Positions 1-64,000 of a stretch of DNA of 64,000 bases are shown piece by piece (positions within the stretch are counted from its first letter, which is position 1; every line of letters begins with the position of its first letter). A program made the translations under genes and the position numbers. The notes beneath the pieces are model-generated. The model had not been told where the DNA came from. It saw nothing but the letters and a program-made list of their open reading frames with translations, and searched no databases. This DNA is from an uncultured Bryobacterales bacterium. Its GTDB lineage: Bacteria > Acidobacteriota > Terriglobia > Bryobacterales > UBA6623. The DNA is taken from positions 3,052,435 to 3,116,434 of the forward strand of contig OY282420.1 in NCBI GenBank assembly GCA_958295955.1, written 5' to 3'.

Positions 1-1
1 G

Positions 2-667
2 CCGCCTTTCAACCGCTCCTACATGGGCGGCGAAAACGACGTTCGGGGATTCAATATATGGTCGATCATCCCCATGATCTGGATCCCCGACATCGCCACC
101 GTGCCCATCGTGAACGACAACGGCGTCCGGCGCACCCAGGTCGTAGAAATCGACGGCGTCGAGGAACGCGTTCCGGTGACCACCGAAGTCCCCGTTTACC
201 GCGTGAACTTCCCCGGCGGCGACACGCGCTTCGTTTACAACTTCGAATATCGCATCAAGCTCTTCGGGCCGGTCGTCCTGGCGCCGTTCTTCGACATCGG
301 CTTCAACAAGATTCTGCTCAAGAATCAGGTCCGCCTGAACTCCGCGCGCACGCTCGAGCTCAACACCAAGTTCCCGCAGGCGGGGTTCACCGATGTCCTC
401 GATGTCATTCCGGCCACCGAAAAGGTGCGCAGCTCCACCGGTCTCGAATTGCAAATCATGATGCCGGTGGTCAACGCTCCGTTCCGTTTCTACTGGGCGT
501 ACAACCCCTTGCGCGTCGAGCAATTCCTGCAGCCGCCGATCGTCGCCGACCGTTCGCTGTTCCCCAACCGCAACGCATTTATCGAAGGGGTGCGCCAATT
601 TGGGAGAGCGTCTCCCTATTTCGAGAAGCGTTCCATGTTCCGTTTCACCATCAGCCGCACGTTCTGA
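2..667 (+). CDS. bamA: BamA outer-membrane assembly factor, C-terminal part (5' end outside window)
   Basis: The frame is open from the window edge, so only the last ~221 residues are present. The fragment starts in the conserved barrel segment YMGGENDVRGF, matching the GG-x-x-x-VRGF motif of Omp85/BamA barrels. It ends in alternating beta-strand sequence with a terminal phenylalanine (FTISRTF), the usual C-terminal signal of outer-membrane barrels. BamA is the core of the machine that folds barrel proteins into the outer membrane. The next gene encodes a Skp-like periplasmic chaperone, the common bamA-skp order, which supports the call. The N-terminal POTRA domains are not visible, so another Omp85 member cannot be fully excluded. 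Confidence 0.85.
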   Translation, partial: PPFNRSYMGGENDVRGFNIWSIIPMIWIPDIATVPIVNDNGVRRTQVVEIDGVEERVPVTTEVPVYRVNFPGGDTRFVYNFEYRIKLFGPVVLAPFFDIGFNKILLKNQVRLNSARTLELNTKFPQAGFTDVLDVIPATEKVRSSTGLELQIMMPVVNAPFRFYWAYNPLRVEQFLQPPIVADRSLFPNRNAFIEGVRQFGRASPYFEKRSMFRFTISRTF

Positions 668-751
668 TTGCAATCCCCGGCGGCCGGGGCGACAACGGCG
701 CCGCATGTTAATCTGGAAGCGTAAAATCAACTTGAAAGAAGGTCTTGAACC

Positions 752-1303
752 ATGCGATCCGCTGCTTTGCCCAAAGTCCTTGCCGCCCTCTGTGTCCTTG
801 CCGCTGCCCTGCCCGCCGCCGCCCAGACGAAGATCGGCCTGATCAACGTTCAGCAGGCGATTGCCGCCACGCAAGAGGGCCAGGGACTGATCAAGGAACT
901 CGAAGAAAAGTACAAGCCGACCCGCGACAAGATGGAGGCGGAGAACAGGAGCATCGCCGAGATGCGCGACCGGCTGCAAAAAGGCGCCAACACGATGAGC
1001 GACGAGGCGCGCCGCAACCTGGCCCGCGACATCCAGACCAAGGAGCGCAACCTGCAGCGCGATATGGAAGACGCGCGCGGCGAGTTCAACCAGGCGCAAA
1101 ACAACTTGTTCAATGCCGTCGGAACGAAGTTGATGGCCGTCATCGACAAATACTCCAAAGACAACGGCCTGTCCATCGTGCTGGACATCTCGAATCCGCA
1201 GAGCCCCGTGCTCTACGCCGTCAACGAGGTGAACATTACCAACGCCATCGTCGCGTTGTACGACGCGGAGCACGCCGCGGCCGCCGCCGGCCCGGCGGAG
1301 TGA
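752..1303 (+). CDS. skp: OmpH/Skp-family periplasmic chaperone
   Basis: The product has 183 residues. It begins with a signal peptide ending near AAAQT (about residue 25), followed by KIGLINVQQAI, the usual start of the mature OmpH/Skp fold. Residues ~45-125 are a charged, heptad-like helix (KLYKP/KMEAEN region through the RDIQTKERNL segment), the coiled-coil tentacle of Skp. Skp holds unfolded outer-membrane proteins in the periplasm for delivery to BamA, encoded 84 bp upstream. A TAAAAT hexamer at 722-727 and a GAAAGAAGG stretch before the ATG suggest it has its own leadered promoter. The alanine-rich C-terminal tail is unremarkable. Confidence 0.85.
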   Translation: MRSAALPKVLAALCVLAAALPAAAQTKIGLINVQQAIAATQEGQGLIKELEEKYKPTRDKMEAENRSIAEMRDRLQKGANTMSDEARRNLARDIQTKERNLQRDMEDARGEFNQAQNNLFNAVGTKLMAVIDKYSKDNGLSIVLDISNPQSPVLYAVNEVNITNAIVALYDAEHAAAAAGPAE

Positions 1304-1565
1304 CGGCCCCGCGCAGGGTCATTGTGAGAGTTGAAGTTCGTGCAAGGGGTGGTATATGCTGAGACTTCAGCCGCCCGACGGACGGGTTCCCCGGCCCCGA
1401 GCGGAGGCGAAAAGCGGCTGACCGCACGGCAATTTTCACGGTTCTCAAGAATGTCTTTTCCCGGTCCGACAAGCTTGGACGGGAAGACCGAGAGCCGCCG
1501 AATCGAGAGAGCGACGAGGCGCAGCGCCGATCGGGCAATCATGCGTCTCGACCGAAGATCAGGAT
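1304..1565. other. Intergenic stretch, no gene seen
   Basis: This 262-bp gap between skp and the small zinc-ribbon gene has no convincing ORF. It contains a weak promoter-like element (1331-1360) and would form a ~200-nt 5' leader for the small gene if that element is used. I recognise no riboswitch or tRNA in it. Confidence 0.4.
1331..1360 (+). promoter_or_regulatory. Weak sigma70-like promoter candidate
   Basis: TTGAAG (1331-1336) is followed after 18 nt by TATGCT (1355-1360). Each hexamer matches consensus at four of six positions. The next gene starts at 1566, so the leader would be ~200 nt. The match is weak and offered only as a candidate. Confidence 0.25.
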
Positions 1566-1841
1566 ATGCGAGAACAAACAGGCAGAAAGCCCGGTAGATT
1601 CAACAAGTCCGGAAAACGAAAAGGCGGCGGTCGAAAAAATCGGTACGCCGGCGGCCCGAACGACAATCGCGTGAACGGCGGCAATGACTATCGCAACGGC
1701 AACAGCGGCGAAACGGGAGTCTGCATCAAATGCGGGCACCCGGCTGCGGACGGCAAGCTTTGCAGCTTCCACCGCTCGCTTCTGAACACTTTCCGCAAGG
1801 AAAATCCGGAGCAAGACCCTCGCCGCAATAAATTCTGGTAG
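1566..1841 (+). CDS. Small basic zinc-ribbon/knuckle protein, function unknown
   Basis: The product has 91 residues. The first ~50 are a low-complexity, glycine/arginine/lysine/asparagine-rich tail (GRFNKSGKRKGGGRKNRYAGG and an NGGNDYRNGNSG stretch) that is probably disordered and resembles RGG-type RNA-binding tails. It is followed by CIKCGHPAADGKLCSFH, a C-x2-C-x9-C-x2-H arrangement at residues ~57-73 likely to bind one zinc ion. The short C-terminus is charged (ENPEQDPRRNKFW). Length, basic tail and zinc site suggest a nucleic-acid- or ribosome-associated protein, but I recognise no named family. It stands alone between skp and a convergent regulator gene. No strong ribosome-binding site precedes the ATG. 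Confidence 0.6.
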   Translation: MREQTGRKPGRFNKSGKRKGGGRKNRYAGGPNDNRVNGGNDYRNGNSGETGVCIKCGHPAADGKLCSFHRSLLNTFRKENPEQDPRRNKFW

Positions 1842-1923
1842 GCCCGCCGCCGCGAGTTGCAGAGCCGGCATCGCCGTTCGGGGAGAAAGTCCCGGCGCCG
1901 CTCAAGCGCCCGAGAAGGCTTTG

Positions 1924-2700
1924 CTATCCCGCATCGCCGCCCGCAGTCTTCCGCCCGCGCCGCACCTCGTCCGAAAGCACGATCGCCTCGGCCACTTCCT
2001 TCATTGTCAAACGCCGTTGCCGGCTCTGCCGCTGCAGGGTCAGATACGCCTCTTCCTCGGCAAGCCCCAGGTCCCGCTGCAGCACGCCCTTGGCGCGCTC
2101 GACCAGCTTCCGCGTCTCCAACTGATCCGCGAGGCGTGAAACCGTCGAGTCGAGCCGCGCCCGCTCGATCTCCGATCCGACCAAAAATCCCGCCATCGAA
2201 ACGATCTGAATCTCGCGCCGCGTATGCATGTGCGGCATGCGGTGCTGGAGGTTGATGACGCCCACGAGCTTGCCCCGCGCCACGACCGGAACCGACAGGA
2301 ACGCTTCGAAACGGTCTTCGGGCAACTCGCTGAATGCCTGGAACCGCGGATCTGACGAAGCATCGCGCGGAACCGCGACAGGCTTGCGGTGCTGCGCCAC
2401 CCAGCCGGTGATGCCCTCGCCGACCTTCAGCTTCAACCTGTCCACCGCGTCGGGCCGGGGATTCTTCGATGCGCTCAGCACCAGTTCGTCGCCTTCCAGC
2501 ACATAGACGAAAACCGAGTCCGCGCCGATCACCTCGTTGATAAAGGTCACCACGCGGTCGAGCACCGCGCCGAGCGGCTCGGCCGACGCCAGCAGACTGC
2601 CCACTTCGTGCAGAAATTCAACGTCGTCCTCGGCTTGCACCGGTTGCCCCGGGATGCTCGCCCGGCTCTCGATTTCAGGTTCTAAAACAGACACAGGCAC
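1924..2700 (-). CDS. GAF-ANTAR transcription antitermination regulator
   Basis: The product has 258 residues. Residues ~27-180 form a GAF domain (FLHEVGSLLASAEPLGAVLD, a VGEGITGWVA loop, and FLSVPVVARGKLVGVINLQH), which usually senses small ligands. Residues ~190-248 are an ANTAR domain (LETRKLVERAKGVLQRDLGL through RLTMKEVAEAIV). This RNA-binding helical module prevents premature termination by binding two-hairpin leader RNAs. The start is GTG at 2700 with GAGGAAA just upstream. An N-terminal acidic linker precedes the GAF domain. The ligand and target RNAs cannot be deduced; no nitrate or ethanolamine genes lie nearby. The domain call is secure, the physiological role is not. Confidence 0.85.
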   Translation of the reverse strand: MPVSVLEPEIESRASIPGQPVQAEDDVEFLHEVGSLLASAEPLGAVLDRVVTFINEVIGADSVFVYVLEGDELVLSASKNPRPDAVDRLKLKVGEGITGWVAQHRKPVAVPRDASSDPRFQAFSELPEDRFEAFLSVPVVARGKLVGVINLQHRMPHMHTRREIQIVSMAGFLVGSEIERARLDSTVSRLADQLETRKLVERAKGVLQRDLGLAEEEAYLTLQRQSRQRRLTMKEVAEAIVLSDEVRRGRKTAGGDAG

Positions 2701-2978
2701 TTTCCTCGGGTTCTCCCCTCCCTTCTACGGTATAGGGCGGCGCCGAATCGAGTCCAATCCGAAGTTTTTATACCCTGAATAACCGCCCCGAGGCCGCGAA
2801 GAGGCGTGAACCCCCCGGCGGCTATCTCAAAACGATCTCCGCGCCGGCGGCGCGTACGGACGCCTTGAGCGTGCGCGGCGCCGTCGGCTGCTCGGGCTCG
2901 GCTTCCGGACGAAAATAAACACGATCGCAGGGATAGCGACGTTAGCGCTATTCACGATAGCGCGTCGGGTCGAGTCTC
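2701..2978. other. Intergenic region with possible gene remnant
   Basis: The gap lies between the divergently read GAF-ANTAR gene and the end of the DinB-like gene. Its only coding-like signal is a 39-codon open stretch on the minus strand at 2825-2941, listed separately. No RNA gene is seen. Confidence 0.35.
2822..2941 (-). pseudogene. Possible C-terminal remnant of an unidentified protein
   Basis: On the minus strand the stretch reads RYPCDRVYFRPE..., ends in KASVRAAGAEIVLR and then a TAG at 2822-2824. It has no ATG or GTG in frame and is closed upstream by TAA at 2942-2944. Amino-acid use looks like a genuine protein end rather than random GC-rich translation. I cannot assign a family. 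It could be chance. Confidence 0.25.
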
Positions 2979-3485
2979 TTACAAGTCCGCCTCTTCCGCC
3001 GTCTTGACGATTCCCTGCAATTGCGCCCCGTGGTGGCCGTCATGCCAAATCATGAAGCCGACGTGCGAATGCAAATCCCGAACCGGCAAGCGACTGCTGG
3101 CGATATCCGCTCGGTCCAGGTCCGCATCCGCAAGTCCTGCCACGTATTCCCGGTACCGCGCGCGCACGTCCCGCAACGCCGCCGACACATCCGCAACGGC
3201 CGGATAGCGCGCCGCGTCGTCGACGGTCTCGCTGCCGTTGCCGAATAAATCCTTCCACGAAGCGAGCGCGTGCTCCGCGCCGGTATAGCGCGCCAGAGAC
3301 CCGGCTTCCACATAAGCCAGATGGCCCGCAATCCAAAGCGCATGAGGCCCTCCGGGGCGGAACCGATTCATCCAGGCGTCGAGTTCGCCGACCCGGTCGA
3401 GCATGCGCTGCGTGCGCCCCCAGGAAAAATCCATCAGCGCCAAAAGTCGGCCCAACCGCGTATAAGGCGCAGCTTCTTTGCTCAT
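2979..3485 (-). CDS. DinB-like / DUF664 family protein
   Basis: The product has 168 residues starting MSKEAAPYTRLGRLLALMDF. I chose the ATG at 3485 because AGGAGGAAAG lies just upstream; the longer open frame to 3530 is then untranslated leader. The sequence has the helical-bundle pattern of DinB-like proteins: an N-terminal RTQRMLDRV helix, HALWIAGHLAYVE with a possible metal-binding His, and HSHVGFMIWHDGHHGAQLQG near the C-terminus giving the remaining His ligands. Family members include metal-dependent thiol-S-transferases and many of unknown role. No neighbour suggests a substrate, so the specific function is open. Confidence 0.75.
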   Translation of the reverse strand: MSKEAAPYTRLGRLLALMDFSWGRTQRMLDRVGELDAWMNRFRPGGPHALWIAGHLAYVEAGSLARYTGAEHALASWKDLFGNGSETVDDAARYPAVADVSAALRDVRARYREYVAGLADADLDRADIASSRLPVRDLHSHVGFMIWHDGHHGAQLQGIVKTAEEADL

Positions 3486-3570
3486 CGAATGTCTTTCCTC
3501 CTGAAAATTCGACAGTCTTCTCATCAGCATACTAAGCGGGATCCAATTCCGCTAAACTGAACAATCGACA

Positions 3571-4752
3571 ATGAAACGCACGATCGCTCTTGCCGCCGCC
3601 GCGCCCGCCCTTTTCTGCTGCTCGTCCGCCGAGCCGCCGCCGGCCGCCGAAACGCCCTCCTCGCCGCACATCCTGACCTACGAAGGCTCCGCCGGGCCGG
3701 GCCGGGGCAAGCACGTCGTTCTCGTCTCCGGCGACGAGGAGTACCGCTCGGAAGAAGCTCTGCCGCAGCTTGCCAAAATTCTCGCGAACCATCACGGCTT
3801 TCGCTGCACCGTCCTGTTCGCGGTCGATCCTGAAACGGGAATTGTCAACCCTCACGTCAACACCAACATCCCGGGAACCGAGGCCCTCGACAGCGCCGAC
3901 CTGATGGTTATTCTCACCCGCTGGCGCGTCCTGCCCGACGACCAGATGGCGCCTATCGACCGCTTTCTCCAAGCCGGCAAGCCCGTCATCGGATTGCGCA
4001 CCGCAACCCACGCCTTTGCGCCGCCGAAGGATATCCACCCCGCCGTCAGCGCCTATCTGCGCCAATACCGCAAGGCCGAAAACCCCGACTCCGTGCCCCT
4101 GCCCGATATCCCCGAGGCGGCTTGGGGCGCCTACGGCCACTACGGCGACGGCTACACCGGGCCGCAGTCCGCATGGCGGGACGGCTTCGGCCGTCTGGTG
4201 ATCGGCGAGCGCTGGTACGCCCACCACGGCCGCCATAAGCACGAAGCCACCAAAGGCGTGATCGCCCCCGAAGCGGCCGAGCACCCCATCCTGCGCGGCG
4301 TAGGCGATATCTGGGGACCCAGCGACGTTTACACCGTCCGCCTGCCGCTGCCGGGTGATTCGACCCCGCTCGTTTACGGCCAGGTGGTCGCCCGCAAGGG
4401 CGAATACGACGAAGGCGACGCGATGTACGGCATGCGTCCCGACGACGGCCCGCCGGTCGCCGAGAAAAACAACCCCATGATGCCCGTAGCCTGGACCAAG
4501 TCCTACCGCTTGCCGGAGGGACGGCAGGGGCGCGTCTTCGCCACGACCATGGGCGCCTCAACCGACATCCTCTCCGACGGCGTCCGGCGCATGATCGTCA
4601 ACGGCGTTTATTGGGCGCTCGGCATGGAGGAGCGCATCCCGGAAGACGGCGCCGACGCAACCATCGTGGGCGATTACAATCCCACCCGCTACAACAACCA
4701 TCCCCCCGAATACTGGATCGACCGCGCGGTGAAGCCCGCCCACTTCAAGTAA
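3571..4752 (+). CDS. ThuA-like domain lipoprotein
   Basis: The product has 393 residues. The N-terminus MKRTIALAAAAPALFCCSS is a short lipoprotein-type signal (cysteines at 16-17). Residues ~45-360 match the ThuA-like, glutamine-amidotransferase-type fold seen in glycan-degrading planctomycetes and acidobacteria: KHVVLVSGDEEYRSEEALPQ, a DSADLMVILTRWRVLPDDQ strand, and PVIGLRTATHAFA where the class I amidotransferase nucleophile loop would be. ThuA was first linked to trehalose and 3-keto-sugar use, but the chemistry of this exported subgroup is not established. A TAAACT hexamer at 3553-3558 may be the -10. The neighbours are unrelated on the opposite strand, so it is probably monocistronic. 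Confidence 0.75.
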   Translation: MKRTIALAAAAPALFCCSSAEPPPAAETPSSPHILTYEGSAGPGRGKHVVLVSGDEEYRSEEALPQLAKILANHHGFRCTVLFAVDPETGIVNPHVNTNIPGTEALDSADLMVILTRWRVLPDDQMAPIDRFLQAGKPVIGLRTATHAFAPPKDIHPAVSAYLRQYRKAENPDSVPLPDIPEAAWGAYGHYGDGYTGPQSAWRDGFGRLVIGERWYAHHGRHKHEATKGVIAPEAAEHPILRGVGDIWGPSDVYTVRLPLPGDSTPLVYGQVVARKGEYDEGDAMYGMRPDDGPPVAEKNNPMMPVAWTKSYRLPEGRQGRVFATTMGASTDILSDGVRRMIVNGVYWALGMEERIPEDGADATIVGDYNPTRYNNHPPEYWIDRAVKPAHFK

Positions 4753-4765
4753 TCGGCCGTTTTCA

Positions 4766-6016
4766 TCAGGAACCCGCCCGCCCGACCGCGGCCAGATCGT
4801 GTCCCGTGGGCCGCTGGAAAGCCCGCAGATCGAAATACGGCAGCACGGCGAAAAGATGATCGAAGATATCCGCCTGGATCGCCTCGTAGTTCACCCAGTT
4901 CTTGTCCGCGCTGTAAACGTAAATCTCCAGCGGCAGCCCGAGCTCGGTCGGCTGCAACTGCCGGACAAGAAACGTCATGTCCCGGTTAATCATCGGGTGC
5001 GCCCGTAAATAACCGAGCATGTACTGCCGGAAAGTGCCCAGGTTCGTCATCCGCCGGCCGTTGACCGGGACCGAATCGTCCAGCCCGCGCGCTCTGTTGT
5101 GCTCCGCCAATTCGTTCTCCCTGAGCTGAACGTAGTCGCGAAGCACCGCGTACTTCTTGAACTCCGCAATCATTTCCGGCGTGCAGAACTTCACGCTGGA
5201 AACGTCGATCGCCACCGAGCGCTTGATCCGCCGTCCGGCCGACTCCGCCATCCCCCGCCAATTCTTGAAGCTGTCGGAAATCAACGCATAGGTGGGAATC
5301 GTGATGATCGTCTTGTCGAAATTCTGCACCTTGACGGTGTTCAAGGTGATCTCCAGAACGTCGCCGTCCGCGCCGAACTTGGGCATCTCGATCCAATCTC
5401 CCGGACGCACCATGTCGTTGCCGATCAACTGAATGCCCGCGACCAGCCCGAGAATCGAGTCCTTGAAGATCAGCAGGAGCACGGCGGTCATCGCGCCCAG
5501 TCCGGTCAGTAGAATCAGCGGCGATTGGTCGATCAAAATCGAAACCGCGACGATCGCGGCCCCGACCGAAAGCACGATCTTGACCACCTGCAGATAGCCC
5601 AGGATGGGAATCCGCCGGGCGATCTCGAACCGCTGGTAAATCTGGTTCGCCGCATTCAAAAGAGCGTCGACCGTGATCAGCAGAACGGTCAAGGCGTAGA
5701 TTTCGGCAAACCGCTGCGCCCACGTGATCATTGCCGGCGTCTCGAACGCCGCCGCCGCGAGAACGTGAACCGCCACGGCCGGCGCCAGGTACGACAAGCG
5801 GTGAAAGACGCGGCATGAGACGAGAATGTCGTCCCAATCGGTCTTCGTGTTCCTCGAGAAGGCGTGGACGGCGCTCAGCAAGGCGCGCCTGGCCAACGGG
5901 GTGGTGATGTAGGCCGCCCCGACCACAATTACGACTTCAAGGGCTTCGAGGCCGAACCGCGCTTGCCCTGCGCTCAGTCCGAGCGAAAGCAAAAACTCAT
6001 AAACCGGTTTCAACAT
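4766..6016 (-). CDS. MscS-family mechanosensitive channel, YbdG/MscM-like
   Basis: The product has 416 residues. About five hydrophobic segments occupy the N-terminal half (for example VVIVVGAAYITTPLA near 30, YALTVLLITVDALL near 110, ILLTGLGAMTAVLLLIFKDS near 170). The MscS pore and beta-domain signature follows: FKDSILGLVAGIQLIGNDMV, RPGDWIEMPKFGADGDVLEI and NFDKTIITIPTYALISDSFK. The insertion after the beta domain (KRSVAIDVSSVKFC...) and the length match YbdG-type miniconductance channels, which release solutes on hypo-osmotic shock from the inner membrane. It starts only 26 bp from the divergent phosphoesterase gene, so the two promoters must overlap each other or the coding ends. Confidence 0.88.
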   Translation of the reverse strand: MLKPVYEFLLSLGLSAGQARFGLEALEVVIVVGAAYITTPLARRALLSAVHAFSRNTKTDWDDILVSCRVFHRLSYLAPAVAVHVLAAAAFETPAMITWAQRFAEIYALTVLLITVDALLNAANQIYQRFEIARRIPILGYLQVVKIVLSVGAAIVAVSILIDQSPLILLTGLGAMTAVLLLIFKDSILGLVAGIQLIGNDMVRPGDWIEMPKFGADGDVLEITLNTVKVQNFDKTIITIPTYALISDSFKNWRGMAESAGRRIKRSVAIDVSSVKFCTPEMIAEFKKYAVLRDYVQLRENELAEHNRARGLDDSVPVNGRRMTNLGTFRQYMLGYLRAHPMINRDMTFLVRQLQPTELGLPLEIYVYSADKNWVNYEAIQADIFDHLFAVLPYFDLRAFQRPTGHDLAAVGRAGS

Positions 6017-6031
6017 GCCGATACCCGCGAT

Positions 6032-6037
6032 TATAGT
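6032..6037 (+). promoter_or_regulatory. -10-like hexamer TATAGT adjacent to start codon
   Basis: TATAGT ends 5 nt before the ATG at 6043, and no Shine-Dalgarno lies between. If used, transcription would begin at or beside the A of the ATG (leaderless). The whole divergent gap is only 26 bp. Confidence 0.5.
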
Positions 6038-6042
6038 GAGAT

Positions 6043-7374
6043 ATGGCCGCCATCGTTCGCTCTCGCTTCGGCGGCCGCCTGCTGCGCCGGCGGCTCCTGT
6101 GCTGCATAGCGCTCCTTGCCGCGGCGCTTTCCTCGGCCTGCGCCGCGGCGCAGTCTGTAACCATCCTCCATCTCAACGATCTCCACGCGCGTCTGCTGCC
6201 GGACGCCGACGGGCGCGGCGGCTTCGCCTATGTCGCCGCCGCGATCCGGGAGGAACGGGCCAAAGCGGCGAACGCGCTTGTCCTCCACGCGGGCGACATG
6301 GTGCAGGGCACTCCGGTATCGACTCTTTTCGAAGGAGTCCCCGCGTTCGAGGTGGGCAATGGCCTCGGCATCGACGTTCACTGCCTGGGCAACCACGAGT
6401 TCGATTACGGCTGGAAAAAAATCCGCGAATTCGCTGCGGTCTCGACGGCGCCGATCGTCAGCGCGAACGTCGTCGACGACTCCGGCGGGCATCTCGTCGA
6501 ACCCTACGTGATCCGCCGAGCCGGCGGCCTCGAGATCGCCGTTGTCGGCGCTCTGACGGCCCGCCTGGCGAGACTGCTCAAGCCGGGAGTTACCGGTCCG
6601 TGGAAGGCCGCCCCGCTGATCCCGGCGCTGCGCCCGGTCGTTGCCGAGGCGCGCGCCCGAGCCGACCTGGTTGTCGTGCTCGGTCACCTCTTCGACGACG
6701 AGGACGAGCGCATCCTGCGCGAGCTGCCCGGCGTGGACATCCTCATAAGCGGCCACAACCACGGCGGCCGCGAGGAGCCTCTGGCGATCGACGGACGCAT
6801 CTGCGTCAAGCTGCGCGCGTACGGCCGCGAGCTCGGCCGTCTCGACATCGCCTTCGACCCCGCAGCCAAGCGTGTCGCAAGCTACCGATGGAAGCGAATC
6901 CCCATCGAGGCGCGCGCCCTCGCAGCCGATCCGGATACCGCATCGGCCGTCGACGATTGGGAGTCGCGCGTCTCGGAAATCGTCGACGTGCCTATCGGCG
7001 AGTGCCGCGAGACCCTGCGCAAACCCGGCCTGAAACAGGCGATCGAACGGGCCATGCTCGCAAAGACCGGCGCCGATCTGGCTTACATGAACGCCGGGGG
7101 CATCCGCGATTCCATGCCCGCCGGACCGATGCTCGCGCGTCACGTCTGGAACATCCTGCCCTTCGACAACGAGATCGTCGAAGCGGTCGTGAGGGGTTCC
7201 GAAGCGCCCGAGGAAGTCGCCGGGGGACTTGCTCCGAACAGACTGTACCGGCTGGTCACGAACGACTTCGTCGCCGGCCAATGGGCCGGCCGCAAGCTCG
7301 ACTTCAAGCCGACGGGAGAGACCTTGCGCGACCTGTTCCTGGAGTGGGTGAAAGAGCGCCGAGTCTTGCCGTAA
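6043..7374 (+). CDS. Exported 5'-nucleotidase/UshA-type metallophosphoesterase
   Basis: The product has 443 residues. A signal peptide (positively charged start, LLCCIALLAAALSSACAAAQ) ends near residue 37. The calcineurin-like metallophosphatase domain follows with all five motif blocks: ILHLNDLHARL, VLHAGDMVQGT, GNHEFDYGWK, VVVLGHLFDDED and ISGHNHGG, which bind two metal ions. Residues ~325-440 resemble the 5'-nucleotidase C-terminal domain (AYMNAGGIRD, WNILPFDNEIV). The protein probably hydrolyses nucleotides or related phosphate esters outside the cytoplasm to salvage phosphate and nucleosides. It is shorter than E. coli UshA (~550). The TATAGT hexamer before the ATG is noted separately. 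Confidence 0.85.
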   Translation: MAAIVRSRFGGRLLRRRLLCCIALLAAALSSACAAAQSVTILHLNDLHARLLPDADGRGGFAYVAAAIREERAKAANALVLHAGDMVQGTPVSTLFEGVPAFEVGNGLGIDVHCLGNHEFDYGWKKIREFAAVSTAPIVSANVVDDSGGHLVEPYVIRRAGGLEIAVVGALTARLARLLKPGVTGPWKAAPLIPALRPVVAEARARADLVVVLGHLFDDEDERILRELPGVDILISGHNHGGREEPLAIDGRICVKLRAYGRELGRLDIAFDPAAKRVASYRWKRIPIEARALAADPDTASAVDDWESRVSEIVDVPIGECRETLRKPGLKQAIERAMLAKTGADLAYMNAGGIRDSMPAGPMLARHVWNILPFDNEIVEAVVRGSEAPEEVAGGLAPNRLYRLVTNDFVAGQWAGRKLDFKPTGETLRDLFLEWVKERRVLP

Positions 7375-7428
7375 CGGTCCGCGGCGAAGGCCGGCTTCAG
7401 CCGCCGGCCGCGGCCGCGCGCGACAGCT

Positions 7429-7434
7429 TAAAAT
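7429..7434 (+). promoter_or_regulatory. -10-like hexamer TAAAAT adjacent to start codon
   Basis: TAAAAT lies 6 nt before the ATG of the small 7441 ORF, with no ribosome-binding site between. This placement supports the reality of the small gene and suggests a leaderless transcript. Confidence 0.45.
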
Positions 7435-7440
7435 CCGGTT

Positions 7441-7614
7441 ATGCACGACATTCTCTGGAACGTTGCGCTGGTCATCGTCATCGCCGGCTCGGGAGCGGTC
7501 TTCACGCAGATCTACTGCAAGTCGGCCTATTTCACTTGCGCCGCCTGCAAGAGTCTCAACGCCAAACGCCGCAGCGCATGCCGCAAATGCGGCGCGCCTC
7601 TGGAGAAAAGATGA
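7441..7614 (+). CDS. 57-residue membrane-anchored zinc-ribbon protein
   Basis: This short ORF (57 codons plus TGA) has one hydrophobic segment (residues ~5-22, LWNVALVIVIAGSGAVF) followed by a C-x2-C-x10-C-x2-C pattern (CAAC at 33-36, CRKC at 47-50) in a basic context ending APLEKR. That is the layout of a small zinc ribbon tethered to the inner membrane with the ribbon in the cytoplasm. TAAAAT-N6-ATG upstream gives it its own promoter-like signal. It sits 66 bp after the phosphoesterase and 37 bp before the sulfatase. I know no named family for it, and its size means a chance ORF cannot be ruled out, although the paired cysteine motifs argue against that. Confidence 0.6.
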   Translation: MHDILWNVALVIVIAGSGAVFTQIYCKSAYFTCAACKSLNAKRRSACRKCGAPLEKR

Positions 7615-7651
7615 GGCGCCGCGCCGGCGTTCCGCTAACATGGGCGAAGCC

Positions 7652-9127
7652 ATGAAACGACTCGTTCCCGCCGTCTGCGCAACGCTTGCGCTCTTCTCCT
7701 GCGGCGGCGCGCCGGAAGGCGCTCCCGATGTCCGAAAACCCAACTTCGTGCTGATCTTCATCGACGACATGGGTTACGGCGACATCGGCGCCTTCGGCTC
7801 GACCGACAACCGCACGCCCCACCTCGACCGCCTCGCCGCCGAGGGCATGAGACTGACGAGTTTCTACGCGCACCCCGTCTGCACGCCCTCGCGCGCCGCG
7901 CTGATGACGGGCGCCTACCCCATGCGTAACGGCCTGCAAACCGGTTATTGGCATCCGGTGCTCATGCCCGGAGACCCGCAGGGCATCCATGCCGACGAGA
8001 TCACCGTAGCCGAAGCGCTCAAGGAGCAAGGCTACGCGACCGGCATTATCGGCAAATGGCATCTCGGAGACCAGCCCGAGTTCCTGCCCAACGCTCACGG
8101 CTTCGACTACTACTTCGGCCTGCCGTATTCGAACGACATGTCGCCTTTCCTGCCGCTGAACAAACGCAACCACCCGCCGCTGCCGCTGTTGCGCAACGGC
8201 GAAGTGATCCGCGAAGTGCCCGAAGACCAGTCTTTTCTCACCGGCGACTACACCACCGAAGCCCTCAAGTTCATCGACGCTCACCATGAGCAGCCGTTCT
8301 TCCTCTACATTCCGCACTCGATGGTTCACGTGCCGCTTTTCGCCGGCGACGACTTCCGCGGCCGGTCGAGCAACGGCATCCTGGGCGACGCGATCGAAGA
8401 ACTCGACTGGAGCGTCGGCGAAGTGCGCAAGAAGCTCGAAGAGCACGGCATCGCCGAGAACACGCTCGTCTTCTTCACTTCCGACAACGGCCCCGCGCGA
8501 GGCAGCGCCGGACCGCTTCGCGGACGCAAAGGCAGCACTTACGAAGGCGGCATGCGCGAGCCCGCCATCGCCTGGTGGCCGGGAACCGTTCCCGCCGGCA
8601 GCGAGTACGCCGACACGGCCTCGACCATGGACATTCTGCCGACTTTCGCCGCGCTGGCCGGCGGCGCGGTTCCCGCCGAGCGCATCGACGGCCACGACAT
8701 TTCGGCCATCCTCAAAGGCGCGACCGAGCGGCCTTCCGCATACGCAGCGTTCTACTACTACCGCGGCTACGAACTGCGCGCGGTGCGCAGCGGGAAGTGG
8801 AAACTGCATGCTGACGGCGCGCTCTACGATCTGGAAGTCGACATCGCCGAAAGCAACGACGTCGCCGCCGAGAATGTGGAAACGGCCGCCCGGCTCGAAG
8901 GTCTGCTCGAAAAAGGCCGCGAAGAAATCGGCGACGGCCCGGTGTGGCCCAACGACCCCGGAATCAGGCTGCCGGCGACGGCCCGGCCGATCGGCAAAAT
9001 TGACCGCGCGCCCCGGCTTTTGATTCCCCGGCGCGACGCCGAAGGCGAAGCGGCTCACGAACCGCCGATCCGCACCAAAACAACGTCTCCGCCGCCCAAA
9101 GACTATGTTCGCCCGGACAATTGGTAG
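7652..9127 (+). CDS. Sulfatase (arylsulfatase A-like), exported lipoprotein
   Basis: The product has 491 residues from the ATG at 7652; an ATG at 7640 is an alternative. The start MKRLVPAVCATLALFSCGG is a lipoprotein signal with Cys at 17. The type I sulfatase signature is complete: FIDDMGYGDIGAFG (metal Asp pair), VCTPSRAALMTG with Cys77 as the C-x-P-S-R residue converted to formylglycine, KWHLGD, and TSDNGPARGSAG near residue 280. The substrate is unknown; such enzymes in this lineage usually desulfate glycans. A formylglycine-generating enzyme is required for activity and none is in the window. The C-terminal ~60 residues (after PTTARPI-like sequence) are a proline/arginine-rich tail outside the catalytic domain. 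Confidence 0.88.
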   Translation: MKRLVPAVCATLALFSCGGAPEGAPDVRKPNFVLIFIDDMGYGDIGAFGSTDNRTPHLDRLAAEGMRLTSFYAHPVCTPSRAALMTGAYPMRNGLQTGYWHPVLMPGDPQGIHADEITVAEALKEQGYATGIIGKWHLGDQPEFLPNAHGFDYYFGLPYSNDMSPFLPLNKRNHPPLPLLRNGEVIREVPEDQSFLTGDYTTEALKFIDAHHEQPFFLYIPHSMVHVPLFAGDDFRGRSSNGILGDAIEELDWSVGEVRKKLEEHGIAENTLVFFTSDNGPARGSAGPLRGRKGSTYEGGMREPAIAWWPGTVPAGSEYADTASTMDILPTFAALAGGAVPAERIDGHDISAILKGATERPSAYAAFYYYRGYELRAVRSGKWKLHADGALYDLEVDIAESNDVAAENVETAARLEGLLEKGREEIGDGPVWPNDPGIRLPATARPIGKIDRAPRLLIPRRDAEGEAAHEPPIRTKTTSPPPKDYVRPDNW

Positions 9128-9181
9128 CGGGCGGGCAAAAGCCCCCGCGGCAAGACCGCCGAGCAATGCGGCGGCCGCCTC

Positions 9182-11824
9182 CTACTGCCGTTCAGGCTGC
9201 GGGGTCTTCTTCTTCTCGCCTTGGAAAACCCCAATTACGCGGCCGAAAAAGCCGCTTTTCTTCTTCTTCTTGCCTTCCTCCGCTTCGGGGTCGTCGTTCT
9301 CGGCGTTCTCGTCCTCGGCCGGCAGCGTCCAGCCGGCGACGCTGGTGGACACGCGGCCGGCGTTCTCGGCCATCTGAAACGCCGTTGGCTGCGAGCCCGC
9401 AATATAGACTTCCTTGACGCAACCGCTGCATGAGTGCGTGGCGAGCGCCTGCGCCTCAGGATCCACGTCGACGCCGATCACTCCCTCGGGCATGGCAAAC
9501 GGCTCGGGCGCGGCGTACTCCGGCAACTCGTGCGCCTGTTTCATGAAGCGCGCCCAAATCGGCAGCGCCGAGTGCGCCCCCTCGATGGACAAATCGGTGT
9601 TGTCGTCGAAACCGACCCAGACCACGCAGAGCAAATTGTTCGTAAACCCGGCGAACCAGCCGTCATCGTCCGTGCCGGTTTTGCCCGCCGCCGGAACCGT
9701 CAACTCGTAGGTAAACCGCGCGCGAACTCCCGTGCCCCGGCGGATCACGTCCTCGAGCATGCTGGTCACGATGTAGGCCACGCGGGGGTCCATGACCTCG
9801 CGGTCCCGATGCTGCGCCCGCAGCAGGCGGTCGCCGCCGCTGCTGCGCACCAACTTGACGAAATGCGGCTCTTTGCGAATGCCGCCGTTGACAAGGCTCG
9901 TGTATGCCCCGGCGATCTCCAGAGGAGTCGCTTCATAAGCTCCCAGCACCAGCGACGGCATCGCTTCCAAATCCTCGCCCATGCCGGCGCGGGCCGCCAT
10001 GTCCCTAACCCGTTGGAAGCCGGCCATCTCGCCGACCTTCACCGTGGCGATGTTGATGGAGCGCATCAGCGCCGTCCGCAGCGTGATCAGCCCGTGAATC
10101 TTGTTGCCGTGGTTCGATGGCTCGTAGGGCTTGTCGTCGAACCAGAACGTCGTCGGCACGTCGTCCACCAACGTGCCGGCCGTCAGCGGCTCCGGCGGCG
10201 GCTCGTAGGCGGTCCGCGCGTACTCGGGCATCTGCTCTGCGTAGCCCTGCTCGATCAGCAGCGCGCGCTCTTCGTCGAGCGCGCTGTCGATCGCCGCCGC
10301 ATAGACAAACGGCTTGAAAACCGAGCCCGGCTGGCGCTTGGCCAGTACGCGGTTCAACTGTGACCGGCCGTAGTCGCGCCCGCCGACAATCGCTTTCACT
10401 TCGCCCGTCTTGGGATCGAGCGCCACCAGGGCGGCCTGCGCCCGCGGCGGCTCCTCGACCCCGCGGAAACGCCTCTGTCGGGCGACCAGCTTGTCCACGT
10501 CCTCCATTCCGGCGCGCACCGCCTCGACGGCCATGTTCTGCAAGCGCTGGTCGAGCGTCGTATAGACCCAGTAGTTCTGCGTGATGAGCTCCTCCGAAGG
10601 GAAGTGCTCCCGCAGATTCTTGTTGACCAGGTCCACGTAATACGGCGCATCGCGCACCTCCAGGTGCCCGCGCAGGACCGTGACCTCCTGTTGCGCCGCG
10701 GCGTCGTGGGCCGCCCGGTCTATGTAGTCTTCGCGCAGCATGGCCGCCAGAACCTGATTGCGCCGATGCTTGGCCCGCTCGGGATGCCTGTACGGATTCA
10801 AATAGCTCGGCCCCTGCGGCAGGCCGGCCAGCAGCGCCGCTTCGACCAAAGTGACGTCGCGCACGTCCTTGTCGAAGTAAACGCGCGCCGCCTCGCCCAA
10901 CCCGTTCACGTTGAAACTGCCGCTGCGGCCCATGAAAATCTGATTCGAGTAGTACTCGAAAATCTTTTCCTTGCTGAGCCGGGACTCCAGTTGGAAAGCG
11001 ATCATCGCCTCCGCCGCCTTGCGGCTGTACGTCGACTCCGGGGTCAGGAAAAAGTTCCGCGCCAGTTGCTGCGTCAGCGTTGACGTGCCGCGCGGTCGGC
11101 GCCATTCGCGGATGCCGTCGACCGTCGCGCCGATCGTGCGAATCACGTCCAGACCGCGGTGCGAATAAAAGCGGTGGTCTTCAACGGCAATGACGGCGTC
11201 GACGAGATGCTGCGGATAGTCCTCGAATTGGAACAGCCGCCGCTTGGTGCGGTTGTCGTCGAAGAGGTTGGTGATCAGTTCCGGCTCCAGCTCGTAAGCA
11301 TCCAGTTCCCTGTTCGCATTGAGCGCGCGGAGGCCGACCACCTTGCCGTCTGCAAAGTCAATGGCGGCCGGTTCCCGGGCAAAATACGACAAGTCGCCCG
11401 GATAGATTTCGATTGACGCCGCGCTCATCCGATACCAGCCGAGCGCATTGTCTTTCGACTGCGTATATCCCGCCGCGCGCAGGCCGTTGGCGACATCGAG
11501 GGGCGCCAACTCGCTGCCGACATACACGGGCTTGGGCGCCGAGAGAATCCGCGCCGTGCGGTTGAACGCCCCCGAAGCCAAGCGTATGTCTATGATTTTT
11601 TTGTACTTCCAGTAGTAGTGATTGAAGACCGTCCCGCCGGCGACTGCCCCGATCAGGGCAAGGCCGAGCAGCACCTTGCCGGTCGGACTCGTCAGGAACT
11701 TGATCGGCCGCGCGATCCAGCCCGAGATGACAATCACGCGCCCGTCTTGCCGAGGCTTGGCGCCCGCGCCGTGTCGGGTTGTTTTGCGGGTAGGCATCGA
11801 ACGCTTCGTCGAATCTTTGCTCAT
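9182..11824 (-). CDS. mrcA: Penicillin-binding protein 1A-type bifunctional peptidoglycan synthase
   Basis: The product has 880 residues. A basic cytoplasmic tail is followed by one membrane anchor (~48-68), a small UB2H-like segment (~95-150), and a GT51 glycosyltransferase domain (~190-370) with catalytic Glu ~215 in VAVEDHRFYSH and the RGTSTLTQQLARN motif. The transpeptidase domain has nucleophile Ser ~501 in GSVFK, SIN at ~589-591 and KTGT at ~715-718. It polymerises glycan strands and crosslinks peptides on the periplasmic face. The last ~35 residues are lysine-rich (EEGKKKKKSGFFG...), an unusual basic C-terminus. The gene follows proS on the same strand with a 130-bp gap holding the palindrome GCGCCCGGGCGC (11903-11914). 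Confidence 0.95.
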   Translation of the reverse strand: MSKDSTKRSMPTRKTTRHGAGAKPRQDGRVIVISGWIARPIKFLTSPTGKVLLGLALIGAVAGGTVFNHYYWKYKKIIDIRLASGAFNRTARILSAPKPVYVGSELAPLDVANGLRAAGYTQSKDNALGWYRMSAASIEIYPGDLSYFAREPAAIDFADGKVVGLRALNANRELDAYELEPELITNLFDDNRTKRRLFQFEDYPQHLVDAVIAVEDHRFYSHRGLDVIRTIGATVDGIREWRRPRGTSTLTQQLARNFFLTPESTYSRKAAEAMIAFQLESRLSKEKIFEYYSNQIFMGRSGSFNVNGLGEAARVYFDKDVRDVTLVEAALLAGLPQGPSYLNPYRHPERAKHRRNQVLAAMLREDYIDRAAHDAAAQQEVTVLRGHLEVRDAPYYVDLVNKNLREHFPSEELITQNYWVYTTLDQRLQNMAVEAVRAGMEDVDKLVARQRRFRGVEEPPRAQAALVALDPKTGEVKAIVGGRDYGRSQLNRVLAKRQPGSVFKPFVYAAAIDSALDEERALLIEQGYAEQMPEYARTAYEPPPEPLTAGTLVDDVPTTFWFDDKPYEPSNHGNKIHGLITLRTALMRSINIATVKVGEMAGFQRVRDMAARAGMGEDLEAMPSLVLGAYEATPLEIAGAYTSLVNGGIRKEPHFVKLVRSSGGDRLLRAQHRDREVMDPRVAYIVTSMLEDVIRRGTGVRARFTYELTVPAAGKTGTDDDGWFAGFTNNLLCVVWVGFDDNTDLSIEGAHSALPIWARFMKQAHELPEYAAPEPFAMPEGVIGVDVDPEAQALATHSCSGCVKEVYIAGSQPTAFQMAENAGRVSTSVAGWTLPAEDENAENDDPEAEEGKKKKKSGFFGRVIGVFQGEKKKTPQPERQ

Positions 11825-11954
11825 ACGACGCTGCTATCGTCGATATGGTTTCGGCGGATTACGCGGTCGTCGACCGATCCGGCGAATTTTCATTTTTACA
11901 GGGCGCCCGGGCGCTGAAACCGCAATCCGAAACCGATCGTTGCGCAAGCTGCCT

Positions 11955-13673
11955 TCAGGCGCGGGGTCCGGCGGCCTCGATCCGCCTGCGCAGCACGCTC
12001 GCAACTTCTTCCAGTTTAACACCGACCGATTCGCCGGTCGCGCGCTCGGAGAGATCGACCGCGCCGTCCGCGATCCGCTTGCCGACCGTCACCCGGAAGG
12101 GAATGCCGATCAACTCGGCGTCTTTGAACTTCACTCCGGCTCGTTCGAGGCGGTCATCGTAAAGCACGTCGACGCCTTCGTTGCGCAGCGCTTGGTAAAC
12201 GGTTTCGGCCGCCTTGCGCTGCTCCTCGTTCTTGACGTTCACAGGCGTAACCACCGTTTCGAACGGCGCGATCGATACCGGCAACGCCATGCCCCGGTCG
12301 TCGTGATTCTGCTCGATCGCCCCGGTCAGCACGCGTTCGAGCCCGATGCCGTACGAACCCATGATCGGCGTAACTTCCTTGCCGTTTTTGTCCAGCACGC
12401 GGAGTCCGAGCGCCTCGGCGTATTTGCGGCCGAGCTTGAAGATGTGGCCGACCTCGATCGCCTTCCGCCGCCGCACCGGCTCGCCCGAGGCGATGTCCGT
12501 ATCGCCGTCCTCGGCCTCGCGGATGTCCGCGAACCGCGCCTCGAAGTCGCGTCCGGGCGTCACGTTGCGCAAATGGTAGTTGTCTTTGTTCGCGCCGGCG
12601 ATCATGTTGCGGCGGCCTTCGAGCGCCGCATCGGCAAGAATGCGCATGTTGGCGACGCCGACCGGGCCCAGCGAGCCCGCCGCTGCGCCCAACCATTCTC
12701 CGATCTCGTGCGCATGCGCCGGCCGTACGTCATCGGTCCCGACAGCCGTTTGCAGCTTGGTCTCGCTCAACGAGTGATCGCCCCGCAGCAGCGCCATCAA
12801 CGGCTTGCCCTGCGCAACCAGGACCAGCGTCTTGATGTGAGCGGTAGCGGGCGAGCCGTCGAACTCCGCGACTTCCTCGATGGTCTTCCTGCCCGGCGTG
12901 TGGAACGCTTCGGGACTCCCTGTACCCTCGGGGTCCGGCGTTTCCGGTTCCCGAGCCCGCGTGACGGCCTTCTCGAGACTCGCGCGGTACCCCGACGCCG
13001 CGCATTCGATCACCCAGTCCTCGCCGGCCTCCGCGGGAACCATGAACTCGTGCGACTCGCTGCCGCCCATCGCGCCCGAGTGCGCCTCGACAGGCAGGAA
13101 CTCCAGTCCGCAGCGGTTGAAAATCCGGCAGTAGGCGCCGTAGTGCTTGTCGTAGGCCGCATCGAGGCCGGCGCGGTCGATGTCGAACGTGTACGAATCC
13201 TTCATCGTGAAGCGTCGCACGCGCATCAATCCCGACTTGGGCCGCAACTCGTCTCGAAACTTGGGCTGGATCTGGTACCAGATCTGCGGCAGTTGCTTGT
13301 AGCTGCGCAACTCTCCTTGGGCGATCCAGGTCATCACCTCTTCTTCGGTCATGCCCAGGCACAGACTGCGCCCCCAGCGGTCCTTGAGGCGGAACAAGTC
13401 GTCCCCCATCACCTCCCAGCGGCCGCTCTTTTGCCAAAGCTCCGCCGGATGCACCTCGGGCGTGTAAATCTCCTGGGCGCCGATCGCGTCCATCTCCTCG
13501 CGGACGATGCGCTCGATTTTCAGCAGCGAGCGCTTGGCGAGATAGAGATAGCAGTAGAACCCCGCCGCAAGCTGACGCACATAGCCGGCGCGCAGCAAAA
13601 ACTTGTGGCTGACGACTTCCGCGTCCGCGGGCGCCTCGCGCAAAGTTGGGATGAAAAGACGGCTCCAACGCAT
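11955..13673 (-). CDS. proS: Prolyl-tRNA synthetase (bacterial long type)
   Basis: The product has 572 residues starting MRWSRLFIPTLREAPADAEV. I chose the ATG at 13673 because it aligns with the canonical N-terminus of bacterial ProRS; the open frame runs 15 codons further upstream. Class II motifs are present: the RAGYVRQLAAGFY region (motif 1), RDELRPKSGLMRVRRFTMKD (motif 2) and PIMGSYGIGLERVL (motif 3). A long insertion between motifs 2 and 3 (~225-400, KTIEEVAEFDGSPATAHIKT onward) is the YbaK-like editing domain that clears mischarged alanyl-tRNA(Pro). A typical C-terminal anticodon-binding domain follows (~475-560). It charges tRNA(Pro) with proline. Confidence 0.95.
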   Translation of the reverse strand: MRWSRLFIPTLREAPADAEVVSHKFLLRAGYVRQLAAGFYCYLYLAKRSLLKIERIVREEMDAIGAQEIYTPEVHPAELWQKSGRWEVMGDDLFRLKDRWGRSLCLGMTEEEVMTWIAQGELRSYKQLPQIWYQIQPKFRDELRPKSGLMRVRRFTMKDSYTFDIDRAGLDAAYDKHYGAYCRIFNRCGLEFLPVEAHSGAMGGSESHEFMVPAEAGEDWVIECAASGYRASLEKAVTRAREPETPDPEGTGSPEAFHTPGRKTIEEVAEFDGSPATAHIKTLVLVAQGKPLMALLRGDHSLSETKLQTAVGTDDVRPAHAHEIGEWLGAAAGSLGPVGVANMRILADAALEGRRNMIAGANKDNYHLRNVTPGRDFEARFADIREAEDGDTDIASGEPVRRRKAIEVGHIFKLGRKYAEALGLRVLDKNGKEVTPIMGSYGIGLERVLTGAIEQNHDDRGMALPVSIAPFETVVTPVNVKNEEQRKAAETVYQALRNEGVDVLYDDRLERAGVKFKDAELIGIPFRVTVGKRIADGAVDLSERATGESVGVKLEEVASVLRRRIEAAGPRA

Positions 13674-13839
13674 TGGTTCTACGGGCGCAACCGGTGAAAA
13701 AACGGCTGTTCCGCCCATCGTAGCATCGGTTCCCGCCCGCCCGGCCGCTGCGCCGCGCGGGACGGCGAAAGACCGCCTCGTTGTTGCTTCAAAGCGCTAC
13801 GCGCCCAAGAAATACGATTTTGATAGATTCTAAACGGCA

Positions 13840-14619
13840 ATGCCCGAATCCACGCCCAGCCCGTCCGTAATGCTGGCCCACGGGCAGCAGGCGCATTTGC
13901 CCCTTGGCGTTCCGCCGCAAACTCCGGGAGACACGCCCAAGCGCACCGTTAAGAACGGCGCGCCCTCGAATGACCTCGTGCTGAGCGCAGCGCTGGGGAC
14001 CAACGAAGATATCTTTCCCAGCGTCTTGAGTCTCTACGCGGCCCCGGGAAGCACCGTCGCCGACATCACCTATGGGCGGGGGGTGTTCTGGAGGAACGTC
14101 CCGCCGGACCGCTACCGCCTGCTGGCGACGGACCTGATCGGCGGCGTGGACAGCCGCGCGCTCCCCTACAGGGACGGCGAGATCGATTGCGTTGTGTTCG
14201 ACCCGCCTTACATGCACTCGCCGGGCGGAACGGCGCATCGGGGGCACAAGCCCTTCGAGCGGTACTACCGCAACAACGGCACGGGGAACCGCACGGGCGC
14301 GAAGTATCACGAGGCCGTGCTGGAGCTTTATGTCGAGACCGGCAAGGAGGCCCGCCGCGTGCTGCGAGACCGCGGGGTATTGATCGTCAAATGCCGGGAC
14401 GAGGTCTGCTCGAACCGGCAACGGTTCACGCATGTCGAAATCATGCAAGCATACGAGGACATGGGCTTCGTCGCCGAAGACCTGTTCGTGCTTGTGCGGC
14501 GCAACAGGCCCGGCGCGAGCCGTGTCGTCAAGCAAGTCCATGCCCGCAAGAATCACTCCTACTTCCTCGTGTTCTGGAAGCCCGGCGAGGTAGGGGGGCT
14601 ATGGACCCCGCCGGAATGA
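13840..14619 (+). CDS. Orphan DNA methyltransferase (DPPY-type)
   Basis: The product has 259 residues. Residues ~58-110 carry a nucleotide-binding-like segment (GSTVADITYGRGVFWRNVP) followed by CVVFDPPYMHSPGG. DPPY is the catalytic motif of amino-methyltransferases that modify adenine-N6 or cytosine-N4. A KARRVLRDRGVLIVKCRDEV strand-helix and an HSYFLVFWK end complete the Rossmann-type fold. This compact architecture is common in phage and island-borne DNA methylases. No restriction endonuclease gene is nearby, so it is an orphan. TAGATT 10 nt upstream of the ATG may be a -10. Its stop codon overlaps the start of a small ORF (ATGA). The target sequence cannot be predicted. Confidence 0.75.
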   Translation: MPESTPSPSVMLAHGQQAHLPLGVPPQTPGDTPKRTVKNGAPSNDLVLSAALGTNEDIFPSVLSLYAAPGSTVADITYGRGVFWRNVPPDRYRLLATDLIGGVDSRALPYRDGEIDCVVFDPPYMHSPGGTAHRGHKPFERYYRNNGTGNRTGAKYHEAVLELYVETGKEARRVLRDRGVLIVKCRDEVCSNRQRFTHVEIMQAYEDMGFVAEDLFVLVRRNRPGASRVVKQVHARKNHSYFLVFWKPGEVGGLWTPPE

Positions 14620-14744
14620 GCCCGTTGGATATCATGTTGGCGGTAATCCGACAACATTCGCCCAAGACGATCCGGGCGGGAGCGCCGTTGGAAGTGTTTC
14701 GGCGGGTCGCCAACACGAACCGCGGCGATATCGGCGAGAAATAA
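14601..14744 (+). CDS. 47-residue ORF translationally coupled to the DNA methyltransferase
   Basis: The frame runs from an ATG at 14601, preceded by a G-rich stretch (TAGGGGGGCT), through MDPAGMSPLDIMLAVIRQHS to a stop at 14742-14744. A second ATG at 14616 forms an ATGA overlap with the methyltransferase stop. The product is compact and mixed-charge (LAVIRQHSPKTIRAGAPLEV), more protein-like than a random GC-rich frame. Coupling to the methylase suggests a partner or accessory peptide, but I recognise no family and it may not be expressed. Confidence 0.35.
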   Translation: MDPAGMSPLDIMLAVIRQHSPKTIRAGAPLEVFRRVANTNRGDIGEK

Positions 14745-14746
14745 CC

Positions 14747-14752
14747 TAAAAT
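14747..14752 (+). promoter_or_regulatory. -10-like hexamer TAAAAT adjacent to start codon
   Basis: TAAAAT ends 7 nt before the ATG of the GH29-like gene (14760), with no Shine-Dalgarno. It overlaps the last codons of the small ORF upstream. Consistent with leaderless transcription. Confidence 0.5.
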
Positions 14753-14759
14753 CGCAGCA

Positions 14760-15896
14760 ATGAAGCGCCGTGAGTTCCTCGCGTTGACGGCTGCCGCCGG
14801 CGCCTGCTCGTCCGACCCGATCCCGCCGGACCCCGAACCGGAGCTCCCCAAATTTCTAAGCGGTTACGCAGATCTCTACGCCGAAAATCCCCGCGCCGCC
14901 GCGCTGCAATGGTTCACCGACGCGGATTTCGGACTCTTCCTGCAGTACGGGGTTTACAGCCAACTCAAGCGCGGCGCATGGACGCAGTTGCGCGAGCGCA
15001 TCCCCGTTGCCGAATACGCCAAGCTCAAAGACTCCTTCGACCCCAAGAATTTCGACGCCGGCAAGATCGTCGACATGGCCGCCGCCGCCGGCATGAAGTA
15101 CGTCAACCTCACCGCCCGCCACCATGACGGTTTTTGTCTGTTCCGCACCAACGAGACCGACTTCAACAGCCTCGACGCCTGCGGCCGCGACCTCGTAGGC
15201 GAGTTGGCCGCCGCCTGCCGGGCCAAGGGACTGGGACTCTTCCTGTACTATTCGTACGCGCTCGATTGGCGGCATCCCTATTTCTACCCCCGCGAGACCG
15301 CGCGGCTTGACTGGCCCAACTCCCGCCCCGACTACGAGCAGCCGCAGCCCGAGTACAAATTCGAGAAGGACGAAGACTTCCTGCACTACATCAAGTTCGT
15401 CCACGCGCAACTCAAGGAAATCATCTACCGCTACCGCCCGCTGGCGGGCATCCGGCTCGGTCCGATCATGGGCTTCTACTCCCGTCCGGAATTGTTCCCC
15501 ATCGAGCAGACTTACGAGTTCATCCGCGAGGCCCAGCCCGACATTCTGATCTGCTTCGAGCAAGGCGCGAACGGCGGCGAAGACTTCACGGCCCACGAGC
15601 GCGAGCCCCGCGCCCACCCCGAAGGAGGAAGGATCGCGGCAGATGTCTGGGAGTTGAACAAGAACAAGCCCATCGAAATCTGCGACGCGCTGCAACCCCG
15701 CGCCCGGGACTACGCCGAGCGCAACGACGGCCGGCGCCGCAGCGCCGGCGACGTCATGGAGATGCTCGCTTCCTGCAAGCGACACGACGCCAATCTGCTG
15801 CTCAACGCCGACCCGCTGCCGGACGGCTCGATCGACCCGACGGACGAGCGGACCCTGCTGGAAGTGGGCCGCCGCCTGCGAGCGGCCCGCGGTTAG
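14760..15896 (+). CDS. GH29 alpha-L-fucosidase-like protein, nucleophile apparently missing
   Basis: The product has 378 residues. The N-terminus MKRREFLALTAAAGACSS combines a twin-arginine-like start with a possible lipobox. GH29 landmarks follow: LQWFTDADFGLFLQYGVYS, YVNLTARHHDGFCLFRTNET and a C-terminal LLLNADPLPDGSID. In active GH29 enzymes the segment after the RY-x-P helix carries an Asp nucleophile (typically IW-x-DG). Here it reads AGIRLGPIMGFYS, so both the Trp and the Asp are replaced. The protein is therefore either a non-catalytic glycan binder, uses another residue, or acts on another substrate. It lacks the beta-sandwich extension of longer fucosidases. It is probably monocistronic and exported. 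Confidence 0.75.
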   Translation: MKRREFLALTAAAGACSSDPIPPDPEPELPKFLSGYADLYAENPRAAALQWFTDADFGLFLQYGVYSQLKRGAWTQLRERIPVAEYAKLKDSFDPKNFDAGKIVDMAAAAGMKYVNLTARHHDGFCLFRTNETDFNSLDACGRDLVGELAAACRAKGLGLFLYYSYALDWRHPYFYPRETARLDWPNSRPDYEQPQPEYKFEKDEDFLHYIKFVHAQLKEIIYRYRPLAGIRLGPIMGFYSRPELFPIEQTYEFIREAQPDILICFEQGANGGEDFTAHEREPRAHPEGGRIAADVWELNKNKPIEICDALQPRARDYAERNDGRRRSAGDVMEMLASCKRHDANLLLNADPLPDGSIDPTDERTLLEVGRRLRAARG

Positions 15897-15945
15897 CGCC
15901 CGCCGTGTACGCTACTCTATTACTCTCGATTACTCGCTGAATCCC

Positions 15946-15953
15946 AAGGAGGA
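15946..15953 (+). promoter_or_regulatory. Strong ribosome-binding site fixing a TTG start
   Basis: AAGGAGGA is a near-perfect anti-Shine-Dalgarno match, 8 nt before the TTG at 15962. No ATG or GTG in the right frame lies closer, so this site decides the unusual start codon. Confidence 0.8.
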
Positions 15954-15961
15954 ATTGCGTT

Positions 15962-16834
15962 TTGCACTGGGTCGACTACCAACGCCCCGAGTCCCTCGAC
16001 GCCGCTCTGCAAGCGTTCGCCGCAAATGCCGGCAACGCGAAGGCGCTCGCCGGCGGCACCGATCTGCTCGTTCAAATGCGCGCCGGCAGATGCGCAAGCG
16101 GCGTCCTCGTGGACATCAAGAACATCCCCGAGCTCAACGAGATGAGCTACAGCCCCGAGCAGGGCCTGACGCTCGGAGCGGCCGTCCCCTGCTACCGCAT
16201 TTATGGGGACAAGACCGTCTCGGCGGCCTATCCGGCTCTGATCGACGCCGTCTCGATTATCGGCGGAACGCAGATCCAAGGCCGCGCCTCCGTCGGCGGC
16301 AATCTCTGCAACGCCGCGCCGAGCGCAGACGTTGTCCCCGTGTTGATTGCCTTGGGAGTCGTGTGCAAAGTCACTTCGGCAGGCGGAACCCGCGAGATAG
16401 CCGCCGAAGATTTCTGCGTCGCTCCGGGCAAGAATGCGCTGGCCGCCGGCGAGTTGCTCGTCTCGCTGCATTTTCCGCCGCCCGCGCTGCAATCCGGCGC
16501 CCGCTACATCCGCTTCATCCCGCGCAACGAGATGGACATCGCCGTGGCCGGCGCCGGCGTCTCCGTCACATTGGCGGACGGCAGATTCTCCGCGGCGCGC
16601 GTCGCCCTGGCGTCGGTCGCCCCGACGCCGCTGTTCGCAAGAGAAGCCGGCGAAGCTCTTGTCGGCCGGCCCGTCCATGCCGCGTCCATCGCCAAGGCCG
16701 CCGCGGCCGCGAAAGCCGCTGCAAAACCCATCGACGACATGCGCGGAACCGCCGCATACCGCCGCAATCTCTGCGCAGTGCTCACCCGTCGCGCCCTCGA
16801 GGACGCGGTCGCAAGAGCCGGCGGGAAGCTTTAA
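15962..16834 (+). CDS. Molybdenum hydroxylase, FAD-binding medium subunit (XDH/CoxM family)
   Basis: The product has 290 residues with a TTG start fixed by the strong upstream AAGGAGGA. The FAD-binding PCMH domain shows AGGTDLLVQMRAG near residue 35 and TQIQGRASVGGNLCNAAPSAD near residue 100-120, the two signatures of the family. A CO-dehydrogenase flavoprotein-type C-terminal domain follows (~175-285). The subunit passes electrons from the [2Fe-2S] protein to FAD and then to the acceptor. It is the first gene of a medium-small-large operon (spacing 18 bp, then an ATGA overlap), the order typical of soluble xanthine-dehydrogenase-family hydroxylases. Confidence 0.9.
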   Translation: MHWVDYQRPESLDAALQAFAANAGNAKALAGGTDLLVQMRAGRCASGVLVDIKNIPELNEMSYSPEQGLTLGAAVPCYRIYGDKTVSAAYPALIDAVSIIGGTQIQGRASVGGNLCNAAPSADVVPVLIALGVVCKVTSAGGTREIAAEDFCVAPGKNALAAGELLVSLHFPPPALQSGARYIRFIPRNEMDIAVAGAGVSVTLADGRFSAARVALASVAPTPLFAREAGEALVGRPVHAASIAKAAAAAKAAAKPIDDMRGTAAYRRNLCAVLTRRALEDAVARAGGKL

Positions 16835-16852
16835 CCAAGGCGGAGGCGAAAC

Positions 16853-17338
16853 ATGAAGAAAACCCAAGTTCAAACAATCGTCAACGGCCGGCCGGTCGAG
16901 TTTCTTTGCGAACCCCGCCAGTCGTTGCTGGAGGTCTTACGCGATAACCTGAGCCTTACCGGCACGAAGGAAGGCTGCAACGACGGCAATTGCGGCGCCT
17001 GCACCGTCGAGATGGACGGGCGCATCGTGCCCTCCTGCCTCGTGCTCGGCGTCGAAGCCGAGGGAGCGCAAATCGTCACCATCGAGGGCATAGCCCTGGG
17101 CAGCGGCCTGCACGAGGTGCAGAAGGCGTTTCTCGAAGGCGCCGCGCTGCAATGCGGCGTCTGCACGCCCGGCTTCATCGTGGCGACCAAGGCGCTGCTC
17201 GAACAAAACCCCAACCCGACAGAGCATGAAATCCGCTTCTGGTTGGCGAACAATCTTTGCCGCTGCACCGGCTACGATAAAATTGTCCGCTCGGTCCAGG
17301 CCGCCGCTTGCCGGCTTCAAGAGGAGGCGCCCGCATGA
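16853..17338 (+). CDS. Molybdenum hydroxylase, [2Fe-2S] small subunit (XDH/CoxS family)
   Basis: The product has 161 residues. The plant-type ferredoxin cluster motif GCNDGNCGACTVEMDG plus the later PSC lies at ~40-63. The second, all-helical cluster domain has CGVCTPGFIVATKALL and CRCTGYDKIV (~103-140). Both [2Fe-2S] sites are therefore complete. GGCGGAGGCGAAAC precedes the ATG. The protein relays electrons between the molybdopterin subunit and the flavin subunit. Its stop overlaps the start of the large-subunit gene. Confidence 0.92.
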   Translation: MKKTQVQTIVNGRPVEFLCEPRQSLLEVLRDNLSLTGTKEGCNDGNCGACTVEMDGRIVPSCLVLGVEAEGAQIVTIEGIALGSGLHEVQKAFLEGAALQCGVCTPGFIVATKALLEQNPNPTEHEIRFWLANNLCRCTGYDKIVRSVQAAACRLQEEAPA

Positions 17339-19680
17339 GTACGACGCTCGATCCCGTTCAGACCCAAGCCGCGGCCAACGGCGCCGCGGGCAACGGAGTC
17401 CATCCGGCTCCGGCCTACGAACCCAACATGGTGCTGGCGACCCGCGCTTACGACGTGGTCGGCACGCGCCCGGTGCGCCACGACGGCGCCGACAAGGTCA
17501 CCGGCCGCGCGCTCTACGGAGCGGACAAGCAGATGGCGGGACTACTGCAGGGATTCGTCCTGCGCAGCCCCCACGCCCACGCGAAGATCGTCTCGATCGA
17601 CACTTCGAAAGCCGAGGCCCTCGACGGCGTATTCGCGGTGGTTACGGCTGACGACCTGCCGCCGGCCAAGGACAAAATCGTCGATGTCGGCGAGGGCGAC
17701 ACCCGGCTCGCCTACGTCCACGGCAACGTCCTGGCCAAGGGCAAGACGCTGTACAAAGGCCACGCCGTCGCCGCGGTCGCCGCAACCAACGTCCATGTCG
17801 CCGAGCAGGCCGCCAAGCTGATCGACGTCAAGTACGCAACGCTCGGCTCGTCGATGACCGCCCCCGAGGCAATGAGCAGCGGCGCTGCGTTGCTGCACGA
17901 CGATCTCAAGACCATGGAGTACGGCCAACCGACCGACAAGGCTTCGAACGTCGCGCAGCATTTTCAATGGAAGATCGGCGACAGCGACGAAGGCTTCGCC
18001 AAGGCCGACGTCGTCGTCGAACGCACTTTCGATACGGCGACCGTCCATCAGGGCTATATCGAGCCGCACAACGCTACCGCGCTGTGGAACAACGACGGCC
18101 GCGTGCATATCTGGACATCGACTCAGGGCGCATTCGTCGTCCGTGACGTGACCGCGACGATCCTCGAGATTCCCGTCTCGCAGATCAAGGTTACGCCGAT
18201 GGAAATCGGCGGCGGCTTCGGCGGCAAGATTCCGGTCTATCTGGAGCCCGTCGCCGCACTGCTCTCGAAAAAGACCGGGCGGCCGGTGAAGCTGGTCATG
18301 ACGCGCGCCGACGTGCTGGAAGGAACCGGCCCGACGCCGGGCTCCCATGTCAGCGTCAAGATCGGCGCCGTGAACGGCGGCAAAATCACCGCCATGCAGG
18401 GCAACCTGGCCTACGAAGCCGGCGCCTATCCGGGTTCGTTCGTCGCTCCCGGCGGCATGTGCATTTTCGCGGCGTATGCCTGCGAGAACGTCACTGTCGA
18501 TTGCTACGACGTCGTCGTCAACAAGCCGAGCAGCGCCGCCTACCGCGCGCCGGGAGCGACGCAAGCCGCCTTTGCGGCCGAGCAGGTCATCGACGAAATC
18601 GCCGGCAAGCTGGGCATCGACCCTATCGATTTCCGCCTGCAAAATGCCGCGAAAGAAGGCTCGCGCCGCGTGGACGGGCCGAAATTCAGGCGCATCGGCT
18701 GCGTCGAGGTGCTCGAAGCGATGCAGCGCCATCCGCATTACGGCGCGCCGCTCGCGGGCCCCAACTGCGGGCGCGGCGTCGCCGTCGGGTTCTGGTTCAA
18801 CGTCGGCCTGGAGTCGAGTTGCACGTTGAGCGTCAATTCCGACGGCACGGTCAATCTGATCGAAGGCTCGACCGACATCGGCGGCACGCGCACCTCGATC
18901 GCGATGCAGGCCGCCGAAGTTCTCGGCATTCCCGCCGAAGACATCAACCCGCAAGTCGTCGATACGGATTCCGTCGGCTACACCTCCGTCACCGGCGGCA
19001 GCCGCACGACATTCGCCACCGGTTGGGCGGCGCACGACGCCGCGCAAAAAATCGTCGATGAGATGAAGGTCCGCGCGGCCAAGCTGCTCGAGGCGGACGC
19101 CGCCGGCGTAACGCACGAGAAGGGCGTCTATTCCGCCGCCGGCAAAAGCGTCTCCTTCCGGGAGATTGCCGCCCAGGCAAGCCGCACGGGCGGGCCGATC
19201 AGCGCCTCCGCTACGGTCAAGCCGCGCGGCGTCGGCGGTTCTTACGCCGGCAACATCGTCGATGTCGCAGTCGATCCCGAAACCGGCAAGGTCGATATTC
19301 TGCGCTTCACCGCCGTCCAGGATGTCGGCAAGGCCGTCCACCCGAGCTACGTCGAGGGACAGATGCAAGGCGGTTCGGCGCAGGGCATCGGCTGGGCGCT
19401 CAACGAGGAGTACTTCATGGGCGCCGACGGCGGCATGCAGAACAACACGTTGCTCGACTACCGCATGCCGACCGCGCTCGATCTGCCGATGATCGACACC
19501 TGCATCGTCGAAGTCGCCAATCCCGGCCACCCCTACGGCGTGCGCGGCGTCGGCGAAGCCAATATCGTGCCGCCGCCCGCGGCGATCGCCAACGCGATCC
19601 AAAACGCCGTGGGCAGGCGCCTGCAGCGCTTGCCCATGAATCCGCCGGCCGTGTGGCAGGCCGTCGCCAACGGCAATTAA
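17335..19680 (+). CDS. Molybdenum hydroxylase, molybdopterin-binding large subunit (xanthine dehydrogenase-like)
   Basis: The product has 781 residues from the ATG at 17335, which overlaps the stop of the small-subunit gene (ATGA) and has GAGGAGG upstream. The family blocks are clear: RHDGADKVTGRALYG near 45, EIGGGFGGKIPVYLEP near 295, SSAAYRAPGATQAAFAAEQV near 400, and the C-terminal GVRGVGEANIVPPPAAIANA with the catalytic Glu. AYRAPGAT replaces the AYRCSFR loop of form I CO dehydrogenase, so this is not a CO oxidiser. It most resembles the xanthine dehydrogenase/aromatic hydroxylase group, which hydroxylates carbon next to nitrogen or aldehydes. The actual substrate is unknown; no purine-catabolic genes are adjacent. 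No XdhC-type maturation gene is seen nearby. Confidence 0.9.
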   Translation: MSTTLDPVQTQAAANGAAGNGVHPAPAYEPNMVLATRAYDVVGTRPVRHDGADKVTGRALYGADKQMAGLLQGFVLRSPHAHAKIVSIDTSKAEALDGVFAVVTADDLPPAKDKIVDVGEGDTRLAYVHGNVLAKGKTLYKGHAVAAVAATNVHVAEQAAKLIDVKYATLGSSMTAPEAMSSGAALLHDDLKTMEYGQPTDKASNVAQHFQWKIGDSDEGFAKADVVVERTFDTATVHQGYIEPHNATALWNNDGRVHIWTSTQGAFVVRDVTATILEIPVSQIKVTPMEIGGGFGGKIPVYLEPVAALLSKKTGRPVKLVMTRADVLEGTGPTPGSHVSVKIGAVNGGKITAMQGNLAYEAGAYPGSFVAPGGMCIFAAYACENVTVDCYDVVVNKPSSAAYRAPGATQAAFAAEQVIDEIAGKLGIDPIDFRLQNAAKEGSRRVDGPKFRRIGCVEVLEAMQRHPHYGAPLAGPNCGRGVAVGFWFNVGLESSCTLSVNSDGTVNLIEGSTDIGGTRTSIAMQAAEVLGIPAEDINPQVVDTDSVGYTSVTGGSRTTFATGWAAHDAAQKIVDEMKVRAAKLLEADAAGVTHEKGVYSAAGKSVSFREIAAQASRTGGPISASATVKPRGVGGSYAGNIVDVAVDPETGKVDILRFTAVQDVGKAVHPSYVEGQMQGGSAQGIGWALNEEYFMGADGGMQNNTLLDYRMPTALDLPMIDTCIVEVANPGHPYGVRGVGEANIVPPPAAIANAIQNAVGRRLQRLPMNPPAVWQAVANGN

Positions 19681-19808
19681 GCGCGAAAGGCGCCGCGGGA
19701 GGGAAAACAGCCCGCGAGCCGCGCAAACCCCAAACGGCGCGGATGCGCCGAGTCGGGTAGAATAGAAGTCTTTCCAGTTCCCCAAACCCAAGAAGGAGCA
19801 AGCCTGAC

Positions 19809-20405
19809 ATGGCCTATTCGGTACCCGATCTTCCCTATGCATTCGACGCGCTGGAGCCGCACATCGACGCGCGCACGATGACAATCCATCACGACAAGCA
19901 CCATGCGGCTTACGTCGCGAAAGTCAACGCCGCTGTCGCCGGAACCGAGTTCGACGGCGTCGCTATCGACGACCTGATGCGCAACCCGGCCGCGGTCGCC
20001 AACGGCGCAATCCGCAACAACGGCGGCGGACACTCCAACCACTCGCTGTTCTGGACCGTCATGAGCCCCAACGGCGGCGGCGCGCCCTCGGGCGACCTCG
20101 CCGACGCCATCAACGCCGCATGCGGCAGTTTCGACGGCTTCAAGCAGCAGTTTTCCAATGCTGCGGCAACCCGCTTCGGCAGCGGTTGGGCCTGGCTGAG
20201 CGTTGACGGCGGCAAAGTCGTCGTCGAATCGACTGCCAACCAGGACACCCCGCTGATGGCGGGCCGCACCCCGATTCTCGGCATCGACGTTTGGGAGCAC
20301 GCCTACTACCTCAAATATCAGAACCGGCGTCCCGACTACGTCGCCGCGTTCTACAACGTGATCGACTGGAACGCCGTCGCGGCCCGTTTCGCCGCAGCGG
20401 CGTAA
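19809..20405 (+). CDS. sodA: Superoxide dismutase, Fe/Mn family, Mn-type signature
   Basis: The product has 198 residues. Metal ligands are visible: His in [14 protein letters not shown] (~27), His in [11 protein letters not shown] (~81), and Asp and His in [14 protein letters not shown] (~160-164). The second-sphere glutamine is placed as in manganese enzymes (GSGWAWL then NQDTPL), which favours Mn over Fe. There is no signal peptide, so it is cytoplasmic. It converts superoxide to peroxide and oxygen. AAGGAGC precedes the ATG, and TAGAAT at 19758-19763 is a plausible -10 giving a ~40-nt leader. It is probably monocistronic. Confidence 0.93.
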
Positions 20406-20425
20406 GTTTTTTCGATTCTTCAAGC

Positions 20426-20453
20426 GCAAGGCGGGCCGCCGCGCCCGCCTTGC
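20426..20453. terminator. Bidirectional hairpin between convergent genes
   Basis: GCAAGGCGGGC (20426-20436) and its exact complement GCCCGCCTTGC (20443-20453) form an 11-bp stem with a 6-nt loop, between the stop of the superoxide dismutase gene and the stop of the convergent oxidoreductase gene. There is no downstream T-tract on either strand, so termination efficiency is uncertain. The position is what a shared terminator would have. Confidence 0.6.
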
Positions 20454-21682
20454 TATTGGCGCGTCCGAGGAGTGCGCCCGAATCTCTCCGGCCGAAATGC
20501 GGCGGCGCCGAGCGCCGGCTTGCCGGCAACGATCTCTTCGGCCAGCAACTCCCCGGTCAGCGGTCCGAGTTGAATCCCGCGCCGAAAGTGCCCCGCCGCG
20601 ACGTAAACGCCCTCGTGCCCCGGCACGGCCCCGACGACCGGATTCAGGTCCGCGCAAAAGGGACGGAACCCCGACCAGCCGTACGCGGCGGGCAGGCTCG
20701 CCAACGATGGGAACAGCGTCTGGAATTCGCTTTCGATCGCCGCCGCCGCCGCTTCGTCCACCCCGGCCTTGAAGCCGATATCGTCTTCGGAACCGCCGCC
20801 GGCGAGCGGCCCGCAGGCCGTTTGCCAGTAATAGAACCGGCGGCCGAAGGTGACCGCGCGCAAGGTTTTCGCCGGCTGCGCAGGCCAGGCGAGCAGCGTG
20901 CCGCGAATCGGCCGGATCGGCGGCTCCCAACCGAGCAGCCGCGTCAACAGCGGCGTCCAGGCGCCCGCGGTAACGACGACCGCCGGCGTGGAAATCGAGC
21001 CCCTGTTCGTCTCTACCCGGCCTTTCCCGATCGACGAGACCGCGGTTGCGAGACAGATGCGGGTTCCCCGCTCCCGGAGATGGCCGACAAGCGCAACGGC
21101 CAACTTGGCCGGGTGAATGGAGCCGTCGCCCGGGAAGAAGAATGCGCCGCCTGAGTAATCGAGGCGCGGCTCGATTTCCCGAACCGCGCTCCCGGAAATC
21201 CATTCCGCTTCCAGCCCCGCCGCGCGGGTTCGCGCGACGGCCCTGCGGGCATCTTCGACGCTGACTGCGGCCTCCGGCTTCAGCAGCCCGCTGCGCACGT
21301 AATCGAAATTGAATTCCTCGTCGAATTGCGCGAACAGTTCCCGGCCGCGCAGCGCATGAGCGGCGTCGATGCCCCTGTTCAAGTGTTCGTGGGCAAGCCA
21401 GATGCCGCCCGCGCTGGCCCCGGTCGATTCGGCGCAAACCTCTCCGCGCTCGACGACCGCGATATCCCTGACGCCCCGCCGCGCCAGCGAGAGCGCGCTG
21501 CAAAGCCCGATCATGCCCGCGCCGACGACAACGACTTCCGCGCTGCGCGGCAGTTCAGAGGATACGTTCAGCGCCTCGCGCGATTCACGCGGCAGCGTGC
21601 GGAACCAAACCGAATCGGGCAACCGCCCATCGTAACAAGCGTCCGGCGCAACGGTCGCTTGCGCAGCGCGGAAACCCGGCAA
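20453..21682 (-). CDS. FAD-dependent amine oxidase, glycine oxidase (ThiO)-like
   Basis: The open frame has up to 409 residues. The exact start is uncertain because the dinucleotide-binding motif VVVVGAGMIGLCSALSLARRG only begins near residue 50, and no clear ribosome-binding site marks a later start. The D-amino-acid oxidase fold follows, with the family end motif YGWSGFRPFCADLNPVVG and the GHFRRGIQLGPLTGELLAEE segment typical of ThiO and related glycine/sarcosine oxidases. Such enzymes oxidise glycine or D-/N-methyl amino acids to imines with peroxide production. No other thiamine genes are adjacent, so the ThiO role is only one option. The coding end reaches into the shared hairpin with the SOD gene. 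Confidence 0.75.
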   Translation of the reverse strand: MPGFRAAQATVAPDACYDGRLPDSVWFRTLPRESREALNVSSELPRSAEVVVVGAGMIGLCSALSLARRGVRDIAVVERGEVCAESTGASAGGIWLAHEHLNRGIDAAHALRGRELFAQFDEEFNFDYVRSGLLKPEAAVSVEDARRAVARTRAAGLEAEWISGSAVREIEPRLDYSGGAFFFPGDGSIHPAKLAVALVGHLRERGTRICLATAVSSIGKGRVETNRGSISTPAVVVTAGAWTPLLTRLLGWEPPIRPIRGTLLAWPAQPAKTLRAVTFGRRFYYWQTACGPLAGGGSEDDIGFKAGVDEAAAAAIESEFQTLFPSLASLPAAYGWSGFRPFCADLNPVVGAVPGHEGVYVAAGHFRRGIQLGPLTGELLAEEIVAGKPALGAAAFRPERFGRTPRTRQ

Positions 21683-21745
21683 GGCCGCCGCCGGCCGTTA
21701 TGCAACACTGGTGACGAGTCGGGCGGATACGGAGGAAAACGGGCA

Positions 21746-22756
21746 GTGAGTCGCCGGTCTTGGAGTGTGAAGAGAACCGCTCTTCTGGTTGGAGCGGCGG
21801 TTGCTGCAATTGCAGCCGCGTTGCGGCTCTCCGAGCCGGCGGCTGGCGCGCAGCTTCTCGCCTGGGTCGATGGGCTGCAAGATTTGTGGTCCCGTCTTTT
21901 TTCGAGGTTCGACAATTTCGGACCGACAGCCGCATTGCTGGTCAAGGCGTCGGTCTTTCTGGCAACCCTCTGGTTCGTTACCAGGATGCTGAGCCGCGCA
22001 TTCCGCGCCGAGCTCCTCGACAAAACCGCGCTCGATGAGGGGCTGAAGTTCTCGCTGCAGCGCATCGTCTCGTACTCTTTCTTCACTCTCGGCGCTCTGG
22101 CCGGACTGCATATGTTCGGCGTGGACCTGAGCAGCATCGCCGTGTTCAGCGGCGCGCTCGGAATCGGCCTCGGCCTCGGCTTCCAAACCATCGCCAAGAA
22201 CTTCGCTTCCGGATTGATCCTTCTCGTCGAGCAGCCGATCAAGGTGGGCGACCGCGTGCAGGTCGAAGATCTGCTGGGCGACATCGTCCACATCGGCGCG
22301 CGCGGGACGTGGGTGCGCACGAACGAGAACGTCGTGATGATCGTCCCCAATTCCGAATTCATCGAAGGGCGGGTAACGAATTGGACCGCCAATGACCGCA
22401 ACGTGCGCATCAATGTTCCCTTCGGCGTCTCTTACGAGAGCGATCCGGAGCGCGTGCGATCCGTGGTCTTGCATGTCGCGCAGGAACACGCGGATGTGCT
22501 CGACGATCCGCCCTGTGACGTTATCTTCATCGGATTCGGTGACAGTTCCCTCGATTTCGAGTTGCGCATCTGGACATCCAAGCAGGTGACGACGCCGAAG
22601 ATCATTGCCAGCGATATCTACTTCAAGCTCTTCGCCGCCTTCACGGAAGAAGGGATTGAGATTCCGTATCCGCAGCGCGACGTGCATCTGCGGTCGGTCT
22701 CGCAGCCTGTTCGGGTCGAGGCATTGCATTCGGACGGTCGTACCGAGACGCGGTGA
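21746..22756 (+). CDS. MscS-family mechanosensitive channel
   Basis: The product has 336 residues from a GTG at 21746, which has GGAGG 10 nt upstream; the frame is open further 5' but lacks coding character there. There are three or four hydrophobic segments (TALLVGAAVAAIAAALRL near 12, LLVKASVFLATLWFVTRML near 75, YSFFTLGALAGLHMF near 125). The pore helix and MscS core follow: SGALGIGLGLGFQTIAKNFA, EQPIKVGDRVQVEDLLGDIV and ENVVMIVPNSEFIEGRVTNW. A C-terminal cytoplasmic domain ends IEIPYPQRDVHLRS, the standard family ending. It is a compact small-conductance type, distinct from the YbdG-like channel at 4.8 kb. Confidence 0.9.
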   Translation: MSRRSWSVKRTALLVGAAVAAIAAALRLSEPAAGAQLLAWVDGLQDLWSRLFSRFDNFGPTAALLVKASVFLATLWFVTRMLSRAFRAELLDKTALDEGLKFSLQRIVSYSFFTLGALAGLHMFGVDLSSIAVFSGALGIGLGLGFQTIAKNFASGLILLVEQPIKVGDRVQVEDLLGDIVHIGARGTWVRTNENVVMIVPNSEFIEGRVTNWTANDRNVRINVPFGVSYESDPERVRSVVLHVAQEHADVLDDPPCDVIFIGFGDSSLDFELRIWTSKQVTTPKIIASDIYFKLFAAFTEEGIEIPYPQRDVHLRSVSQPVRVEALHSDGRTETR

Positions 22757-22789
22757 GAACCGCCCCCCGTTTACAGCCGCTACGGATTT

Positions 22790-23212
22790 CTAGCCGTTTT
22801 CTTCGAGGCGGCTGAAGAAGAACGCGCGCTCGACCGCGGCGGTCTCCGGCGCGTCGGAGCCGTGAATCGCGTTTCTTTCGATGTCGGTTCCGTATAGATT
22901 GCGGATGGTTCCCTCGGCGGCTTGCCGCGAATCGGTCGCGCCCATGACTTCGCGCAGCTTGGCGATAGCGTTCTCGCGCTCCAGGACCATCGGCGCGACC
23001 GGTCCCGAGGTCATGAACGCCACCAGGTCGTTATAGAACGGCCGCTCGCTGTGAACCGCGTAAAAAGCTTTCGCCTGCGCCTCGCTGAGCGTGATTTTCT
23101 TCATCGCTGCGACGCTGAAGCCGGCGCGTTCCAGATGGGCGATGATCTTGCCCATGTTGCCGGCGGAGACGGCGTCGGGCTTGACGATGGTCAGCGTTTT
23201 TTCGGTAGGCAT
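22790..23212 (-). CDS. ndk: Nucleoside diphosphate kinase
   Basis: The product has 140 residues of normal family length. The N-terminal TLTIVKPDAV and the active-site NAIHGSD with phospho-His ~117 are intact. It balances nucleoside triphosphate pools by transferring the terminal phosphate from ATP. It is the last gene of the minus-strand sucC-sucD-ndk cluster, 12 bp after sucD. Succinyl-CoA synthetase makes the NTP that Ndk interconverts, and the two are often linked. It converges on the MscS gene with a 33-bp gap. Confidence 0.96.
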   Translation of the reverse strand: MPTEKTLTIVKPDAVSAGNMGKIIAHLERAGFSVAAMKKITLSEAQAKAFYAVHSERPFYNDLVAFMTSGPVAPMVLERENAIAKLREVMGATDSRQAAEGTIRNLYGTDIERNAIHGSDAPETAAVERAFFFSRLEENG

Positions 23213-23224
23213 TTCTATTCTTCG

Positions 23225-24103
23225 CTACCTGTCTGCGGTTTGCATCGCTTGCGCCAATGTAGAGGCCAATTCGGCCGGCGAAGGCGCAACGGCGATGCCC
23301 GCCGCCTCCATCGCGGCCTTCTTTTCCCCGGCGGTTCCCTTGCCGCCCGAAATGATCGCGCCGGCGTGGCCCATGCGGCGCCCCGGCGGCGCCGTCGCTC
23401 CGGCGATAAAGCCCGCGACCGGCTTCCGTACGTTGCTCTTGACGAACTCGGCCGCCGCTTCCTCGGCGGTTCCGCCGATTTCGCCGATCATGATGATGCC
23501 CGTCGTGTCGGGGTCTTCGTTGAACAGGCTCAAGGCGTCGATGAAATTCGTGCCGATAATCGGATCGCCGCCGATGCCGATGCAGGTCGATTGGCCGATG
23601 CCCAGCGCCGTCAATTGGCCGACGGCCTCGTAGGTCAGCGTGCCGGAGCGCGAGACCACGCCGATGCCGCCCTGCTTGTGGATCTTGCCCGGCATGATGC
23701 CGAGCTTGCACTTGCCGGGCGAGATGACGCCGGGGCAGTTCGGGCCGAGCAGGCGCGTCCTGCCGCCGCGCAGCGCCGCCGCTGCGGTCACCATGTCGCG
23801 CGCGGGAATGCCTTCGGTAATGCAGACGACCAGTTCGATCTCCGCCTCGACCGCCTCCAGGATCGCGTCGGCGGCCCCCGGCGGGGGAACGAACACGATC
23901 GAGGCGCTCGGCCGCACGGCGCGGACGGCCTCGCGGACGGTATGGAAAACCGGGACGCCGAGCAACTCCGAGCCGCCGCGGCCGGGGTGGACGCCGCCGA
24001 CGATCCGCGTTCCGTAATCCATGCACTGCCGGGCGTGGAACTGTCCTGCGCGGCCCATGCCCTGGACGATGACGCGCGTGTTTTCGTTGACCAGTACGCT
24101 CAT
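23225..24103 (-). CDS. sucD: Succinyl-CoA synthetase alpha subunit
   Basis: The product has 292 residues from the ATG at 24103 ([20 protein letters not shown]). It lies 10 bp downstream of sucC, which supports this start over the longer open frame. The CoA-binding Rossmann domain occupies ~1-130 and the ligase domain contains the phosphorylated His ~246 in [18 protein letters not shown]. With the beta subunit it forms the TCA-cycle enzyme converting succinyl-CoA plus NDP and phosphate to succinate, CoA and NTP. Length and motifs are normal. Confidence 0.95.
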
Positions 24104-24113
24104 GATTGCGGCC

Positions 24114-25271
24114 TCAAGCGGCAAGCGCCACGACTTTCTCGGCGGCTTCCTTCATGTCGCCGGCAACGGTGAAATCGAGGCCGGAGTCGTTCAGGATTTG
24201 ACGTCCCCGCTCGATGTTCGTGCCCTCCAGCCGCAGCACGATCGGCACTTCGATATTGAGCTCCGTGGCCGCTGCGACGACTCCTTCGGCCAACACGTCC
24301 ACTTTCAAAATGCCGCCGAAAATGTTGATCAGCACGGCCTTGACGTTGGGGTCGGAGAGGATGATGCGAAACCCGTTGCGGATTTGGTCTTTGCTGGCGC
24401 CGCCGCCGACGTCGAGAAAGTTCGCGGGCATGCCCCCGGCGTATTGAATGATGTCCATGGTGGCCATTGCCAGGCCGGCGCCGTTGACGATGCAGCCGAC
24501 GTTGCCGTCGAGCTTGATGTAGTTGAGGCCGTGGTCGATCGCCTCGGTTTCGAGCGGCTCTTCTTCGTCGAGGTCGCGCAACTCGGCGAGGTCCGCGTGA
24601 CGGAACATGGCGTTGTCGTCGAAATCCATCTTGGCGTCGAGAGCAACGGCGTGGCCGTCATGGGTGATGACAAAGGGGTTGATCTCGACCAGAGAAGCGT
24701 CAGTGGCTTCGTAGGCGTTGGCGAGGGCTGTCATCGCCTGCACCGCGGCATCGAACGCGTCGCCCTCGATGCCGAGCGCGTAGGCGATCCGGCGCGCCTG
24801 ATAGGGACGCAGTCCCCGGCCCGGCTCGATCGTTTCCTTGAGAATCGCGTCGGGGTTCTCGGCGGCGACCTCCTCGATCTCCATGCCGCCCTCGGCGGAG
24901 GCCATGAAGACCGGCTTGGCGATCGCCCGGTCGAGCACGACGCCGAGATAGATCTCGCGGGCAATGGGCATTTGCTCTTCGATCAGCAACCGCTTGACGA
25001 TCTTGCCTGCGGGGCCGGTTTGGGGAGTGACGAGCGGCATGCCCAGGATGGCCTGCGCTTTTGCGGCCGCCTCTTCGACGCCGTGGGCAAGCTTGACGCC
25101 CCCGCCCTTGCCGCGTCCGCCCGCGTGGATTTGCGCTTTGACGACGACCTTGCCGCCGAGCTCCTCGGCCGCGGCGCGGGCTTCATCGACCGCAAAGGCG
25201 ACCGTGCCGCGCGGTGTCGGGACGTTGTATCGGCGCAAGATATCCTTGGCTTGGTATTCGTGAATTTTCAT
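24114..25271 (-). CDS. sucC: Succinyl-CoA synthetase beta subunit (ADP-forming type)
   Basis: The product has 385 residues. The ATP-grasp start [20 protein letters not shown], the nucleotide-binding [20 protein letters not shown], and the CoA-ligase end with [10 protein letters not shown] and [17 protein letters not shown] are all present. It is the first gene of the sucC-sucD-ndk cluster and its length is typical. The 106-bp gap to the divergent trpD contains the promoters of both; I could not identify a clear -10 for this gene. Confidence 0.96.
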
Positions 25272-25377
25272 GGGACTGCCCCCTGTGCGGTCCGCTCTGC
25301 GCGGCGGTACGATCAGGGGATTGGGAAAGGAGCCTTAACATCCGATTTTATCGAGGCTGCGAAGGGAATGCAATGCG

Positions 25378-26406
25378 ATGGTGAGAATTCAAGCGGCGCT
25401 GCACAAGGTCATTTCGCGGGCGGACCTTGCCGAAGCGGAAGCCGCCGCGGTCATGAACGAAATCCTGCGGGGCGAATCGACGCCCGGGCTTACGGCGGCG
25501 CTGCTTGCCGCGCTGCGGATGAAAGGCGAAACGGTGGACGAGATCGCCGGTTTCGCCCGCGCCATGCGCGCCAATGCCGTTGCCGTTCGACCGGCGAAGA
25601 CCGCCCCGCAAGCCCTCGTCGATACCTGCGGCACGGGCGGCGACGGCGGCGCGACGTTCAACATATCGACCGCGGCCGCATTCGTTGCCGCGGGCGCGGG
25701 CGCCGCCGTCGCCAAGCACGGCAACCGCTCGGTTTCGAGCCGCTGCGGCTCGGCGGACGTGTTGGAAGCCTGCGGCGTCAACGTCAGCATCGCCTCCGCG
25801 CGGGCTGCCGAGTGCATCGACGCAATCGGCGTCGGTTTTCTCTTCGCCCCCGCCATGCACCCGGCCATGAAACATGCCGGCCCGGTGCGTAAGGAGCTGG
25901 GCATGCGCACGGTGTTCAACATTCTCGGCCCGTTGACGAATCCCGCGGGCGCGGGCGCTCAGGTGATGGGCGTCTTCGCGGACTCGCTCGTCGAGCCGGC
26001 GGCGCAGGTGTTGGGCCGCCTCGGCGTCAAGCGGGCGTTTGTCGTTCACGGCAGCGACGGACTGGACGAAATCACCACCACGGGCCCGACGAAGCTGGCG
26101 GAAGTGTGCGGCGGCGCGGTAAGCGTCCGCGAGGTGACGCCCGACGATTTCGGGGTCCCCCGGGCAACCGCGGCGGATCTGTCCGGGGGCGGCCGCGAGG
26201 CCAATGCCGCGGCGCTGCAAGCGATTCTTCAGGGTGAAAAAGGCCCCCGGCGCGATATCGTGCTGGCGAACGCCGCCGCCGCGCTGGTCGCTGCCGGGCG
26301 GGCCGCCGACTTCCGCGGCGGCGCGGCGCGGGCGGCTGAGGCGATCGACTCCGGCGCGGCGGCCCGCAAGCTGGATGCGCTGATCGCCTTCAGCCAAGCT
26401 CGGTAA
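25378..26406 (+). CDS. trpD: Anthranilate phosphoribosyltransferase
   Basis: The product has 342 residues. The diagnostic GTGGDGGATFNISTAAAFVA phosphate-binding loop lies near residues 83-102, followed by KHGNRSVSSRCGSADVLEA and the KHAGPVRKELGMRTVFNILG-type anthranilate site. The enzyme joins anthranilate and PRPP in tryptophan biosynthesis. It stands alone here without other trp genes, so the pathway is dispersed. The ATG at 25378 is the first plausible start; the upstream AAGGGAATGCAATGCG is only a weak ribosome-binding site. Confidence 0.94.
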   Translation: MVRIQAALHKVISRADLAEAEAAAVMNEILRGESTPGLTAALLAALRMKGETVDEIAGFARAMRANAVAVRPAKTAPQALVDTCGTGGDGGATFNISTAAAFVAAGAGAAVAKHGNRSVSSRCGSADVLEACGVNVSIASARAAECIDAIGVGFLFAPAMHPAMKHAGPVRKELGMRTVFNILGPLTNPAGAGAQVMGVFADSLVEPAAQVLGRLGVKRAFVVHGSDGLDEITTTGPTKLAEVCGGAVSVREVTPDDFGVPRATAADLSGGGREANAAALQAILQGEKGPRRDIVLANAAAALVAAGRAADFRGGAARAAEAIDSGAAARKLDALIAFSQAR

Positions 26407-26707
26407 AAGGAATTTACCGTCTTGATGCCCACGCCCGGAAAAACCGCCGCTGCTCTCCAGCCGCAACCTTCCATTTACGCCGAAAGCCGTGAATAGGGCG
26501 TAGCAAGGAAGACATTACTTATTGGCGATGAAACTTGTGACAATGGGAGGCGGAACGATTAAAACCGTTGAATTAAAGCTTTGACGTGACAGCGAAGTTG
26601 CGCATGGCGGATATCGGAGCAGGTTACTTGGCGGATGTTGGCTGCCAAGCCCCGATATCCCGGTAGAGTGAGTACAAGCCAAGAGAATCCGGGAATGGAG
26701 ACAAGTT
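26407..26707. other. Intergenic region with structured hairpin
   Basis: This 301-bp gap after trpD is visibly less GC-rich than its surroundings. It holds a two-part hairpin (26609-26660, listed separately) and an 18-codon open stretch from an ATG at 26528 that I do not accept as a gene. The first part, up to ~26490, may carry the trpD terminator, though no T-tract hairpin is evident. Confidence 0.4.
26609..26660. other. Two-tier hairpin upstream of the unknown 212-residue gene
   Basis: GGATATCGG (26609-26617) pairs perfectly with CCGATATCC (26652-26660). Inside it CTTGGC (26627-26632) pairs with GCCAAG (26644-26649) around an 11-nt loop. It lies ~48 nt before the ATG at 26708. It could be a leader RNA structure, an operator or an insertion scar. 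No T-tract follows, so it is not a classical terminator. Confidence 0.5.
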
Positions 26708-27346
26708 ATGACGATAAAGGAATTGCAGAGAGAAATAGAGGACAGTCTGGAGGCCGTGCAAGCCATGCCCCATCTCCCCGCGGAGTTGCAGGGACTGCGC
26801 TTGTTGGTCCCGCATAAAGTCGATTGCCGGGTGACGATCCGCAACGTTCAGAACGGCGGCAGACTCCGCTCGGACGCTTCGGCGCAGGACTTCCGCCCCC
26901 AGGATTGCGAAGTGATTCTGCGCTTCGAGTCGTATGCGGACGACGCTGAAGAAGAATCCGCACACGGTTTCTCCGCCCCGGAGGATATCCCGCTGCGGCC
27001 CGAAATCGAAGAACTGATAGACGCTCTCGAGCGCATCGAAGGATCACGGAACTTCGTGGGGCTGAAGTGGTTCCGCGACCGCTTTCTCCCGGAGGAAGGC
27101 TATTCCTGGGCGGACGACCGCGGCTTCTGCGGGCATCTGATTCGAGAAGCAACGGAAGAAAAACTGTTGCTCACGAGCCAGGTTCCGAATCCCCGCGACC
27201 CCATGCAGCCGACCACGGCGATTCGCATCAACCGCAGCCATCCCCGGTTTCGGCAACTACGCGCGGAGCCGCGGCCGCGGGCGTTCAACCCCATCCGCGC
27301 GCGAGGCAAGCCGTTGTCGGCGACGGTGCGCGAGGACAGGAGGTGA
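26708..27346 (+). CDS. Unknown 212-residue protein
   Basis: I do not recognise a family. The ATG is preceded by GGAATGGAGACAAGTT, a usable ribosome-binding site. Residues ~1-95 start with a helix (IKELQREIEDSLEAV) and then strand-rich sequence (LRLLVPHKVDCRVTIRNVQN, CEVILRFESYADDAEEE). Residues ~100-175 (ELIDALERIEGSRNF, LKWFRDRFLPEEGYSWADDR, LIREATEEKLLLTSQ) alternate helices and short strands in a way that could be a winged helix. The C-terminal ~40 residues are basic and proline/arginine-rich. There is no signal peptide, so it is cytoplasmic. It opens the accessory island and its converging neighbour is an exported propeller protein, which gives no functional hint. Confidence 0.6.
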   Translation: MTIKELQREIEDSLEAVQAMPHLPAELQGLRLLVPHKVDCRVTIRNVQNGGRLRSDASAQDFRPQDCEVILRFESYADDAEEESAHGFSAPEDIPLRPEIEELIDALERIEGSRNFVGLKWFRDRFLPEEGYSWADDRGFCGHLIREATEEKLLLTSQVPNPRDPMQPTTAIRINRSHPRFRQLRAEPRPRAFNPIRARGKPLSATVREDRR

Positions 27347-27361
27347 GCCGGCCAACGAACC

Positions 27362-28303
27362 CTAGCGAATCACGTCTCCTTCGACGTCGAGCAGGATGTT
27401 GGCGCAGAGGTCGTTGCCGAACGTTTCCCAGTCCAGGAAGCTCCAAACGACTTCCTTCTTGCGGTTCACCTCGATAAGCTGCGGATACTTGCCTCCGGCG
27501 TGCGTATTGGTGATTACGACGTTGCCGTTGGGCAGGATCTGCAATTGCGTGACCCAGAAGAGCTTGATGCCGGGCAATTCCTCGCGCTCGACGCTCCAGA
27601 CGATCTCGCCGCCGGGATTCACTTCGAGGACGCGGTTGTTGTTCCCGCCGCCGATCATCGTATTGCCGTTGGGCAGGCGGTAAGCCGAATAGACGTGAAT
27701 TCCGTGGCCCTGGTGCGTCGGCGTCGCCGGCCCGGTCAACTCCATGCGGTATTCCCAGACAACCTTGCCGTCCCGGTTGTATTCGCGGACCGCGCCATCG
27801 TTCTCATGGGTGACGAGGTAGGTTCCCTGCGGCGTCTTGCGCACCAGGCGCGTGTCGCGGTGGTGGTGGGGCTTGTCCACTTGGAGCGGCGTCTCGGCAT
27901 GAATCTTGCCCTTGCGGTCGACCTCGACAATGCGCCTGTTGCCGGTCTCGGCGATCATCGTCAGCCCGTTGTCGAAGCGCTCGAAGCCGTGAATCTCGAC
28001 TTGGCCGTCGTATGACCCGGAGGGCTTCGATTCCCATTTCCAGACGACATCCTTCTCGGGCGTGACCTCGACGATGACGTTCCTTGCCGCAGGCGCCAGA
28101 ACGTTGCCGTTTTTGAGCAAGTGCAGGTCGTGAGCTACGGCGCCGTTTTCCCAGGTCCAGTCCACCGAGCCGTCCGGGTTGACGACCGCGATACGGCGTT
28201 TGTCCTGGGCCATCACGCGGTGCGCGGTCGTGGCTGCAAGCGCAGCCGCGCCGGCCAAGGCAGGCAGTCCCGCGGCGGCTTGGAGAAACTGTCGACGATG
28301 CAT
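27362..28303 (-). CDS. Exported arylsulfotransferase-like beta-propeller protein
   Basis: The product has 313 residues. The start MHRRQFLQAAAGLPALAGAA is a twin-arginine-type signal. The mature part consists of repeated ~45-residue blades with G-N-V/T hallmarks: HDLHLLKNGNVLAPAARNVI, RFDNGLTMIAETGNRRIVEV, YRLPNGNTMIGGGNNNRVLE, LQILPNGNVVITNTHAGGKY. These resemble arylsulfotransferase (ASST) or PQQ-type propellers. The segment THQGHGIHVYSAY may contribute active-site histidines, but a true sulfotransferase His cannot be confirmed. Its promoter and first codons are duplicated at 29454-29565 as part of the tandem repeat. TATAAT lies 6 nt before the ATG (28310-28315). Confidence 0.7.
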   Translation of the reverse strand: MHRRQFLQAAAGLPALAGAAALAATTAHRVMAQDKRRIAVVNPDGSVDWTWENGAVAHDLHLLKNGNVLAPAARNVIVEVTPEKDVVWKWESKPSGSYDGQVEIHGFERFDNGLTMIAETGNRRIVEVDRKGKIHAETPLQVDKPHHHRDTRLVRKTPQGTYLVTHENDGAVREYNRDGKVVWEYRMELTGPATPTHQGHGIHVYSAYRLPNGNTMIGGGNNNRVLEVNPGGEIVWSVEREELPGIKLFWVTQLQILPNGNVVITNTHAGGKYPQLIEVNRKKEVVWSFLDWETFGNDLCANILLDVEGDVIR

Positions 28304-28329
28304 GTCGAGATTATAGAACTACGGGCCGC
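28218..28329 (+). repeat. Tandem-duplication arm: 5' end and promoter of the propeller gene, original copy
   Basis: This 112-bp stretch covers the first ~28 codons and the promoter of the minus-strand propeller gene. It recurs at 29454-29565 with a handful of mismatches. Its last 41 bp recur a third time at 31215-31255 (two mismatches to this copy). It marks the left edge of the 1.24-kb duplicated unit. Confidence 0.9.
28310..28315 (-). promoter_or_regulatory. -10 hexamer TATAAT adjacent to start codon
   Basis: Read on the minus strand, a perfect TATAAT sits 6 nt before the ATG at 28303 of the propeller gene, with no Shine-Dalgarno. In the two repeat copies (29550 and 31240 regions) the hexamer is changed to CATAAT. 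Confidence 0.6.
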
Positions 28330-28348
28330 CGGGAGAAGGGCGGCGTGG

Positions 28349-29329
28349 TCAGTCGGTCAAATAGATTCCGGCGCCGACCAGCAGCGGCACGCCTTGCCCC
28401 GACACCCGCTTGACGAAGGCCGCCTTGCGGTGCCAGTTGCCCGTTTCGGGGTGGATCGCATGGTAGTAAATGTAGCTCTCGCCGAACGTCCCCGCTACGT
28501 CCACCATGTCCCGCCCGTTGAACCTCTCCTTGGGTTCGCGGCCCCACTCGACAACGGGCTCCCCGTTTATCCTGATCGGATGCCCTGAGAACAACTGCCT
28601 GCCCGTCATGTCCATGCCGAACACGTAAATCGAACCGGCGCTCCAGCGCGGATCGCTTTCCATCAGCAGCGTGGCGAAGTAGCCCTTCGATTCGACCTCC
28701 AGGGCGGCGCAACGGACGAACTCCTCCAGTGTTTCCAGCGACGGCTCGGCCGCCAGCGCCGCGGCGTTGACTTGCTCGGCGTAGCAGGTTCCGGGCAGGT
28801 CGCTGCTATAAATCCCCGAGCCGATCATGGCGGAGGTTCCTTCCCAGTCGATGCGTATCAGATAGGTAGCCTTGGGTTCGACTAGGGCGTCGGCCGGGTT
28901 GGGGAAACCGTAATAGACCCAAGCGCGGTCGGTGAATTCGAACGTACGATTCCACTCTTCGAGCAAGTCCGTGTCGAAGCGGTCGGTGAGATCGCCCCAA
29001 GGCGTCCCCGCGCGGCTCGGGTCGGCGCCGAAAACGAGGGGAGTGCGCGGATGCTCGCCGTCGGCGGCCGGATTCGTGACGAATATGTAGAACTGCCCGC
29101 TCTTCCAGCGCGCGTCTTCGTGAAAAGCGCGCCGGGCTTCCTCGAAGCCCATTTCCTGCACGTATTCGTAAGCGCACTGCACAAACGCCTCGAGATCGGT
29201 CGTAGAACGGATGGCGGAGGCGGAGACCGACTTCTCCGCGCAAGGGATGGGCGCCGCCGCGGAGGCTTGCGTCATGGTTCCCGCAAGCAGCAGAACTGCA
29301 AGGGGAGCAATCGCTTTCCAAATGCTCAT
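28349..29329 (-). CDS. Secreted double-Cache-domain protein, copy 1
   Basis: The product has 326 residues. A signal peptide (MSIWKAIAPLAVLLLAGTMT, cleavage near ASAAA) is followed by two tandem Cache-like modules. Module 1 (~45-175) has FVQCAYEYVQEMGFEEARRA, FHEDARWKSGQFYIFV and an IGSGIYSSD end. Module 2 (~190-326) has FVRCAALEVESKGYFATLLM and LVGAGIYLTD. Cache modules bind small ligands outside the cytoplasm, normally as the sensor half of chemoreceptors or kinases. Here no membrane or signalling domain is attached, so the protein is a free periplasmic ligand binder. Copy 2 (31275-32240) is nearly identical in module 2 but diverged in the middle of module 1. TACAAT lies 7 nt before the ATG. 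Confidence 0.8.
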   Translation of the reverse strand: MSIWKAIAPLAVLLLAGTMTQASAAAPIPCAEKSVSASAIRSTTDLEAFVQCAYEYVQEMGFEEARRAFHEDARWKSGQFYIFVTNPAADGEHPRTPLVFGADPSRAGTPWGDLTDRFDTDLLEEWNRTFEFTDRAWVYYGFPNPADALVEPKATYLIRIDWEGTSAMIGSGIYSSDLPGTCYAEQVNAAALAAEPSLETLEEFVRCAALEVESKGYFATLLMESDPRWSAGSIYVFGMDMTGRQLFSGHPIRINGEPVVEWGREPKERFNGRDMVDVAGTFGESYIYYHAIHPETGNWHRKAAFVKRVSGQGVPLLVGAGIYLTD

Positions 29330-29330
29330 G

Positions 29331-29454
29331 CAGGCGATTGTATTGCAATCCGCCGCGCCTTGTCAATGGGCCGGCAGCCTGGAACAGTGCGACAACTTAA
29401 CTGCGGACGCTATGGAAAATCGGTCGACGGAATCGCCGGACATTCCTCAAATCC
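29331..29454 (+). repeat. Tandem-duplication arm: sulfatase 5' end, truncated copy
   Basis: This stretch matches 32241-32363, the upstream region and first codons of the sulfatase at 32322. The two share the short gap after the Cache gene, the ATGGAAAATCGGTC start and the ACATTCCTCAAAT segment. A 1-nt insertion near 29430 shifts the frame after MENRST. The match stops abruptly at ~29454, where propeller-gene sequence begins; this is the duplication junction. Confidence 0.88.
29337..29342 (-). promoter_or_regulatory. -10-like hexamer TACAAT adjacent to start codon
   Basis: On the minus strand TACAAT lies 7 nt before the ATG of Cache copy 1. The same spacing and hexamer are kept at 32248-32253 before copy 2, so the promoter was duplicated with the gene. 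Confidence 0.5.
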
Positions 29455-29456
29455 GG
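29412..29456 (+). pseudogene. Truncated sulfatase gene start
   Basis: The ATG and the first ~6 codons (MENRST) equal the start of the sulfatase at 32322. A single extra base then changes the frame, and after ~29454 the sequence is unrelated to the sulfatase. It is a by-product of the tandem duplication and cannot encode an enzyme. Confidence 0.8.
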
Positions 29457-29565
29457 TGCGCGGTCGTGGCTGCAAGCGCAGCCGCGCCGGCCAAGGCGGG
29501 CAGTCCCGCGGCGGCCTGAAGAAACTGTCGACGATGCATGTCGAGATTATGGAGCTACGGGCCGC
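29454..29565 (+). repeat. Tandem-duplication arm: propeller-gene 5' end, second copy
   Basis: This stretch matches 28218-28329. Its last 41 bp (29525-29565) are identical to 31215-31255, so the foreign block 29566-31214 is bounded by perfect 41-bp direct repeats. Confidence 0.9.
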
Positions 29566-29682
29566 TAGGGGGGATTCGAGATGCGGCGCGGGCGGCTCCG
29601 GCTCCGCTTGATTGTCCATCAAGCCCAACTCCTGGGCGAAGTCCACCTCATCGACATCCCAACAATCCGCCGGCGAACTCAT
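29566..29682 (-). pseudogene. Truncated ORF downstream of the N12-type methylase fragment
   Basis: The ATG at 29682 overlaps the methylase stop (ATGA), as in a translationally coupled operon. The readable part is MSSPADCWDVDEVDFAQELG followed by an acidic, proline-rich stretch (~39 residues). It then runs into the 41-bp repeat, where the original sequence has been lost. The product is unknown. Its truncation fixes the left breakpoint of the foreign block at ~29566. Confidence 0.55.
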
Positions 29683-30952
29683 GCGCACAACTTCTGTTCC
29701 TTGATGCTCTTGCGCAAGAGGGCCATTTTCTGTTCTTCGTTCATGCTTTCGGGGTCGCCCCCGAATTTTCTCACCAGGCGGTTCAACTTCTCTTTTCGTT
29801 CGGCGGCGGAAAGTTGCTTCGGCTTGAACCGCGAAACCAGGTAAGACTTCACTTCCGCGGCAATCTCTTCGGGTGAAAGCCGGCTCTCTACGTTGTAGCC
29901 GCCTCCCCTATACATCGTCCCGGTCAACGTCTCTTTACCGATGATATGCACCCTCCCGGCTTTCACGACCTCGTTCACCCGGTAGGATAATTCGATCGTG
30001 CCCTTTTTCGATTTTGCATCTTTCTCGTAGGTCTCGCGCACCGTGTTCTTGAAGGGGAGGCTCAGCGACGTTTTCCCCGGCTGCTTTCGTCGGAAAACCA
30101 GCAGATCGGTGACCACTTCGGTCTTGGCGTTTTGCGCGAAGGCGTTACTCGGCAGCCGCACCACGGCTATCAGGTTGGCCAACTCCGCCATCCGCTTCCG
30201 CCCATTCGATGAGTTCGCATCGAGAGTGGAGTGCGTCGTAATCAAAAACGCCAGACCGCCCGGACGCACCGCCTGCAAGGTTTTGATAATCACCGCGTTG
30301 TCCAGCGAATACTGCCGTCTGCCCACCATCATGCGCGTCTTGCCGAAAGGGACGTTGCCCACCGCCGCATCGAAAGCGTCTTCCGCGTCGAAGTCTTTCA
30401 AGTCCTCGCAGCGCACTTGATCTTTCGGGTAGAGGTAGCTTGCAATCTGCGCGCTTAGCGGCTCGCGCTCGATCATCGTCATCTCGACGTCTTGCGCTTG
30501 CGGCGGAATCGATCCGGCAAAGATGCCCACGCCCGCCCCCGGCTCCAATATCCTGCCGCTCGCGACGCCCCCGGCGATGGCGCCTTCCCAGATCGCGCGC
30601 GCGATGTCCGGCGTCGTGTAGTGCGCATTCTGCATCGACAGCTTCGTGAAGAGGTAGCCGCCCCCCTTCGTTCGGTTCGCCAGGTCTTTGACCGCATGCT
30701 CCAGGTCAGGGTCAAAATCCGGCGACCGATCATCGAAGGCCGCTTTGATCCCTCCCGTGCCGCAGTATTTCGCCAATACCGCCTGTTGCTCGGCGGTAAG
30801 TTCCCCCGGCTGCAGATTCCGCGCGTTGATCTCGTTCAGGACTTCTACCGCAGCGCGCAAATTGCTCCGCGTCGAAGTCGCGTGCTCCCCCGGCTTGTAG
30901 GCGAAGCGCGCCCGCGGATCCCACTGCGGAACCTCCGGCTTGGGAGTCGGGG
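29679..30952 (-). pseudogene. N12-class adenine DNA methylase fragment, 5' end lost or frameshifted
   Basis: About 420 meaningful residues run from LTPTPKPEVPQWDPRARFAY to the stop at 29679. Motifs: HYTTPDIARAIWEGAI and GRILEPGAGVGIFAGSIP (S-adenosylmethionine site), then DAAVGNVPFGKTRMM, an N-x-P-F catalytic motif, and GLAFLITTHSTLDA. This is the methylase region of the very large methylase/helicase polyproteins of plasmids and phages. Only the methylase plus a short lysine-rich tail is left; no helicase follows. In this frame I see no ATG or GTG near the expected N-terminus. The upstream 83-residue ORF ends in the other frame at 30953, so a frameshift probably split one gene. Probably non-functional. 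Confidence 0.65.
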
Positions 30953-31204
30953 TCAGATCTCCGGGTTTTCCAGCGCCTTCCGCCGCTCGATCCGCAACTC
31001 CAGATCCTCCGGCTCCAGGTACTCGTCCGGCGCTTCCGCCATCTGTATCTCTCTGACCTGGGACTGCAGCGTGTTCACCAGCGCCGGCCCGTCCGCCCAC
31101 GGCACTTCGCCCCGCTGCACCCGCCGCGTCACTTCCGTCACGATGTCCCCCATCTGCTCCCGGTTCTCCGGTTGGTTCAGCCACTCTTCCATCGGTCTTG
31201 CCAT
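30953..31204 (-). CDS. 83-residue ORF, probable N-terminal part of the split methylase gene
   Basis: The sequence begins MARPMEEWLNQPENREQMGD and ends LELRIERRKALENPEI before a TGA at 30953-30955. Its amino-acid composition is balanced and helical, unlike the overlapping methylase-frame extension, which turns into Gly/Arg/Ala-rich filler. A +1/-1 shift near 30955 would fuse it to the methylase frame. It may instead be a genuine separate small gene whose stop abuts the methylase. The 41-bp repeat begins 10 bp upstream of its ATG, so its promoter is missing or hybrid. Confidence 0.45.
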   Translation of the reverse strand: MARPMEEWLNQPENREQMGDIVTEVTRRVQRGEVPWADGPALVNTLQSQVREIQMAEAPDEYLEPEDLELRIERRKALENPEI

Positions 31205-31214
31205 CTTCAGCCTC

Positions 31215-31255
31215 CTGTCGACGATGCATGTCGAGATTATGGAGCTACGGGCCGC
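31215..31255 (+). repeat. 41-bp direct repeat, right boundary of the foreign block
   Basis: It is identical over 41 bp to 29525-29565 and differs at two positions from 28289-28329. It contains the start region and -10 of the propeller gene but no propeller coding sequence follows. Repeats of this length are longer than usual insertion-sequence target duplications. Confidence 0.9.
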
Positions 31256-31274
31256 CGGGGGAAGAGCGGCGCGG

Positions 31275-32240
31275 TCAGTCGGTCAAATAGATTCCGGCGC
31301 CGACCAGCAGCGGCACGCCTTGCCCCGACACCCGCTTGACGAAGGCCGCCTTGCGGTGCCAGTTGCCCGTTTCGGGGTGGATCGCATGGTAGTAAATGTA
31401 GCTCTCGCCGAACGTCCCCGCTACGTCCACCATGTCCCGCCCGTTGAACCTCTCCTTGGGTTCGCGGCCCCACTCGACAACGGGCTCCCCGTTTATCCTG
31501 ATCGGATGCCCTGAGAACAACTGCCTGCCCGTCATGTCCATGCCGAACATGTAAATCGAACCGGCGCGCCAGCGCGGATCGCTTTCCATCAGCAGCGTGG
31601 CGAAGTAGCCCTTCGATTCGACCTCCAGGGCGGCGCAACGGACGAGCTCCTCCAGTTTTTCCAGCGACGGCTCGGCCGCCAGCGCCGCGGCGTTGACTTG
31701 CTCGGCGTAGCAGGTTCCGGGCAGGTCGCGTCTGTAGATCCCCGCGCCGATCACGGCATCGTTCCCGTCCCAGTCGATGCGCATCGTGTAGCTGGCCTTC
31801 GGCTCGGTCAGGTTGTCATCCGGGTTGTGGAACTCGTAATAGACCCAGCCGCGGTCGACAAGACCGAACACGCGATGGAATTCGTCGTTCAGGTCCGTGT
31901 CGAAGCCGTCGGTTAGGTCGTCCCAAGGCGTCCCTTCGCGGCTCGGAGCCGGAGGCTGAACGAGAGGGGTGTGCGTAGAAGGGTTCAGGACGAATATGTA
32001 GAACTGACCGCTTCTCCAGCGCGCATCTTCGTGAAAGGCTCGGTGGGCTTCTTCGGTACCCATTTCCTGCGCGTATTCGTAAGCGCACTGCACAAACGCC
32101 TCGAGATCGGCCGCAGAACGGATGGCGGCGGCGGAGACCGACTTTTCCGCGCAAGGGATGGGCGCCGCCGCGGGGGCTTGCGTCATGGTTCCCGCAAGCA
32201 GCAGAGCCGCAAGGGAAGCAATCGCTTGCCAAATGCTCAT
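31275..32240 (-). CDS. Secreted double-Cache-domain protein, copy 2
   Basis: The product has 321 residues, paralogous to 28349-29329 by tandem duplication. The signal peptide is MSIWQAIASLAALLLAGTMT. Residues 1-84 differ from copy 1 at about 11 positions and the second Cache module (last ~145 residues) at only four. The intervening ~90 residues (FVLNPSTHTPLVQPPAPSRE through GAGIYRRD) are heavily substituted and 5 residues shorter. The sharp boundaries suggest selection or gene conversion acting on the presumed ligand pocket of module 1. It is secreted and has no attached signalling domain. TACAAT lies 7 nt before the ATG. It is divergent from the sulfatase at 32322. Confidence 0.8.
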   Translation of the reverse strand: MSIWQAIASLAALLLAGTMTQAPAAAPIPCAEKSVSAAAIRSAADLEAFVQCAYEYAQEMGTEEAHRAFHEDARWRSGQFYIFVLNPSTHTPLVQPPAPSREGTPWDDLTDGFDTDLNDEFHRVFGLVDRGWVYYEFHNPDDNLTEPKASYTMRIDWDGNDAVIGAGIYRRDLPGTCYAEQVNAAALAAEPSLEKLEELVRCAALEVESKGYFATLLMESDPRWRAGSIYMFGMDMTGRQLFSGHPIRINGEPVVEWGREPKERFNGRDMVDVAGTFGESYIYYHAIHPETGNWHRKAAFVKRVSGQGVPLLVGAGIYLTD

Positions 32241-32363
32241 GTGGGCGATTGTATTGCAATCCGCCGCGCCTTGTCAATGGGCCGGCAGCCTGGAACAGTG
32301 CTACAACTAACTGAGGACGCTATGGAAAATCGGTCAACGGATCGCCGGACATTCCTCAAATCG
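32241..32363 (+). repeat. Tandem-duplication arm: sulfatase 5' end, intact copy
   Basis: It pairs with 29331-29454. Here the sequence continues into the full sulfatase gene, so this is the ancestral right edge of the duplicated unit. Confidence 0.88.
32248..32253 (-). promoter_or_regulatory. -10-like hexamer TACAAT before Cache copy 2
   Basis: On the minus strand TACAAT lies 7 nt before the ATG at 32240, the same arrangement as at copy 1. There is no Shine-Dalgarno. Confidence 0.5.
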
Positions 32364-33713
32364 GGGGCGGGGACGGTCGCTGCAAGTTTGCTCGGATGCT
32401 CTGCGCCGCGAGGAAGTAAGCAACCCAATATCGTCATCGTTATCGCCGACGACCTGGCTTGGCGCGACATCGGCTGCTACGGCGCGACGCAGGTCTCGAC
32501 GCCCCATATCGACAAGCTGGCCGCCGAGGGCATGCGCTTCGAGCGCGCGTTCACGGCCACGGCGATGTGCGCCCCGATGCGGCAGCAGATGTACACGGGG
32601 ATCTTTCCGGTGCGCAACGGCGCATACCCCAATCATTCGCAGTCGAAGCCGGGCGTGAAGAGCATCCCGCACTATTTCGAGCCGTTGGGTTACCGCGTGG
32701 CGCTGAGCGGCAAGAAACACTTCGGACCGCCGGAAAACTATCCGTTCGAGTTCCTCGGAGAGGGCAAGGACATCGACTACGCAGCGATCGACGAGTTCAT
32801 CGCGCGCGACCCCGAGCAACCGTACTTTCTCGTGGCCTGCTCCAACGAGCCGCATCTCCCCTGGAACCGCGGCGATGCGGCGAAGTTCGACTCGGCGGCG
32901 TTCGCGGTGCCGCCCTATCTGGTCGATACCCCCGAAACGCGGCAGGCGATGGCCGCCTATTATGCCGAAATCGAATATCTCGACGGACAGACCGGCCGCC
33001 TGATGGCGGCGGTGGAAAAATCGGGGCAGGCCGACAATACGATTTTCATTTTCTGCAGCGAGCAGGGCGTGCAGTTTCCGCACGGCAAATGGACCTGCTA
33101 CGACCTCGGTCTGCGCCAAGGCTGGATCGTTCGCTGGCCGGCGCGCGTCAAGGCGGGCTCGACGGCGAAGGCGATGGTCCAAGGCGTGGACGCTTTGCCG
33201 ACCTTGCTCGAAGCGGCGGGAGGCGACCCTGCCGTCCACGATTTCGACGGCAAGAGTTATCTCGCCGTGCTGGAAGGCGGCGCCGACCGGCACGCCGACT
33301 ATGCGTATGGGGCGCATACCACGCGGGGCATCATTCAAGGCAGCCGCTGCTACCCGGTGCGGTCGGTCCGCGACGAGCGGCACAAGTTGATCTGGAATAC
33401 CAACTACGCGACGAAGTTCCAAAACATTCTCACGGAATCGGACGGCTCGGGGTATTGGTCGAGTTGGGTGCGGAAGGCAAAGACCGACGCGGAGGCGGCG
33501 GCTCTCGTGAAGATGTATCAACAACGGCCGGAGTTCGAGTTTTACGATGTCGTTGCGGACCCGTTCGAGTTGACCAATCTTGTCGAGCAGCCGGAGCATG
33601 CCCAAAAGATTGCGCTCCTGAAGGCGAAGCTCGACGCCTGGATGGAGCAGCAGGGCGATAAGGGCAACGAAACCGAGCTGGCCGTCAAGGCGCACAAGAC
33701 CGGAATCGTATAG
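32322..33713 (+). CDS. Sulfatase, sulfamidase-like, twin-arginine exported
   Basis: The product has 463 residues. MENRSTDRRTFLKSGAGTVA is a Tat-type signal ending in a possible lipobox (LLGC). Sulfatase features: VIVIADDLAWRDIGCYG (metal site) and AMCAPMRQQMYTG with Cys83 as the formylglycine precursor in C-x-P-x-R. Met replaces the usual Ser of C-x-P-S-R. The distal metal motif is FCSEQGVQFPHGKWTCYD in place of SDNG...K. SEQG-FP-GKW resembles N-sulfoglucosamine sulfohydrolase-type members, so an N- or O-sulfated glycan is a plausible substrate. TACAAC and GAGGA before the ATG serve as promoter and ribosome-binding site. It is first in a four-gene co-directional secreted set. Confidence 0.85.
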   Translation: MENRSTDRRTFLKSGAGTVAASLLGCSAPRGSKQPNIVIVIADDLAWRDIGCYGATQVSTPHIDKLAAEGMRFERAFTATAMCAPMRQQMYTGIFPVRNGAYPNHSQSKPGVKSIPHYFEPLGYRVALSGKKHFGPPENYPFEFLGEGKDIDYAAIDEFIARDPEQPYFLVACSNEPHLPWNRGDAAKFDSAAFAVPPYLVDTPETRQAMAAYYAEIEYLDGQTGRLMAAVEKSGQADNTIFIFCSEQGVQFPHGKWTCYDLGLRQGWIVRWPARVKAGSTAKAMVQGVDALPTLLEAAGGDPAVHDFDGKSYLAVLEGGADRHADYAYGAHTTRGIIQGSRCYPVRSVRDERHKLIWNTNYATKFQNILTESDGSGYWSSWVRKAKTDAEAAALVKMYQQRPEFEFYDVVADPFELTNLVEQPEHAQKIALLKAKLDAWMEQQGDKGNETELAVKAHKTGIV

Positions 33714-33797
33714 ATGCGGCAGGCCGCGGCGTGGGCAAGGTTCCCGCAGGGGCGAAATTTGTTGACGCCGCGGCGGGTCGATGCGTATGCTGCCATT

Positions 33798-36209
33798 GTG
33801 CGCTTTGGGACGCTCATCTTGCTGTCCGCTTGGTTTGCGCCGCCGAGTTGGGCCGAGGTGTCTCTCGAGCCGCCCGAAATTCACTTGCAAGGACCGGGCG
33901 CAACGCAAACATTTCTCATTCGCGGCGGCAGCGGCTGCACGGTAGCGAGCAACGCTTCCAACATTGTCGGCGTTGACGGGAACCGTCTGCTCGGACGGCG
34001 CGCCGGCGCGGCGGAGCTTTCCGTGCGCTGCGCCGAGGGATCGAGCCGGGCCGCGGTGCGCGTGGGAGAGGGCGCTGCCGCCGTCGATATCGGTTTCGAG
34101 CGCGATTTGCTGTCGATCTTCACTACCAAGGGCTGCAACGGCTCGGCCTGTCACGGCTCGCCCGCCGGGCAGAACGGTTTCAAGCTGTCGCTCTACGGCT
34201 CCGACGCGAAAGCCGATCACGAGATGATCGTGCGTCGCGACAACGGCCGCCGGATTTCTCTGCAAGCGCCGGAAGCATCTCTGCTGCTGGCCAAGCCGTC
34301 CTTCCGCATAGCCCACGGCGGCGGTCAGCTCATGACTCCCGAGTCGGACGAATACCGCACCATTTTGAACTGGGTCCGCCAAGGCGCGGGCTATGGGTCG
34401 CCGGGCGTCCGCTTGGAACGGCTGGAGATGTATCCCGGCGAAAGCGTGCTCGCCGGCGCCGGGGCGGCGCAGCCGCTCGTCGTCATCGGCAGGCTCTCGG
34501 ACGGCTCGACGCGCGATATGTCGGACGAAGTGCGTTACGCCGTCAACGATGCCGCCGTCGTGTCCGCAGTCGAAGACGGCCGGGTGACCGCGCAGGGGCG
34601 GGGCCTGACCACGGTAACCGCGCGGGCGATGGGCAAGGTGGCCACGGCGCAGTTCATCGTGATCGACGAGGCCGCCGGGGACGGATACCGGGCGCTCCGC
34701 CCGAACAATTTCATCGACGAGCACGTTTTTCGCAAGCTGCGCGAAGTCAACATCGAGCCGTTCCCGTTGACTGCGGATCGAACCTTCGCGCGGCGCGTTT
34801 TCCTCGACGCGGCGGGCGTTTTACCGACGACCGACGAGGCCGAAAGTTTCGCGGCAAGCCGGGATCCGAACAAACGGTCGAAGCTGATCGACCGCCTGCT
34901 GGAGCGCGAGGAGTACGCGACGCACTGGTTGGTCAAATTCGAGGACTGGTTCCGCAATTCGCAGTACTATTCGCAGGGCCGCACCAACGGCTCGTACAAG
35001 CGCTGGCTGCACGACTTGATTCGCGGGGACAAGCCCTACGATGCGGCGGTGCGGGAAATGCTCACCGCGGTCGGGGACACGACCGTACGGCCGGCCGGGA
35101 ATTTCTGGCACCCGGCAATTGACTTCATGCTGAAAAAGTTCGAGATCGAGAAGGCCGTGCCGACGGTGACGCGCCTCTTTCTCGGACAGCGCATCGAATG
35201 CGCGCAGTGCCATAACCATCCGCTGGAAAACCTGACCCAGGACGACTTTTACGGCATGGCGGCGTTCCTGGCGCGGATGAAGGTCAAGCACGGCTACGGA
35301 CAGTACCGCCGCATCTGGTACAACGAGCGGCGCGGCGAAGCGGCGCACCCGCTGACGGGAAAGCCTGTCGCGCCCAAATTTCTGGACGGCGCGGCCGCGC
35401 ACATTCCGCCGGGCGTCGACCGCCGCGAAGTCTTGGCCGATTGGATTACGCGCGGCCGGAAGATGCAGTTCGCCCGCGCTACGGTCAACCGCGTCTGGTA
35501 CGAGTATTTCGGCCGCGGCATTGTCGAGCCGTTCGACGACTTCCGTTCGACGAACCGCGCGACCCATCCGCAACTGCTCGACGATCTGGCGCGGCTTTTC
35601 ATCGACTCCGGTTTTCGATTCAAGGCCGTCCACCGGGCGATCCTCAACTCGAAGACGTATCAACTCGGCGCGCACACTCCCGACCGCGCCGGCGGCGAGG
35701 ACGCGCTGGAGGAAATTCTGTTCGCGCGCTACGTCCCCCGCAAGCTGCCCGCCGAGGTCTTGCTCGACGCGATTTCGCAGGTGACCGGCAGCCCGGAGGA
35801 GTTTCGCGGCTATCCTCCGGGAACGTCTCCGAAAGAGTTGATCGCCAACATCGGGGCAACCTATTTTTTGACCACGTTCGGCCGGCCGCGGCGCGATGTC
35901 ATGGAAGCGCGAGCGAATGCCCCCTCGCTCGCGCAGGCGCTGCACATGATGAACGGCGACGTGCTGCAGCAAAGACTCGCCGCGCAAGACAACATACTCG
36001 GCGCCCTCATCGACCGCGGCTTGACCGATCGGGAAATCGTTCGCAAGCTCTACGTGCGCGCATATTCCGCCGCGCCGGATGAGCAGAAGAGCGCGGCGGT
36101 CGAACGCTACCTCGCGGCGGAACGGAACGCGGGACGGAGCCGCCGGCGGGGACTTGAGAACGTCTTGTGGGCTATGCTGAATGCGAAGGAGTTTCAGCTG
36201 AACCGCTGA
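33798..36209 (+). CDS. Ig-like/cytochrome/DUF1549-DUF1553 secreted protein
   Basis: The product has ~803 residues from the GTG at 33798, chosen because it gives a clean signal peptide (MRFGTLILLSAWFAPPSWA); the frame is open back to an ATG at 33714. Domains in order: Ig-like BIG2-type segment; a heme-site candidate GCNGSACHGSPAGQNGFKLS (C-x4-C-H, common in this subgroup); a second BIG2-like stretch; DUF1549 (~310-500) with CAQCHNHPLENLTQDDFYG (C-x2-C-H); and DUF1553 (~560-800) with MNAKEFQLNR at the end. These proteins are usually paired with DUF1501, as here, and are thought to act in periplasmic oxidation of polysaccharides or sugars. No enzymatic activity is established for the family. Confidence 0.82.
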   Translation: MRFGTLILLSAWFAPPSWAEVSLEPPEIHLQGPGATQTFLIRGGSGCTVASNASNIVGVDGNRLLGRRAGAAELSVRCAEGSSRAAVRVGEGAAAVDIGFERDLLSIFTTKGCNGSACHGSPAGQNGFKLSLYGSDAKADHEMIVRRDNGRRISLQAPEASLLLAKPSFRIAHGGGQLMTPESDEYRTILNWVRQGAGYGSPGVRLERLEMYPGESVLAGAGAAQPLVVIGRLSDGSTRDMSDEVRYAVNDAAVVSAVEDGRVTAQGRGLTTVTARAMGKVATAQFIVIDEAAGDGYRALRPNNFIDEHVFRKLREVNIEPFPLTADRTFARRVFLDAAGVLPTTDEAESFAASRDPNKRSKLIDRLLEREEYATHWLVKFEDWFRNSQYYSQGRTNGSYKRWLHDLIRGDKPYDAAVREMLTAVGDTTVRPAGNFWHPAIDFMLKKFEIEKAVPTVTRLFLGQRIECAQCHNHPLENLTQDDFYGMAAFLARMKVKHGYGQYRRIWYNERRGEAAHPLTGKPVAPKFLDGAAAHIPPGVDRREVLADWITRGRKMQFARATVNRVWYEYFGRGIVEPFDDFRSTNRATHPQLLDDLARLFIDSGFRFKAVHRAILNSKTYQLGAHTPDRAGGEDALEEILFARYVPRKLPAEVLLDAISQVTGSPEEFRGYPPGTSPKELIANIGATYFLTTFGRPRRDVMEARANAPSLAQALHMMNGDVLQQRLAAQDNILGALIDRGLTDREIVRKLYVRAYSAAPDEQKSAAVERYLAAERNAGRSRRRGLENVLWAMLNAKEFQLNR

Positions 36210-36221
36210 GTTGACGCTGCG

Positions 36222-37493
36222 ATGCTGCTTTCGCAAATGCGTTCGCGCTACAGCCGCCGCGATGTGTTGCGGCTGGGCGGCATGGCGTTCGGCGGCATTT
36301 CGCCGGCGCGCATGCTGCAGGCGTCGACCGGGCGCAAGGATGTCTCCTGCCTGATTTTTTTCCAGCAGGGCGGTTTGTGCCAGCACGACTCGTTCGACCC
36401 CAAGCCGGAAGCGCCGGGCGAGATTCGAGGCGGCTTCGGGACGATCCCCACAACGCAGCCGGGGGTTCGCTTCAGTGAATTGATGCCGCGTCTGGCAAGG
36501 GACTTCAACAAGTTTTCCGTTATCCGCTCGATGTACTCGCGCGAAGCGATTCACGAGAAAGCCAAGCAATACATTTTCTCCGGGCAGCAGCCGAACAATG
36601 CGTTCAAGCATCCGGTTTACGGCTCGGTCGTCGCCCGCGAGTTGGGCGCCCGCAACGGCTTGCCGCCGTTCGTGGTCATTCCGAAGAAGGATATCTGCGC
36701 GGATGCCGGATTCCTGGGCGCGGCTTACGATCCGTTCATTACCGGCGACCCCAACGCGGAGAACTTCTCGGTGCAGGATCTGACGCTGCCCACCGGACTC
36801 GGTCTCGAAGAGGCCGAGGGCCGCGCGAAACTGCTTGCGGCGCTCGATTCCTCCATCGAGCGCATGGAAAAATCTCAGGTTGTCGACGGCATGGAGCATT
36901 TTTACCGGAAAGCGCTGGATATGGTCAGCTCGCCCCAGGCCAAGAAAGCGTTCGATCTGGGGGCGGAGCCGGACAAGCTGCGCGATGCCTACGGGCGGAC
37001 CACCGCCGGGCAGGGAGCGCTGCTCGCGCGGCGGCTGATCGAGGCCGGCGTGCGGCTGGTGTCGCTCTTCCACGGCGGATACGACACGCACACCGATAAC
37101 GATAAGACCAATCGAGAGCTTTACCCCGAGTTCGACCGGGCGTTCTCGACGCTGCTGCACGACATGGGCAGCCGCGGATTGCTGGAGAACACTCTGGTGC
37201 TGGCGCTCGGCGAGTTCGGGCGCACCCCGAAGATCAATCACTCGGCAGGACGCGATCACTGGCCCGGCGTGTTTTCGATCGCGGCGGCGGGCGCCGGAGT
37301 TCCGGGAGGGCAGGTGATCGGGGCGTCCGACGGCAAGGGCGCGGAACCGGTCGACAGGGCGGTTTCGGTTGAAGACCTCGGAGCGACGGTTTACAAGAAG
37401 CTCGGCATCGACTGGAACGAGGAATACCACGCCAACGGGCGTCCGGTGAAGATCAATGACGGCGGCGCCCCGATTCGCGAGTTGTTCGCTTAG
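36222..37493 (+). CDS. DUF1501 protein, twin-arginine exported
   Basis: The product has 423 residues. A twin-arginine signal RYSRRDVLRLGGMAFGG lies near residues 9-25. The DUF1501 domain (sulfatase/alkaline-phosphatase-like fold) spans the rest: CLIFFQQGGLCQHDSFDPKP, LARDFNKFSVIRSMYSREA, TLVLALGEFGRTPKINHSAG and GRDHWPGVFSIAAAGAGV. Asp and His residues in QHDSFD, HGGYDTHTDND and RDHW could bind metal. It lies 12 bp after the DUF1549/DUF1553 gene, its standard partner, so the two probably act together outside the cytoplasm. The function of the pair is not established. Confidence 0.85.
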   Translation: MLLSQMRSRYSRRDVLRLGGMAFGGISPARMLQASTGRKDVSCLIFFQQGGLCQHDSFDPKPEAPGEIRGGFGTIPTTQPGVRFSELMPRLARDFNKFSVIRSMYSREAIHEKAKQYIFSGQQPNNAFKHPVYGSVVARELGARNGLPPFVVIPKKDICADAGFLGAAYDPFITGDPNAENFSVQDLTLPTGLGLEEAEGRAKLLAALDSSIERMEKSQVVDGMEHFYRKALDMVSSPQAKKAFDLGAEPDKLRDAYGRTTAGQGALLARRLIEAGVRLVSLFHGGYDTHTDNDKTNRELYPEFDRAFSTLLHDMGSRGLLENTLVLALGEFGRTPKINHSAGRDHWPGVFSIAAAGAGVPGGQVIGASDGKGAEPVDRAVSVEDLGATVYKKLGIDWNEEYHANGRPVKINDGGAPIRELFA

Positions 37494-37506
37494 TGGAACG
37501 GGTCGA

Positions 37507-39399
37507 ATGAGGGTTCGCGCGCGGTTGCCGCTCGTTGTTTCTCCGCTGCTGCTCGCCGCGGTAAGCTTTGCCGCCGAAGATCCCGACGACCCCTGGGTCG
37601 ACCGCTTCGAGCCGCTTGGCGGGCAGCAGGGCGCAACCGTTGCCGTTGAGATTGTCGGCAGGAATCTTGCGGCGCCGCCGGCTGTGGCGTTCGATTCCCC
37701 GCATCTGGTTTGGGAAGACGGCGAGGCAATTTCGGACTCGAAAATAACCGGACGCATCCGGATCGATTCCCGGGCCGCGCCGGGACCGCACATTGCCACT
37801 CTGCTGACCGCCGCGGGCCGCGCCAATTCGCGGCTGTTTTACGTCGATGAGTTTCCCTCGACATACGAAGCCGAGCCCAACGACGTGATCGGACAGGCGC
37901 AGGCGCTCGAGCTCAAGCCGCAAACCGTGCAAGGGGCGATGCACGAGCTTGCCGATATCGACTGTTTCCGGTTCGAGGCTCGCGCGGGCGAGCGCTGGAC
38001 GTTCGATCTGCGCTCGCTCGAATACGGCGGCTTTCTCGAAAACAATTTGACGCTGCTGGATGCGGCCGGCCGGCGCGTCGCCTTCAACGACGACCGCGAC
38101 GATTACCTGGAAACGCCCTTTCTGGAGCATGTCTTCGACAATGCCGGGAGCTATTACCTGAAGCTCGATCAGTACCGCGGGCCGCAGCGCGTGAATTGCG
38201 CAAGGAATTGCGGTTACATGCTGCGCATCTCGCAGCTTCCTACGGTCGAAGCGGTTTTTCCCCTGGGCGCCCGCGTCGGTTCGACCGTGGAGGTTTCGCT
38301 GCGCGGCCGCGCGCTGCATGCGGTCGAGGAGGTCTATCTCACTCCGGTTCGCGGGGCGGAATACTACCGGCTGACTTTCCCCTACACGATTCCCGTCAGG
38401 GGCGGGGCGGACCGCCGCGCGCGCATCGCCGGCAAGGTTTTGCAGTGCGGCCAAAACGAATGCCGGGTCGAATTCGATATTCCGCAACACGCGCGCCAAG
38501 GGCTCTGGCGCCTGTGGACGCGCGGGCCGCACGGAGTCGACGACCGCCTGAGCTTTGAAATCTCCGACCTGCCGGAAGCGGATTCAAGCGAGATACGGAT
38601 TCCCGCCGGAGGCGTCGTTGTCAACGGCTCGCTCGACCGCGCGGGCAGCGAGGATGCTTACACGATCGAGGTCCGCGCGGGCAAGCCGATCGTCGTGACC
38701 GGTCTCGCCGCGCAGATGGGCTTGCCGTACATCGACACGGTGCTGGAGTTGTTCGACGGCGAGGGCGAACTCTTGGCTGAGCACGACGACCTGATGGCCG
38801 GCGCGGGAACGGTGATCGGCAACCCCGATTCGTTGCTGGGTTTCACGCCGCAGTCCGACGGCAGGCTCAGGTTGGTCGTGCGCGACCGCATCGGACGCGG
38901 CGGCCCGTCATTCGCGTACCGCCTGCGGATCGAAGAGCGGCTGCCCGGCTTTGCTCTGCTCTCCGATCCGGAGAACCTGAACATGCGCGCGGGAGCAACG
39001 GAGCGATTCGGCGTTTTGCTGATACGCGAGCCCGGGTTCGACGAAGCGGTCGACGTGTGGGTCGAGGGGTTGCCCGCGGGCATCGCCGCGACGCAGGGAA
39101 GCTTTCGAGCGGATCGGTTCTTCGGCCCGTCGGGCGACGGCGACAACGTCATTATTCCCGATGTTTTTCTGCATCTCACTATCGATGCGGCCGTTGCGCC
39201 CGGGGACTACCCGATTCGCGTTCTCGGCCGCGCGGCGGGGCGTTCGGAGGTGGTTGAGGCGATTTCGACTTTGTGGATCGGGCCGCCGCGGAAACGCAAT
39301 GACGTGCGCCGCCCGCTGCCCTCCGTTCTGCTGACGGTCCTGCGTCCGGACGGGCAGCCGCCGGCCGCCGGCGCGAGCGAGACTTCCGCCGCGCGTTAA
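37507..39399 (+). CDS. Secreted protein with pre-peptidase C-terminal (PPC)-like domains
   Basis: The product has 630 residues from the ATG at 37507, which gives a signal peptide (RLPLVVSPLLLAAVSFAAED). It begins with an IPT/Ig-like region (FEPLGGQQGATVAVEIVGRN). Two PPC-like beta-sandwiches follow: EAEPNDVIGQAQALELKPQT with DIDCFRFEARAGERWTFDLR near 120-160, and VVVNGSLDRAGSEDAYTIEV with a similar strand set near 385-430. No catalytic motif is visible. Such proteins often accompany DUF1549-DUF1501 pairs and may bind glycans or stabilise the complex. It sits 13 bp after the DUF1501 gene and ends 4 bp into the convergent xerD. Confidence 0.75.
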   Translation: MRVRARLPLVVSPLLLAAVSFAAEDPDDPWVDRFEPLGGQQGATVAVEIVGRNLAAPPAVAFDSPHLVWEDGEAISDSKITGRIRIDSRAAPGPHIATLLTAAGRANSRLFYVDEFPSTYEAEPNDVIGQAQALELKPQTVQGAMHELADIDCFRFEARAGERWTFDLRSLEYGGFLENNLTLLDAAGRRVAFNDDRDDYLETPFLEHVFDNAGSYYLKLDQYRGPQRVNCARNCGYMLRISQLPTVEAVFPLGARVGSTVEVSLRGRALHAVEEVYLTPVRGAEYYRLTFPYTIPVRGGADRRARIAGKVLQCGQNECRVEFDIPQHARQGLWRLWTRGPHGVDDRLSFEISDLPEADSSEIRIPAGGVVVNGSLDRAGSEDAYTIEVRAGKPIVVTGLAAQMGLPYIDTVLELFDGEGELLAEHDDLMAGAGTVIGNPDSLLGFTPQSDGRLRLVVRDRIGRGGPSFAYRLRIEERLPGFALLSDPENLNMRAGATERFGVLLIREPGFDEAVDVWVEGLPAGIAATQGSFRADRFFGPSGDGDNVIIPDVFLHLTIDAAVAPGDYPIRVLGRAAGRSEVVEAISTLWIGPPRKRNDVRRPLPSVLLTVLRPDGQPPAAGASETSAAR

Positions 39400-40289
39400 C
39401 TGCGCGGGTGGTGTCTGTCGTAAACCTCGCGCAGGCGCTCGCGAAGAACGTGCGTGTAAATTTGCGTGGTGGAAATGTCGGCATGGCCCAGCATCGTTTG
39501 CAGGCTGCGCAAGTCCGCGCCGCGCTCCAGTAGATGCGTCGCGAAGCTGTGCCGCAGGACGTGCGGCGTGAGCCGCTTGGCGCTGCCGGCGGCAAGGCCC
39601 TGGAGCTTCAGCAGTTTCCAAAACGCCTGGCGGGTCATCGCGCCGCCGCGCGCCGTTACGAAAAGATATTCCGACGGCCGGTTCTTCAGGATGACCGGAC
39701 GGGCGCGGCGCATGTAATCTTCTACCGCCTCGAGCGCCTCGAGCCCGACGGGGACGAGGCGGGTTTTTCCGCCTTTTCCCGTCGTGCATAGCACGCCCAT
39801 CTTGGCGTCCAGCTCCGCGGTCTTTGCCTGCACCAGCTCGGACACGCGCAACCCCGTCGCGTAGAGCAGTTGCAGCATCGCATGGTTGCGGCTTCCGGTC
39901 GGAGATTGAGTGTCCGCGGCGGCAAGCAGACGGTCGACTTCTTCGATGGACAGGTAGTTGGGAAGTCTTTTCCATTGCAGGGGCGAGGACAGATTTGCCG
40001 TCGGGTCGGCCGCGAGGTAGTTCTGCTGCCGGAGGTAAAGGTAGAGGCTGCGCAGGCTGGAGAGATGGCGGGCGACCGAGCGGGCGCTGAGGCCGTCCGC
40101 GTAGAGCGAGTCGAGAAACGCGCGCAGGTCGGGGCCGTCGGCTTGACGCACGGGCCGCCCGCGCAACTGCAGGAAGTCGGCGAGGCGCGCGAGGTCTCGA
40201 CGGTATGCCTGGAGGCTGTTCGTCGAGAGCCCTTTCTCGACGCGGCAGTAATCGAGATATTCCCCGACGCTTGTTTCTATCGCTTGCAC
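39396..40289 (-). CDS. xerD: Tyrosine recombinase XerD
   Basis: The product has 297 residues with a GTG start at 40289. The N-terminal core-binding domain (~1-95) contains YRRDLARLADFLQLRGRPVR. The catalytic domain has Arg148 (ATGLRVSEL), a Lys in TTGKGGKTRLVP, His243 and Arg246 in HVLRHSFATHLL, His269 in LGHADIS and the nucleophile Tyr278 in TTQIYTHV. Length and motifs match chromosomal XerC/D, which resolve chromosome dimers at dif with FtsK. I call XerD rather than XerC from the overall motif style; the distinction is not certain. Its 3' end overlaps the convergent PPC gene by 4 bp. Confidence 0.88.
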   Translation of the reverse strand: MQAIETSVGEYLDYCRVEKGLSTNSLQAYRRDLARLADFLQLRGRPVRQADGPDLRAFLDSLYADGLSARSVARHLSSLRSLYLYLRQQNYLAADPTANLSSPLQWKRLPNYLSIEEVDRLLAAADTQSPTGSRNHAMLQLLYATGLRVSELVQAKTAELDAKMGVLCTTGKGGKTRLVPVGLEALEAVEDYMRRARPVILKNRPSEYLFVTARGGAMTRQAFWKLLKLQGLAAGSAKRLTPHVLRHSFATHLLERGADLRSLQTMLGHADISTTQIYTHVLRERLREVYDRHHPRS

Positions 40290-40326
40290 AACATCTTGAA
40301 AATCATAGGGTTATGAAGCCGTAAGG

Positions 40327-40363
40327 TTGACAGACGATTTTCCGCATACTAGCATTACGTCTG
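40327..40363 (+). promoter_or_regulatory. Sigma70-type promoter with overlapping inverted repeat
   Basis: TTGACA (40327-40332), a 17-nt spacer and TAGCAT (40350-40355) give a good -35 and fair -10 for the gene at 40389. CAGACG (40331-40336) and CGTCTG (40358-40363) form an inverted repeat spanning spacer and -10, a layout suited to a repressor site. Predicted leader ~27 nt. Confidence 0.55.
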
Positions 40364-40388
40364 ACGGTTAAAACATTCCGCGGATATT

Positions 40389-40898
40389 TTGTCAAACTCT
40401 ACCACGAAGAAAGTCTATGTGCGGCGCTTCGACCGCAAGATGCTCGCCGGGTACGTGTCGCCGCATGCGTTTCTGCGCGCGGACGGGATCGAGGTGATCG
40501 ACCGCGAGGCCGAGGTCGTGCTCGTTCCCTATGAGCAGACGCGGGCCGTGTATTTCGTGCGCGACTTCAAGGGCAACCCGGAGCCGGACCAGCGCAAGGC
40601 GTTCGCCTCGCGGCCGAAGCTCGGCGGGCTTTGGGTGCAGATGCAGTTCCGCGACGGCGAGGCGCTCGAGGGCGTGATGCCCAACGACCTGCTGCAGGTC
40701 GGCGAGCACGGGGTTACGATCACGCCCCCGGACGCGAACGCGAATACGCAGAAGGTGTTTGTGCCGCGCAGCGCGCTGGACGGCTTTCAAGTGCTGGGTG
40801 TGGTCGGCAGCCCGATTCATCGCCGCAGGGCTCGCCGGAAACAACTAGACCGGGAGCAGAAAGACCTGTTTCCAGCGCCGGCCAAGACCGTTTCCTGA
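40389..40898 (+). CDS. Unknown protein with internally duplicated beta-rich module
   Basis: The frame has 169 residues from a TTG at 40389; a GTG at 40417 is an alternative start. The halves look homologous. The first reads VYVRRFDRKMLAGYVSPHAF ... VVLVPYEQTRAVYFVRDF. The second reads VQMQFRDGEALEGVMPNDLL ... KVFVPRSALDGFQVLGVV. Each has the order basic strand, D-x-x-x-L-x-G turn, leucine strand, V-x-V-P strand and aromatic strand, like small PilZ- or SH3-type barrels. A basic tail ends RRRARRKQLDREQKDLF. There is no signal peptide. Similar acidobacterial hypothetical proteins exist in my memory, but I cannot assign a function. It is probably monocistronic with its own promoter. Confidence 0.65.
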   Translation: MSNSTTKKVYVRRFDRKMLAGYVSPHAFLRADGIEVIDREAEVVLVPYEQTRAVYFVRDFKGNPEPDQRKAFASRPKLGGLWVQMQFRDGEALEGVMPNDLLQVGEHGVTITPPDANANTQKVFVPRSALDGFQVLGVVGSPIHRRRARRKQLDREQKDLFPAPAKTVS

Positions 40899-40909
40899 TT
40901 TGTTTTCGG

Positions 40910-41830
40910 CTACTGCTCGGCCTCCAGAAAGCGCTCAGCTTCGATGGCGGCCATGCAGCCGGCGCCGGCCGCGGTGATGGCTTGGCGGTACACCTTGTCT
41001 TGCACGTCGCCGGCGTGAAAGACGCCCGCGACGTTGGTCCGCGCGCCGCCGTGCGAGACGATGTAGCCCTGCGCATCGAGGTCCAGTTGGCCGCGGAACA
41101 CTTTGGTGTTCGGGATGTGGCCTATAGCCAGGAACAGGGCGTTGGTCTTGTGCTCCCATTCCCTGCCGTCGACGGTGCTTTTCAGCTTGAGGCCGCTGAC
41201 GGCTTTTTGCGCCGGCTCGAAAACATCCTCGACCGTGGCGTTGACGATCCAGTCGATTTTTTCATTGGCGCGGGCGCGGTCGAGCATGATTTTCGATGCT
41301 CGGAACTCACTGCGGCGGTGGATGATCGAGACTTCGGAAGCGAATTTGGTGAGAAAGGTCGCCTCTTCCATCGCGCTGTCGCCGCCGCCGATCACGGCTA
41401 CCGGCTGCCCGCGAAAGAAAAACCCGTCGCAGGTGGCGCAGGAGCTCACGCCGTGGCCGATGAGTTGCTGCTCCGAATCGAGGCCGAGCCAGCGGGCGGA
41501 GGCGCCCGCGGCGACGATCAGGGTTTTTGTTTCCACCATGTCGCCGCCGATCCAGACCTTGAAGGGGCGCTCGGAAAGATCGACTCGAGCGACATGGCCG
41601 GGCTTGAAAATTGCGCCGAAGCGCTGCGCCTGCTTTTTCATGTTTTCGACCAGTTCGGGGCCCATGATTCCCTCGGGGAAGCCGGGGAAGTTCTCGACCT
41701 CGGTGGTCAGCGTGAGTTGGCCGCCGGCTTCGGGGCCTTCGACGACGAGGGGCTCCAGGTTGGCGCGGGCGGCGTAGATGGCGGCGGTGTTGCCGGCGCA
41801 GCCGGAGCCGATAATCAGAACGTTGAGCAT
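40910..41830 (-). CDS. trxB: Thioredoxin reductase
   Basis: The product has 306 residues of typical length. The FAD-binding start is LIIGSGCAGNTAAIYAARAN, the redox-active disulfide is Cys131/Cys134 in SSCATCDGFFF, and the NADPH-binding motif is VIGGGDSAMEEATFL near 150. The C-terminal FAD motif GVFHAGDVQDKVYRQA is present. It reduces thioredoxin with NADPH in the cytoplasm. Its ATG is preceded by GGGAGA, and TAGAAT lies at 41863-41868 on the same strand, giving a ~25-nt leader. It is divergent from the pyrE-like gene. Confidence 0.94.
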   Translation of the reverse strand: MLNVLIIGSGCAGNTAAIYAARANLEPLVVEGPEAGGQLTLTTEVENFPGFPEGIMGPELVENMKKQAQRFGAIFKPGHVARVDLSERPFKVWIGGDMVETKTLIVAAGASARWLGLDSEQQLIGHGVSSCATCDGFFFRGQPVAVIGGGDSAMEEATFLTKFASEVSIIHRRSEFRASKIMLDRARANEKIDWIVNATVEDVFEPAQKAVSGLKLKSTVDGREWEHKTNALFLAIGHIPNTKVFRGQLDLDAQGYIVSHGGARTNVAGVFHAGDVQDKVYRQAITAAGAGCMAAIEAERFLEAEQ

Positions 41831-41862
41831 AAGCGCGATTTCTCCCGGGTAATGAATTCTTC

Positions 41863-41868
41863 ATTCTA
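41863..41868 (-). promoter_or_regulatory. -10 hexamer TAGAAT for trxB
   Basis: On the minus strand TAGAAT lies 32 nt before the trxB ATG and GGGAGA lies between, so this is an ordinary leadered arrangement. It contrasts with the leaderless-type spacing of the divergent gene. Confidence 0.45.
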
Positions 41869-41912
41869 ACGATGCCCGCGCGCGGCGGGGCTTGCGCCGC
41901 CGGTTGGTAGCC

Positions 41913-41918
41913 TATAAT
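41913..41918 (+). promoter_or_regulatory. -10 hexamer TATAAT adjacent to start codon
   Basis: A perfect TATAAT ends 3 nt before the ATG at 41922. Transcription from it would start at or within the first codon. No Shine-Dalgarno is present. Confidence 0.6.
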
Positions 41919-41921
41919 CCG

Positions 41922-42614
41922 ATGGCGCGGCTCTTTCCGGCGAAACAGGCGGATCCCCTGCTCGACGCGTTCTGGGAACAGGGCTTGATCCTCATGGGCA
42001 AGCGCGTGGAGGAGGAATACGCGCTGCGCACGCCGGTCTTCGTCAACCTGCGTCAACGGTTGTACGACGACCTCGAATTGCTGAATTTGCTGGGGACAGC
42101 CTTGTGCCGCAAGATTTTCGAGTTGGCGGCAGGCGCCCCAAGGCCGCAGCAGGTCGTGGGCATTCCCGACACGGCAACCCCATTGGCCCTGGCCGCCGCT
42201 CTTGCCTCCCGCGAAAGCGGCAAGTCTCTACTTTACGGACAGCTTCGCAAACAGCCCGCGGCGTATCCCGGAGGGCAATCCGGCGCCTGCGCTTACATGG
42301 GCGTCCGCGACTCGTCGCGCGAGATCACGCTGATCGACGACGTGATGGCCTCGGGGAAAACGAAGATTTGGGCGATCGACTATTTGCGCGAAGCGGGATT
42401 GGACGCAGCCCGCATTCTCGTCGTTGTCGACCGCGGGCAGGGCGGCGCGCGAATCCTGCGCGAGCGCGGATACCCGGTGCATTGCCTGTACGACATCCGC
42501 GGCGTGATCGAATACTATCTGGCGACCGGCCGCGTGGATGAGCGCACCGCGCGAAAAGCGGTCGATTGGCTCGACCGCCACAACTTCTTGCCTGCGGCCG
42601 CCGGCGGCGGGTGA
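41922..42614 (+). CDS. pyrE: Orotate phosphoribosyltransferase-like protein
   Basis: The product has 230 residues from the ATG at 41922 (MARLFPAKQADPLLDAFWEQ). The PRPP-binding motif is REITLIDDVMASGKTKIWA near 143-160, and an upstream VVGIPDTATPLALAAALASR segment matches the OPRT substrate loop region. Type I phosphoribosyltransferases of this shape convert orotate to orotidine monophosphate in pyrimidine synthesis. An internal lysine-containing loop (LLYGQLRKQPAAYPGG) corresponds to the catalytic flexible loop. A non-pyrimidine phosphoribosyltransferase role is possible but less likely. It converges on the Nramp-like gene with a 5-bp gap. Confidence 0.75.
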   Translation: MARLFPAKQADPLLDAFWEQGLILMGKRVEEEYALRTPVFVNLRQRLYDDLELLNLLGTALCRKIFELAAGAPRPQQVVGIPDTATPLALAAALASRESGKSLLYGQLRKQPAAYPGGQSGACAYMGVRDSSREITLIDDVMASGKTKIWAIDYLREAGLDAARILVVVDRGQGGARILRERGYPVHCLYDIRGVIEYYLATGRVDERTARKAVDWLDRHNFLPAAAGGG

Positions 42615-42619
42615 GCGGG

Positions 42620-43849
42620 TCAGCCGCCCCAAAATCCCGTCAGCGCGACCGTGAACATGTAGAGCGAGAACAGCACGGTAACGACGAGGCCGACGTTCAG
42701 CAATATGCCCGGGCGGTTTTCTCCCGCCACCGATTTTTTGTTGAGCAGGATTGTCACAAAAACGGCCAGCAGCGGCATGGCGATCGGGCTGACGGCCTGC
42801 GAGGCAATCATGATCTGTACGGGCTTGCCGCCGAAAACGGGGACGACCAGCCCAAACATCGCGGCGGCGGCGACCATCGCCCGGAAGACGCCGCGGCTCA
42901 TGTCGCGGGGAATGCCGAGGAAGTCCGAGAGCAGCCACGGTCCCAACAGATAGTTGGGAAACAGCGAGGAGAGCCCGGCGGCAAGGATGCCCAGCACGAA
43001 GCCGGTCACGGCGACGCCGCCGGCGAGCGGCTCCAGGGTTTTCACCATGTCGATGGCGGCTTCGATCTCCATCCCTTTGACGTGGAGGGTCCCCGCGGCG
43101 CAAGCCATGATGGCGGCGTTGATGAAGAAGAGCAGCGTCATGGAGACCGCCGAATCGCGGTCGACCGCGCCCAGGTCTTTCACGGTCCAGCCCTCCTCCT
43201 GGACCAGCACGCTGCGTGTGATCAGCACGACGGAGGCCATTGTCGTACCGACCATGCCGGCGATCAGCAGCTTCGGGTTCCCGCTGTCGGGCATGCCGGG
43301 CATCAGTCCCGCAACGACCTCGGACGCCGCGGGGGGAACGAGCGAAGCGGTAAAGAAAAAGGCCAGCCCCATCACGCTCACCAGCGCCGCGAGCACCTTC
43401 AGGAAAAAATCGTGGCGGCCGACCCAGAACAGCATGACGAGCAGCAAGGTGAAGAACGTCGCCGAGCCGAGCATGGGAACGGCGTAGCCCAGGTACGTCG
43501 CCGTCCATTCCCGCAGGACATCGACGACGATGGCCATGACGCCGATAATCGAGGTGAGTTGGGTGGCCATCAGCGAGCCGATGACGACGACGGTGACCGT
43601 GCTGCCGAAATGCCGGCGGAATACGTGCAAGATCGTGTCGCCGGAAAGAATCGTGACGCGGCTGATGCCGACCACCATGACGTGGGTGAACAGCGAGGCC
43701 GGGATCAACGTCCACAGCAGCGACATGCCGTAGCTCGCGCCGGCCGAAGCCATCGTGGTGACGCTGCCCGTACCGATGACGTAGCCGATGATGAAGATGC
43801 CGGGCGCCAGGGTCTTGGCGGTTGCGGCAAGCCGGCGCAGGTCCGTCAC
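42620..43849 (-). CDS. Divergent Nramp-family transporter lacking the canonical metal site
   Basis: The product has 409 residues and about eleven hydrophobic segments across the whole length. The Nramp-like start LAPGIFIIGYVIGTGSVTTM aligns with the GPG-x-n-DPGN helix of MntH, but DPGN is replaced by GTGS. The sixth-helix M-P-H motif is likewise not recognisable (GMVGTTMASVVLITRS). The fold is therefore Nramp-type but ion selectivity is unpredictable; related groups move magnesium or other ions. Cytoplasmic loops are short and basic. It is probably monocistronic and convergent with the pyrE-like gene. I am confident of the family and not of the substrate. Confidence 0.75.
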   Translation of the reverse strand: MTDLRRLAATAKTLAPGIFIIGYVIGTGSVTTMASAGASYGMSLLWTLIPASLFTHVMVVGISRVTILSGDTILHVFRRHFGSTVTVVVIGSLMATQLTSIIGVMAIVVDVLREWTATYLGYAVPMLGSATFFTLLLVMLFWVGRHDFFLKVLAALVSVMGLAFFFTASLVPPAASEVVAGLMPGMPDSGNPKLLIAGMVGTTMASVVLITRSVLVQEEGWTVKDLGAVDRDSAVSMTLLFFINAAIMACAAGTLHVKGMEIEAAIDMVKTLEPLAGGVAVTGFVLGILAAGLSSLFPNYLLGPWLLSDFLGIPRDMSRGVFRAMVAAAAMFGLVVPVFGGKPVQIMIASQAVSPIAMPLLAVFVTILLNKKSVAGENRPGILLNVGLVVTVLFSLYMFTVALTGFWGG

Positions 43850-43920
43850 GCCGGAAGCTTATCACGGTAACCGCGCCGACTTCCCGCGCGGATGCGAAGC
43901 CAAATCGAGCCGCCGTCCGT

Positions 43921-43926
43921 CATAAT
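43921..43926 (+). promoter_or_regulatory. -10-like hexamer CATAAT adjacent to start codon
   Basis: CATAAT ends 5 nt before the ATG at 43932 of the first M16 peptidase gene, with no Shine-Dalgarno. It is one of the clearest leaderless-type starts in the window. Confidence 0.5.
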
Positions 43927-43931
43927 CGAAG

Positions 43932-45509
43932 ATGAACATGAAATCCTTGGTGAAGTTGCGTTTGCTTTTCGTGGTTGCGCTTGCCGCGTCCGCGCTTTTC
44001 GGCCAGCGGGTTGAGGTCGAGGAATTTACCCTCGACAACGGCATGAATTTTCTGCTGCTGCCGCGCAAGGGAGATCCGAACGTCGCCGCGGGCTGGGTGG
44101 CGAAGGTCGGCTCGGTCAACGAAAGGCCCGGCGTCACCGGCGTGGCGCATCTCTTCGAGCACATGATGTTCAAGGGAACGCACACGATCGGCGCCAAGGA
44201 CATCGAGAAAGATTTGGCTACGATTCGGAAGCTCGACGATCTGCGCAAGCGGATTCAGGCCGAGGAAACGGCGCTGATCGAAAAGCACCGGCGGGGGGCG
44301 ATCGACGATCCCAAGAATCCGCAACACAGAAGCGCGGCCCACGCGGCGCTCATCGAGGAATTCGAGAGGTTGATTCAGCAACAGCGGGAATTGATCGTCA
44401 AGGACGAGTTCGACCGGATCTATACCGCGGCCGGCGCTTCGGGCATGAACGCCGGGACGACCAACGACTTCACGATTTATTTCATCAACGTCCCGGCCAA
44501 CAAGCTGGAGTTGTGGTTCTGGATGGAGTCCGACCGGTTGGCGAACCCGGTTTTCCGCGAGTTCTATTCCGAGCGGGACGTGGTACACGAAGAGCGCCGG
44601 TTGCGGGTCGATTCCACGCCCACGGGCAAGCTCAACGAGCAATTCGACTCGATGTTTTGGCAGTCGTCGCCGTACAACTGGCCCGTCATTGGCTGGCCCA
44701 GCGACTTGGAGGGCATCACGCGCGAGGAAGCCCTTCGGTTTTTTTCGATCTACTACGCTCCGAACAACATCACGGCGGCGATCGTCGGCGACTTCGACGT
44801 GGAGCAGGCAAAGGCATTGGCGCAGCAGTATTTCGGGCGTCTGAAGCGCGGCCCCGCGGCCCCGGAACCGGTGCGTACGCGCGAGGTTGCCCAGCAGGCG
44901 GAGAAGCGCATGACCGGCTACGCGGAAACGCGCCCGACGGTGCATCTGCGCTATCACACGGTTGCCGACGCTCACGTGGATGAGCCGCCTTTGCTGGTTC
45001 TCTCTGCGCTGCTCAACGGGCGCACCGGGCGGCTGTACAAATCTTTGGTCCTGGAACAGAAAGTGGCGGCGCAGGCCGGCGCGGGAGTCAACGGACTCAA
45101 ATTCGACGGCTACTTCGAATTGAGCGGCGTTGCCGCCCCCGGCCACGCTCCGGAGGAAGTCGAAAAAGCGCTGCTGGCGGAGATCGCAGTCATGCAGAAA
45201 GAACTGGTCGGCGAGCGGGAATTGCAGAAAGTCAAAAACCAGCAGCTTGCCGGCGATTTTCGCAAGCTGCGCTCGAAGTTCGGGCTGATGATGCAATTGC
45301 TGAGTTACGAAGCGCTGGGCGAATGGGAGAACATCAACTTGTTTTCAGACCGTATCCAGGCCGTCACCGCCGAAGACGTTCAGCGGGTCGCCAAGAAATA
45401 CTTTTTCGACACGAACAAGAACGTGGCCGTCTATTACACGAAGGAAGGCGCGACTCCCCCGAGAGGCCGCAGACCGGGTTCCGCGGGGCGCGCAGGAGGT
45501 GGGCGATGA
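43932..45509 (+). CDS. M16 zinc metallopeptidase, catalytic member, secreted
   Basis: The product has 525 residues. A signal peptide (LRLLFVVALAASALFGQ) is followed by an M16 N-terminal domain with the inverted zinc motif HLFEH at 73-77 (H-x-x-E-H) and a downstream glutamate in ERDVVHEERRLRVD as third ligand. The second M16 domain starts near 240 (EGITREEALRFFSIYYAPNN). The protease degrades peptides in a closed chamber formed with a partner subunit. The next gene encodes a paralogue without the zinc motif, overlapping by ATGA, so the two likely form a heterodimer like bacterial PqqL/YmxG-type or mitochondrial processing peptidase pairs. Confidence 0.88.
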   Translation: MNMKSLVKLRLLFVVALAASALFGQRVEVEEFTLDNGMNFLLLPRKGDPNVAAGWVAKVGSVNERPGVTGVAHLFEHMMFKGTHTIGAKDIEKDLATIRKLDDLRKRIQAEETALIEKHRRGAIDDPKNPQHRSAAHAALIEEFERLIQQQRELIVKDEFDRIYTAAGASGMNAGTTNDFTIYFINVPANKLELWFWMESDRLANPVFREFYSERDVVHEERRLRVDSTPTGKLNEQFDSMFWQSSPYNWPVIGWPSDLEGITREEALRFFSIYYAPNNITAAIVGDFDVEQAKALAQQYFGRLKRGPAAPEPVRTREVAQQAEKRMTGYAETRPTVHLRYHTVADAHVDEPPLLVLSALLNGRTGRLYKSLVLEQKVAAQAGAGVNGLKFDGYFELSGVAAPGHAPEEVEKALLAEIAVMQKELVGERELQKVKNQQLAGDFRKLRSKFGLMMQLLSYEALGEWENINLFSDRIQAVTAEDVQRVAKKYFFDTNKNVAVYYTKEGATPPRGRRPGSAGRAGGGR

Positions 45510-47005
45510 ATCGGCGCGATTGGATACGCACGGCGGCGGGAGCGGCCGCCTCCGCCGCGTGGCTGCGGGCGGACGACATGCCGGCTCATCCGCGGGAGTT
45601 GCAGTTCCCGCCGTTGAGCTTCGAGCCTCCTTCGGCGGACGAGTACCGTCATGACTTGAGCGCGGGAGCGTCTGCGTATCTGGTCGAAGACCATCAGTTG
45701 CCGCTGGTCACGGTCTCTTTGACCGTGCGCACGGGCGGCTATCTGGTTCCCGACGAGCATCTGGGGCTGGCCGGATTTACCGGCAGTCAAATGCGCTCGG
45801 GCGGCACGAAAACGATGTCCGCGCGCGAGTTCGACGAGGAGGCTGCATTTCTGGCCACGCAGATCTCGTCGAGCATCGGATCGACCTCGGGCGGCGCGTC
45901 GGTCAATTGCCTGAGGCAGAATCTGGATGCATCGCTGGCGATGTTCTTCGACATGCTGAAGAACCCCGGATTCGACCCGGAGCGGCTTGAAATTTCCCGC
46001 ACGCGGACTTTGCAGGGAATGCAGCGGCGCAACGATCAACTGCGCAGCATCCAACGCAGAGAGTTTTCCCGCTTGATGCGCGGCGATAACCATTTCTCGA
46101 CCAAGCAGTCGACCGAGGCGACCGTCAAAGCGATCGCTCCCGACTTCATGCGCGATTTTCACCGCAGCTACTACCATCCTTCGCGCTTCATCTTCGCCGT
46201 GTCGGGCGACTTCGACACGGACGACATGATCCGGCGGCTGAATGCCGCCTTGGCGGACGGTTGGCCCGCGGAAACCAAGGATCCCGGCAAGATTCCGGCC
46301 CCCAGTCACGCCCCGCAAGCGGGAGCGTACATGGTCGACAAGGTCGGACGCGACGTCAATCAATCCCATGTCGCCGTCGGACACCTGGGCATCGAGCGCT
46401 CGAATCCCGAGCACCTTGCCGTCGGCATCATGAACGACATTTTAGGCGGCGGCGGGTTTATTTCCCGCATCATGTCGCGGGTGCGCTCGGACGAGGGGCT
46501 GGCCTACAGCGCCGGTTCTTCGTTTCGGCCGGGAACCTATTATCCGGGGCTGTTTCAGGCGGCATTCCAGTCGCGGAACCCTACCTGCGCGCAAGCGACG
46601 GCGATCGTTTTCGAAGAGATCGACCGCATCCGCAACGAAAAAGTCACGGCCTTGGAGATCGACACGGCCAAGAGCTCGGCAATCGAGATATTCCCGCGGT
46701 TTTTTGCAACGGCGGGTCAAGTGGCGGGAACATTTGCTGCGGACGAATACACAAAGCGGGAAGCCGGCTATTGGCGGAAGTACCGCGAGCGCGTGGCCGA
46801 CGTCAGCATCGACGACGTGTTGAACGTTGCGCAGAAATATCTGCGTCCCGAGAAGCTGGTCGTCCTGGCGGTAGGCGACCGGGAGGCGATGCTTGCCGGC
46901 AACCCCGACAAGCCCGATTACAGCTTCGACAAGTTTGCCCGCGGGGAGGGGATTCACGCCATCCCGCTGCCCGATCCGATGACCATGGAATACCCGGACG
47001 TCTGA
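45506..47005 (+). CDS. M16 peptidase-like protein, non-catalytic partner, secreted
   Basis: The product has 499 residues starting MNRRDWIRTAAGAAASAAWL, a twin-arginine-like export signal. Its ATG overlaps the stop of the catalytic subunit gene and GGAGGTGGGCG precedes it. The M16 fold is evident (LPLVTVSLTVRTGGYLVPDE, GLAGFTGSQMRSGGTKTMSA, FHRSYYHPSRFIFAVSGDFD). At the zinc position the sequence reads FTGSQMRSGG in place of H-x-x-E-H. It is therefore expected to be catalytically inactive and to bind substrate, as in other paired M16 systems. The C-terminal domain retains the R/Y substrate-binding loop region (RVRSDEGLAYSAGSSF). Confidence 0.85.
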   Translation: MNRRDWIRTAAGAAASAAWLRADDMPAHPRELQFPPLSFEPPSADEYRHDLSAGASAYLVEDHQLPLVTVSLTVRTGGYLVPDEHLGLAGFTGSQMRSGGTKTMSAREFDEEAAFLATQISSSIGSTSGGASVNCLRQNLDASLAMFFDMLKNPGFDPERLEISRTRTLQGMQRRNDQLRSIQRREFSRLMRGDNHFSTKQSTEATVKAIAPDFMRDFHRSYYHPSRFIFAVSGDFDTDDMIRRLNAALADGWPAETKDPGKIPAPSHAPQAGAYMVDKVGRDVNQSHVAVGHLGIERSNPEHLAVGIMNDILGGGGFISRIMSRVRSDEGLAYSAGSSFRPGTYYPGLFQAAFQSRNPTCAQATAIVFEEIDRIRNEKVTALEIDTAKSSAIEIFPRFFATAGQVAGTFAADEYTKREAGYWRKYRERVADVSIDDVLNVAQKYLRPEKLVVLAVGDREAMLAGNPDKPDYSFDKFARGEGIHAIPLPDPMTMEYPDV

Positions 47006-47020
47006 TCCGGCTGCCGGCGG

Positions 47021-50000
47021 TCACTCCTTGGTGATCGTCTCGTCGAGGTTGAGGATGAGGCTCGCCATCGTTGTGTAGGCGGCCCATTCGGCCGGCGGGA
47101 GCGGCGCATCGGACGGGCGGGCGCCTTGAGCCAACAAGACTTCCGCCGCGGCTTCGTCGCCGGCGAAGCGGGAACGCTGATGCCGGAACCCCTCGACCAG
47201 GACGGCCAGTTCGTCCGGGCGTGGCCGGCGGGCCGCGGCCAGCCTGAAGGCGTAGCTCAAGCGGGCTTCGGCGCCGCCGCCCGCCTCGCGCATGGCGCGC
47301 GCGGCCAAGGCCCTGGCGGCTTCGACGAAAGCGAAGTCGTTCATCAGGTTGAGCGCCTGGAGCGGCGTGTTCGTGCGCACGGCGCGCACCGTACAGGCTT
47401 CGCGGCCGGCGGAGTCGAAGTTCATCATCGCCGGCGGGGGCACTGCGCGTTTCCAGAACGTATAGAGACTGCGGCGATAGAGATTCTCGTCTTTGTCCAT
47501 CTGGTAATCTTTCGTGCCCGCCAGATCGCTCCAGAGTCCCGGGGGTTGATAGGGCTTGACCGACGGGCCGCCTATCTTCTCCACCAGCAGGCCCGATATC
47601 GCCAGCGCCTGGTCGCGGACGGCCTCGGCCGGAAGGCGAAAGCGGGGGCCGCGCGCCAGCAGGCGGTTTTCCGGGTCGCGCTCGATCAGTTCGCCGCCGG
47701 TGCGCGACGACTGCCGATAGGCGGCGCTGGCGACGATCGTTTTCAGGATATGCTTCACGTCCCAGCCCGATTCCATGAACTCGACCGCCAGCCAGTCGAG
47801 CAACTGCGGATGCGTCGGCCACTCGCCTTGTGCGCCGAAGTCTTCGACGGTCTTGACGATGCCGGTTCCGAACAGCATCTGCCACAACCGATTGACCGTT
47901 ACGCGCGCCGTCAGCGGGTTGTCGCGAGAGGCCGTCCAGCGCGCGAACTCCAGGCGGTTGCGCGGAGACTGCCGCGCGAGAACGGCCGGCGCGCCGGGCT
48001 GCACTTCCTCGGCCGGGGCGTCGTAGGCGCCGCGGTCGAGACGGTAGGTTTTGCGTGGAATCCGGCGTTCGCGCATCACCATCACGGTCGGGATCGAGTC
48101 GGAAAACCGCTGCCGTTCGTCTTCCAGGCCGCGGATTTTCGCGGTGAGCGCCGTGAGCTCCGCCGGGCCGAAACGGTTGGCGTACGCCCGGTCGAGCTTG
48201 CGTTGCGCCGCCGGGCTGCGCCGCTCCCCGGGAACGGCGGCCAGCCGGTCGATGCGCTCGCGAACGGCCTCGACTGCGATTTCTTCGGGAGTCAGGGCGC
48301 GGCTCCAAACGGAAACCCGCTCCATAAGCCCCTCGAAGCCGAGCCCCAGGCCGCGGCCGATTGTGAGCGGTTCCTTCGATTTGATTTCCTGATTCATCTC
48401 GTCGCGAACGATCTTCTTGGCGACGGGTTTTCCATCGATGTAGAGATTCAAGCCCGAAGCAAGGCGGCTGCCGTCGTAAGTGAAAGCTACGTGCCGCCAC
48501 TCGTTGCGAGCGACCTTCGGCTCGGAGTCGATGCGCAGACAATCGTCCAACCAGCGGTTGACGAGGTTGACCTGCAAGCGGCCGTCTTTGAGATAGAAGC
48601 CCCAGCCGGGATTGCTCTGCGTGTCTTCTTCCGCGGGGATGTCGCGTGTTCTGGAGACGATGGCTCCGTCTGCCGCGGCGGGGCGAATCCAGGCGCTTGC
48701 CGTGAAGCGGTCGTAGAAACTGAAATCGGCGATGTCGCCGAGCTCGACGGCGCGTTTCCCGTCGAAGGCTTCCGCCGCTTCGCTGCCCCAAGCGGCGACT
48801 TGGCCGCGGGCGTCGGTCCAATCCGCCGGTGCGGCGGCGGCGCTGCGTTCCCAGTCCAGACGGGCGCGGCGTCCTTCTTCAATCAGCCTCGCGCGCCGCC
48901 GTTTCAGCGAGTCGATCTCGGCCGACATTGCCGCCAGCGTTTCCTGCTGCTCGGCGGTGGGCGCCTGCACGAACGGCGGGGAGTTGCCGTACTTGAACGC
49001 CTTGCCCCTTTCGGGCACGTTGTTGAAGTAGGCGAACATGCCGTAAAACTCCTTCTGCGTGAAGGGGTCGTACTTGTGGTCGTGGCAGCGCGCGCAGCCC
49101 ATGGTGATGCCCAGCCAGACGGTCGATGTCGTATCGACGCGGTCGACTACGTATTCGACTGCATACTCCGCGTCCACGATCCCGCCTTCCCCGTTGCCGC
49201 GGTGGTTGCGGTTGAAGCCGGTGGCGACGATCTGCTCGAGAGTGGCGTTGGGCAGCATGTCGCCGGCCAGTTGCTCGACGGTGAACTCGTCGAAGGGTTT
49301 GTTGGCGTTGAAGGCGTCGATGACCCAGTCGCGCCAGCGCCACATGTAGCGCTCGGCGTCGGTCTGGTAGCCGTTGGTGTCGGCGTACCGCGCCGCATCG
49401 AGCCAGCGCGCCGCCATGCGCTCGCCGTAGCGGGGAGAGGACAGCAGACGGTCAACGACCTTCTCGTAGGCGTTGGCGGATCTGTCCGCCAGGAAGGCGT
49501 CGATTTCTTCAAGCGAGGGCGGGAGGCCGTTCAGATCGAGGCTGACGCGGCGGATCAGCGTTTCGCGGGCCGCTTGCGGCGACGGGGAGAGCCCTTCGGT
49601 TTCGAGGCGTTTCAAGACGAATGCGTCGATCGGGTTTTTTACCCAATCCGCTTGCCGCACCGCCGGCGTCCGCGGGGATTGGGGAGCGACAAACGCCCAA
49701 TGTCCGCTCCATTCCGCGCCTTGGTCGATCCAGGTTTTGATCAAGTCGATTTCGGATTGCGTCAGCCCGGCGTGGCCGGCGTAGGCGGGAGGCATGCGGC
49801 GGGCCGGATCGCCGCTGCTGACGCGCAGGTAGAGCTCGCTGCTCGCCGGGTCGCCGGGAACGATGATTTTTCGCCCGGAGCCGGAGTCGATGCGGGCGCC
49901 GCGCTCGGTGTCCAGGCGGAGTTTCGTGGTGCGGTTCGAGGCGTCCGGGCCGTGGCAGGTAAAACACTTGTCGGAGAAAATCGGACGGATGTCCTTGCTG

Positions 50001-50068
50001 AAGCGGACGGTAGCAGCATCGGCGAGGGCGCACAAGGCGAGCGCCGGCAAGAAAAGCGTGATGCGCAT
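47021..50068 (-). CDS. Cytochrome/LamG/DUF1549-DUF1553 secreted protein
   Basis: The product has 1015 residues. A signal peptide (MRITLFLPALALCALADAAT) leads into a planctomycete-type cytochrome domain with CFTCHGPDA near 36-44. DUF1549 (~140-370) ends with CARCHDHKYDPFTQKEFYG, a second CxxCH. A concanavalin/LamG insert (~430-610, for example FYDRFTASAWIRPAAADGAI and NEWRHVAFTYDG) may bind glycans. DUF1553 follows (~700-960), containing WTASRDNPLTARVTVNRLWQ and MNDFAFVEAARALA. The family is inferred to act in extracytoplasmic sugar oxidation. Unlike the 33.8-kb homologue no DUF1501 gene follows. TATAAT lies 10 nt before the ATG on the minus strand. Confidence 0.87.
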   Translation of the reverse strand: MRITLFLPALALCALADAATVRFSKDIRPIFSDKCFTCHGPDASNRTTKLRLDTERGARIDSGSGRKIIVPGDPASSELYLRVSSGDPARRMPPAYAGHAGLTQSEIDLIKTWIDQGAEWSGHWAFVAPQSPRTPAVRQADWVKNPIDAFVLKRLETEGLSPSPQAARETLIRRVSLDLNGLPPSLEEIDAFLADRSANAYEKVVDRLLSSPRYGERMAARWLDAARYADTNGYQTDAERYMWRWRDWVIDAFNANKPFDEFTVEQLAGDMLPNATLEQIVATGFNRNHRGNGEGGIVDAEYAVEYVVDRVDTTSTVWLGITMGCARCHDHKYDPFTQKEFYGMFAYFNNVPERGKAFKYGNSPPFVQAPTAEQQETLAAMSAEIDSLKRRRARLIEEGRRARLDWERSAAAAPADWTDARGQVAAWGSEAAEAFDGKRAVELGDIADFSFYDRFTASAWIRPAAADGAIVSRTRDIPAEEDTQSNPGWGFYLKDGRLQVNLVNRWLDDCLRIDSEPKVARNEWRHVAFTYDGSRLASGLNLYIDGKPVAKKIVRDEMNQEIKSKEPLTIGRGLGLGFEGLMERVSVWSRALTPEEIAVEAVRERIDRLAAVPGERRSPAAQRKLDRAYANRFGPAELTALTAKIRGLEDERQRFSDSIPTVMVMRERRIPRKTYRLDRGAYDAPAEEVQPGAPAVLARQSPRNRLEFARWTASRDNPLTARVTVNRLWQMLFGTGIVKTVEDFGAQGEWPTHPQLLDWLAVEFMESGWDVKHILKTIVASAAYRQSSRTGGELIERDPENRLLARGPRFRLPAEAVRDQALAISGLLVEKIGGPSVKPYQPPGLWSDLAGTKDYQMDKDENLYRRSLYTFWKRAVPPPAMMNFDSAGREACTVRAVRTNTPLQALNLMNDFAFVEAARALAARAMREAGGGAEARLSYAFRLAAARRPRPDELAVLVEGFRHQRSRFAGDEAAAEVLLAQGARPSDAPLPPAEWAAYTTMASLILNLDETITKE

Positions 50069-50078
50069 TCTGCATTGA

Positions 50079-50084
50079 ATTATA
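50079..50084 (-). promoter_or_regulatory. -10 hexamer TATAAT near start codon
   Basis: On the minus strand a perfect TATAAT ends 10 nt before the ATG at 50068. The transcript would have a leader of only a few nucleotides, and no Shine-Dalgarno is seen. Confidence 0.55.
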
Positions 50085-50110
50085 AGCTCTGCCGCTCGGG
50101 AACGGCGGCG

Positions 50111-50641
50111 CTACATCAGCTTGGGGCCGGCCACGCGGCTGATCGTCGCCACGGCGTGAGCCTCCGCCGCTTGGCCCAGACCGATCGGCCCTATTCCCTC
50201 CGCGCTTTTCGCCTTGACGCTGACGGCTTCGCGGTCGATTTTCAGGATGCCGGCGACATTCCTGCAGATAAGCTCGCGGTACGGCAGAATTTTCGGTCTT
50301 TCGATAACGATCACCGTGTCCACGTTGACGATCCGCCAGCCGTAGCCTTCGAGCAACTCCCTCGCGTGCCGCAGAAAGATCGAGCTGTCGGCGTCTTTCC
50401 ACTGATCGTCGGCAGACGGAAAAATTTCTCCGATGTCGCCCATCGATGCCGCGCCCAGCAGGGCGTCGGTGACGGCGTGCAGCAGAATGTCTGCGTCGGA
50501 GTGCCCGGACAATCCCTTCTCGAAGGGAATTTCGATGCCCCCCAGAATCAGCTTCTTGCCGGCGGTCAGGCGGTGCAGGTCGTACCCCACGCCCATGCGA
50601 AACTCGCGCTGGTCGATGCTCGGGATAGGCGGCGCGCTCAC
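50111..50641 (-). CDS. ispF: 2-C-methyl-D-erythritol 2,4-cyclodiphosphate synthase
   Basis: The product has 176 residues. The metal-binding start MGVGYDLHRLTAGKKLILGG (Asp and His) and the second block GLSGHSDADILLHAVTDALL are intact, as is the C-terminal KAKSAEGIGPIGLGQAAEAH motif. The enzyme closes the cyclodiphosphate ring in the non-mevalonate isoprenoid pathway. Its start overlaps the end of ispD (ATGA), and the upstream enzyme's product leads towards its substrate. About ten extra N-terminal residues (MSAPPIPSIDQRE) precede the usual start; an internal in-frame ATG (MGVGYD) is an alternative. Confidence 0.94.
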   Translation of the reverse strand: MSAPPIPSIDQREFRMGVGYDLHRLTAGKKLILGGIEIPFEKGLSGHSDADILLHAVTDALLGAASMGDIGEIFPSADDQWKDADSSIFLRHARELLEGYGWRIVNVDTVIVIERPKILPYRELICRNVAGILKIDREAVSVKAKSAEGIGPIGLGQAAEAHAVATISRVAGPKLM

Positions 50642-51357
50642 GTTCGGGTCGCCCGCCTTTCTTCGTCGTAGAAGAGTTGCGCCAAGGCCAAATCGCCGGG
50701 GCGGGTGATCTTGATATTGCGGTCGCTCCCGCGCATGACGTGGACGTCGGCGTTCAGGTGCTCCACCAGAGCCGCTTCGTCGGTGCCGAGGAATCCATCG
50801 CGTTGCGCATTGTCGAAGGCGCGGTCGAGCAGCTCCTTGCGGAAAACCTGCGGCGTTTGCGCCAGCATGATCCGCTCGCGCGGCAACGTCGCTTCGATCG
50901 TGTTGCGCCTGACTTGCTTGACCGTTTCCATCGCGGGCATGCCTAGAATCACGGCGCCGGACTCGGCGGCTTTGGCGATCGCCGCTTCGATCAGATCGAC
51001 CGGGACAAAGGGGCGGACTCCATCGTGAACCGCGACGATGTCGATGCCTTCCGAAACGGCGTTAAGTCCGTTGCGCACAGACTCCTGCCGGTTGCGGCCG
51101 CCGGCGACCGAGCGGATGCTCTTTGCGCCTCCTTCCGCGGCCAGGCCGCCGGCAACGGTCGAGACATCTTCCGCGGGAACGACAACGAGGATTTCTTCGA
51201 CGCTCGGAGCGGCGAGAAATTTGCGGACGGCATGCGTCAGGATAGACACGCCGCCGAGCAGCATGAACTGCTTGCGGCCGGTTCCGAACTGCTCGCGGGC
51301 ATCCTTGCCCATCCGCGTCCCAAGCCCCGCTGCCGGGAGTATCGCCGCGACTCTCAT
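50638..51357 (-). CDS. ispD: 2-C-methyl-D-erythritol 4-phosphate cytidylyltransferase
   Basis: The product has 239 residues. The nucleotidyltransferase P-loop-like start is ILPAAGLGTRMG, with a Lys in GRKQFMLLGGVSILTHAV. AVHDGVRPFVPVDLIEAAI and the later DEAALVEHLNADVHVMRGSD are family hallmarks. It makes CDP-methylerythritol from MEP and CTP. It forms a minus-strand operon with yacL (upstream, 9-bp gap) and ispF (4-bp overlap). Confidence 0.94.
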   Translation of the reverse strand: MRVAAILPAAGLGTRMGKDAREQFGTGRKQFMLLGGVSILTHAVRKFLAAPSVEEILVVVPAEDVSTVAGGLAAEGGAKSIRSVAGGRNRQESVRNGLNAVSEGIDIVAVHDGVRPFVPVDLIEAAIAKAAESGAVILGMPAMETVKQVRRNTIEATLPRERIMLAQTPQVFRKELLDRAFDNAQRDGFLGTDEAALVEHLNADVHVMRGSDRNIKITRPGDLALAQLFYDEERRATRT

Positions 51358-51366
51358 GAAGCCGAA

Positions 51367-52509
51367 TTAACGCCCGGCATGCTCGGTCCTGTGATATCGC
51401 GAGCGGTGCGTTCCCGGCCGTCGAGCGTCGGGCGCGTCCAACTCTTCGACCGGATCATCGGGCTGTTGGGGGCTCGCTTGCCGCAGCTTCTGACCGCCGC
51501 CGGCAGGCGGCCGATGCGCGGCGCCGCGCTCGTCGTAGCGGCCGAAAATCATTTTTCCGGCCGTCGTTTGCAGCACGCTCGTGACGGAAATCTCGATTTT
51601 CTTCGAGATCTGCTTCCTGGCGTTGTCCACGACCACCATCGTGCCGTCGTCGAGATAGGCGACGCCCTGGTTGTACTCCTTGCCCTCTTTGATGATGAAG
51701 ACTTGCATCGTTTCGCCGGGGAGCACGACCGGCTTCAGGGAGTTGGCGAGCTCGTTCAAATTGAGAATCGAAACGCCGTGCAGGCGCGCGACCTTGTTGA
51801 GGTTGAAGTCGTTGGTCACGATTGTCCCCTCGGTCTCCTTGGCCAACTCGATGAGCTTGAGGTCCACTTCCTTGAACAGGGGGTAGTCGTTTTCGACGAT
51901 CGAAACGTCGACGTTCGGGGTGTTCTGGATGCGCTGGAGAATGTCGAGTCCCCGGCGGCCGCGGTTGCGGCGGGAGCTGTCGGACGAGTCGGCTATGGTT
52001 TGCAGCTCCCACAGCACGAACTGCGGGATGACCAGGGTTCCCTCGATAAAGCCCGTCTCGGCCACGTCGGCGATGCGGCCGTCGATGATGACGCTGGTGT
52101 CGAGAATCTTGGAAGTGAAAGAAGGCTGCCGCTCTTCGGCTGCGTCTCCGGCGATTTTTCCTGCGAGCAGCGCGTCCCCTTTACGCCCCCCCAGCAGCAA
52201 GCCCAGGTACGCCGCCGGCAGAAGAACGCTGAGTTGAACGTAGGATGCTCCCGCTGAATCGATTGCCGCGCCGGCGGCGAGAGATAGCGGATAAGCCGCC
52301 AGTATGCCCACGATCAGCCCCGCGGCGGCGCCGATGAGCCGTTGAGGCGCAACGCGATGGAGGCGTATCTCCAAAAAGATCGCCGCGGCGGCGAGCAGCG
52401 CGCCGAGCGCGCTGGCGGGGAGCGGCCCCAGCCCGAACGGTTCGAAGGCAAAAGACAGCAGCGCGAAGCCCGCGGCAAAAACGACTCGAAAGCCCCACAG
52501 TTCCTTCAC
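51367..52509 (-). CDS. PIN-TRAM domain membrane protein, YacL family
   Basis: The product has 380 residues with a GTG start at 52509. Three or four membrane segments lie in the first ~110 residues (VVFAAGFALLSFAFEPFGL, ALGALLAAAAIFLEI, LIGAAAGLIVGILAAYPLSL, LLPAAYLGLLLGG). The PIN nuclease domain follows (~135-255) with acidic residues in ILDTSVIIDGRIADV and EGTIVTNDFNLNKVA. A TRAM domain follows (~275-330, GETMQVFIIKEGKEYNQGVA). A proline/arginine-rich tail of ~45 residues is unusual. YacL proteins commonly precede ispD-ispF in bacteria; the RNA target is not known. It heads this operon. Confidence 0.88.
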   Translation of the reverse strand: MKELWGFRVVFAAGFALLSFAFEPFGLGPLPASALGALLAAAAIFLEIRLHRVAPQRLIGAAAGLIVGILAAYPLSLAAGAAIDSAGASYVQLSVLLPAAYLGLLLGGRKGDALLAGKIAGDAAEERQPSFTSKILDTSVIIDGRIADVAETGFIEGTLVIPQFVLWELQTIADSSDSSRRNRGRRGLDILQRIQNTPNVDVSIVENDYPLFKEVDLKLIELAKETEGTIVTNDFNLNKVARLHGVSILNLNELANSLKPVVLPGETMQVFIIKEGKEYNQGVAYLDDGTMVVVDNARKQISKKIEISVTSVLQTTAGKMIFGRYDERGAAHRPPAGGGQKLRQASPQQPDDPVEELDAPDARRPGTHRSRYHRTEHAGR

Positions 52510-52643
52510 GCTTTCATCCCCCGACCGCCGCCGCGGAGAAGCCGTCGCTCAGGGGAGCCTGTCATGGTGTTCACAAGTCGTATGTCTATGGACGGACAGT
52601 ATGCCGCCGCCCCGGCCGCTGCGCGTCCGGCTCGCTTGCGCGC

Positions 52644-53537
52644 TCAAGCCTCGAGGGCCTGCTTGCAGTAATTGAAACACTTCCTGACCTCGGCAACCGT
52701 ATCGGCGCCTTTGTATTCGTACTCGATGTCGGCCGGGATATTGAAGTTGCGGTCGCGCAACAAATGCAGCACTTCGGTGATGGGCGTGTCCCCCTCGCCG
52801 AATTCCACGTTCTCGCCCTGGTTGCGCTTGCGGTCTTTGATGTGCAGAGCGACGATGTTTCCGTGGTGGCGCTCGATGTAGTCGACGGGGTCGAATCCGG
52901 CGGCGACGAAGTGCCCGATATCGAGGTTGACCGCGATATGGTCGGCGCCCATTCGCGCCGCTTCGAAGTCCTTGGGCGTGGCGAACTCGTTTTCGCGGAT
53001 CCTGGAGTGATTGTGCATGCCGACCGGTATGTTGTACCGCTTGGCGTACCGGTCGACGCGCTTCGACACGGAGACGTGGCCGGAGGCGGTAATCACCCGC
53101 GCGCCGAGCGCCTTGGCCATTTCGAAGCCGCGTTCGATTTCTTCGTCGGTGAAGTCGTCTCTGAAGCTGTAGTTATAGGCGTAAAGGTCGATCCCGGCTT
53201 CATGGCAGGCCCGGCCGACCTTTTCGTATTTCGAGAGCGGCGCCGTCAGGCGGTATTCCCTGAGCTTCGCCCGGCCGTTCTTTGCGCCGCGGGTTTCGCG
53301 CAGAGGCTCCATGTGGCCGCTCCACAACTCGCATAGGCCGAAGCCGATCTCTTTCATTGCGGCGATGGCCTCTTCGACGGGGCGGTCGCGGAAGCTGTAG
53401 CTCTGCGCGCCCACCGTTACTCCGTTGAAAGTGGAGTTGTTGGCTTCGTGCGCGGCGGCGCGGTTTGCCGCGGTCAGTCCGACGGCGCCGGTGAAAACAG
53501 TTTGCGTGAAGTGTCTGCGGGTCGTTTTGCGGGTCAT
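52644..53537 (-). CDS. Exported sugar phosphate isomerase/epimerase-like TIM-barrel protein
   Basis: The product has 297 residues. The N-terminus TRKTTRRHFTQTVFTGAVGL is a twin-arginine signal. The xylose-isomerase-like TIM barrel (AP endonuclease 2 fold) shows FGLCELWSGHMEPL, AGIDLYAYNYSFRDDF, VGMHNHSRI, ADHIAVNLDIGHFVAAGFDP and IVALHIKDRKRNQGENVEFG. Metal-binding Glu/His/Asp residues of that fold are visible. The enzyme likely acts on a sugar derivative in the periplasm, consistent with the other exported glycan genes. It is divergent from a second, cytoplasmic member of the same superfamily at 53657. Confidence 0.8.
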   Translation of the reverse strand: MTRKTTRRHFTQTVFTGAVGLTAANRAAAHEANNSTFNGVTVGAQSYSFRDRPVEEAIAAMKEIGFGLCELWSGHMEPLRETRGAKNGRAKLREYRLTAPLSKYEKVGRACHEAGIDLYAYNYSFRDDFTDEEIERGFEMAKALGARVITASGHVSVSKRVDRYAKRYNIPVGMHNHSRIRENEFATPKDFEAARMGADHIAVNLDIGHFVAAGFDPVDYIERHHGNIVALHIKDRKRNQGENVEFGEGDTPITEVLHLLRDRNFNIPADIEYEYKGADTVAEVRKCFNYCKQALEA

Positions 53538-53592
53538 GGCGGGCGTGTTCGTATCTCTCCTATTCTTCTTCTGCCGGAAGGCGGCGCAATCT

Positions 53593-53656
53593 CCCTATAG
53601 TACCGTTTCCGGGATCGTTTTGGGGAATATCGAGCGAAACACGATACCCTATAGTA
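53593..53656 (+). promoter_or_regulatory. Paired CCCTATAGTA repeats in a divergent promoter
   Basis: CCCTATAGTA occurs at 53593-53602 and again at 53647-53656, directly before the GTG at 53657. Each contains the palindrome CTATAG and a TATAGT -10-like hexamer. They may be duplicated -10 elements or operator half-sites controlling the two divergent TIM-barrel genes. Confidence 0.4.
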
Positions 53657-54514
53657 GTGAGAGCGAACGGTCCGTTCCGATTATCGGTTTGCAACGAGCT
53701 CTACGGCGAGGCGGATTTCGCGGCGGCTTGCCGTTCGATCAAGTCCGCCGGATGGGACGGGATCGAGATTGCGCCGTTCACTCTGCTGCCCGACGCCACG
53801 AAGCTCTCTGCGGCGCGGCGCCGGGAGATCCGCGACATCGTCGTTTCCGAGGGACTTGAATTCGTCGGGCTGCACTGGCTGACGGTCGGCCCGCCGGGCC
53901 TGCACGTAACGACTCCGGACGAGAAGGTTCGGGCGCATAGTTGGGAGTACGTGCGGGGGCTCGTTGACTTGTGCGCGGATTTACGCCCCGGCGGCGGAAC
54001 GGGCGGCGTGATGGTATTCGGCTCGCCCGGCCAAAGGAAGACCGCCGGCGGACTGACAACGGCGCAGGCGGAGCAAAACTACATTGACGGGCTGCGTTCG
54101 ATCGTTGCCGATCTCGAAGCCGCCGGCGTGACTCTTTGCGTCGAAGCTCTGCCGGCTGCGCAGTGCGACGTGATCCTGACGCTCGACCGCGCCGCAGAGA
54201 TCGTCGAAACGATCGGCAGCGCGAACGTGCAGACGATGTTCGACGCGCATAATGCGGTCGATGAGGTCGAGCCGCACGCCGCTCTCGTTGCCCGGCACTG
54301 GCGCAAGATCCGCCACGTTCACGTCAATGAATTGGACGGCGGCTATCCCCGGCCGGGCGGGGGCTACGACTTCAAGCCGGTCCTTCAGATCGCCAAGGAC
54401 CGCGCCTTCGACGGATGGGTGTCGATGGAAGTTTTCGACTTCACTCCGGGGGCGGAAAAGATCGTGAACGAATCGATCGCTTATCTCCGGGCGGAGATCG
54501 ACCGCTTGCAATAG
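53657..54514 (+). CDS. Sugar phosphate isomerase/epimerase-like TIM-barrel protein, cytoplasmic
   Basis: The product has 285 residues with a GTG start at 53657, which abuts the second CCCTATAGTA repeat. Xylose-isomerase-like barrel motifs: LSVCNELYGEADFAAACRSI, SAGWDGIEIAPFTLLPD, LEFVGLHWLTVGPPGLHV, VTLCVEALPAAQCD (metal Glu), TMFDAHNAVDEVEPHAAL and IRHVHVNELDGGYPRPGGGY. The C-terminal strand has SMEVFDFTPGAEK with another metal Glu. There is no signal peptide. It may interconvert keto-sugars or related compounds (D-tagatose/psicose 3-epimerase-like or hydroxypyruvate isomerase-like). The exact substrate is unknown. Confidence 0.8.
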   Translation: MRANGPFRLSVCNELYGEADFAAACRSIKSAGWDGIEIAPFTLLPDATKLSAARRREIRDIVVSEGLEFVGLHWLTVGPPGLHVTTPDEKVRAHSWEYVRGLVDLCADLRPGGGTGGVMVFGSPGQRKTAGGLTTAQAEQNYIDGLRSIVADLEAAGVTLCVEALPAAQCDVILTLDRAAEIVETIGSANVQTMFDAHNAVDEVEPHAALVARHWRKIRHVHVNELDGGYPRPGGGYDFKPVLQIAKDRAFDGWVSMEVFDFTPGAEKIVNESIAYLRAEIDRLQ

Positions 54515-54528
54515 CCGGCCGCAGCCGC

Positions 54529-55008
54529 TCAGAACACCGTGAAACAGAAAACGTCGTTTCTGCCCTGGGGCGTCAGCCCGTATTCGCCCGCGGGCAGGCT
54601 GCCGTTGATGCGGATGCGCACTACCTTGCCCTCGATTCTTTCGATGTCGAGAAAGTAGGGCCTGGCCACGATCTTCTTCTTTTTGCGGTACAGAATTTCG
54701 CGGCGGCCCTTGACGACTTCGAAACCGTAGAGACGCAAGTCGGCGGGATCGATTTCGACCCACTCGAAGAGAAATTCCGGAGCGGCCAACGGCGTGCGCG
54801 CGCTTGAGGTTGCGCCGGGTACCCAGAACCGCAATTCGTTTTTCGTTTCTTCTTCGTTGGCGTCCAGCGGCTCGACTTCGATCAGCGAGCCGCCGTGAAT
54901 GATGTACGGCCGGTCGGGCTTTTCAGGATTGGGCAGTCCCAACCGGTTTGTATCCTGGGCCGCCGCCGCCGACAGGACCGCCAGTGCAAGAACCGTTGAC
55001 ATGCGCAT
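54529..55008 (-). CDS. Secreted protein of unknown function
   Basis: The product has 159 residues. MRMSTVLALAVLSAAAAQDT is a signal peptide. The mature protein is beta-rich without a family I recognise: PYIIHGGSLIEVEPLDANEE, FWVPGATSSARTPLAAPEFL, YGFEVVKGRREILYRKKKKI and RINGSLPAGEYGLTPQGRND. The ending GEYGLTPQG...FCFTVF is reminiscent of the last strands of an Ig-like or transthyretin-like fold, but this is only an impression. TAAAAT lies 6 nt before the ATG. It converges on the TIM-barrel gene and is divergent from the CNNM-type transporter gene. Confidence 0.65.
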   Translation of the reverse strand: MRMSTVLALAVLSAAAAQDTNRLGLPNPEKPDRPYIIHGGSLIEVEPLDANEEETKNELRFWVPGATSSARTPLAAPEFLFEWVEIDPADLRLYGFEVVKGRREILYRKKKKIVARPYFLDIERIEGKVVRIRINGSLPAGEYGLTPQGRNDVFCFTVF

Positions 55009-55014
55009 ATCAGA

Positions 55015-55020
55015 ATTTTA
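55015..55020 (-). promoter_or_regulatory. -10-like hexamer TAAAAT adjacent to start codon
   Basis: On the minus strand TAAAAT lies 6 nt before the ATG at 55008. It supports the longer MRMST start over the internal Met and suggests a leaderless transcript. Confidence 0.5.
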
Positions 55021-55103
55021 GCGGACGGCTTTGCCTTGGCGCGGCAACCGCTGCGCGGCGCCGTGATAAGATAGCCGGCTGTTCTCATCGGCTTCCCTTG
55101 TCA

Positions 55104-56450
55104 ATGGAAGACCTGCCTGCAACTCTCCGCCTCGTTGTTCTTGTTTTCCTGCTCGGCGTCAACGGTTTTTTTGCCGCGACCGAGGCGGCGTTGGTTTCCG
55201 TCCGGCATACGCGGATGCGGGAGTTGGCCCAGCGCGGAGACCGCAGCGCGCGGATAGTGCTGGAGCTGATCGAGTCTCCCGAGCGGATGCTGTCGGCCAC
55301 CCAGTTGGGGGTGACGCTGGCCAGCCTGGGATTGGGCTGGGCCGGCGAAAGCACGGTCTATCGGCTGCTGCAGCCGGTTTTCGCCTATTCGCCGCTCGCT
55401 TTGTCCGCGGGTGTCGAGCATCTGCTGGCGTTCGCGCTCGCGTTCCTGACGATTACCTTTCTCCACATGGTGCTGGGCGAGGTGGTCCCCAAGAATCTGG
55501 CGATCGAGCGCTCGGACCGCTTGGCGTTGACCATAGCTCCGGCGATGCAGTTGTTTATACGCGCGACCGGCTTCTTCGTGTCGCTCGTGAAGGGGTCGGC
55601 GGAAAGGATTTCACGGTTGATGGGGCTGAAGATTACCGGCGCGGACAAAGCCTATTCCGCCGAGGAACTGAAGCTGGTTGTTTCCGGCAGCAAGCTTCCG
55701 GGAGAAGCCGCCGAGCAGCAGCGCGACATGCTGCGCAGGGTCATCGATTTTTACGACTTGACCGTCCGCGAGGTGATGGTTCCTCGCAAGGACCTGGTCT
55801 CGCTGCCCGTGGAATCGACCGTTGAGCGGGTCGTGGATTGCCTGGCGCGCAGCCGGCATTCGCGCATTCCCGTTTACCGCGGCTCGCCCGAACACATCGT
55901 CGGGGTGATTTACGCCAAGGAGATTTGGACGTATGTCCGGCAGGCGTGCCGCCGGCAGTCCCTCGCCCGCCCGTTCCCGCCTTTCCGCATGCAGTCGTTC
56001 GTCAGGGATGTCGAGTTCGTGCCGGAAACCAAAGACTTGTTCCAGTTGCTCGAGGAGTTTCAGAAGCGGCGTCATCAGTTGGCCGCCGTCGTCGATGAGT
56101 TCGGCACCGTTGTCGGCATCGTGACGGTGGAGGATGCGATCGAACAGATTGTCGGTGAGATTCGCGAGGAGCATGAGCCGCCGGATCCGCTTGCGTCGGG
56201 CGGAGTTGTCGAGTTGGACGGCATTACGAATATCGTCGACTTGGAGAACCGCTATGGCATCGAGTTGCCGTCCGATGCGGGCTTCGAGACGCTGGCCGGT
56301 TTTCTGCTGAGCCGACTGGGGCATATTCCCTCGGAAGGCCGGTATGTCGAGTACGAGGGCCGGCGGTATTCGATCGTGGCCATGGACGCCAACCGCGTTG
56401 CCGCGGTGCGTATCGAACCGCTCGAGCCGGAGGGCGGGGACAGTGCATAG
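55104..56450 (+). CDS. CNNM/CorC-type membrane protein with CBS pair (hemolysin-like family)
   Basis: The product has 448 residues from the ATG at 55104; the open frame extends upstream but lacks coding character there. DUF21 membrane domain (~1-195): LVVLVFLLGVNGFFAATEAA, VEHLLAFALAFLTITFLHMV, LGEVVPKNLAIERSDRLALT. CBS pair (~205-330): VREVMVPRKDLVSLPVESTV and QLAAVVDEFGTVVGIVTVED. C-terminal CorC_HlyC domain (~350-430): FETLAGFLLSRLGHIPSEGR. The family includes magnesium/cobalt efflux proteins; the hemolysin name is historical. Ion specificity is not predictable here. Confidence 0.9.
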   Translation: MEDLPATLRLVVLVFLLGVNGFFAATEAALVSVRHTRMRELAQRGDRSARIVLELIESPERMLSATQLGVTLASLGLGWAGESTVYRLLQPVFAYSPLALSAGVEHLLAFALAFLTITFLHMVLGEVVPKNLAIERSDRLALTIAPAMQLFIRATGFFVSLVKGSAERISRLMGLKITGADKAYSAEELKLVVSGSKLPGEAAEQQRDMLRRVIDFYDLTVREVMVPRKDLVSLPVESTVERVVDCLARSRHSRIPVYRGSPEHIVGVIYAKEIWTYVRQACRRQSLARPFPPFRMQSFVRDVEFVPETKDLFQLLEEFQKRRHQLAAVVDEFGTVVGIVTVEDAIEQIVGEIREEHEPPDPLASGGVVELDGITNIVDLENRYGIELPSDAGFETLAGFLLSRLGHIPSEGRYVEYEGRRYSIVAMDANRVAAVRIEPLEPEGGDSA

Positions 56451-56523
56451 CAAGACTGCCGGCGCAGCGGGTTGCGGAATCCATTTTTTCCCGCGCAAGA
56501 AGCGGATGCGGTTTTAGCGCGGC

Positions 56524-57264
56524 GTGGCCTATACGATATACGACGATTTCGCGTGGTTCTTCGACCGTTACTGGGCGGACGAGTTTTTGGAAGACGTTCG
56601 CGAGGGCTTCGAGAGTTTCTTTTTGCCGCGGCTGCCGCCGGGCTCGCGGGTGCTCGACGTATGCTGCGGCACGGGACAACTGGCGCGGCTGTTGTGCGCG
56701 CGGCGTTTCGAGGTGGTGGGCGTTGACGGCTCGCAAGAGATGCTGGCGCTTGCCCGCAAGAATGCGCCGGGAGCGCAATTCGAGCAGTCCGACGTGCGCG
56801 GCTCGGCGCCGGCAGGGCCGTTCCGCGCGGCGGTTGCGCTGTTCGACAGCGTCAATCACTTTGCTTCTCGCGGCGAGGTCGGCGCGGTGTTTCGGAATGT
56901 TTTCAAGGCGCTCGAACCCGGCGGCTTGTTCCTGTTCGACGTGAATACGCAAGAGGGTTTCCAGGAGGCCGCTGCCGAGACCTATGCGGATGTCGAGACG
57001 CAGCGCGTGTGCGTGGTCAAGACACGGTTCGACCCGGATGCCGGGCGCGGGGCGTCCGCAGTCACGCTGTTTCGCCTGCAGGACGGCAGATGGCGCCGCC
57101 GGGATTTCGAGATCGAGGAATTCCTGCACGACGCGCGCGTTCTGGAAGAAACTCTCCGCGAGGTCGGTTTCGTTGACTTGGAAGTTCTGTCGGCCGAAGA
57201 CGACTTCGGCATGCGGCGCGGCTGCGGGCGGGTATTTTTTCTGGCGGCGAAGGCGCGGCGCTGA
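56524..57264 (+). CDS. Class I SAM-dependent methyltransferase
   Basis: The product has 246 residues with a GTG start. Motif I is SRVLDVCCGTGQLARLL near 42-58, followed by VVGVDGSQEMLALARKNAPG and FRAAVALFDSVNHFASRGEV (motif IV region). The N-terminal YTIYDDFAWFFDRYWADEFL is characteristic of small-molecule methyltransferases of the Methyltransf_25 group. The substrate is unknown. It lies 73 bp after the CNNM gene and 67 bp before the SDR gene, all on the plus strand. Co-transcription is possible. Confidence 0.82.
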   Translation: MAYTIYDDFAWFFDRYWADEFLEDVREGFESFFLPRLPPGSRVLDVCCGTGQLARLLCARRFEVVGVDGSQEMLALARKNAPGAQFEQSDVRGSAPAGPFRAAVALFDSVNHFASRGEVGAVFRNVFKALEPGGLFLFDVNTQEGFQEAAAETYADVETQRVCVVKTRFDPDAGRGASAVTLFRLQDGRWRRRDFEIEEFLHDARVLEETLREVGFVDLEVLSAEDDFGMRRGCGRVFFLAAKARR

Positions 57265-57331
57265 GGCCGGGCCGTTGTCCCCCATGCCGATGTCGCGCCG
57301 CGGGCGCCGGAGACATTATCATGTCAAGACA

Positions 57332-58150
57332 ATGCGTTTATTGAATGGGAAAACCGCGATCGTTACCGGTTCCGGCCGAGGGATTGGGCGCACCGTCGCC
57401 AAATTATTGTCCGCGCACGGCGCGCATGTCGTGGTCAACGATCTCGACGAGGGTCCGGCCAATGAGGCCGCCGAGGAACTGCGCGGCGCCGGAGGCGAAG
57501 TCGCCGTCTGCGCCGGGAGCGTCACCGAACCGGGTTTCCCCAGAGAGCTGGTGCGCACGGCGCTCGATTCCTTCGGCGCAATCGACATCATCGTCAACAA
57601 CGCCGGCTATACTTGGGACGGCGTGATTCACAAGATGAGCGACGAGCAATTCGACGCCATGCTCGACGTGCATTTGAAAGCGCCGTTTCGGATCGTGCGC
57701 GCTGCGGCGCCGTTCCTGCGCAGTTCGGCGAAGATCGCCGTCGAAGCGGGCGGTGCGCCCCCTTGCCGCAAGATCGTCAACGTCAGCTCGACCAGCGGCG
57801 TGGCGGGCAACGCGGGGCAGATCAACTACGCCGCCGGCAAAATGGGCATCGTCGGTATGACCAAGACCATCGCCAAGGAGTGGGGCCGCTTCAACATCTG
57901 CTGCAACGCCGTGGCCTACGGTTTCATCGAGACGCGCCTGACGCAGGCGAAAGAAAACGATGACCGGACATCGGCCGGCGTAGCGCTGGGAATTCCCCGG
58001 GCGCAGCGCGATGCGGCAATGAATTTTATTCCTCTGCGCAGGCTCGGCACGCCCGAAGACGCCGCCGGCCCGGTGCTGTTCCTGGCGTCGCCTTTGTCGG
58101 ATTACGTGACCGGGTCAGTGGTCCTGGTCACGGGCGGCAGCGTCGTATAG
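57332..58150 (+). CDS. Short-chain dehydrogenase/reductase, FabG-like
   Basis: The product has 272 residues from the ATG at 57332 (MRLLNGKTAIVTGSGRGIGR); the long open frame upstream is the shadow of the preceding gene. Classical SDR features: the TGSGRGIGR cofactor loop, NNAG near 89-92, IVNVSSTSG with catalytic Ser, and the YAAGK pair Tyr166/Lys170. An insertion of ~15 residues (SSAKIAVEAGGAPPCRK) before the Ser strand and ~25 residues after the active site (KENDDRTSAGVALGIPRAQR) make it longer than FabG. The ending DYVTGSVVLVTGGSV is typical. It reduces or oxidises a hydroxy/keto substrate with NAD(P); which one is unknown. Confidence 0.87.
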   Translation: MRLLNGKTAIVTGSGRGIGRTVAKLLSAHGAHVVVNDLDEGPANEAAEELRGAGGEVAVCAGSVTEPGFPRELVRTALDSFGAIDIIVNNAGYTWDGVIHKMSDEQFDAMLDVHLKAPFRIVRAAAPFLRSSAKIAVEAGGAPPCRKIVNVSSTSGVAGNAGQINYAAGKMGIVGMTKTIAKEWGRFNICCNAVAYGFIETRLTQAKENDDRTSAGVALGIPRAQRDAAMNFIPLRRLGTPEDAAGPVLFLASPLSDYVTGSVVLVTGGSVV

Positions 58151-58171
58151 ACGAGACCGCCGCTCGGCTAC

Positions 58172-58177
58172 TAAAAT
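58172..58177 (+). promoter_or_regulatory. -10-like hexamer TAAAAT adjacent to start codon
   Basis: TAAAAT ends 3 nt before the ATG at 58181. It lies 22 bp after the SDR stop, with no Shine-Dalgarno. Confidence 0.5.
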
Positions 58178-58180
58178 ACG

Positions 58181-60820
58181 ATGGGCACGATGCGTTGGAC
58201 ACTCTTTCCGCTCATGGCCCTGCCGCTGTTTGCGGCGGAGACGCCCGAGGATTTTTTTGAATCGAAAGTCCGCCCCGTTCTGGCCAGGCGGTGTTACGGC
58301 TGCCACGCCGAAAACGCCATAGCCGGCCTGCGCGTCGATTCACGGGAGGGTCTGCTCAAAGGCGGTAAATCGGGACCGGCCATCGCCGTGGGCCGCCCCG
58401 CCGAGAGCGCCGTCATCCAGGCCGTTACGGGCACGGGCGGGCGCATGGCCATGCCGCCGGCGGGTTTGCGGCTCGAAGCCCGCGAAATCGAGGCGCTGAG
58501 CCGTTGGATCGCGATGGGCGCGCCCTGGCCGCTGTCGCCGCGCGAGTTCTTCGCCGGCAAAATTCAACCGGTGTTGGTGCAAAAATGCCTGGGCTGCCAT
58601 GCCGAAACGCCGCAGGGCGGTTTGCGCCTCGACACGCGCGAAGCGCTTCTGAAGGGCGGCAAATCCGGCCCCGCTGTGGTTCCCGGAAATGCGGCGGAAA
58701 GCCTGTTGATTCAGGCGGTGAGCTACGACCATGCGCTCAAAATGCCGCCTACGGGGGCTTTGCCCGCCGAGACCGTTGCGCACTTCGAGCAATGGATCGA
58801 TGACGGCGCCGTTTGGCCCGACGCCGTATCCGCAGCGGTTCCCGAATACGCCGTCTCCGCCGAGCACCGCGCGCACTGGTCGTTCCAGCCGCTCGCCAAC
58901 GCGCCCGTGCCGCAGTTGGCAGGGCGGCGCACAGGCGCGAACGCTATCGACCGCTTCATCGCGGCGAAGCTGCGGGAGAAGTCCCTCAAGCCGTCGCCCC
59001 TTGCCGGCCGGCGGACTTTGATTCGGCGCCTGACCTACGATTTGACGGGACTGCCGCCCTCGCGGGCGGAGGTCGAGGCGTTCGCCGCCGACGCCTCTCC
59101 CGGCGCTTACGCAAAACTCGTCGAGCGGCTGCTCGCCTCGCCCGCATACGGCGAACGCTGGGGGCGTCACTGGCTGGACATCGCGCGCTACGCCGACACC
59201 GCGGGCGACGCCGGCGATTTCCCTGTTCCCGAGGCCTACAAATACCGCAACTACGTCATCGACGCGTTCAACGCCGACAAGCCGTACGATGAGTTCGTCC
59301 GCGAGCAGATTGCCGGCGATCTGCTGCCCTACGAGAACGACGACGAGCGCTGGGAACAGACGATCGCTACCGGCTATATCGCCATCTCGCGGCGCATCGG
59401 CGTGAGCCCGCACCGGCTGCGCCACATCACCATCGAAGATACGATCGACAACGTCGGCAAGACGTTCCTCGGCCTCAGCATCCAATGCGCCCGTTGCCAC
59501 GATCACAAATTCGATCCCATTCCGACCGCCGACTACTACGCTCTTTACGGGATTTTCGACAGCTCAATCTATCCGCACGCCGGGGCCGAGCATCTGCCTT
59601 ACCGCAGCGATTTCGTTTACCGCGTCGGCCGAGAAGAGGCGTGGAAGGCGCTGCGCGATTACGAGCGGGAACTGACTTCCTGGAACGACAGGGAGCGCCG
59701 GAAATTCCGGGAGTACCAGTCCTTCCAAAGCATGTTGATCACAACCCCGGGACGGAACCGGGCCGTCGTCTGGGAGGAGATCATGGCGCTGCGCGGCGAG
59801 CGCGCGGTATTCGCCCGCACCGAGCCGCCGCTGGAAACGGCTTACGCCATCCGCGACGGCGACCCGAAGGACGCGGCCATACAGATTTACGGCGACCCGA
59901 AGGCCAAGGGTCCGCTTGTCCGCCGCGGTTTTCTGCAGATTCTGGGCGGGGGAAAATTGCCGCAAGGGTACGCGGGCAGCGGCCGGCTGCTGCTGGCGGA
60001 GGCCATCGCCGATGCCGAGAACCCGCTCACCGCGAGGGTGATGGTCAACCGCATCTGGCGCCACCATTTCGGGGCGGGCCTGGTAAAAACGACCAGCGAC
60101 TTCGGCCTGCGCGGCGCGCCGCCGACCCACCCCGAGCTGCTCGATTACCTGGCCCGCTATTTCATCGACAGCGGCTGGTCGGTGAAGCAAATGCACCGCC
60201 TCATCGTCAATTCCCGCGCCTACAGGCAGGCGAGTCTGGATAACGCAGAGAACCACGCAGTCGATCCGCAAAACCATCTGCTTTGGCGCGCCAACCGGCG
60301 GCGGTTGGACGCCGAGCAGATCCGCGACTCGATTCTTGCCTTCAGCGGAGACCTCGACCGCTCGGTCGGCGGACGTCATCCGTTTCCGCACCGGCGCACC
60401 TATTTCTACCGCCAGCACGAGCCGTTCACCGCGGAGTATGCGACGAACCGCCGCTCGGTTTACATGATGCAGCAGCGGATTCAAAAGAACCCGTATCTCG
60501 ATCTGTTCGACGGCCCCGACGGCAACCTGCCTTTGAGCGACCGCAAGGCGACGACAACCACGTTGCAGGCGCTTTTCCTGATGAACTCGGAGTTTCTGCA
60601 CGAGCAGTCGCAGGCGATTGCGGAGCGTTGGGCGGCCCGCGCCGCCGCCCCGCGGGATTTCGTCGCTAACGCTTATCGGACAATCTTCGGGCGCGAGCCG
60701 ACCCCGGCGGAAATCGAGCGCGGGGAATCGTTTGCGGCCGGCGCGGAGCCGGCGCAGCGCGCCTGGCCGGGGTACCTGCGCGCAATGCTGTCAAGCAACG
60801 AGTTCCTGTTCGTGGATTGA
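58181..60820 (+). CDS. Double-cytochrome/DUF1549-DUF1553 secreted protein
   Basis: The product has 879 residues. The start MGTMRWTLFPLMALPLFAAE is a signal peptide (the ATG at 58190 is an alternative). Two tandem planctomycete-type cytochrome domains carry RRCYGCHAENAIAGLRVDSR (~36-55) and QKCLGCHAETPQGGLRLDTR (~138-157), each with CxxCH. DUF1549 (~255-450) contains CARCHDHKFDPIPTADYYAL, a third CxxCH. DUF1553 (~600-850) follows and ends MLSSNEFLFVD. It lacks the LamG insert of the 47-kb homologue and the BIG2 domains of the 33.8-kb homologue. It is followed 64 bp later by a DUF1080 gene, suggesting a joint role in periplasmic sugar processing. Confidence 0.88.
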   Translation: MGTMRWTLFPLMALPLFAAETPEDFFESKVRPVLARRCYGCHAENAIAGLRVDSREGLLKGGKSGPAIAVGRPAESAVIQAVTGTGGRMAMPPAGLRLEAREIEALSRWIAMGAPWPLSPREFFAGKIQPVLVQKCLGCHAETPQGGLRLDTREALLKGGKSGPAVVPGNAAESLLIQAVSYDHALKMPPTGALPAETVAHFEQWIDDGAVWPDAVSAAVPEYAVSAEHRAHWSFQPLANAPVPQLAGRRTGANAIDRFIAAKLREKSLKPSPLAGRRTLIRRLTYDLTGLPPSRAEVEAFAADASPGAYAKLVERLLASPAYGERWGRHWLDIARYADTAGDAGDFPVPEAYKYRNYVIDAFNADKPYDEFVREQIAGDLLPYENDDERWEQTIATGYIAISRRIGVSPHRLRHITIEDTIDNVGKTFLGLSIQCARCHDHKFDPIPTADYYALYGIFDSSIYPHAGAEHLPYRSDFVYRVGREEAWKALRDYERELTSWNDRERRKFREYQSFQSMLITTPGRNRAVVWEEIMALRGERAVFARTEPPLETAYAIRDGDPKDAAIQIYGDPKAKGPLVRRGFLQILGGGKLPQGYAGSGRLLLAEAIADAENPLTARVMVNRIWRHHFGAGLVKTTSDFGLRGAPPTHPELLDYLARYFIDSGWSVKQMHRLIVNSRAYRQASLDNAENHAVDPQNHLLWRANRRRLDAEQIRDSILAFSGDLDRSVGGRHPFPHRRTYFYRQHEPFTAEYATNRRSVYMMQQRIQKNPYLDLFDGPDGNLPLSDRKATTTTLQALFLMNSEFLHEQSQAIAERWAARAAAPRDFVANAYRTIFGREPTPAEIERGESFAAGAEPAQRAWPGYLRAMLSSNEFLFVD

Positions 60821-60855
60821 GAGCCGGCTGAAGCAACGCGGGCCGGCAGGCGCGC

Positions 60856-60887
60856 TACAATCGTTCGGTTCCTGGAGGTTGGTTTTG
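60856..60887 (+). promoter_or_regulatory. TACAAT promoter element plus GGAGG site fixing a TTG start
   Basis: TACAAT (60856-60861) is followed by GGAGG (60874-60878), 6 nt before the TTG at 60885. No in-frame ATG or GTG competes. The expected leader is ~17 nt with a full Shine-Dalgarno, in contrast to the leaderless-type genes nearby. Confidence 0.6.
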
Positions 60888-61937
60888 AAAGCCCTTGTTT
60901 TTCCCTGCGCCGTTCTTGTTTCCGCCGCCGTTGCAAGCGCTCAATCGCCCGCGCGTTGGAAGGCGCATGACATGAGCCGTCCGCGTCCGGCGAAAGTCGT
61001 CTCGCGGATGCAACTGCCGGTTCCGCCGCCGTCGGACGCGGTCGTTCTTTTCGACGGCAACGATCTTTCGCAATGGCGCGCCGCGGGCGGCGGCGAGGCC
61101 CAGTGGATCGTCAAGGACGGCAACATGGAAGCCGTCGCCGGGGGCGGTCCGATTTATACCCGCCGGGGATTCGGGGACATCCAACTGCACGTGGAATGGG
61201 CCGCTCCGACGCCCGCGCGCGGCAGAGGCCAGGGGCGGGGCAACAGCGGCGTCTTCCTGATGGGCAAGTACGAGATTCAAGTGCTCGATTCGTACGAGAA
61301 CGTCACCTACGCGGACGGCCAGGCCGGCGCGCTTTACGGGCAGTACCCGCCGCTGGTCAACGCCGGCCGCCCCGCGGGCGAGTGGCAGGCATACGACATT
61401 ATCTTTCGGCGCCCGCGGTTCAAGCCCGACGGCGGCGTGCTGCGGCCGGCGCGGGTCACCGTGCTGCACAACGGAATCCTGGCGCAAGACAATTCCGAGG
61501 TCTGGGGGCCGACCTCGTGGCTGCAGCACCTGCCTTACGAGTCGCACCCCGACCGCTTGCCGCTGTCGCTGCAAGACCACGGCAACCCCGTGCTGTACCG
61601 CAACATCTGGCTGCGCGAGTTGGACGAAGAACCGCGCAAGGGTCCGGCGCAGTACGACACGAAGCCGCTGGTTACGTTCGCGCCCGAGGTTCTCGACCGC
61701 TACGCGGGGGACTACCTCGAACCGCGAGGCGGCCGCAATCGGATTTTTCGAGAAGGCTCCACGCTTTACGTCGTCTTCAACCTGCTGCCGCCCATCGAGT
61801 TGCTGCCGCACTCGCAGGAGGAGTTTTCTCTGCGCTGGACGGCGGCCAAGATCGTCTTTGACCTCGATGCCGGCGGTTCGCCCGAAGGGATGACCTTCCA
61901 CATCGGCGGCGAGCAGCGGCGCGCGAAGAAGCAGTAG
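60885..61937 (+). CDS. DUF1080 (3-keto-disaccharide hydrolase-like) secreted protein
   Basis: The product has 350 residues with a TTG start fixed by GGAGG upstream. Signal peptide: KALVFPCAVLVSAAVASAQS. The DUF1080 domain (~55-250) has DAVVLFDGNDLSQWRAAGGG, GFGDIQLHVEWAAPTPARG, GNSGVFLMGKYEIQVLDSYE, GEWQAYDIIFRRPRF and NPVLYRNIWLRELDEEP. The C-terminal ~90 residues (VLDRYAGDYLEPRGGRNRIF) resemble a DUF3471-type lipocalin-like module. DUF1080 members hydrolyse 3-keto-glycosides or bind glycans. The neighbouring cytochrome protein and the ThuA-like gene fit a 3-keto-sugar pathway. The substrate is not deducible. Confidence 0.85.
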   Translation: MKALVFPCAVLVSAAVASAQSPARWKAHDMSRPRPAKVVSRMQLPVPPPSDAVVLFDGNDLSQWRAAGGGEAQWIVKDGNMEAVAGGGPIYTRRGFGDIQLHVEWAAPTPARGRGQGRGNSGVFLMGKYEIQVLDSYENVTYADGQAGALYGQYPPLVNAGRPAGEWQAYDIIFRRPRFKPDGGVLRPARVTVLHNGILAQDNSEVWGPTSWLQHLPYESHPDRLPLSLQDHGNPVLYRNIWLRELDEEPRKGPAQYDTKPLVTFAPEVLDRYAGDYLEPRGGRNRIFREGSTLYVVFNLLPPIELLPHSQEEFSLRWTAAKIVFDLDAGGSPEGMTFHIGGEQRRAKKQ

Positions 61938-62204
61938 CGCCGCCGCCCGGCGCCATTGTTTTACCGGTTGTCCCGGAGCGTCGGGCTACGCGGCCGGCCG
62001 CCTTGCTCGTTTTGCGGCCGCCCGAATCCATCGCGCGCAGCAGGTCGGAGATGCGCTCCGCGCTGCGCTGCGCCAACATTTTTTGCCCTGTAACACCATA
62101 TATTGCAGCAACTTGCAGCATCCTGACGTAAAAAATCGATTATCGTTTGACACTCGACAGAAATAGGGGTATATATAGGTCAGTTTCAGAAATGGGGGTG
62201 CGCC
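61938..62204. other. Intergenic leader region of the TonB-dependent receptor gene
   Basis: This 267-bp gap becomes AT-richer towards its end. It contains a TTGACA/TATATA promoter (62147-62175) and a minus-strand open stretch ending in basic sequence (62121 downward, starting MLQVAAIYGVTGQKMLAQRS) that I do not accept as a gene. Confidence 0.45.
62147..62175 (+). promoter_or_regulatory. Sigma70 promoter with consensus -35
   Basis: A consensus TTGACA (62147-62152), a 17-nt spacer and TATATA (62170-62175; the run continues TATAGG) precede the receptor gene. The predicted transcript begins near 62182, giving a ~23-nt leader with GGGGGTG before the ATG. It has the best -35 hexamer in the window. 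Confidence 0.7.
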
Positions 62205-64000
62205 ATGCGCTACAGACTTCTCGTCGGGTTGCTTTCGGTTATGTTCTCCACATTTCCATTGCCGGCCCAGATCAACACAGGAACGATTCTGGGGACGGTT
62301 AGCGATACCCAGGGCAGCGTCATTCCCGGCGCCGAAATCACGGTTACGCAAACCGAGTTGGGCGTTGCGGTGGAGTTGACCACCAACGAAGCCGGCGTTT
62401 ATCAAGCCGCGGGGCTGCGGCCCGGCGCCTACCGGGTTCGCGCTGAGACGGACGGCTTCAAGGCCGCGGTCAGGGACGAGATTCAACTCTCCATCCAGCA
62501 ACGCCTTGCAGTCGATTTCATGCTCGAAGTGGGCGACGTCACCGAGCAAATCGAAGTTGTCGCCGGCATCGTGGAGGTGGGCACGGAGGGCGGCCAGTTG
62601 GGCTCCGTCATCGGCGCCGACGAGATTGCCGACCTGCCGCTCGACGGGCGGCGTTACTCCGACCTGATTCTGCTCAGTCCGGGAGCGGTTCCGGCGCCCG
62701 GAACGCGCTCCAATCCGCGCGAGGCCAGAATCAACGTCGACGGCAATTTCTCGCTTCAGAACTACTTCGCCCTCAACGGGGTCGATAACAACACCTTCAC
62801 GACCAATGCCCAGGAACGGAGTCCGCAGGCGGTTTCGCCTCCTCCCGACGCTCTCCAATCCTTCAAGATCCAGACGCGGACCTACGATGCCGAGTTCGGC
62901 TGGAGCCAAGGCGCGGTGATCAATGCCGAGATCAAATCGGGCGCCAACGCCTTTCACGGTTCCGGCTGGTACTTTCTGCGCAGCGACAAGTTGAACGCCA
63001 ACAACTTTTTCAACAATGCAGCCGGCGTGGAAAGAGGGGCCGAGCGCCGCAATCAATCCGGCCTCACCCTCGGCGGGCCGATCGTCAATAACCGCACCTT
63101 CTTCTTCGCCGATTATCAGCGGACGGACTCCAGCAAGGCCGGCGGCGCGAACGGCACGGTTCCGACGGCTCAAATGAAACAAGGCATCTTCACCGGGGCG
63201 CGCGATCTGGAGATCGACCGGAATGCCGACGGCGAGCCCTTCTATCCGCAGATCGCGCCTTGCGTGGACGAAGTCAACGACGTCCTCAATCTGACGGCGA
63301 GGCGCACCGACGGCTTGCCTTGCGGCGACCCGACCGGCATGGCCCTGGCCGCTCTTTATCCGGATCCCAACGCCGGCGCGTTCGGCTACCAGTCGGCGCT
63401 CGACGTGCCGCTGGATCAGAACTCCTTCGACGTGCGCATCGACCACAATATCTCGGCCAAGGACGTCTTTTACGCTTCCTACAGCTTTCAACAGACCGAC
63501 ACCATCGTCGAGCAGGGTCCGTTCCCCAATCCGCTGGCCACGGGGGGCTTCACGGCCAACAGCTACGCCCGCGGGCAACTGACCGCGCTGACCTGGAACC
63601 GCATCTTCAGTCCGTCCGTATTCAACAGCCTGCGCTTCGGCTTCAACCGCATCTATTCGACTTCCGACCCGGTTGCTCCCGAAGGCGACGCCGGCCCCGA
63701 TTTCGGACTGAATAACCTGCCCGGGACGTTCGCTTACGGCCTGCCTCCGATCCGCGTTGGCGGCTATACCCTGCTGGGCACCTCGGAATGGCGGCCCCAG
63801 TTCCAGGTGTCGCAGGTCTTTCAGTTGCTGGACAATCTCAGTTGGATTCGCGGCAACCACGCTTTCAAGCTCGGATTCGAGTACAAGCGGGCCGCCAACG
63901 ACTACCTGGACGTCAAAGCGCCCAACGGCCGCTACATCGTGCCCGGGAACGCCTACGTCGGGGACGGAGTCGCCAACCTGCTGCTGGGCTCCGTCGGCAG
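62205..64000 (+). CDS. TonB-dependent receptor with carboxypeptidase-regulatory-like domain (Oar-type), 3' end outside window
   Basis: The frame is open from the ATG at 62205 to the window end, giving the first ~598 residues. A signal peptide (MRYRLLVGLLSVMFSTFPLP) precedes a carboxypeptidase-regulatory-like beta domain (~22-110: TGTILGTVSDTQGSVIPGAE, TNEAGVYQAAGLRPGAYRVR). A plug domain follows (~120-240: IADLPLDGRRYSDLILLSPG, YDAEFGWSQGAVINAEIKSG), then barrel strands (SGLTLGGPIVNNRTFFFADY, DQNSFDVRIDHNISAKDVFY, NHAFKLGFEYKRAANDY). Such Oar-like receptors are abundant in Solibacter-type acidobacteria and import large substrates, probably oligosaccharides, across the outer membrane. GGGGGTG precedes the ATG. 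Confidence 0.9.
   Translation, partial: MRYRLLVGLLSVMFSTFPLPAQINTGTILGTVSDTQGSVIPGAEITVTQTELGVAVELTTNEAGVYQAAGLRPGAYRVRAETDGFKAAVRDEIQLSIQQRLAVDFMLEVGDVTEQIEVVAGIVEVGTEGGQLGSVIGADEIADLPLDGRRYSDLILLSPGAVPAPGTRSNPREARINVDGNFSLQNYFALNGVDNNTFTTNAQERSPQAVSPPPDALQSFKIQTRTYDAEFGWSQGAVINAEIKSGANAFHGSGWYFLRSDKLNANNFFNNAAGVERGAERRNQSGLTLGGPIVNNRTFFFADYQRTDSSKAGGANGTVPTAQMKQGIFTGARDLEIDRNADGEPFYPQIAPCVDEVNDVLNLTARRTDGLPCGDPTGMALAALYPDPNAGAFGYQSALDVPLDQNSFDVRIDHNISAKDVFYASYSFQQTDTIVEQGPFPNPLATGGFTANSYARGQLTALTWNRIFSPSVFNSLRFGFNRIYSTSDPVAPEGDAGPDFGLNNLPGTFAYGLPPIRVGGYTLLGTSEWRPQFQVSQVFQLLDNLSWIRGNHAFKLGFEYKRAANDYLDVKAPNGRYIVPGNAYVGDGVANLLLGSVG

Follow-up and report, generated by a model that had tools for sequence, protein, structure and literature searches.

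The double-Cache genes represented twice in the window (the whole 64,000-nucleotide stretch that was analysed) appear to evolve in concert over a part of their length: paralogues resemble each other more closely there than elsewhere in the gene, and the trees of the two parts conflict. For the comparisons we designated as V the gene middle, corresponding to the stretch of the first Cache domain that forms the pocket, and as C the C-terminal, or second, Cache domain. The reading that we prefer, with a probability of roughly two in three, is a partial concerted evolution in which gene conversion homogenises the constant domain, while old and distinct pocket segments are kept.

The duplicated block, its neighbours, and the insert

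A tandem duplication carrying two Cache genes, with an insert splitting one of the copies, had been proposed in the first-pass annotation, and the repeats and the Pfam assignments support that layout (Table 1). The repeat search and a global alignment (1,110 identities in 1,240 columns between copies A and B) bore out the recurrence of 28217-29454 as 29454-29565 plus 31256-32363, and the copy lengths given there—1,236 and ~1,219 bp—match those of 28218-29453 and of 29455-29565 plus 31256-32363. The individual direct repeats were 28289-28588/31215-31514 (98%), 29070-29369/31981-32280 (91%), and, for the propeller start, 28218-28329/29454-29565 (96%), together with two pieces of the sulfatase start, 29398-29431/32308-32341 and 29432-29466/32341-32375; the length of these repeats alone excludes a chance origin of the likeness. 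The junction near 29454 reads ...CAAATC on the one side and CGGTGCGCGG... on the other, the truncated sulfatase start being fused there to the propeller start just as had been described.

Table 1. Coordinates of the features in and around the duplicated block (empty strand cell, none given).
Feature	Position	Strand	Basis or remark
Intact propeller-type gene (Mala_s_1-like / arylsulfotransferase-like repeats), source of the propeller-start fragment	27362..28303	-	ORF, Pfam
Duplicated block, copy A: propeller start, Cache gene A, intergenic region, truncated sulfatase start	28217..29454		Repeat search, alignment
Recently homogenised tract, copy A, C-terminal Cache domain; partner about 31263-31729 in copy B	28337..28803		96-100% identity per 50-bp bin; dS=0
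Cache gene A (wA), 326 aa, two tandem Cache domains, N-terminus of secreted appearance	28349..29329	-	ORF; dCache_2 + sCache_2 above cut-off
Variable segment, copy A, pocket half of first Cache domain; partner about 31730-32041 in copy B	28804..29130		52-88% identity per bin; dS 0.6-1.3
Vestigial sulfatase start, frameshifted relative to the intact gene, fused to propeller start	29412..29453	+	Sequence comparison
Copy B, part one: vestigial propeller start	29454..29565	-	96% repeat
41-bp direct repeat, left flank of insert	29525..29565		Exact match to 31215-31255
Insert, 1,649 bp of unique DNA, by its sequence a foreign operon fragment; same strand as Cache gene B	29566..31214	-	Single copy in genome
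Stand-alone N6-adenine methyltransferase frame, true start inside the frame	29679..31229	-	PHROG 10089 E=3.5e-67
83-aa ORF at start of insert, AGGAGG upstream	30953..31204	-	ORF; sequence
41-bp direct repeat, right flank of insert	31215..31255		Exact match to 29525-29565
Copy B, part two: intergenic region, Cache gene B, intergenic region, sulfatase start	31256..32363		Repeat search, alignment
Cache gene B (wB), 321 aa	31275..32240	-	ORF; dCache_2 45.7 bits vs cut-off 26.5; structure model
Intact sulfatase gene, Tat-like signal	32322..33713	+	Pfam Sulfatase 1e-39

The order propeller/Cache/sulfatase, which had been taken as ancestral, did not hold up in relatives, and a conserved locus of that composition had to be rejected. 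Orthologues of the propeller gene were detected by tblastn in five genomes of the same family, at 68-71% identity, and in all five neither a Cache nor a sulfatase relative lay beside the orthologue within the 12-kb stretch examined, so that the order appears, from these sequences, to be peculiar to the lineage of the present genome. The sulfatase relatives in those five genomes were only about 40% identical.

The insert is, to judge by its sequence, a fragment of a methyltransferase operon of the DarB-like or plasmid type. Its methyltransferase resembles the methyltransferase part of the DarB-like proteins and of plasmid helicase-methylases, with which it shares the region represented in PHROG 10089, the identity to the plasmid helicases being about 35% or less; yet the frame is stand-alone, lacks the helicase part, and is flanked by the 41-bp repeat. 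As a DarB antirestriction protein—a large polypeptide combining methyltransferase and helicase—the insert was discarded, its match covering only positions 1491-1918 of the 4647-position profile. No homologue of the insert was found in 60 genomes of the order, nor was a relative confirmed among viral contigs in a short-peptide scan, the plasmid relatives being distant ones only; and the 83-aa ORF had no family match in searches that included Pfam and PHROG. The exact 41-bp repeat around the insert had been missed in the earlier annotation.

Uneven divergence and conflicting trees

The identity between copies A and B is very uneven along the block, a feature likewise overlooked before. Between wA and wB third positions differed in 37 of 107 codons of V and in none of 145 of C (Fisher p=2e-16), while the flanks differed by about 5-6%. 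The duplication had been called recent. A fairly recent event would account for the flanks, but compared with these the divergence is much higher in the gene middle, with dS values of about 0.6-1.3, and much lower in the C-terminal domain, with a dS of 0. One kilobase can accordingly hide several ages behind a tandem duplication that is judged recent by eye. Nor is the protein a lone one, as had been stated: this genome contains 14 double-Cache genes at five loci, ten of which sit in two other five-gene tandem arrays, a and b. There the same contrast recurred, with third-position differences of 43/111 in V versus 3/145 in C for array a, and of 49/111 versus 11/141 for array b. Over codons 212-360, 50 polymorphic third positions in succession matched, a run for which p was 0.0005, the lowest value that the permutation allowed; within array b the run test was weak, which result may reflect an older homogenisation. 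The C-homogenised pattern is not universal, since an inverted pair in another relative genus (L029/L030) is homogenised in N and V, not in C. A donor of the V segments of wA and wB was looked for and not found, the best match, between wB codons 136-195 and array a, reaching only 82%.

Each of three V clades joins genes of two families (aLRT/UFBoot 94.5/95, 94.2/95, and 91.5/93), whereas C clusters by family (97.8/100 and 95.5/95), and in an AU test that compared only these two trees the V and C topologies rejected each other, at 1.5e-46 and 7.6e-61. In a distant lineage, of another family, that shows the same pattern, the paralogues G084t2 and G084t3 agreed to 68% in V and to 87% in C, against 93% and 86%, respectively, between the orthologues G084t2 and G110t2; the contrast of 87% with 86% is narrow when taken alone, the tree support being 88.9/95.

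That V types are common to distant families might also be explained if V segments were transferred horizontally between lineages and entered resident frames from an external pool by homologous recombination, a scheme that would suit the patchy distribution of the family (3 of 297 genomes of the phylum) and the leaning of wB codons 136-195 to array a. The V divergence between families, however, is large, at about 20-24% of nucleotides, and means that any such exchange was not recent; and an ancient paralogy followed by homogenisation of C would give the same trees without transfer. We consider an external pool unlikely as the principal source of the pattern.

Less probable again is that a recent tandem duplication was followed by a rapid divergence of the middle under positive selection, with no recombination involved. 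The non-synonymous changes are indeed concentrated in the middle, and the flanks do point to a fairly recent duplication; but selection at the protein level cannot raise dS as observed here, where synonymous sites are heavily diverged in V and unchanged in C, the dN/dS in V is about 0.4—so that both window copies look constrained—and the V types extend across distant families. A simple recent duplication was rejected on the same uneven dS. A slightly poorer prospect is offered by a constraint on synonymous sites, arising from overlapping signals, codon usage, or RNA structure, that would keep the C-terminal half identical without any gene conversion. Although, of the two halves, C shows the greater conservation at every locus of this genome, in that half the window genes stand about 20% apart from array a and about 38% from array b; the likeness tracks locus and genome and not function, and the strong conflict between the trees speaks against such a constraint as well.

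An assembly artefact, either a chimera or a collapsed repeat, is very improbable: the genome is 95.5% complete in 3 contigs and the reads were not available, but the window lies inside a 4.44-Mb contig and the two copies differ from each other, which observations make a collapsed or falsely duplicated assembly unlikely, and the same mosaic occurs at several independent loci and genomes. Finally, a diversity-generating retroelement or similar mutator, as a variable segment within a constant frame might suggest, was rejected with hardly any residual likelihood, for no reverse transcriptase (PF00078) was present in the genome in a search whose controls were positive, and the changes affect synonymous and non-synonymous sites alike, with indels.

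Under the partial concerted evolution favoured here, the Cache gene and the starts of both its neighbours would have been copied together in an illegitimate event whose junction had next to no homology. Later recombination between the copies would have kept the second Cache domain and the N-terminus nearly identical, the pocket segment of the first domain having either stayed divergent or become so by exchange, and the foreign operon fragment would have been inserted just downstream of Cache gene B, with the 41-bp repeat as the consequence. Mammalian TLR1/TLR6 are described as tandem receptor paralogues under partial concerted evolution, in which gene conversion likewise restricts the divergence of some gene regions (PMC2077338); the present genes, by contrast, are bacterial, encode putatively secreted binding proteins, number 14 copies at five loci, and have types of binding segment common to distant families.

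Domains, putative pocket, and possible function

No extracellular sensor module is commoner in prokaryotes than the Cache domain (PMC5062169). For dCache_2 and sCache_2 (PF08269 and PF17200; curated Pfam cut-offs 26.5 and 25), wA scored 36.5 and 32.4 bits and wB 45.7 and 42.1 bits. By Pfam both proteins contained only Cache domains, with neither a membrane or signalling domain of the chemoreceptor or histidine-kinase type nor a solute-binding (SBP) domain. The structure model of wB, of moderate confidence (mean pLDDT 67.6), comprises two Cache-like domains, each a helix followed by an antiparallel sheet, and its Foldseek matches include 5g4y and TlpB, at TM-scores by target of about 0.45-0.55. 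Taken over the whole protein, the matches of that model were for the most part to generic tandem PAS/LOV folds, at low TM-scores, and carried little weight.

The family profile matched the sensors Adeh_3718 (4k08, 1.8e-08) and PscD of Pseudomonas syringae (5g4y/5g4z; 2.6e-04 for 5g4y), from both of which the window proteins differ in being free-standing, with tandem domains. In PscD the carboxylate is contacted by Tyr90, His103, Tyr143, and Lys156, among the residues whose roles have been described (PMC5062169). In the profile alignment to PscD—used in preference to the MAFFT placement, which was one off at residue 90—the anchors Tyr90, Tyr143, and Lys156 are largely conserved in the first Cache domain, whereas the positions equivalent to His103, Phe126, and Met129 vary widely, His103 being replaced in nearly all copies. 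By homology the first-domain pockets would be predicted to bind small carboxylates, the anchors being mostly retained and the residues of shape variable.

With moderate to low confidence, we would expect each Cache protein to be exported, as the appearance of its N-terminus predicts, and its first domain to bind a small carboxylate-like ligand whose identity is set by the varying residues of the pocket; the second domain, uniform among the copies, would serve all of them alike, most probably in dimerisation or by docking to a partner common to all, for instance an ABC-type solute-binding protein. More tentatively, and with the odds rather against it, the whole might constitute a bacterial constant/variable receptor system, in which old pocket cassettes common to distant lineages would, through intragenomic recombination, either persist on the constant scaffolds peculiar to each lineage or pass from one such scaffold to another, and a single genome would carry many ligand specificities that serve one common partner. 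End parts that are nearly identical around a very different pocket-forming middle would be a natural way to hold many specificities on a single scaffold. The residues that set the ligand of a Cache domain are still poorly predictable, and tandem paralogues that differ in their pockets but hardly in their scaffold constitute a ready-made panel for mapping specificity.

No plasmid-borne Cache genes were found. In relatives, by the family profile, the same Cache module is fused to the ABC solute-binding domains SBP_bac_5 or SBP_bac_3, and one member of this genome (L011:4772-6769) has the form of such a fusion, with a weak SBP match of 23.4 versus a cut-off of 26.4.

The duplicated block and its insert

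The tandem duplication claimed in the first-pass annotation was borne out, since parallel direct repeats in a repeat search cover the block and copies A and B (each with a propeller start, a Cache gene and a sulfatase start) align, with 1,110 identities in 1,240 columns of a global alignment once the insert is removed from copy B. The fusion of sulfatase start to propeller start near 29454 is likewise present, and no more than 1–2 bases are shared at that junction, which points to an illegitimate event. In copy A the sulfatase fragment is frameshifted relative to the intact sulfatase gene and the propeller fragment of copy B is only ~110 bp long, so that both are vestiges. The propeller/Cache/sulfatase order, which had been considered ancestral, is probably recent, because the 12-kb stretches examined at the propeller orthologues in five same-family genomes (66–69% in the search, 68–71% by tblastn) contain neither a Cache nor a sulfatase relative.

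An insert of 1,649 bp that occurs only once in the genome splits copy B and is flanked by two exact 41-bp copies of CTGTCGACGATGCATG...GGGCCGC. From its open frames the insert appears to be a piece of an operon from a mobile element, the methyltransferase sharing ~35% identity or less with plasmid helicases. No transposase or integrase was seen in 29525–31255, and the flanking repeats, at 41 bp, are long for a transposase; they may reflect a staggered break that was filled in, or one crossover via short homology. The insert lies on the strand of Cache gene B and just downstream of that gene (stop near 31275), which arrangement makes read-through into the insert possible.

Features of the window, and Cache-family loci elsewhere (C1, contig; L, loci of family members)
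Feature	Position	Strand	Remarks
Copy A	28218–29454
41-bp repeats	29525–29565; 31215–31255
Insert	29566–31214
83-aa ORF	within insert	minus	AGGAGG in front
Adenine methyltransferase open frame	within insert	minus	matches methyltransferase region of DarB-like proteins, PHROG 10089, E=3.5e-67
Third ORF, beginning only	within insert	minus	cut off by left junction
212-aa ORF	26708–27346		no match in Pfam or PHROGs
PSCyt2/PSD1 and DUF1501 gene pair	33714–37493		immediately downstream of sulfatase
Family members, this genome (protein search)	window pair; C1:3210767–3215866; C1:295818–300813; two singles		five in tandem at each C1 locus
Cache pair continuing into SBP_bac_3-like domain	L011:4772–6769		end of five-gene Cache array, this genome
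SBP_bac_5 fusions, 1–2 Cache pairs	L031:3444–7040; L040:4850–8470; L016:5689–8310		in relatives; ~870–1,210 residues
Large inverted pair, multi-Cache genes	L029:4164–6986 + 7453–10440; L030:4380–7400 + 7871–10690		another genus

Mosaic divergence of the Cache genes

The Cache protein had been described as lone, which description does not hold, the same genome carrying 14 members. The family was found in 14 of the 41 genomes searched (own, family, order; 6 to 20 matches each), and in the phylum sample in only 3 of 297, namely this genome plus two from another family. Those relatives that carry a name are metagenome-assembled genomes with the labels Bryobacterales, Acidobacteria or Aminicenantes.

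In 50-bp bins the window pair (wA, wB) is ~92–96% identical in the flanks, 96–100% in the C-terminal domain (C) and 52–88% in the variable middle (V). Codon-level comparison gave dS = 0 across the last 150 codons, versus dS 0.6–1.3 and dN/dS ~0.4 in the ~110 middle codons; third positions differed in 37/107 middle codons versus 0/145 in C (Fisher p=2e-16). Two five-gene arrays of the same genome, a and b, repeat the contrast (e.g. a3/a4, 43/111 versus 3/145; b1/b2, 49/111 versus 11/141), the run test being weak for array b and all segment limits approximate. C identity tracks the locus, with 98–99% in array a (except a1, ~86%), 93–96% in array b and 99% in the window pair, versus 80–84% between the pair and array a and ~62% between the pair and array b; V identity drops to 62–77% even inside loci, recent duplicates excepted.

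If the flanks of the pair, which differ by ~5–6%, date the duplication, then C would have been homogenised afterwards and V would predate the duplication, recombination having introduced or preserved it; the best match to the window V segments was 82%, for part of wB, and no donor was found. Alternatively, the duplication might be old and everything but V homogenised since, a less simple reading in that conversion tracts would have to span the vestigial neighbours.

An independent lineage, two genomes of another family, gave a similar picture: the tandem gene G084t2 had N-terminal (N)/V/C identities of 69/68/87% with its neighbour G084t3 and of 95/93/86% with its orthologue G110t2, being thus at least as close to the neighbour as to the orthologue in C, but not in N or V. 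In trees of 28 genes, V paired gene sets of one family with those of the other in three cases (aLRT/UFBoot 94.5/95, 94.2/95, 91.5/93), whereas C grouped by family (97.8/100 and 95.5/95), and the V and C data sets rejected each other's tree (AU p=1.5e-46 and 7.6e-61). Either the V types would predate the family split, with C homogenised since, or V would have been exchanged. The segment spared from homogenisation varies, since the units of the L029/L030 inverted pair are homogenised in N and V but not in C, the last C-terminal segment having diverged.

Pocket variation and predicted function

The profile of the family hits sCache_2 domains from chemoreceptors whose structures are known (4k08, 5g4y, 2qhk, 4exo), and a structure model of moderate confidence (mean pLDDT 67.6) contains two Cache-like domains, at residues ~43–169 and ~193–318, the variable segment spanning the pocket-forming strands and loops of the first. 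In PscD of Pseudomonas syringae (5g4y), propionate is contacted by Tyr90, His103, Tyr143 and Lys156 within walls formed by Trp92, Trp145 and Phe126, with Met129 nearby (PMC5062169). The counterparts of Tyr90, Tyr143 and Lys156 are largely conserved across the 14 paralogues. By contrast, F, Q, Y, H or W occurs at position 103, L, N, S, I, F, Y, H or W at position 126, and W, F, Y, Q, R, T or S at position 129; the two window genes have different residues at each of these positions (F/Q, L/N, W/F). This pattern fits predicted ligands of carboxylate type whose shapes differ between paralogues.

Pfam found no signalling or membrane domain in the window Cache proteins, and relatives carry the Cache module fused to SBP_bac_5 or SBP_bac_3 domains, which fusions link the module to solute capture rather than to chemotaxis.

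Follow-up and report, generated by a model that had tools for sequence, protein, structure and literature searches.

Mosaic divergence across a family of predicted secreted double-Cache proteins in an uncultured Bryobacterales bacterium

Concerted evolution combined with modular exchange occurs in restriction specificity subunits and in biosynthetic assembly lines. The Cache superfamily has been called the largest among the extracellular sensors of prokaryotes, and dCache_2 (Pfam PF08269) has been described as a duplication of sCache_2 (PMC4822843). In Campylobacter jejuni, the paralogous dCache_1 chemoreceptors Tlp2, Tlp3 and Tlp4 share only about 30% identity in the sensory region, whereas their signalling domains are identical, and this has been read as diversified ligand sensing (PMC9769880).

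The family described here is centred on two neighbouring genes, W1 and W2, in a stretch of 64,000 nucleotides (the window) from an uncultured Bryobacterales bacterium. As in the Tlp receptors, paralogues of the W family pair a uniform part with a strongly different Cache sensory part. In the Tlp receptors, however, which are membrane proteins, uniformity concerns the signalling domain; in the W family it concerns the second Cache module, and the protein is soluble and secreted. The border lies inside the double Cache, and the genome contains no match to MCPsignal, the chemotaxis receptor domain. With restriction specificity subunits and assembly lines the family would share a homogenised scaffold and an exchanged specificity block, an arrangement that our searches did not find for extracellular Cache modules. 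Each ingredient is known by itself, whether Cache modules, gene conversion or the exchange of specificity blocks; secreted double-Cache proteins that stand alone and combine all three were not found in the open-access literature searched. The material searched, mostly titles and the beginnings of abstracts, described neither the family nor such a pattern in Cache proteins that stand alone. The mosaic is present at silent sites, other clusters and other genomes show it at the same place in the domain, and its block types are conserved across species. These observations bear on how Cache domains acquire new ligands.

The W1/W2 pair and its duplication

W1 (positions 28349 to 29329, minus strand, 326 amino acids) and W2 (31275 to 32240, minus strand, 321 amino acids) each match Pfam dCache_2 and sCache_2 above the cut-offs of 26.5 and 25 bits, W1 with 36.5 and 32.4 bits and W2 with 45.7 and 42.1 bits. 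The interval given in a previous sequence-only reading began within the first copy and stopped within the second; the whole pair extends from 28349 to 32240. Like dCache_2 proteins, W1 and W2 consist of two homologous modules. Unlike the membrane receptors of the dCache_2 type, members of the family are stand-alone, putatively secreted proteins or, in the array gene A1 and several relatives, fused to solute-binding domains. The N-terminal signal is the sole strongly hydrophobic stretch in all 14 members from this genome (19-residue hydropathy), and in W1 and W2 no cytoplasmic output domain follows the second Cache, which closes the chain. By hydropathy and domain content, the two proteins thus lack the transmembrane segments and cytoplasmic output that characterize membrane chemoreceptors and sensor kinases.

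Divergence between W1 and W2 falls into three parts. In the part encoding the signal peptide and the N-terminal helices (29084 to 29329 in W1, minus strand) it is intermediate, with 22 of 246 bases and 11 of 84 residues differing. The middle (28802 to 29077 in W1, residues 85 to 176; 31728 to 31988 in W2, residues 85 to 171; both minus strand) reaches from the end of strand 1 to just past strand 5 of the first Cache module, as placed on the W2 model, and differs at 35 of 87 aligned residues, with a 5-residue gap, and at 75 of 267 bases (counted over 28802 to 29083). The second Cache module (28352 to 28801 in W1, 31278 to 31727 in W2, both minus strand) is homogenised: 4 of 453 bases (28349 to 28801 in W1) and 4 of 150 residues differ. 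These counts bear out the three-part pattern that had been noticed in the protein sequences. By codon counting, synonymous differences amount to approximately 9.5 of 61 sites in the N-terminal part, 28.5 of 64 in the middle and 0 of 112 in the last part, and dN/dS in the middle is 0.42. When the segment of highest divergence was sought with synonymous differences only, it comprised W1 residues 61 to 175 and contained 38 of the 40 codons with such a difference; with nonsynonymous differences only, it comprised residues 85 to 178. Neither segment was matched in 300 permutations.

The sequence-only reading had named diversifying selection, import of a cassette, and gene conversion of the remainder as possible causes, and uniform divergence along the gene as an observation that would speak against it. 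Divergence is not uniform, yet silent sites are as mosaic as replacement sites. Because the silent sites share the mosaic, it was made by recombination and not by positive selection. Of the three proposed causes, conversion and cassette exchange are thus supported, whereas selection is not supported, given the silent mosaic and the middle dN/dS.

The flanks of the two genes record how the pair arose. The repeated unit extends from inside the start of a beta-propeller-like gene (27362 to 28303) to inside the start of a sulfatase gene (from 32322), and truncated copies of both gene starts lie side by side at 29412 to 29565. The first, at 29412 to 29453 (plus strand), is a sulfatase remnant beside W1 that copies the sequence from 32322 onward (repeat families D4 and D5) and marks the tandem duplication. 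The second, at 29454 to 29565, copies the beta-propeller-like gene start with its spacer (28218 to 28329; repeat family D3, 96%, 5 of 112 bases different) and forms the other edge of the unit. Between the copies lies an insert (29566 to 31214, minus strand) with an N6-methyltransferase-like fragment (N6_Mtase, E 0.003, below cut-off), which is present once in the genome and is bounded by direct repeats of approximately 41 bases. The two copies of the unit differ at 5 of 60 bases in the 3' spacer and at 5 of 122 in the 5' spacer plus sulfatase remnant, a sequence that should be close to neutral. Compared with the silent sites of the middle (about 28 of 64), the latter is far less diverged (Fisher 6e-11). 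The middle is therefore older than what the flanks record, so either the block was replaced or conversion renewed both of its sides.

Paralogues and relatives

A search of the genome with W2 detected 14 genes: the W pair, two arrays of five tandem genes each (A, C1:3210767-3215845; B, C1:295830-300810) and two single genes. The mosaic seen between W1 and W2 is also found in both arrays. Second modules are 92 to 99% identical within A2 to A5 and within B, and in many of the same pairs identity of the middle drops to 40 to 56%, which is the level between clusters. A1, whose solute-binding-like end was trimmed before alignment, has a second module 79% identical to those of the other array A members. 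The clearest case is the pair A3 and A4, which are near-identical save for one block of approximately 300 bases across the first Cache pocket; the mismatches per 60 bases are 1, 1, 3, 0, 1, 2 before the block, 28, 21, 18, 8 (+27 gap), 22 within it, and 4, 2, 1, 0, 0, 0, 0, 2 behind it. Since near-identical sequence lies on either side, the A3 block must have moved or survived as a unit. No closer donor for it was found among the 17 other genomes searched, the nearest sequence being that of W2 at 60%. Some pairs, for example A2/A4 and B2/B3, share their block and show little divergence anywhere. Both change-points fall at W1 residues 77 to 91 and 159 to 181 in 15 of 44 within-genome pairs, which share ancestry and are not independent; the remaining pairs have one border in those ranges or no block difference.

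Beyond this genome, the family is present in at least 15 of 100 genomes searched as relatives (own genome included) and, at E 1e-15, in 6 of 396 genomes of a phylum sample, namely the own genome, four g77 genomes and one with a weak match. The g77 genomes belong to one genus of another family than the own genome. Loci of relatives were chosen from among the matches listed, and the resulting set comprised 73 units, 14 of them own and 59 from other genomes (84 before repeated or contained units were dropped). For the trees, six rows were left out: one duplicate, L047 and L048 (the sequences of G9f and G5d) and three partial copies. In the g6 genomes G005 and G009, the mosaic again occurs between paralogues, mostly on different contigs; G5c and G5d, for example, are 45% identical in the middle and 93% in the second module.

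In the trees, the second modules of W, of A2 to A5 and of B each form a clade with 99 to 100% support. In the three-gene array L049 the three second modules group together, while each of the middles joins a different type from other genomes; a single clade for these middles is rejected (p-AU 0.0013). A single middle clade is not rejected for B (p-AU 0.17) or for A2 to A5 (p-AU 0.076), and the middles of W1 and W2 are mutually nearest rows (83/92, not starred). The tree thus gives no case for import from outside the W cluster.

Orthologues from different species have a middle dN of 0.032 to 0.033 and a dN/dS of 0.12 to 0.21, about as in the second module. Paralogues within one genome have a middle dN of 0.28 to 0.37 in g77, g6, W and B and of 0.22 in A2 to A5; their middle dN/dS, in sets other than W, is 0.36 to 0.64. 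Since orthologues keep the middle and paralogues do not, it is a set of stable types and not a fast-evolving region. The age of the homogenisation differs between lineages. Paralogue dS in the second module is 0 to 0.13 within W, A2 to A5 and B; it is 0.29 in g6, near the orthologue value of 0.24, and 0.61 in g77, above the orthologue value of 0.42. Homogenisation thus appears to be recent in the own genome and to date further back in g6; in g77 it is either weak or old. Second modules of the g77 arrays group by array position and not by genome (same rows left out, plus L049, which lies on the same contig as G123), which likewise indicates that homogenisation there is old or slow. In g5 fusions, which join two or more units in a chain, it is often the C part that has diverged more and the middle less, and a homogenised second module is therefore not a universal rule in the family.

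The first-module pocket

The W2 model (mean pLDDT 71) consists of two Cache modules. The divergent block starts where the first strand of module 1 ends and stops shortly behind the last one, with the long helices outside it. A Foldseek search with the whole model returned mostly PAS tandems with poor superposition, and we therefore used VIA-align, which fits one module at a time. The structures nearest to module 1 are those of the sCache_2 carboxylate sensors Adeh_3718 (4k08; Z 13.8, rmsd 2.9 over 126 residues) and PscD (5g4y; Z 13.6, rmsd 2.8 over 125 residues), and the residue roles of the PscD propionate pocket were used for mapping (PMC5062169). Besides the fold, W1 and W2 share with these sensors the anchors Tyr90, Tyr143 and Lys156, equivalents of which are kept in 12, 13 and 13 of the 14 own members, respectively. 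Unlike PscD and Adeh_3718, they have paired modules and lack a membrane anchor, a signalling domain and His103. At position 103 W1 has Phe and W2 has Gln, and His occurs there in 1 of the 14 own units and in 2 of the 59 from other genomes; among sCache_2 domains, a histidine equivalent to this position separates pyruvate from lactate sensors (PMC12415202). The further non-anchor pocket positions are Thr/Leu at 94, Leu/Asn at 126, Trp/Phe at 129 and Phe in both proteins at 145 (W1/W2).

The expectation that the middle forms the ligand pocket of the first Cache holds in outline, given the location of the block, the retained anchors and the difference at four of five non-anchor positions. As a specific enrichment the effect is weak: four differences among five have P ~0.08 given the overall divergence of the block, and pocket positions vary slightly more than the remainder of the block, with enrichment values of 0.042 for the 14 own members and 0.16 for all 73 units. 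In the second module, the mapped pocket positions are identical in all 14 genes except for position 94. It is plausible that W1 and W2 have different ligand specificities.

Origin of the mosaic and possible function

We consider it likely that this is a secreted double-Cache family with a shared second module and a few older, specialised first-module pockets, which were shuffled and are held apart against gene conversion. Each member would combine two common elements, the second Cache module and the conserved helix at the N-terminus, with one of several old, stable pocket types of the first Cache. The W1/W2 pair would have been born by tandem duplication, after which conversion between the copies would have made their second modules identical; one copy may have received a different pocket block from a paralogue, or conversion may have renewed both sides of the block. 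The block types would give different ligand specificities; since the anchor residues persist, the ligands are probably small carboxylates. The second module would provide a common interface or bind a common ligand. Selection for distinct pockets would then spare the block from conversion.

The most serious competitor, which we nevertheless hold to be unlikely, dispenses with functional meaning: conversion homogenises the parts that are still similar, and the middle, once chance had driven its copies apart, no longer offers enough similarity for it. Such homology-limited conversion could yield the mosaic unaided, and it agrees with a paralogue middle dN/dS below 1 that between clusters only moderately exceeds that of the second module (0.51 vs 0.43 for W and A, 0.49 vs 0.41 for W and B). 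It does not account well for block types that are common to two families and conserved across species at a dN/dS of 0.12 to 0.21, for block edges that recur near the same domain borders, or for carboxylate anchors kept in nearly all members, and the A3 block, as a unit between near-identical flanks, speaks against it as well. Recent diversifying selection, acting on the pocket of the first Cache once the genes had duplicated, would fit the concentration of replacements in the middle and the four changed pocket-shaping positions. Silent divergence is concentrated there too, though, dN/dS is 0.42 (as a pairwise average, it may hide a short episode at few sites), and orthologues conserve the middle, so that we rate this explanation as quite improbable.

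Replacement of a block at a fixed position in a gene is also what a dedicated diversity-generating system, based on reverse-transcriptase mutagenesis or on a silent cassette store, would produce. The genome has 0 RVT_1 matches in a search that was positive in 3 of 14 control genomes, and a block query matches just the first modules of the 14 genes and, with weak matches, their second modules, with no orphan cassettes; the chance of such a system is accordingly very small. Equally small is the chance that the assembly is at fault, through an artefact or wrongly joined repeats. Repeats this similar are difficult to assemble and the genome consists of three contigs, but both genes are open reading frames whose borders agree with the domains, the edges of the unit and the insert make sense, and the pattern is also present in separately assembled genomes.

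As to function, a role as chemoreceptors was rejected since the genome has no MCPsignal match. In A1 and several relatives the double-Cache unit is fused to solute-binding domains, which are SBP_bac_3 in A1 (below cut-off) and SBP_bac_5, with strong matches, in relatives. A partnership with an ABC operon was likewise dropped, as no obvious permease genes lie beside the fused proteins (L098-L102 and L046, start-to-stop ORFs read by eye). A genome in which no chemoreceptor domain was found, together with the solute-binding fusions, leads us to favour extracytoplasmic capture or presentation of small molecules, in which module 1 would set the specificity and module 2 would be a common interface. 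Stand-alone double-Cache proteins and Cache/solute-binding fusions, with no chemoreceptors detected in the genome, point to a use of Cache domains outside membrane signalling.

A further-reaching and tentative idea, to which we give less than even odds, is that acidobacteria possess a library of exchangeable pocket blocks on a common secreted double-Cache carrier: module 1 would capture varied small molecules, and module 2, near-identical within each cluster, would dock to one shared partner or transporter, as the solute-binding fusions in relatives suggest. If true, a domain known mainly as receptor input would here have been turned into a secreted system that captures molecules with interchangeable specificity. 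A3/A4 and W1/W2 are natural near-identical pairs that differ in little besides the pocket block, and the contribution of the block to specificity is thus directly measurable. At the start of each module W1 and W2 also have two cysteines, four in all, which could form disulphides.

Fusions to solute-binding domains

The double-Cache units of the family were found joined to solute-binding domains of two kinds. A strong SBP_bac_5 domain is fused to them at four of the examined loci (L091, L078, L054 and L046), and inspection by eye of three of these loci (L098, L100 and L046) revealed no obvious adjoining ABC permease genes. An SBP_bac_3-like domain, whose match lies below the cut-off, is carried by A1 (L015:4769-6769), a member of array A, one of two five-gene arrays elsewhere in the same genome, and by L075 in a genome of the related genus g6.

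L046 is labelled Candidatus Aminicenantes. Compared with contig C406 of genome G395, which is assigned to the phylum of the window in the genome set, it has an equal frame length and a nearly equal match position. The label may be a mislabel.

Multi-unit proteins of genus g5

At L073 and L074, which belong to the related genus g5, the encoded proteins are long and each contain three double-Cache-like units, the first of them degenerate. Their genes are organised in inverted pairs, and the proteins diverge more strongly in their last part.

Surroundings of the pair in the window

The insert between the two paralogues (29566-31214), which encodes a truncated N6-methyltransferase-like protein, is bounded by direct repeats of about 41 bases and occurs only once in its own genome. 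Also in the window, a sulfatase gene is followed by one for a DUF1549/DUF1553 (PSCyt2/PSD1) protein containing a Big_2-like stretch (32322-36209); proteins of this type are best known from planctomycetes.
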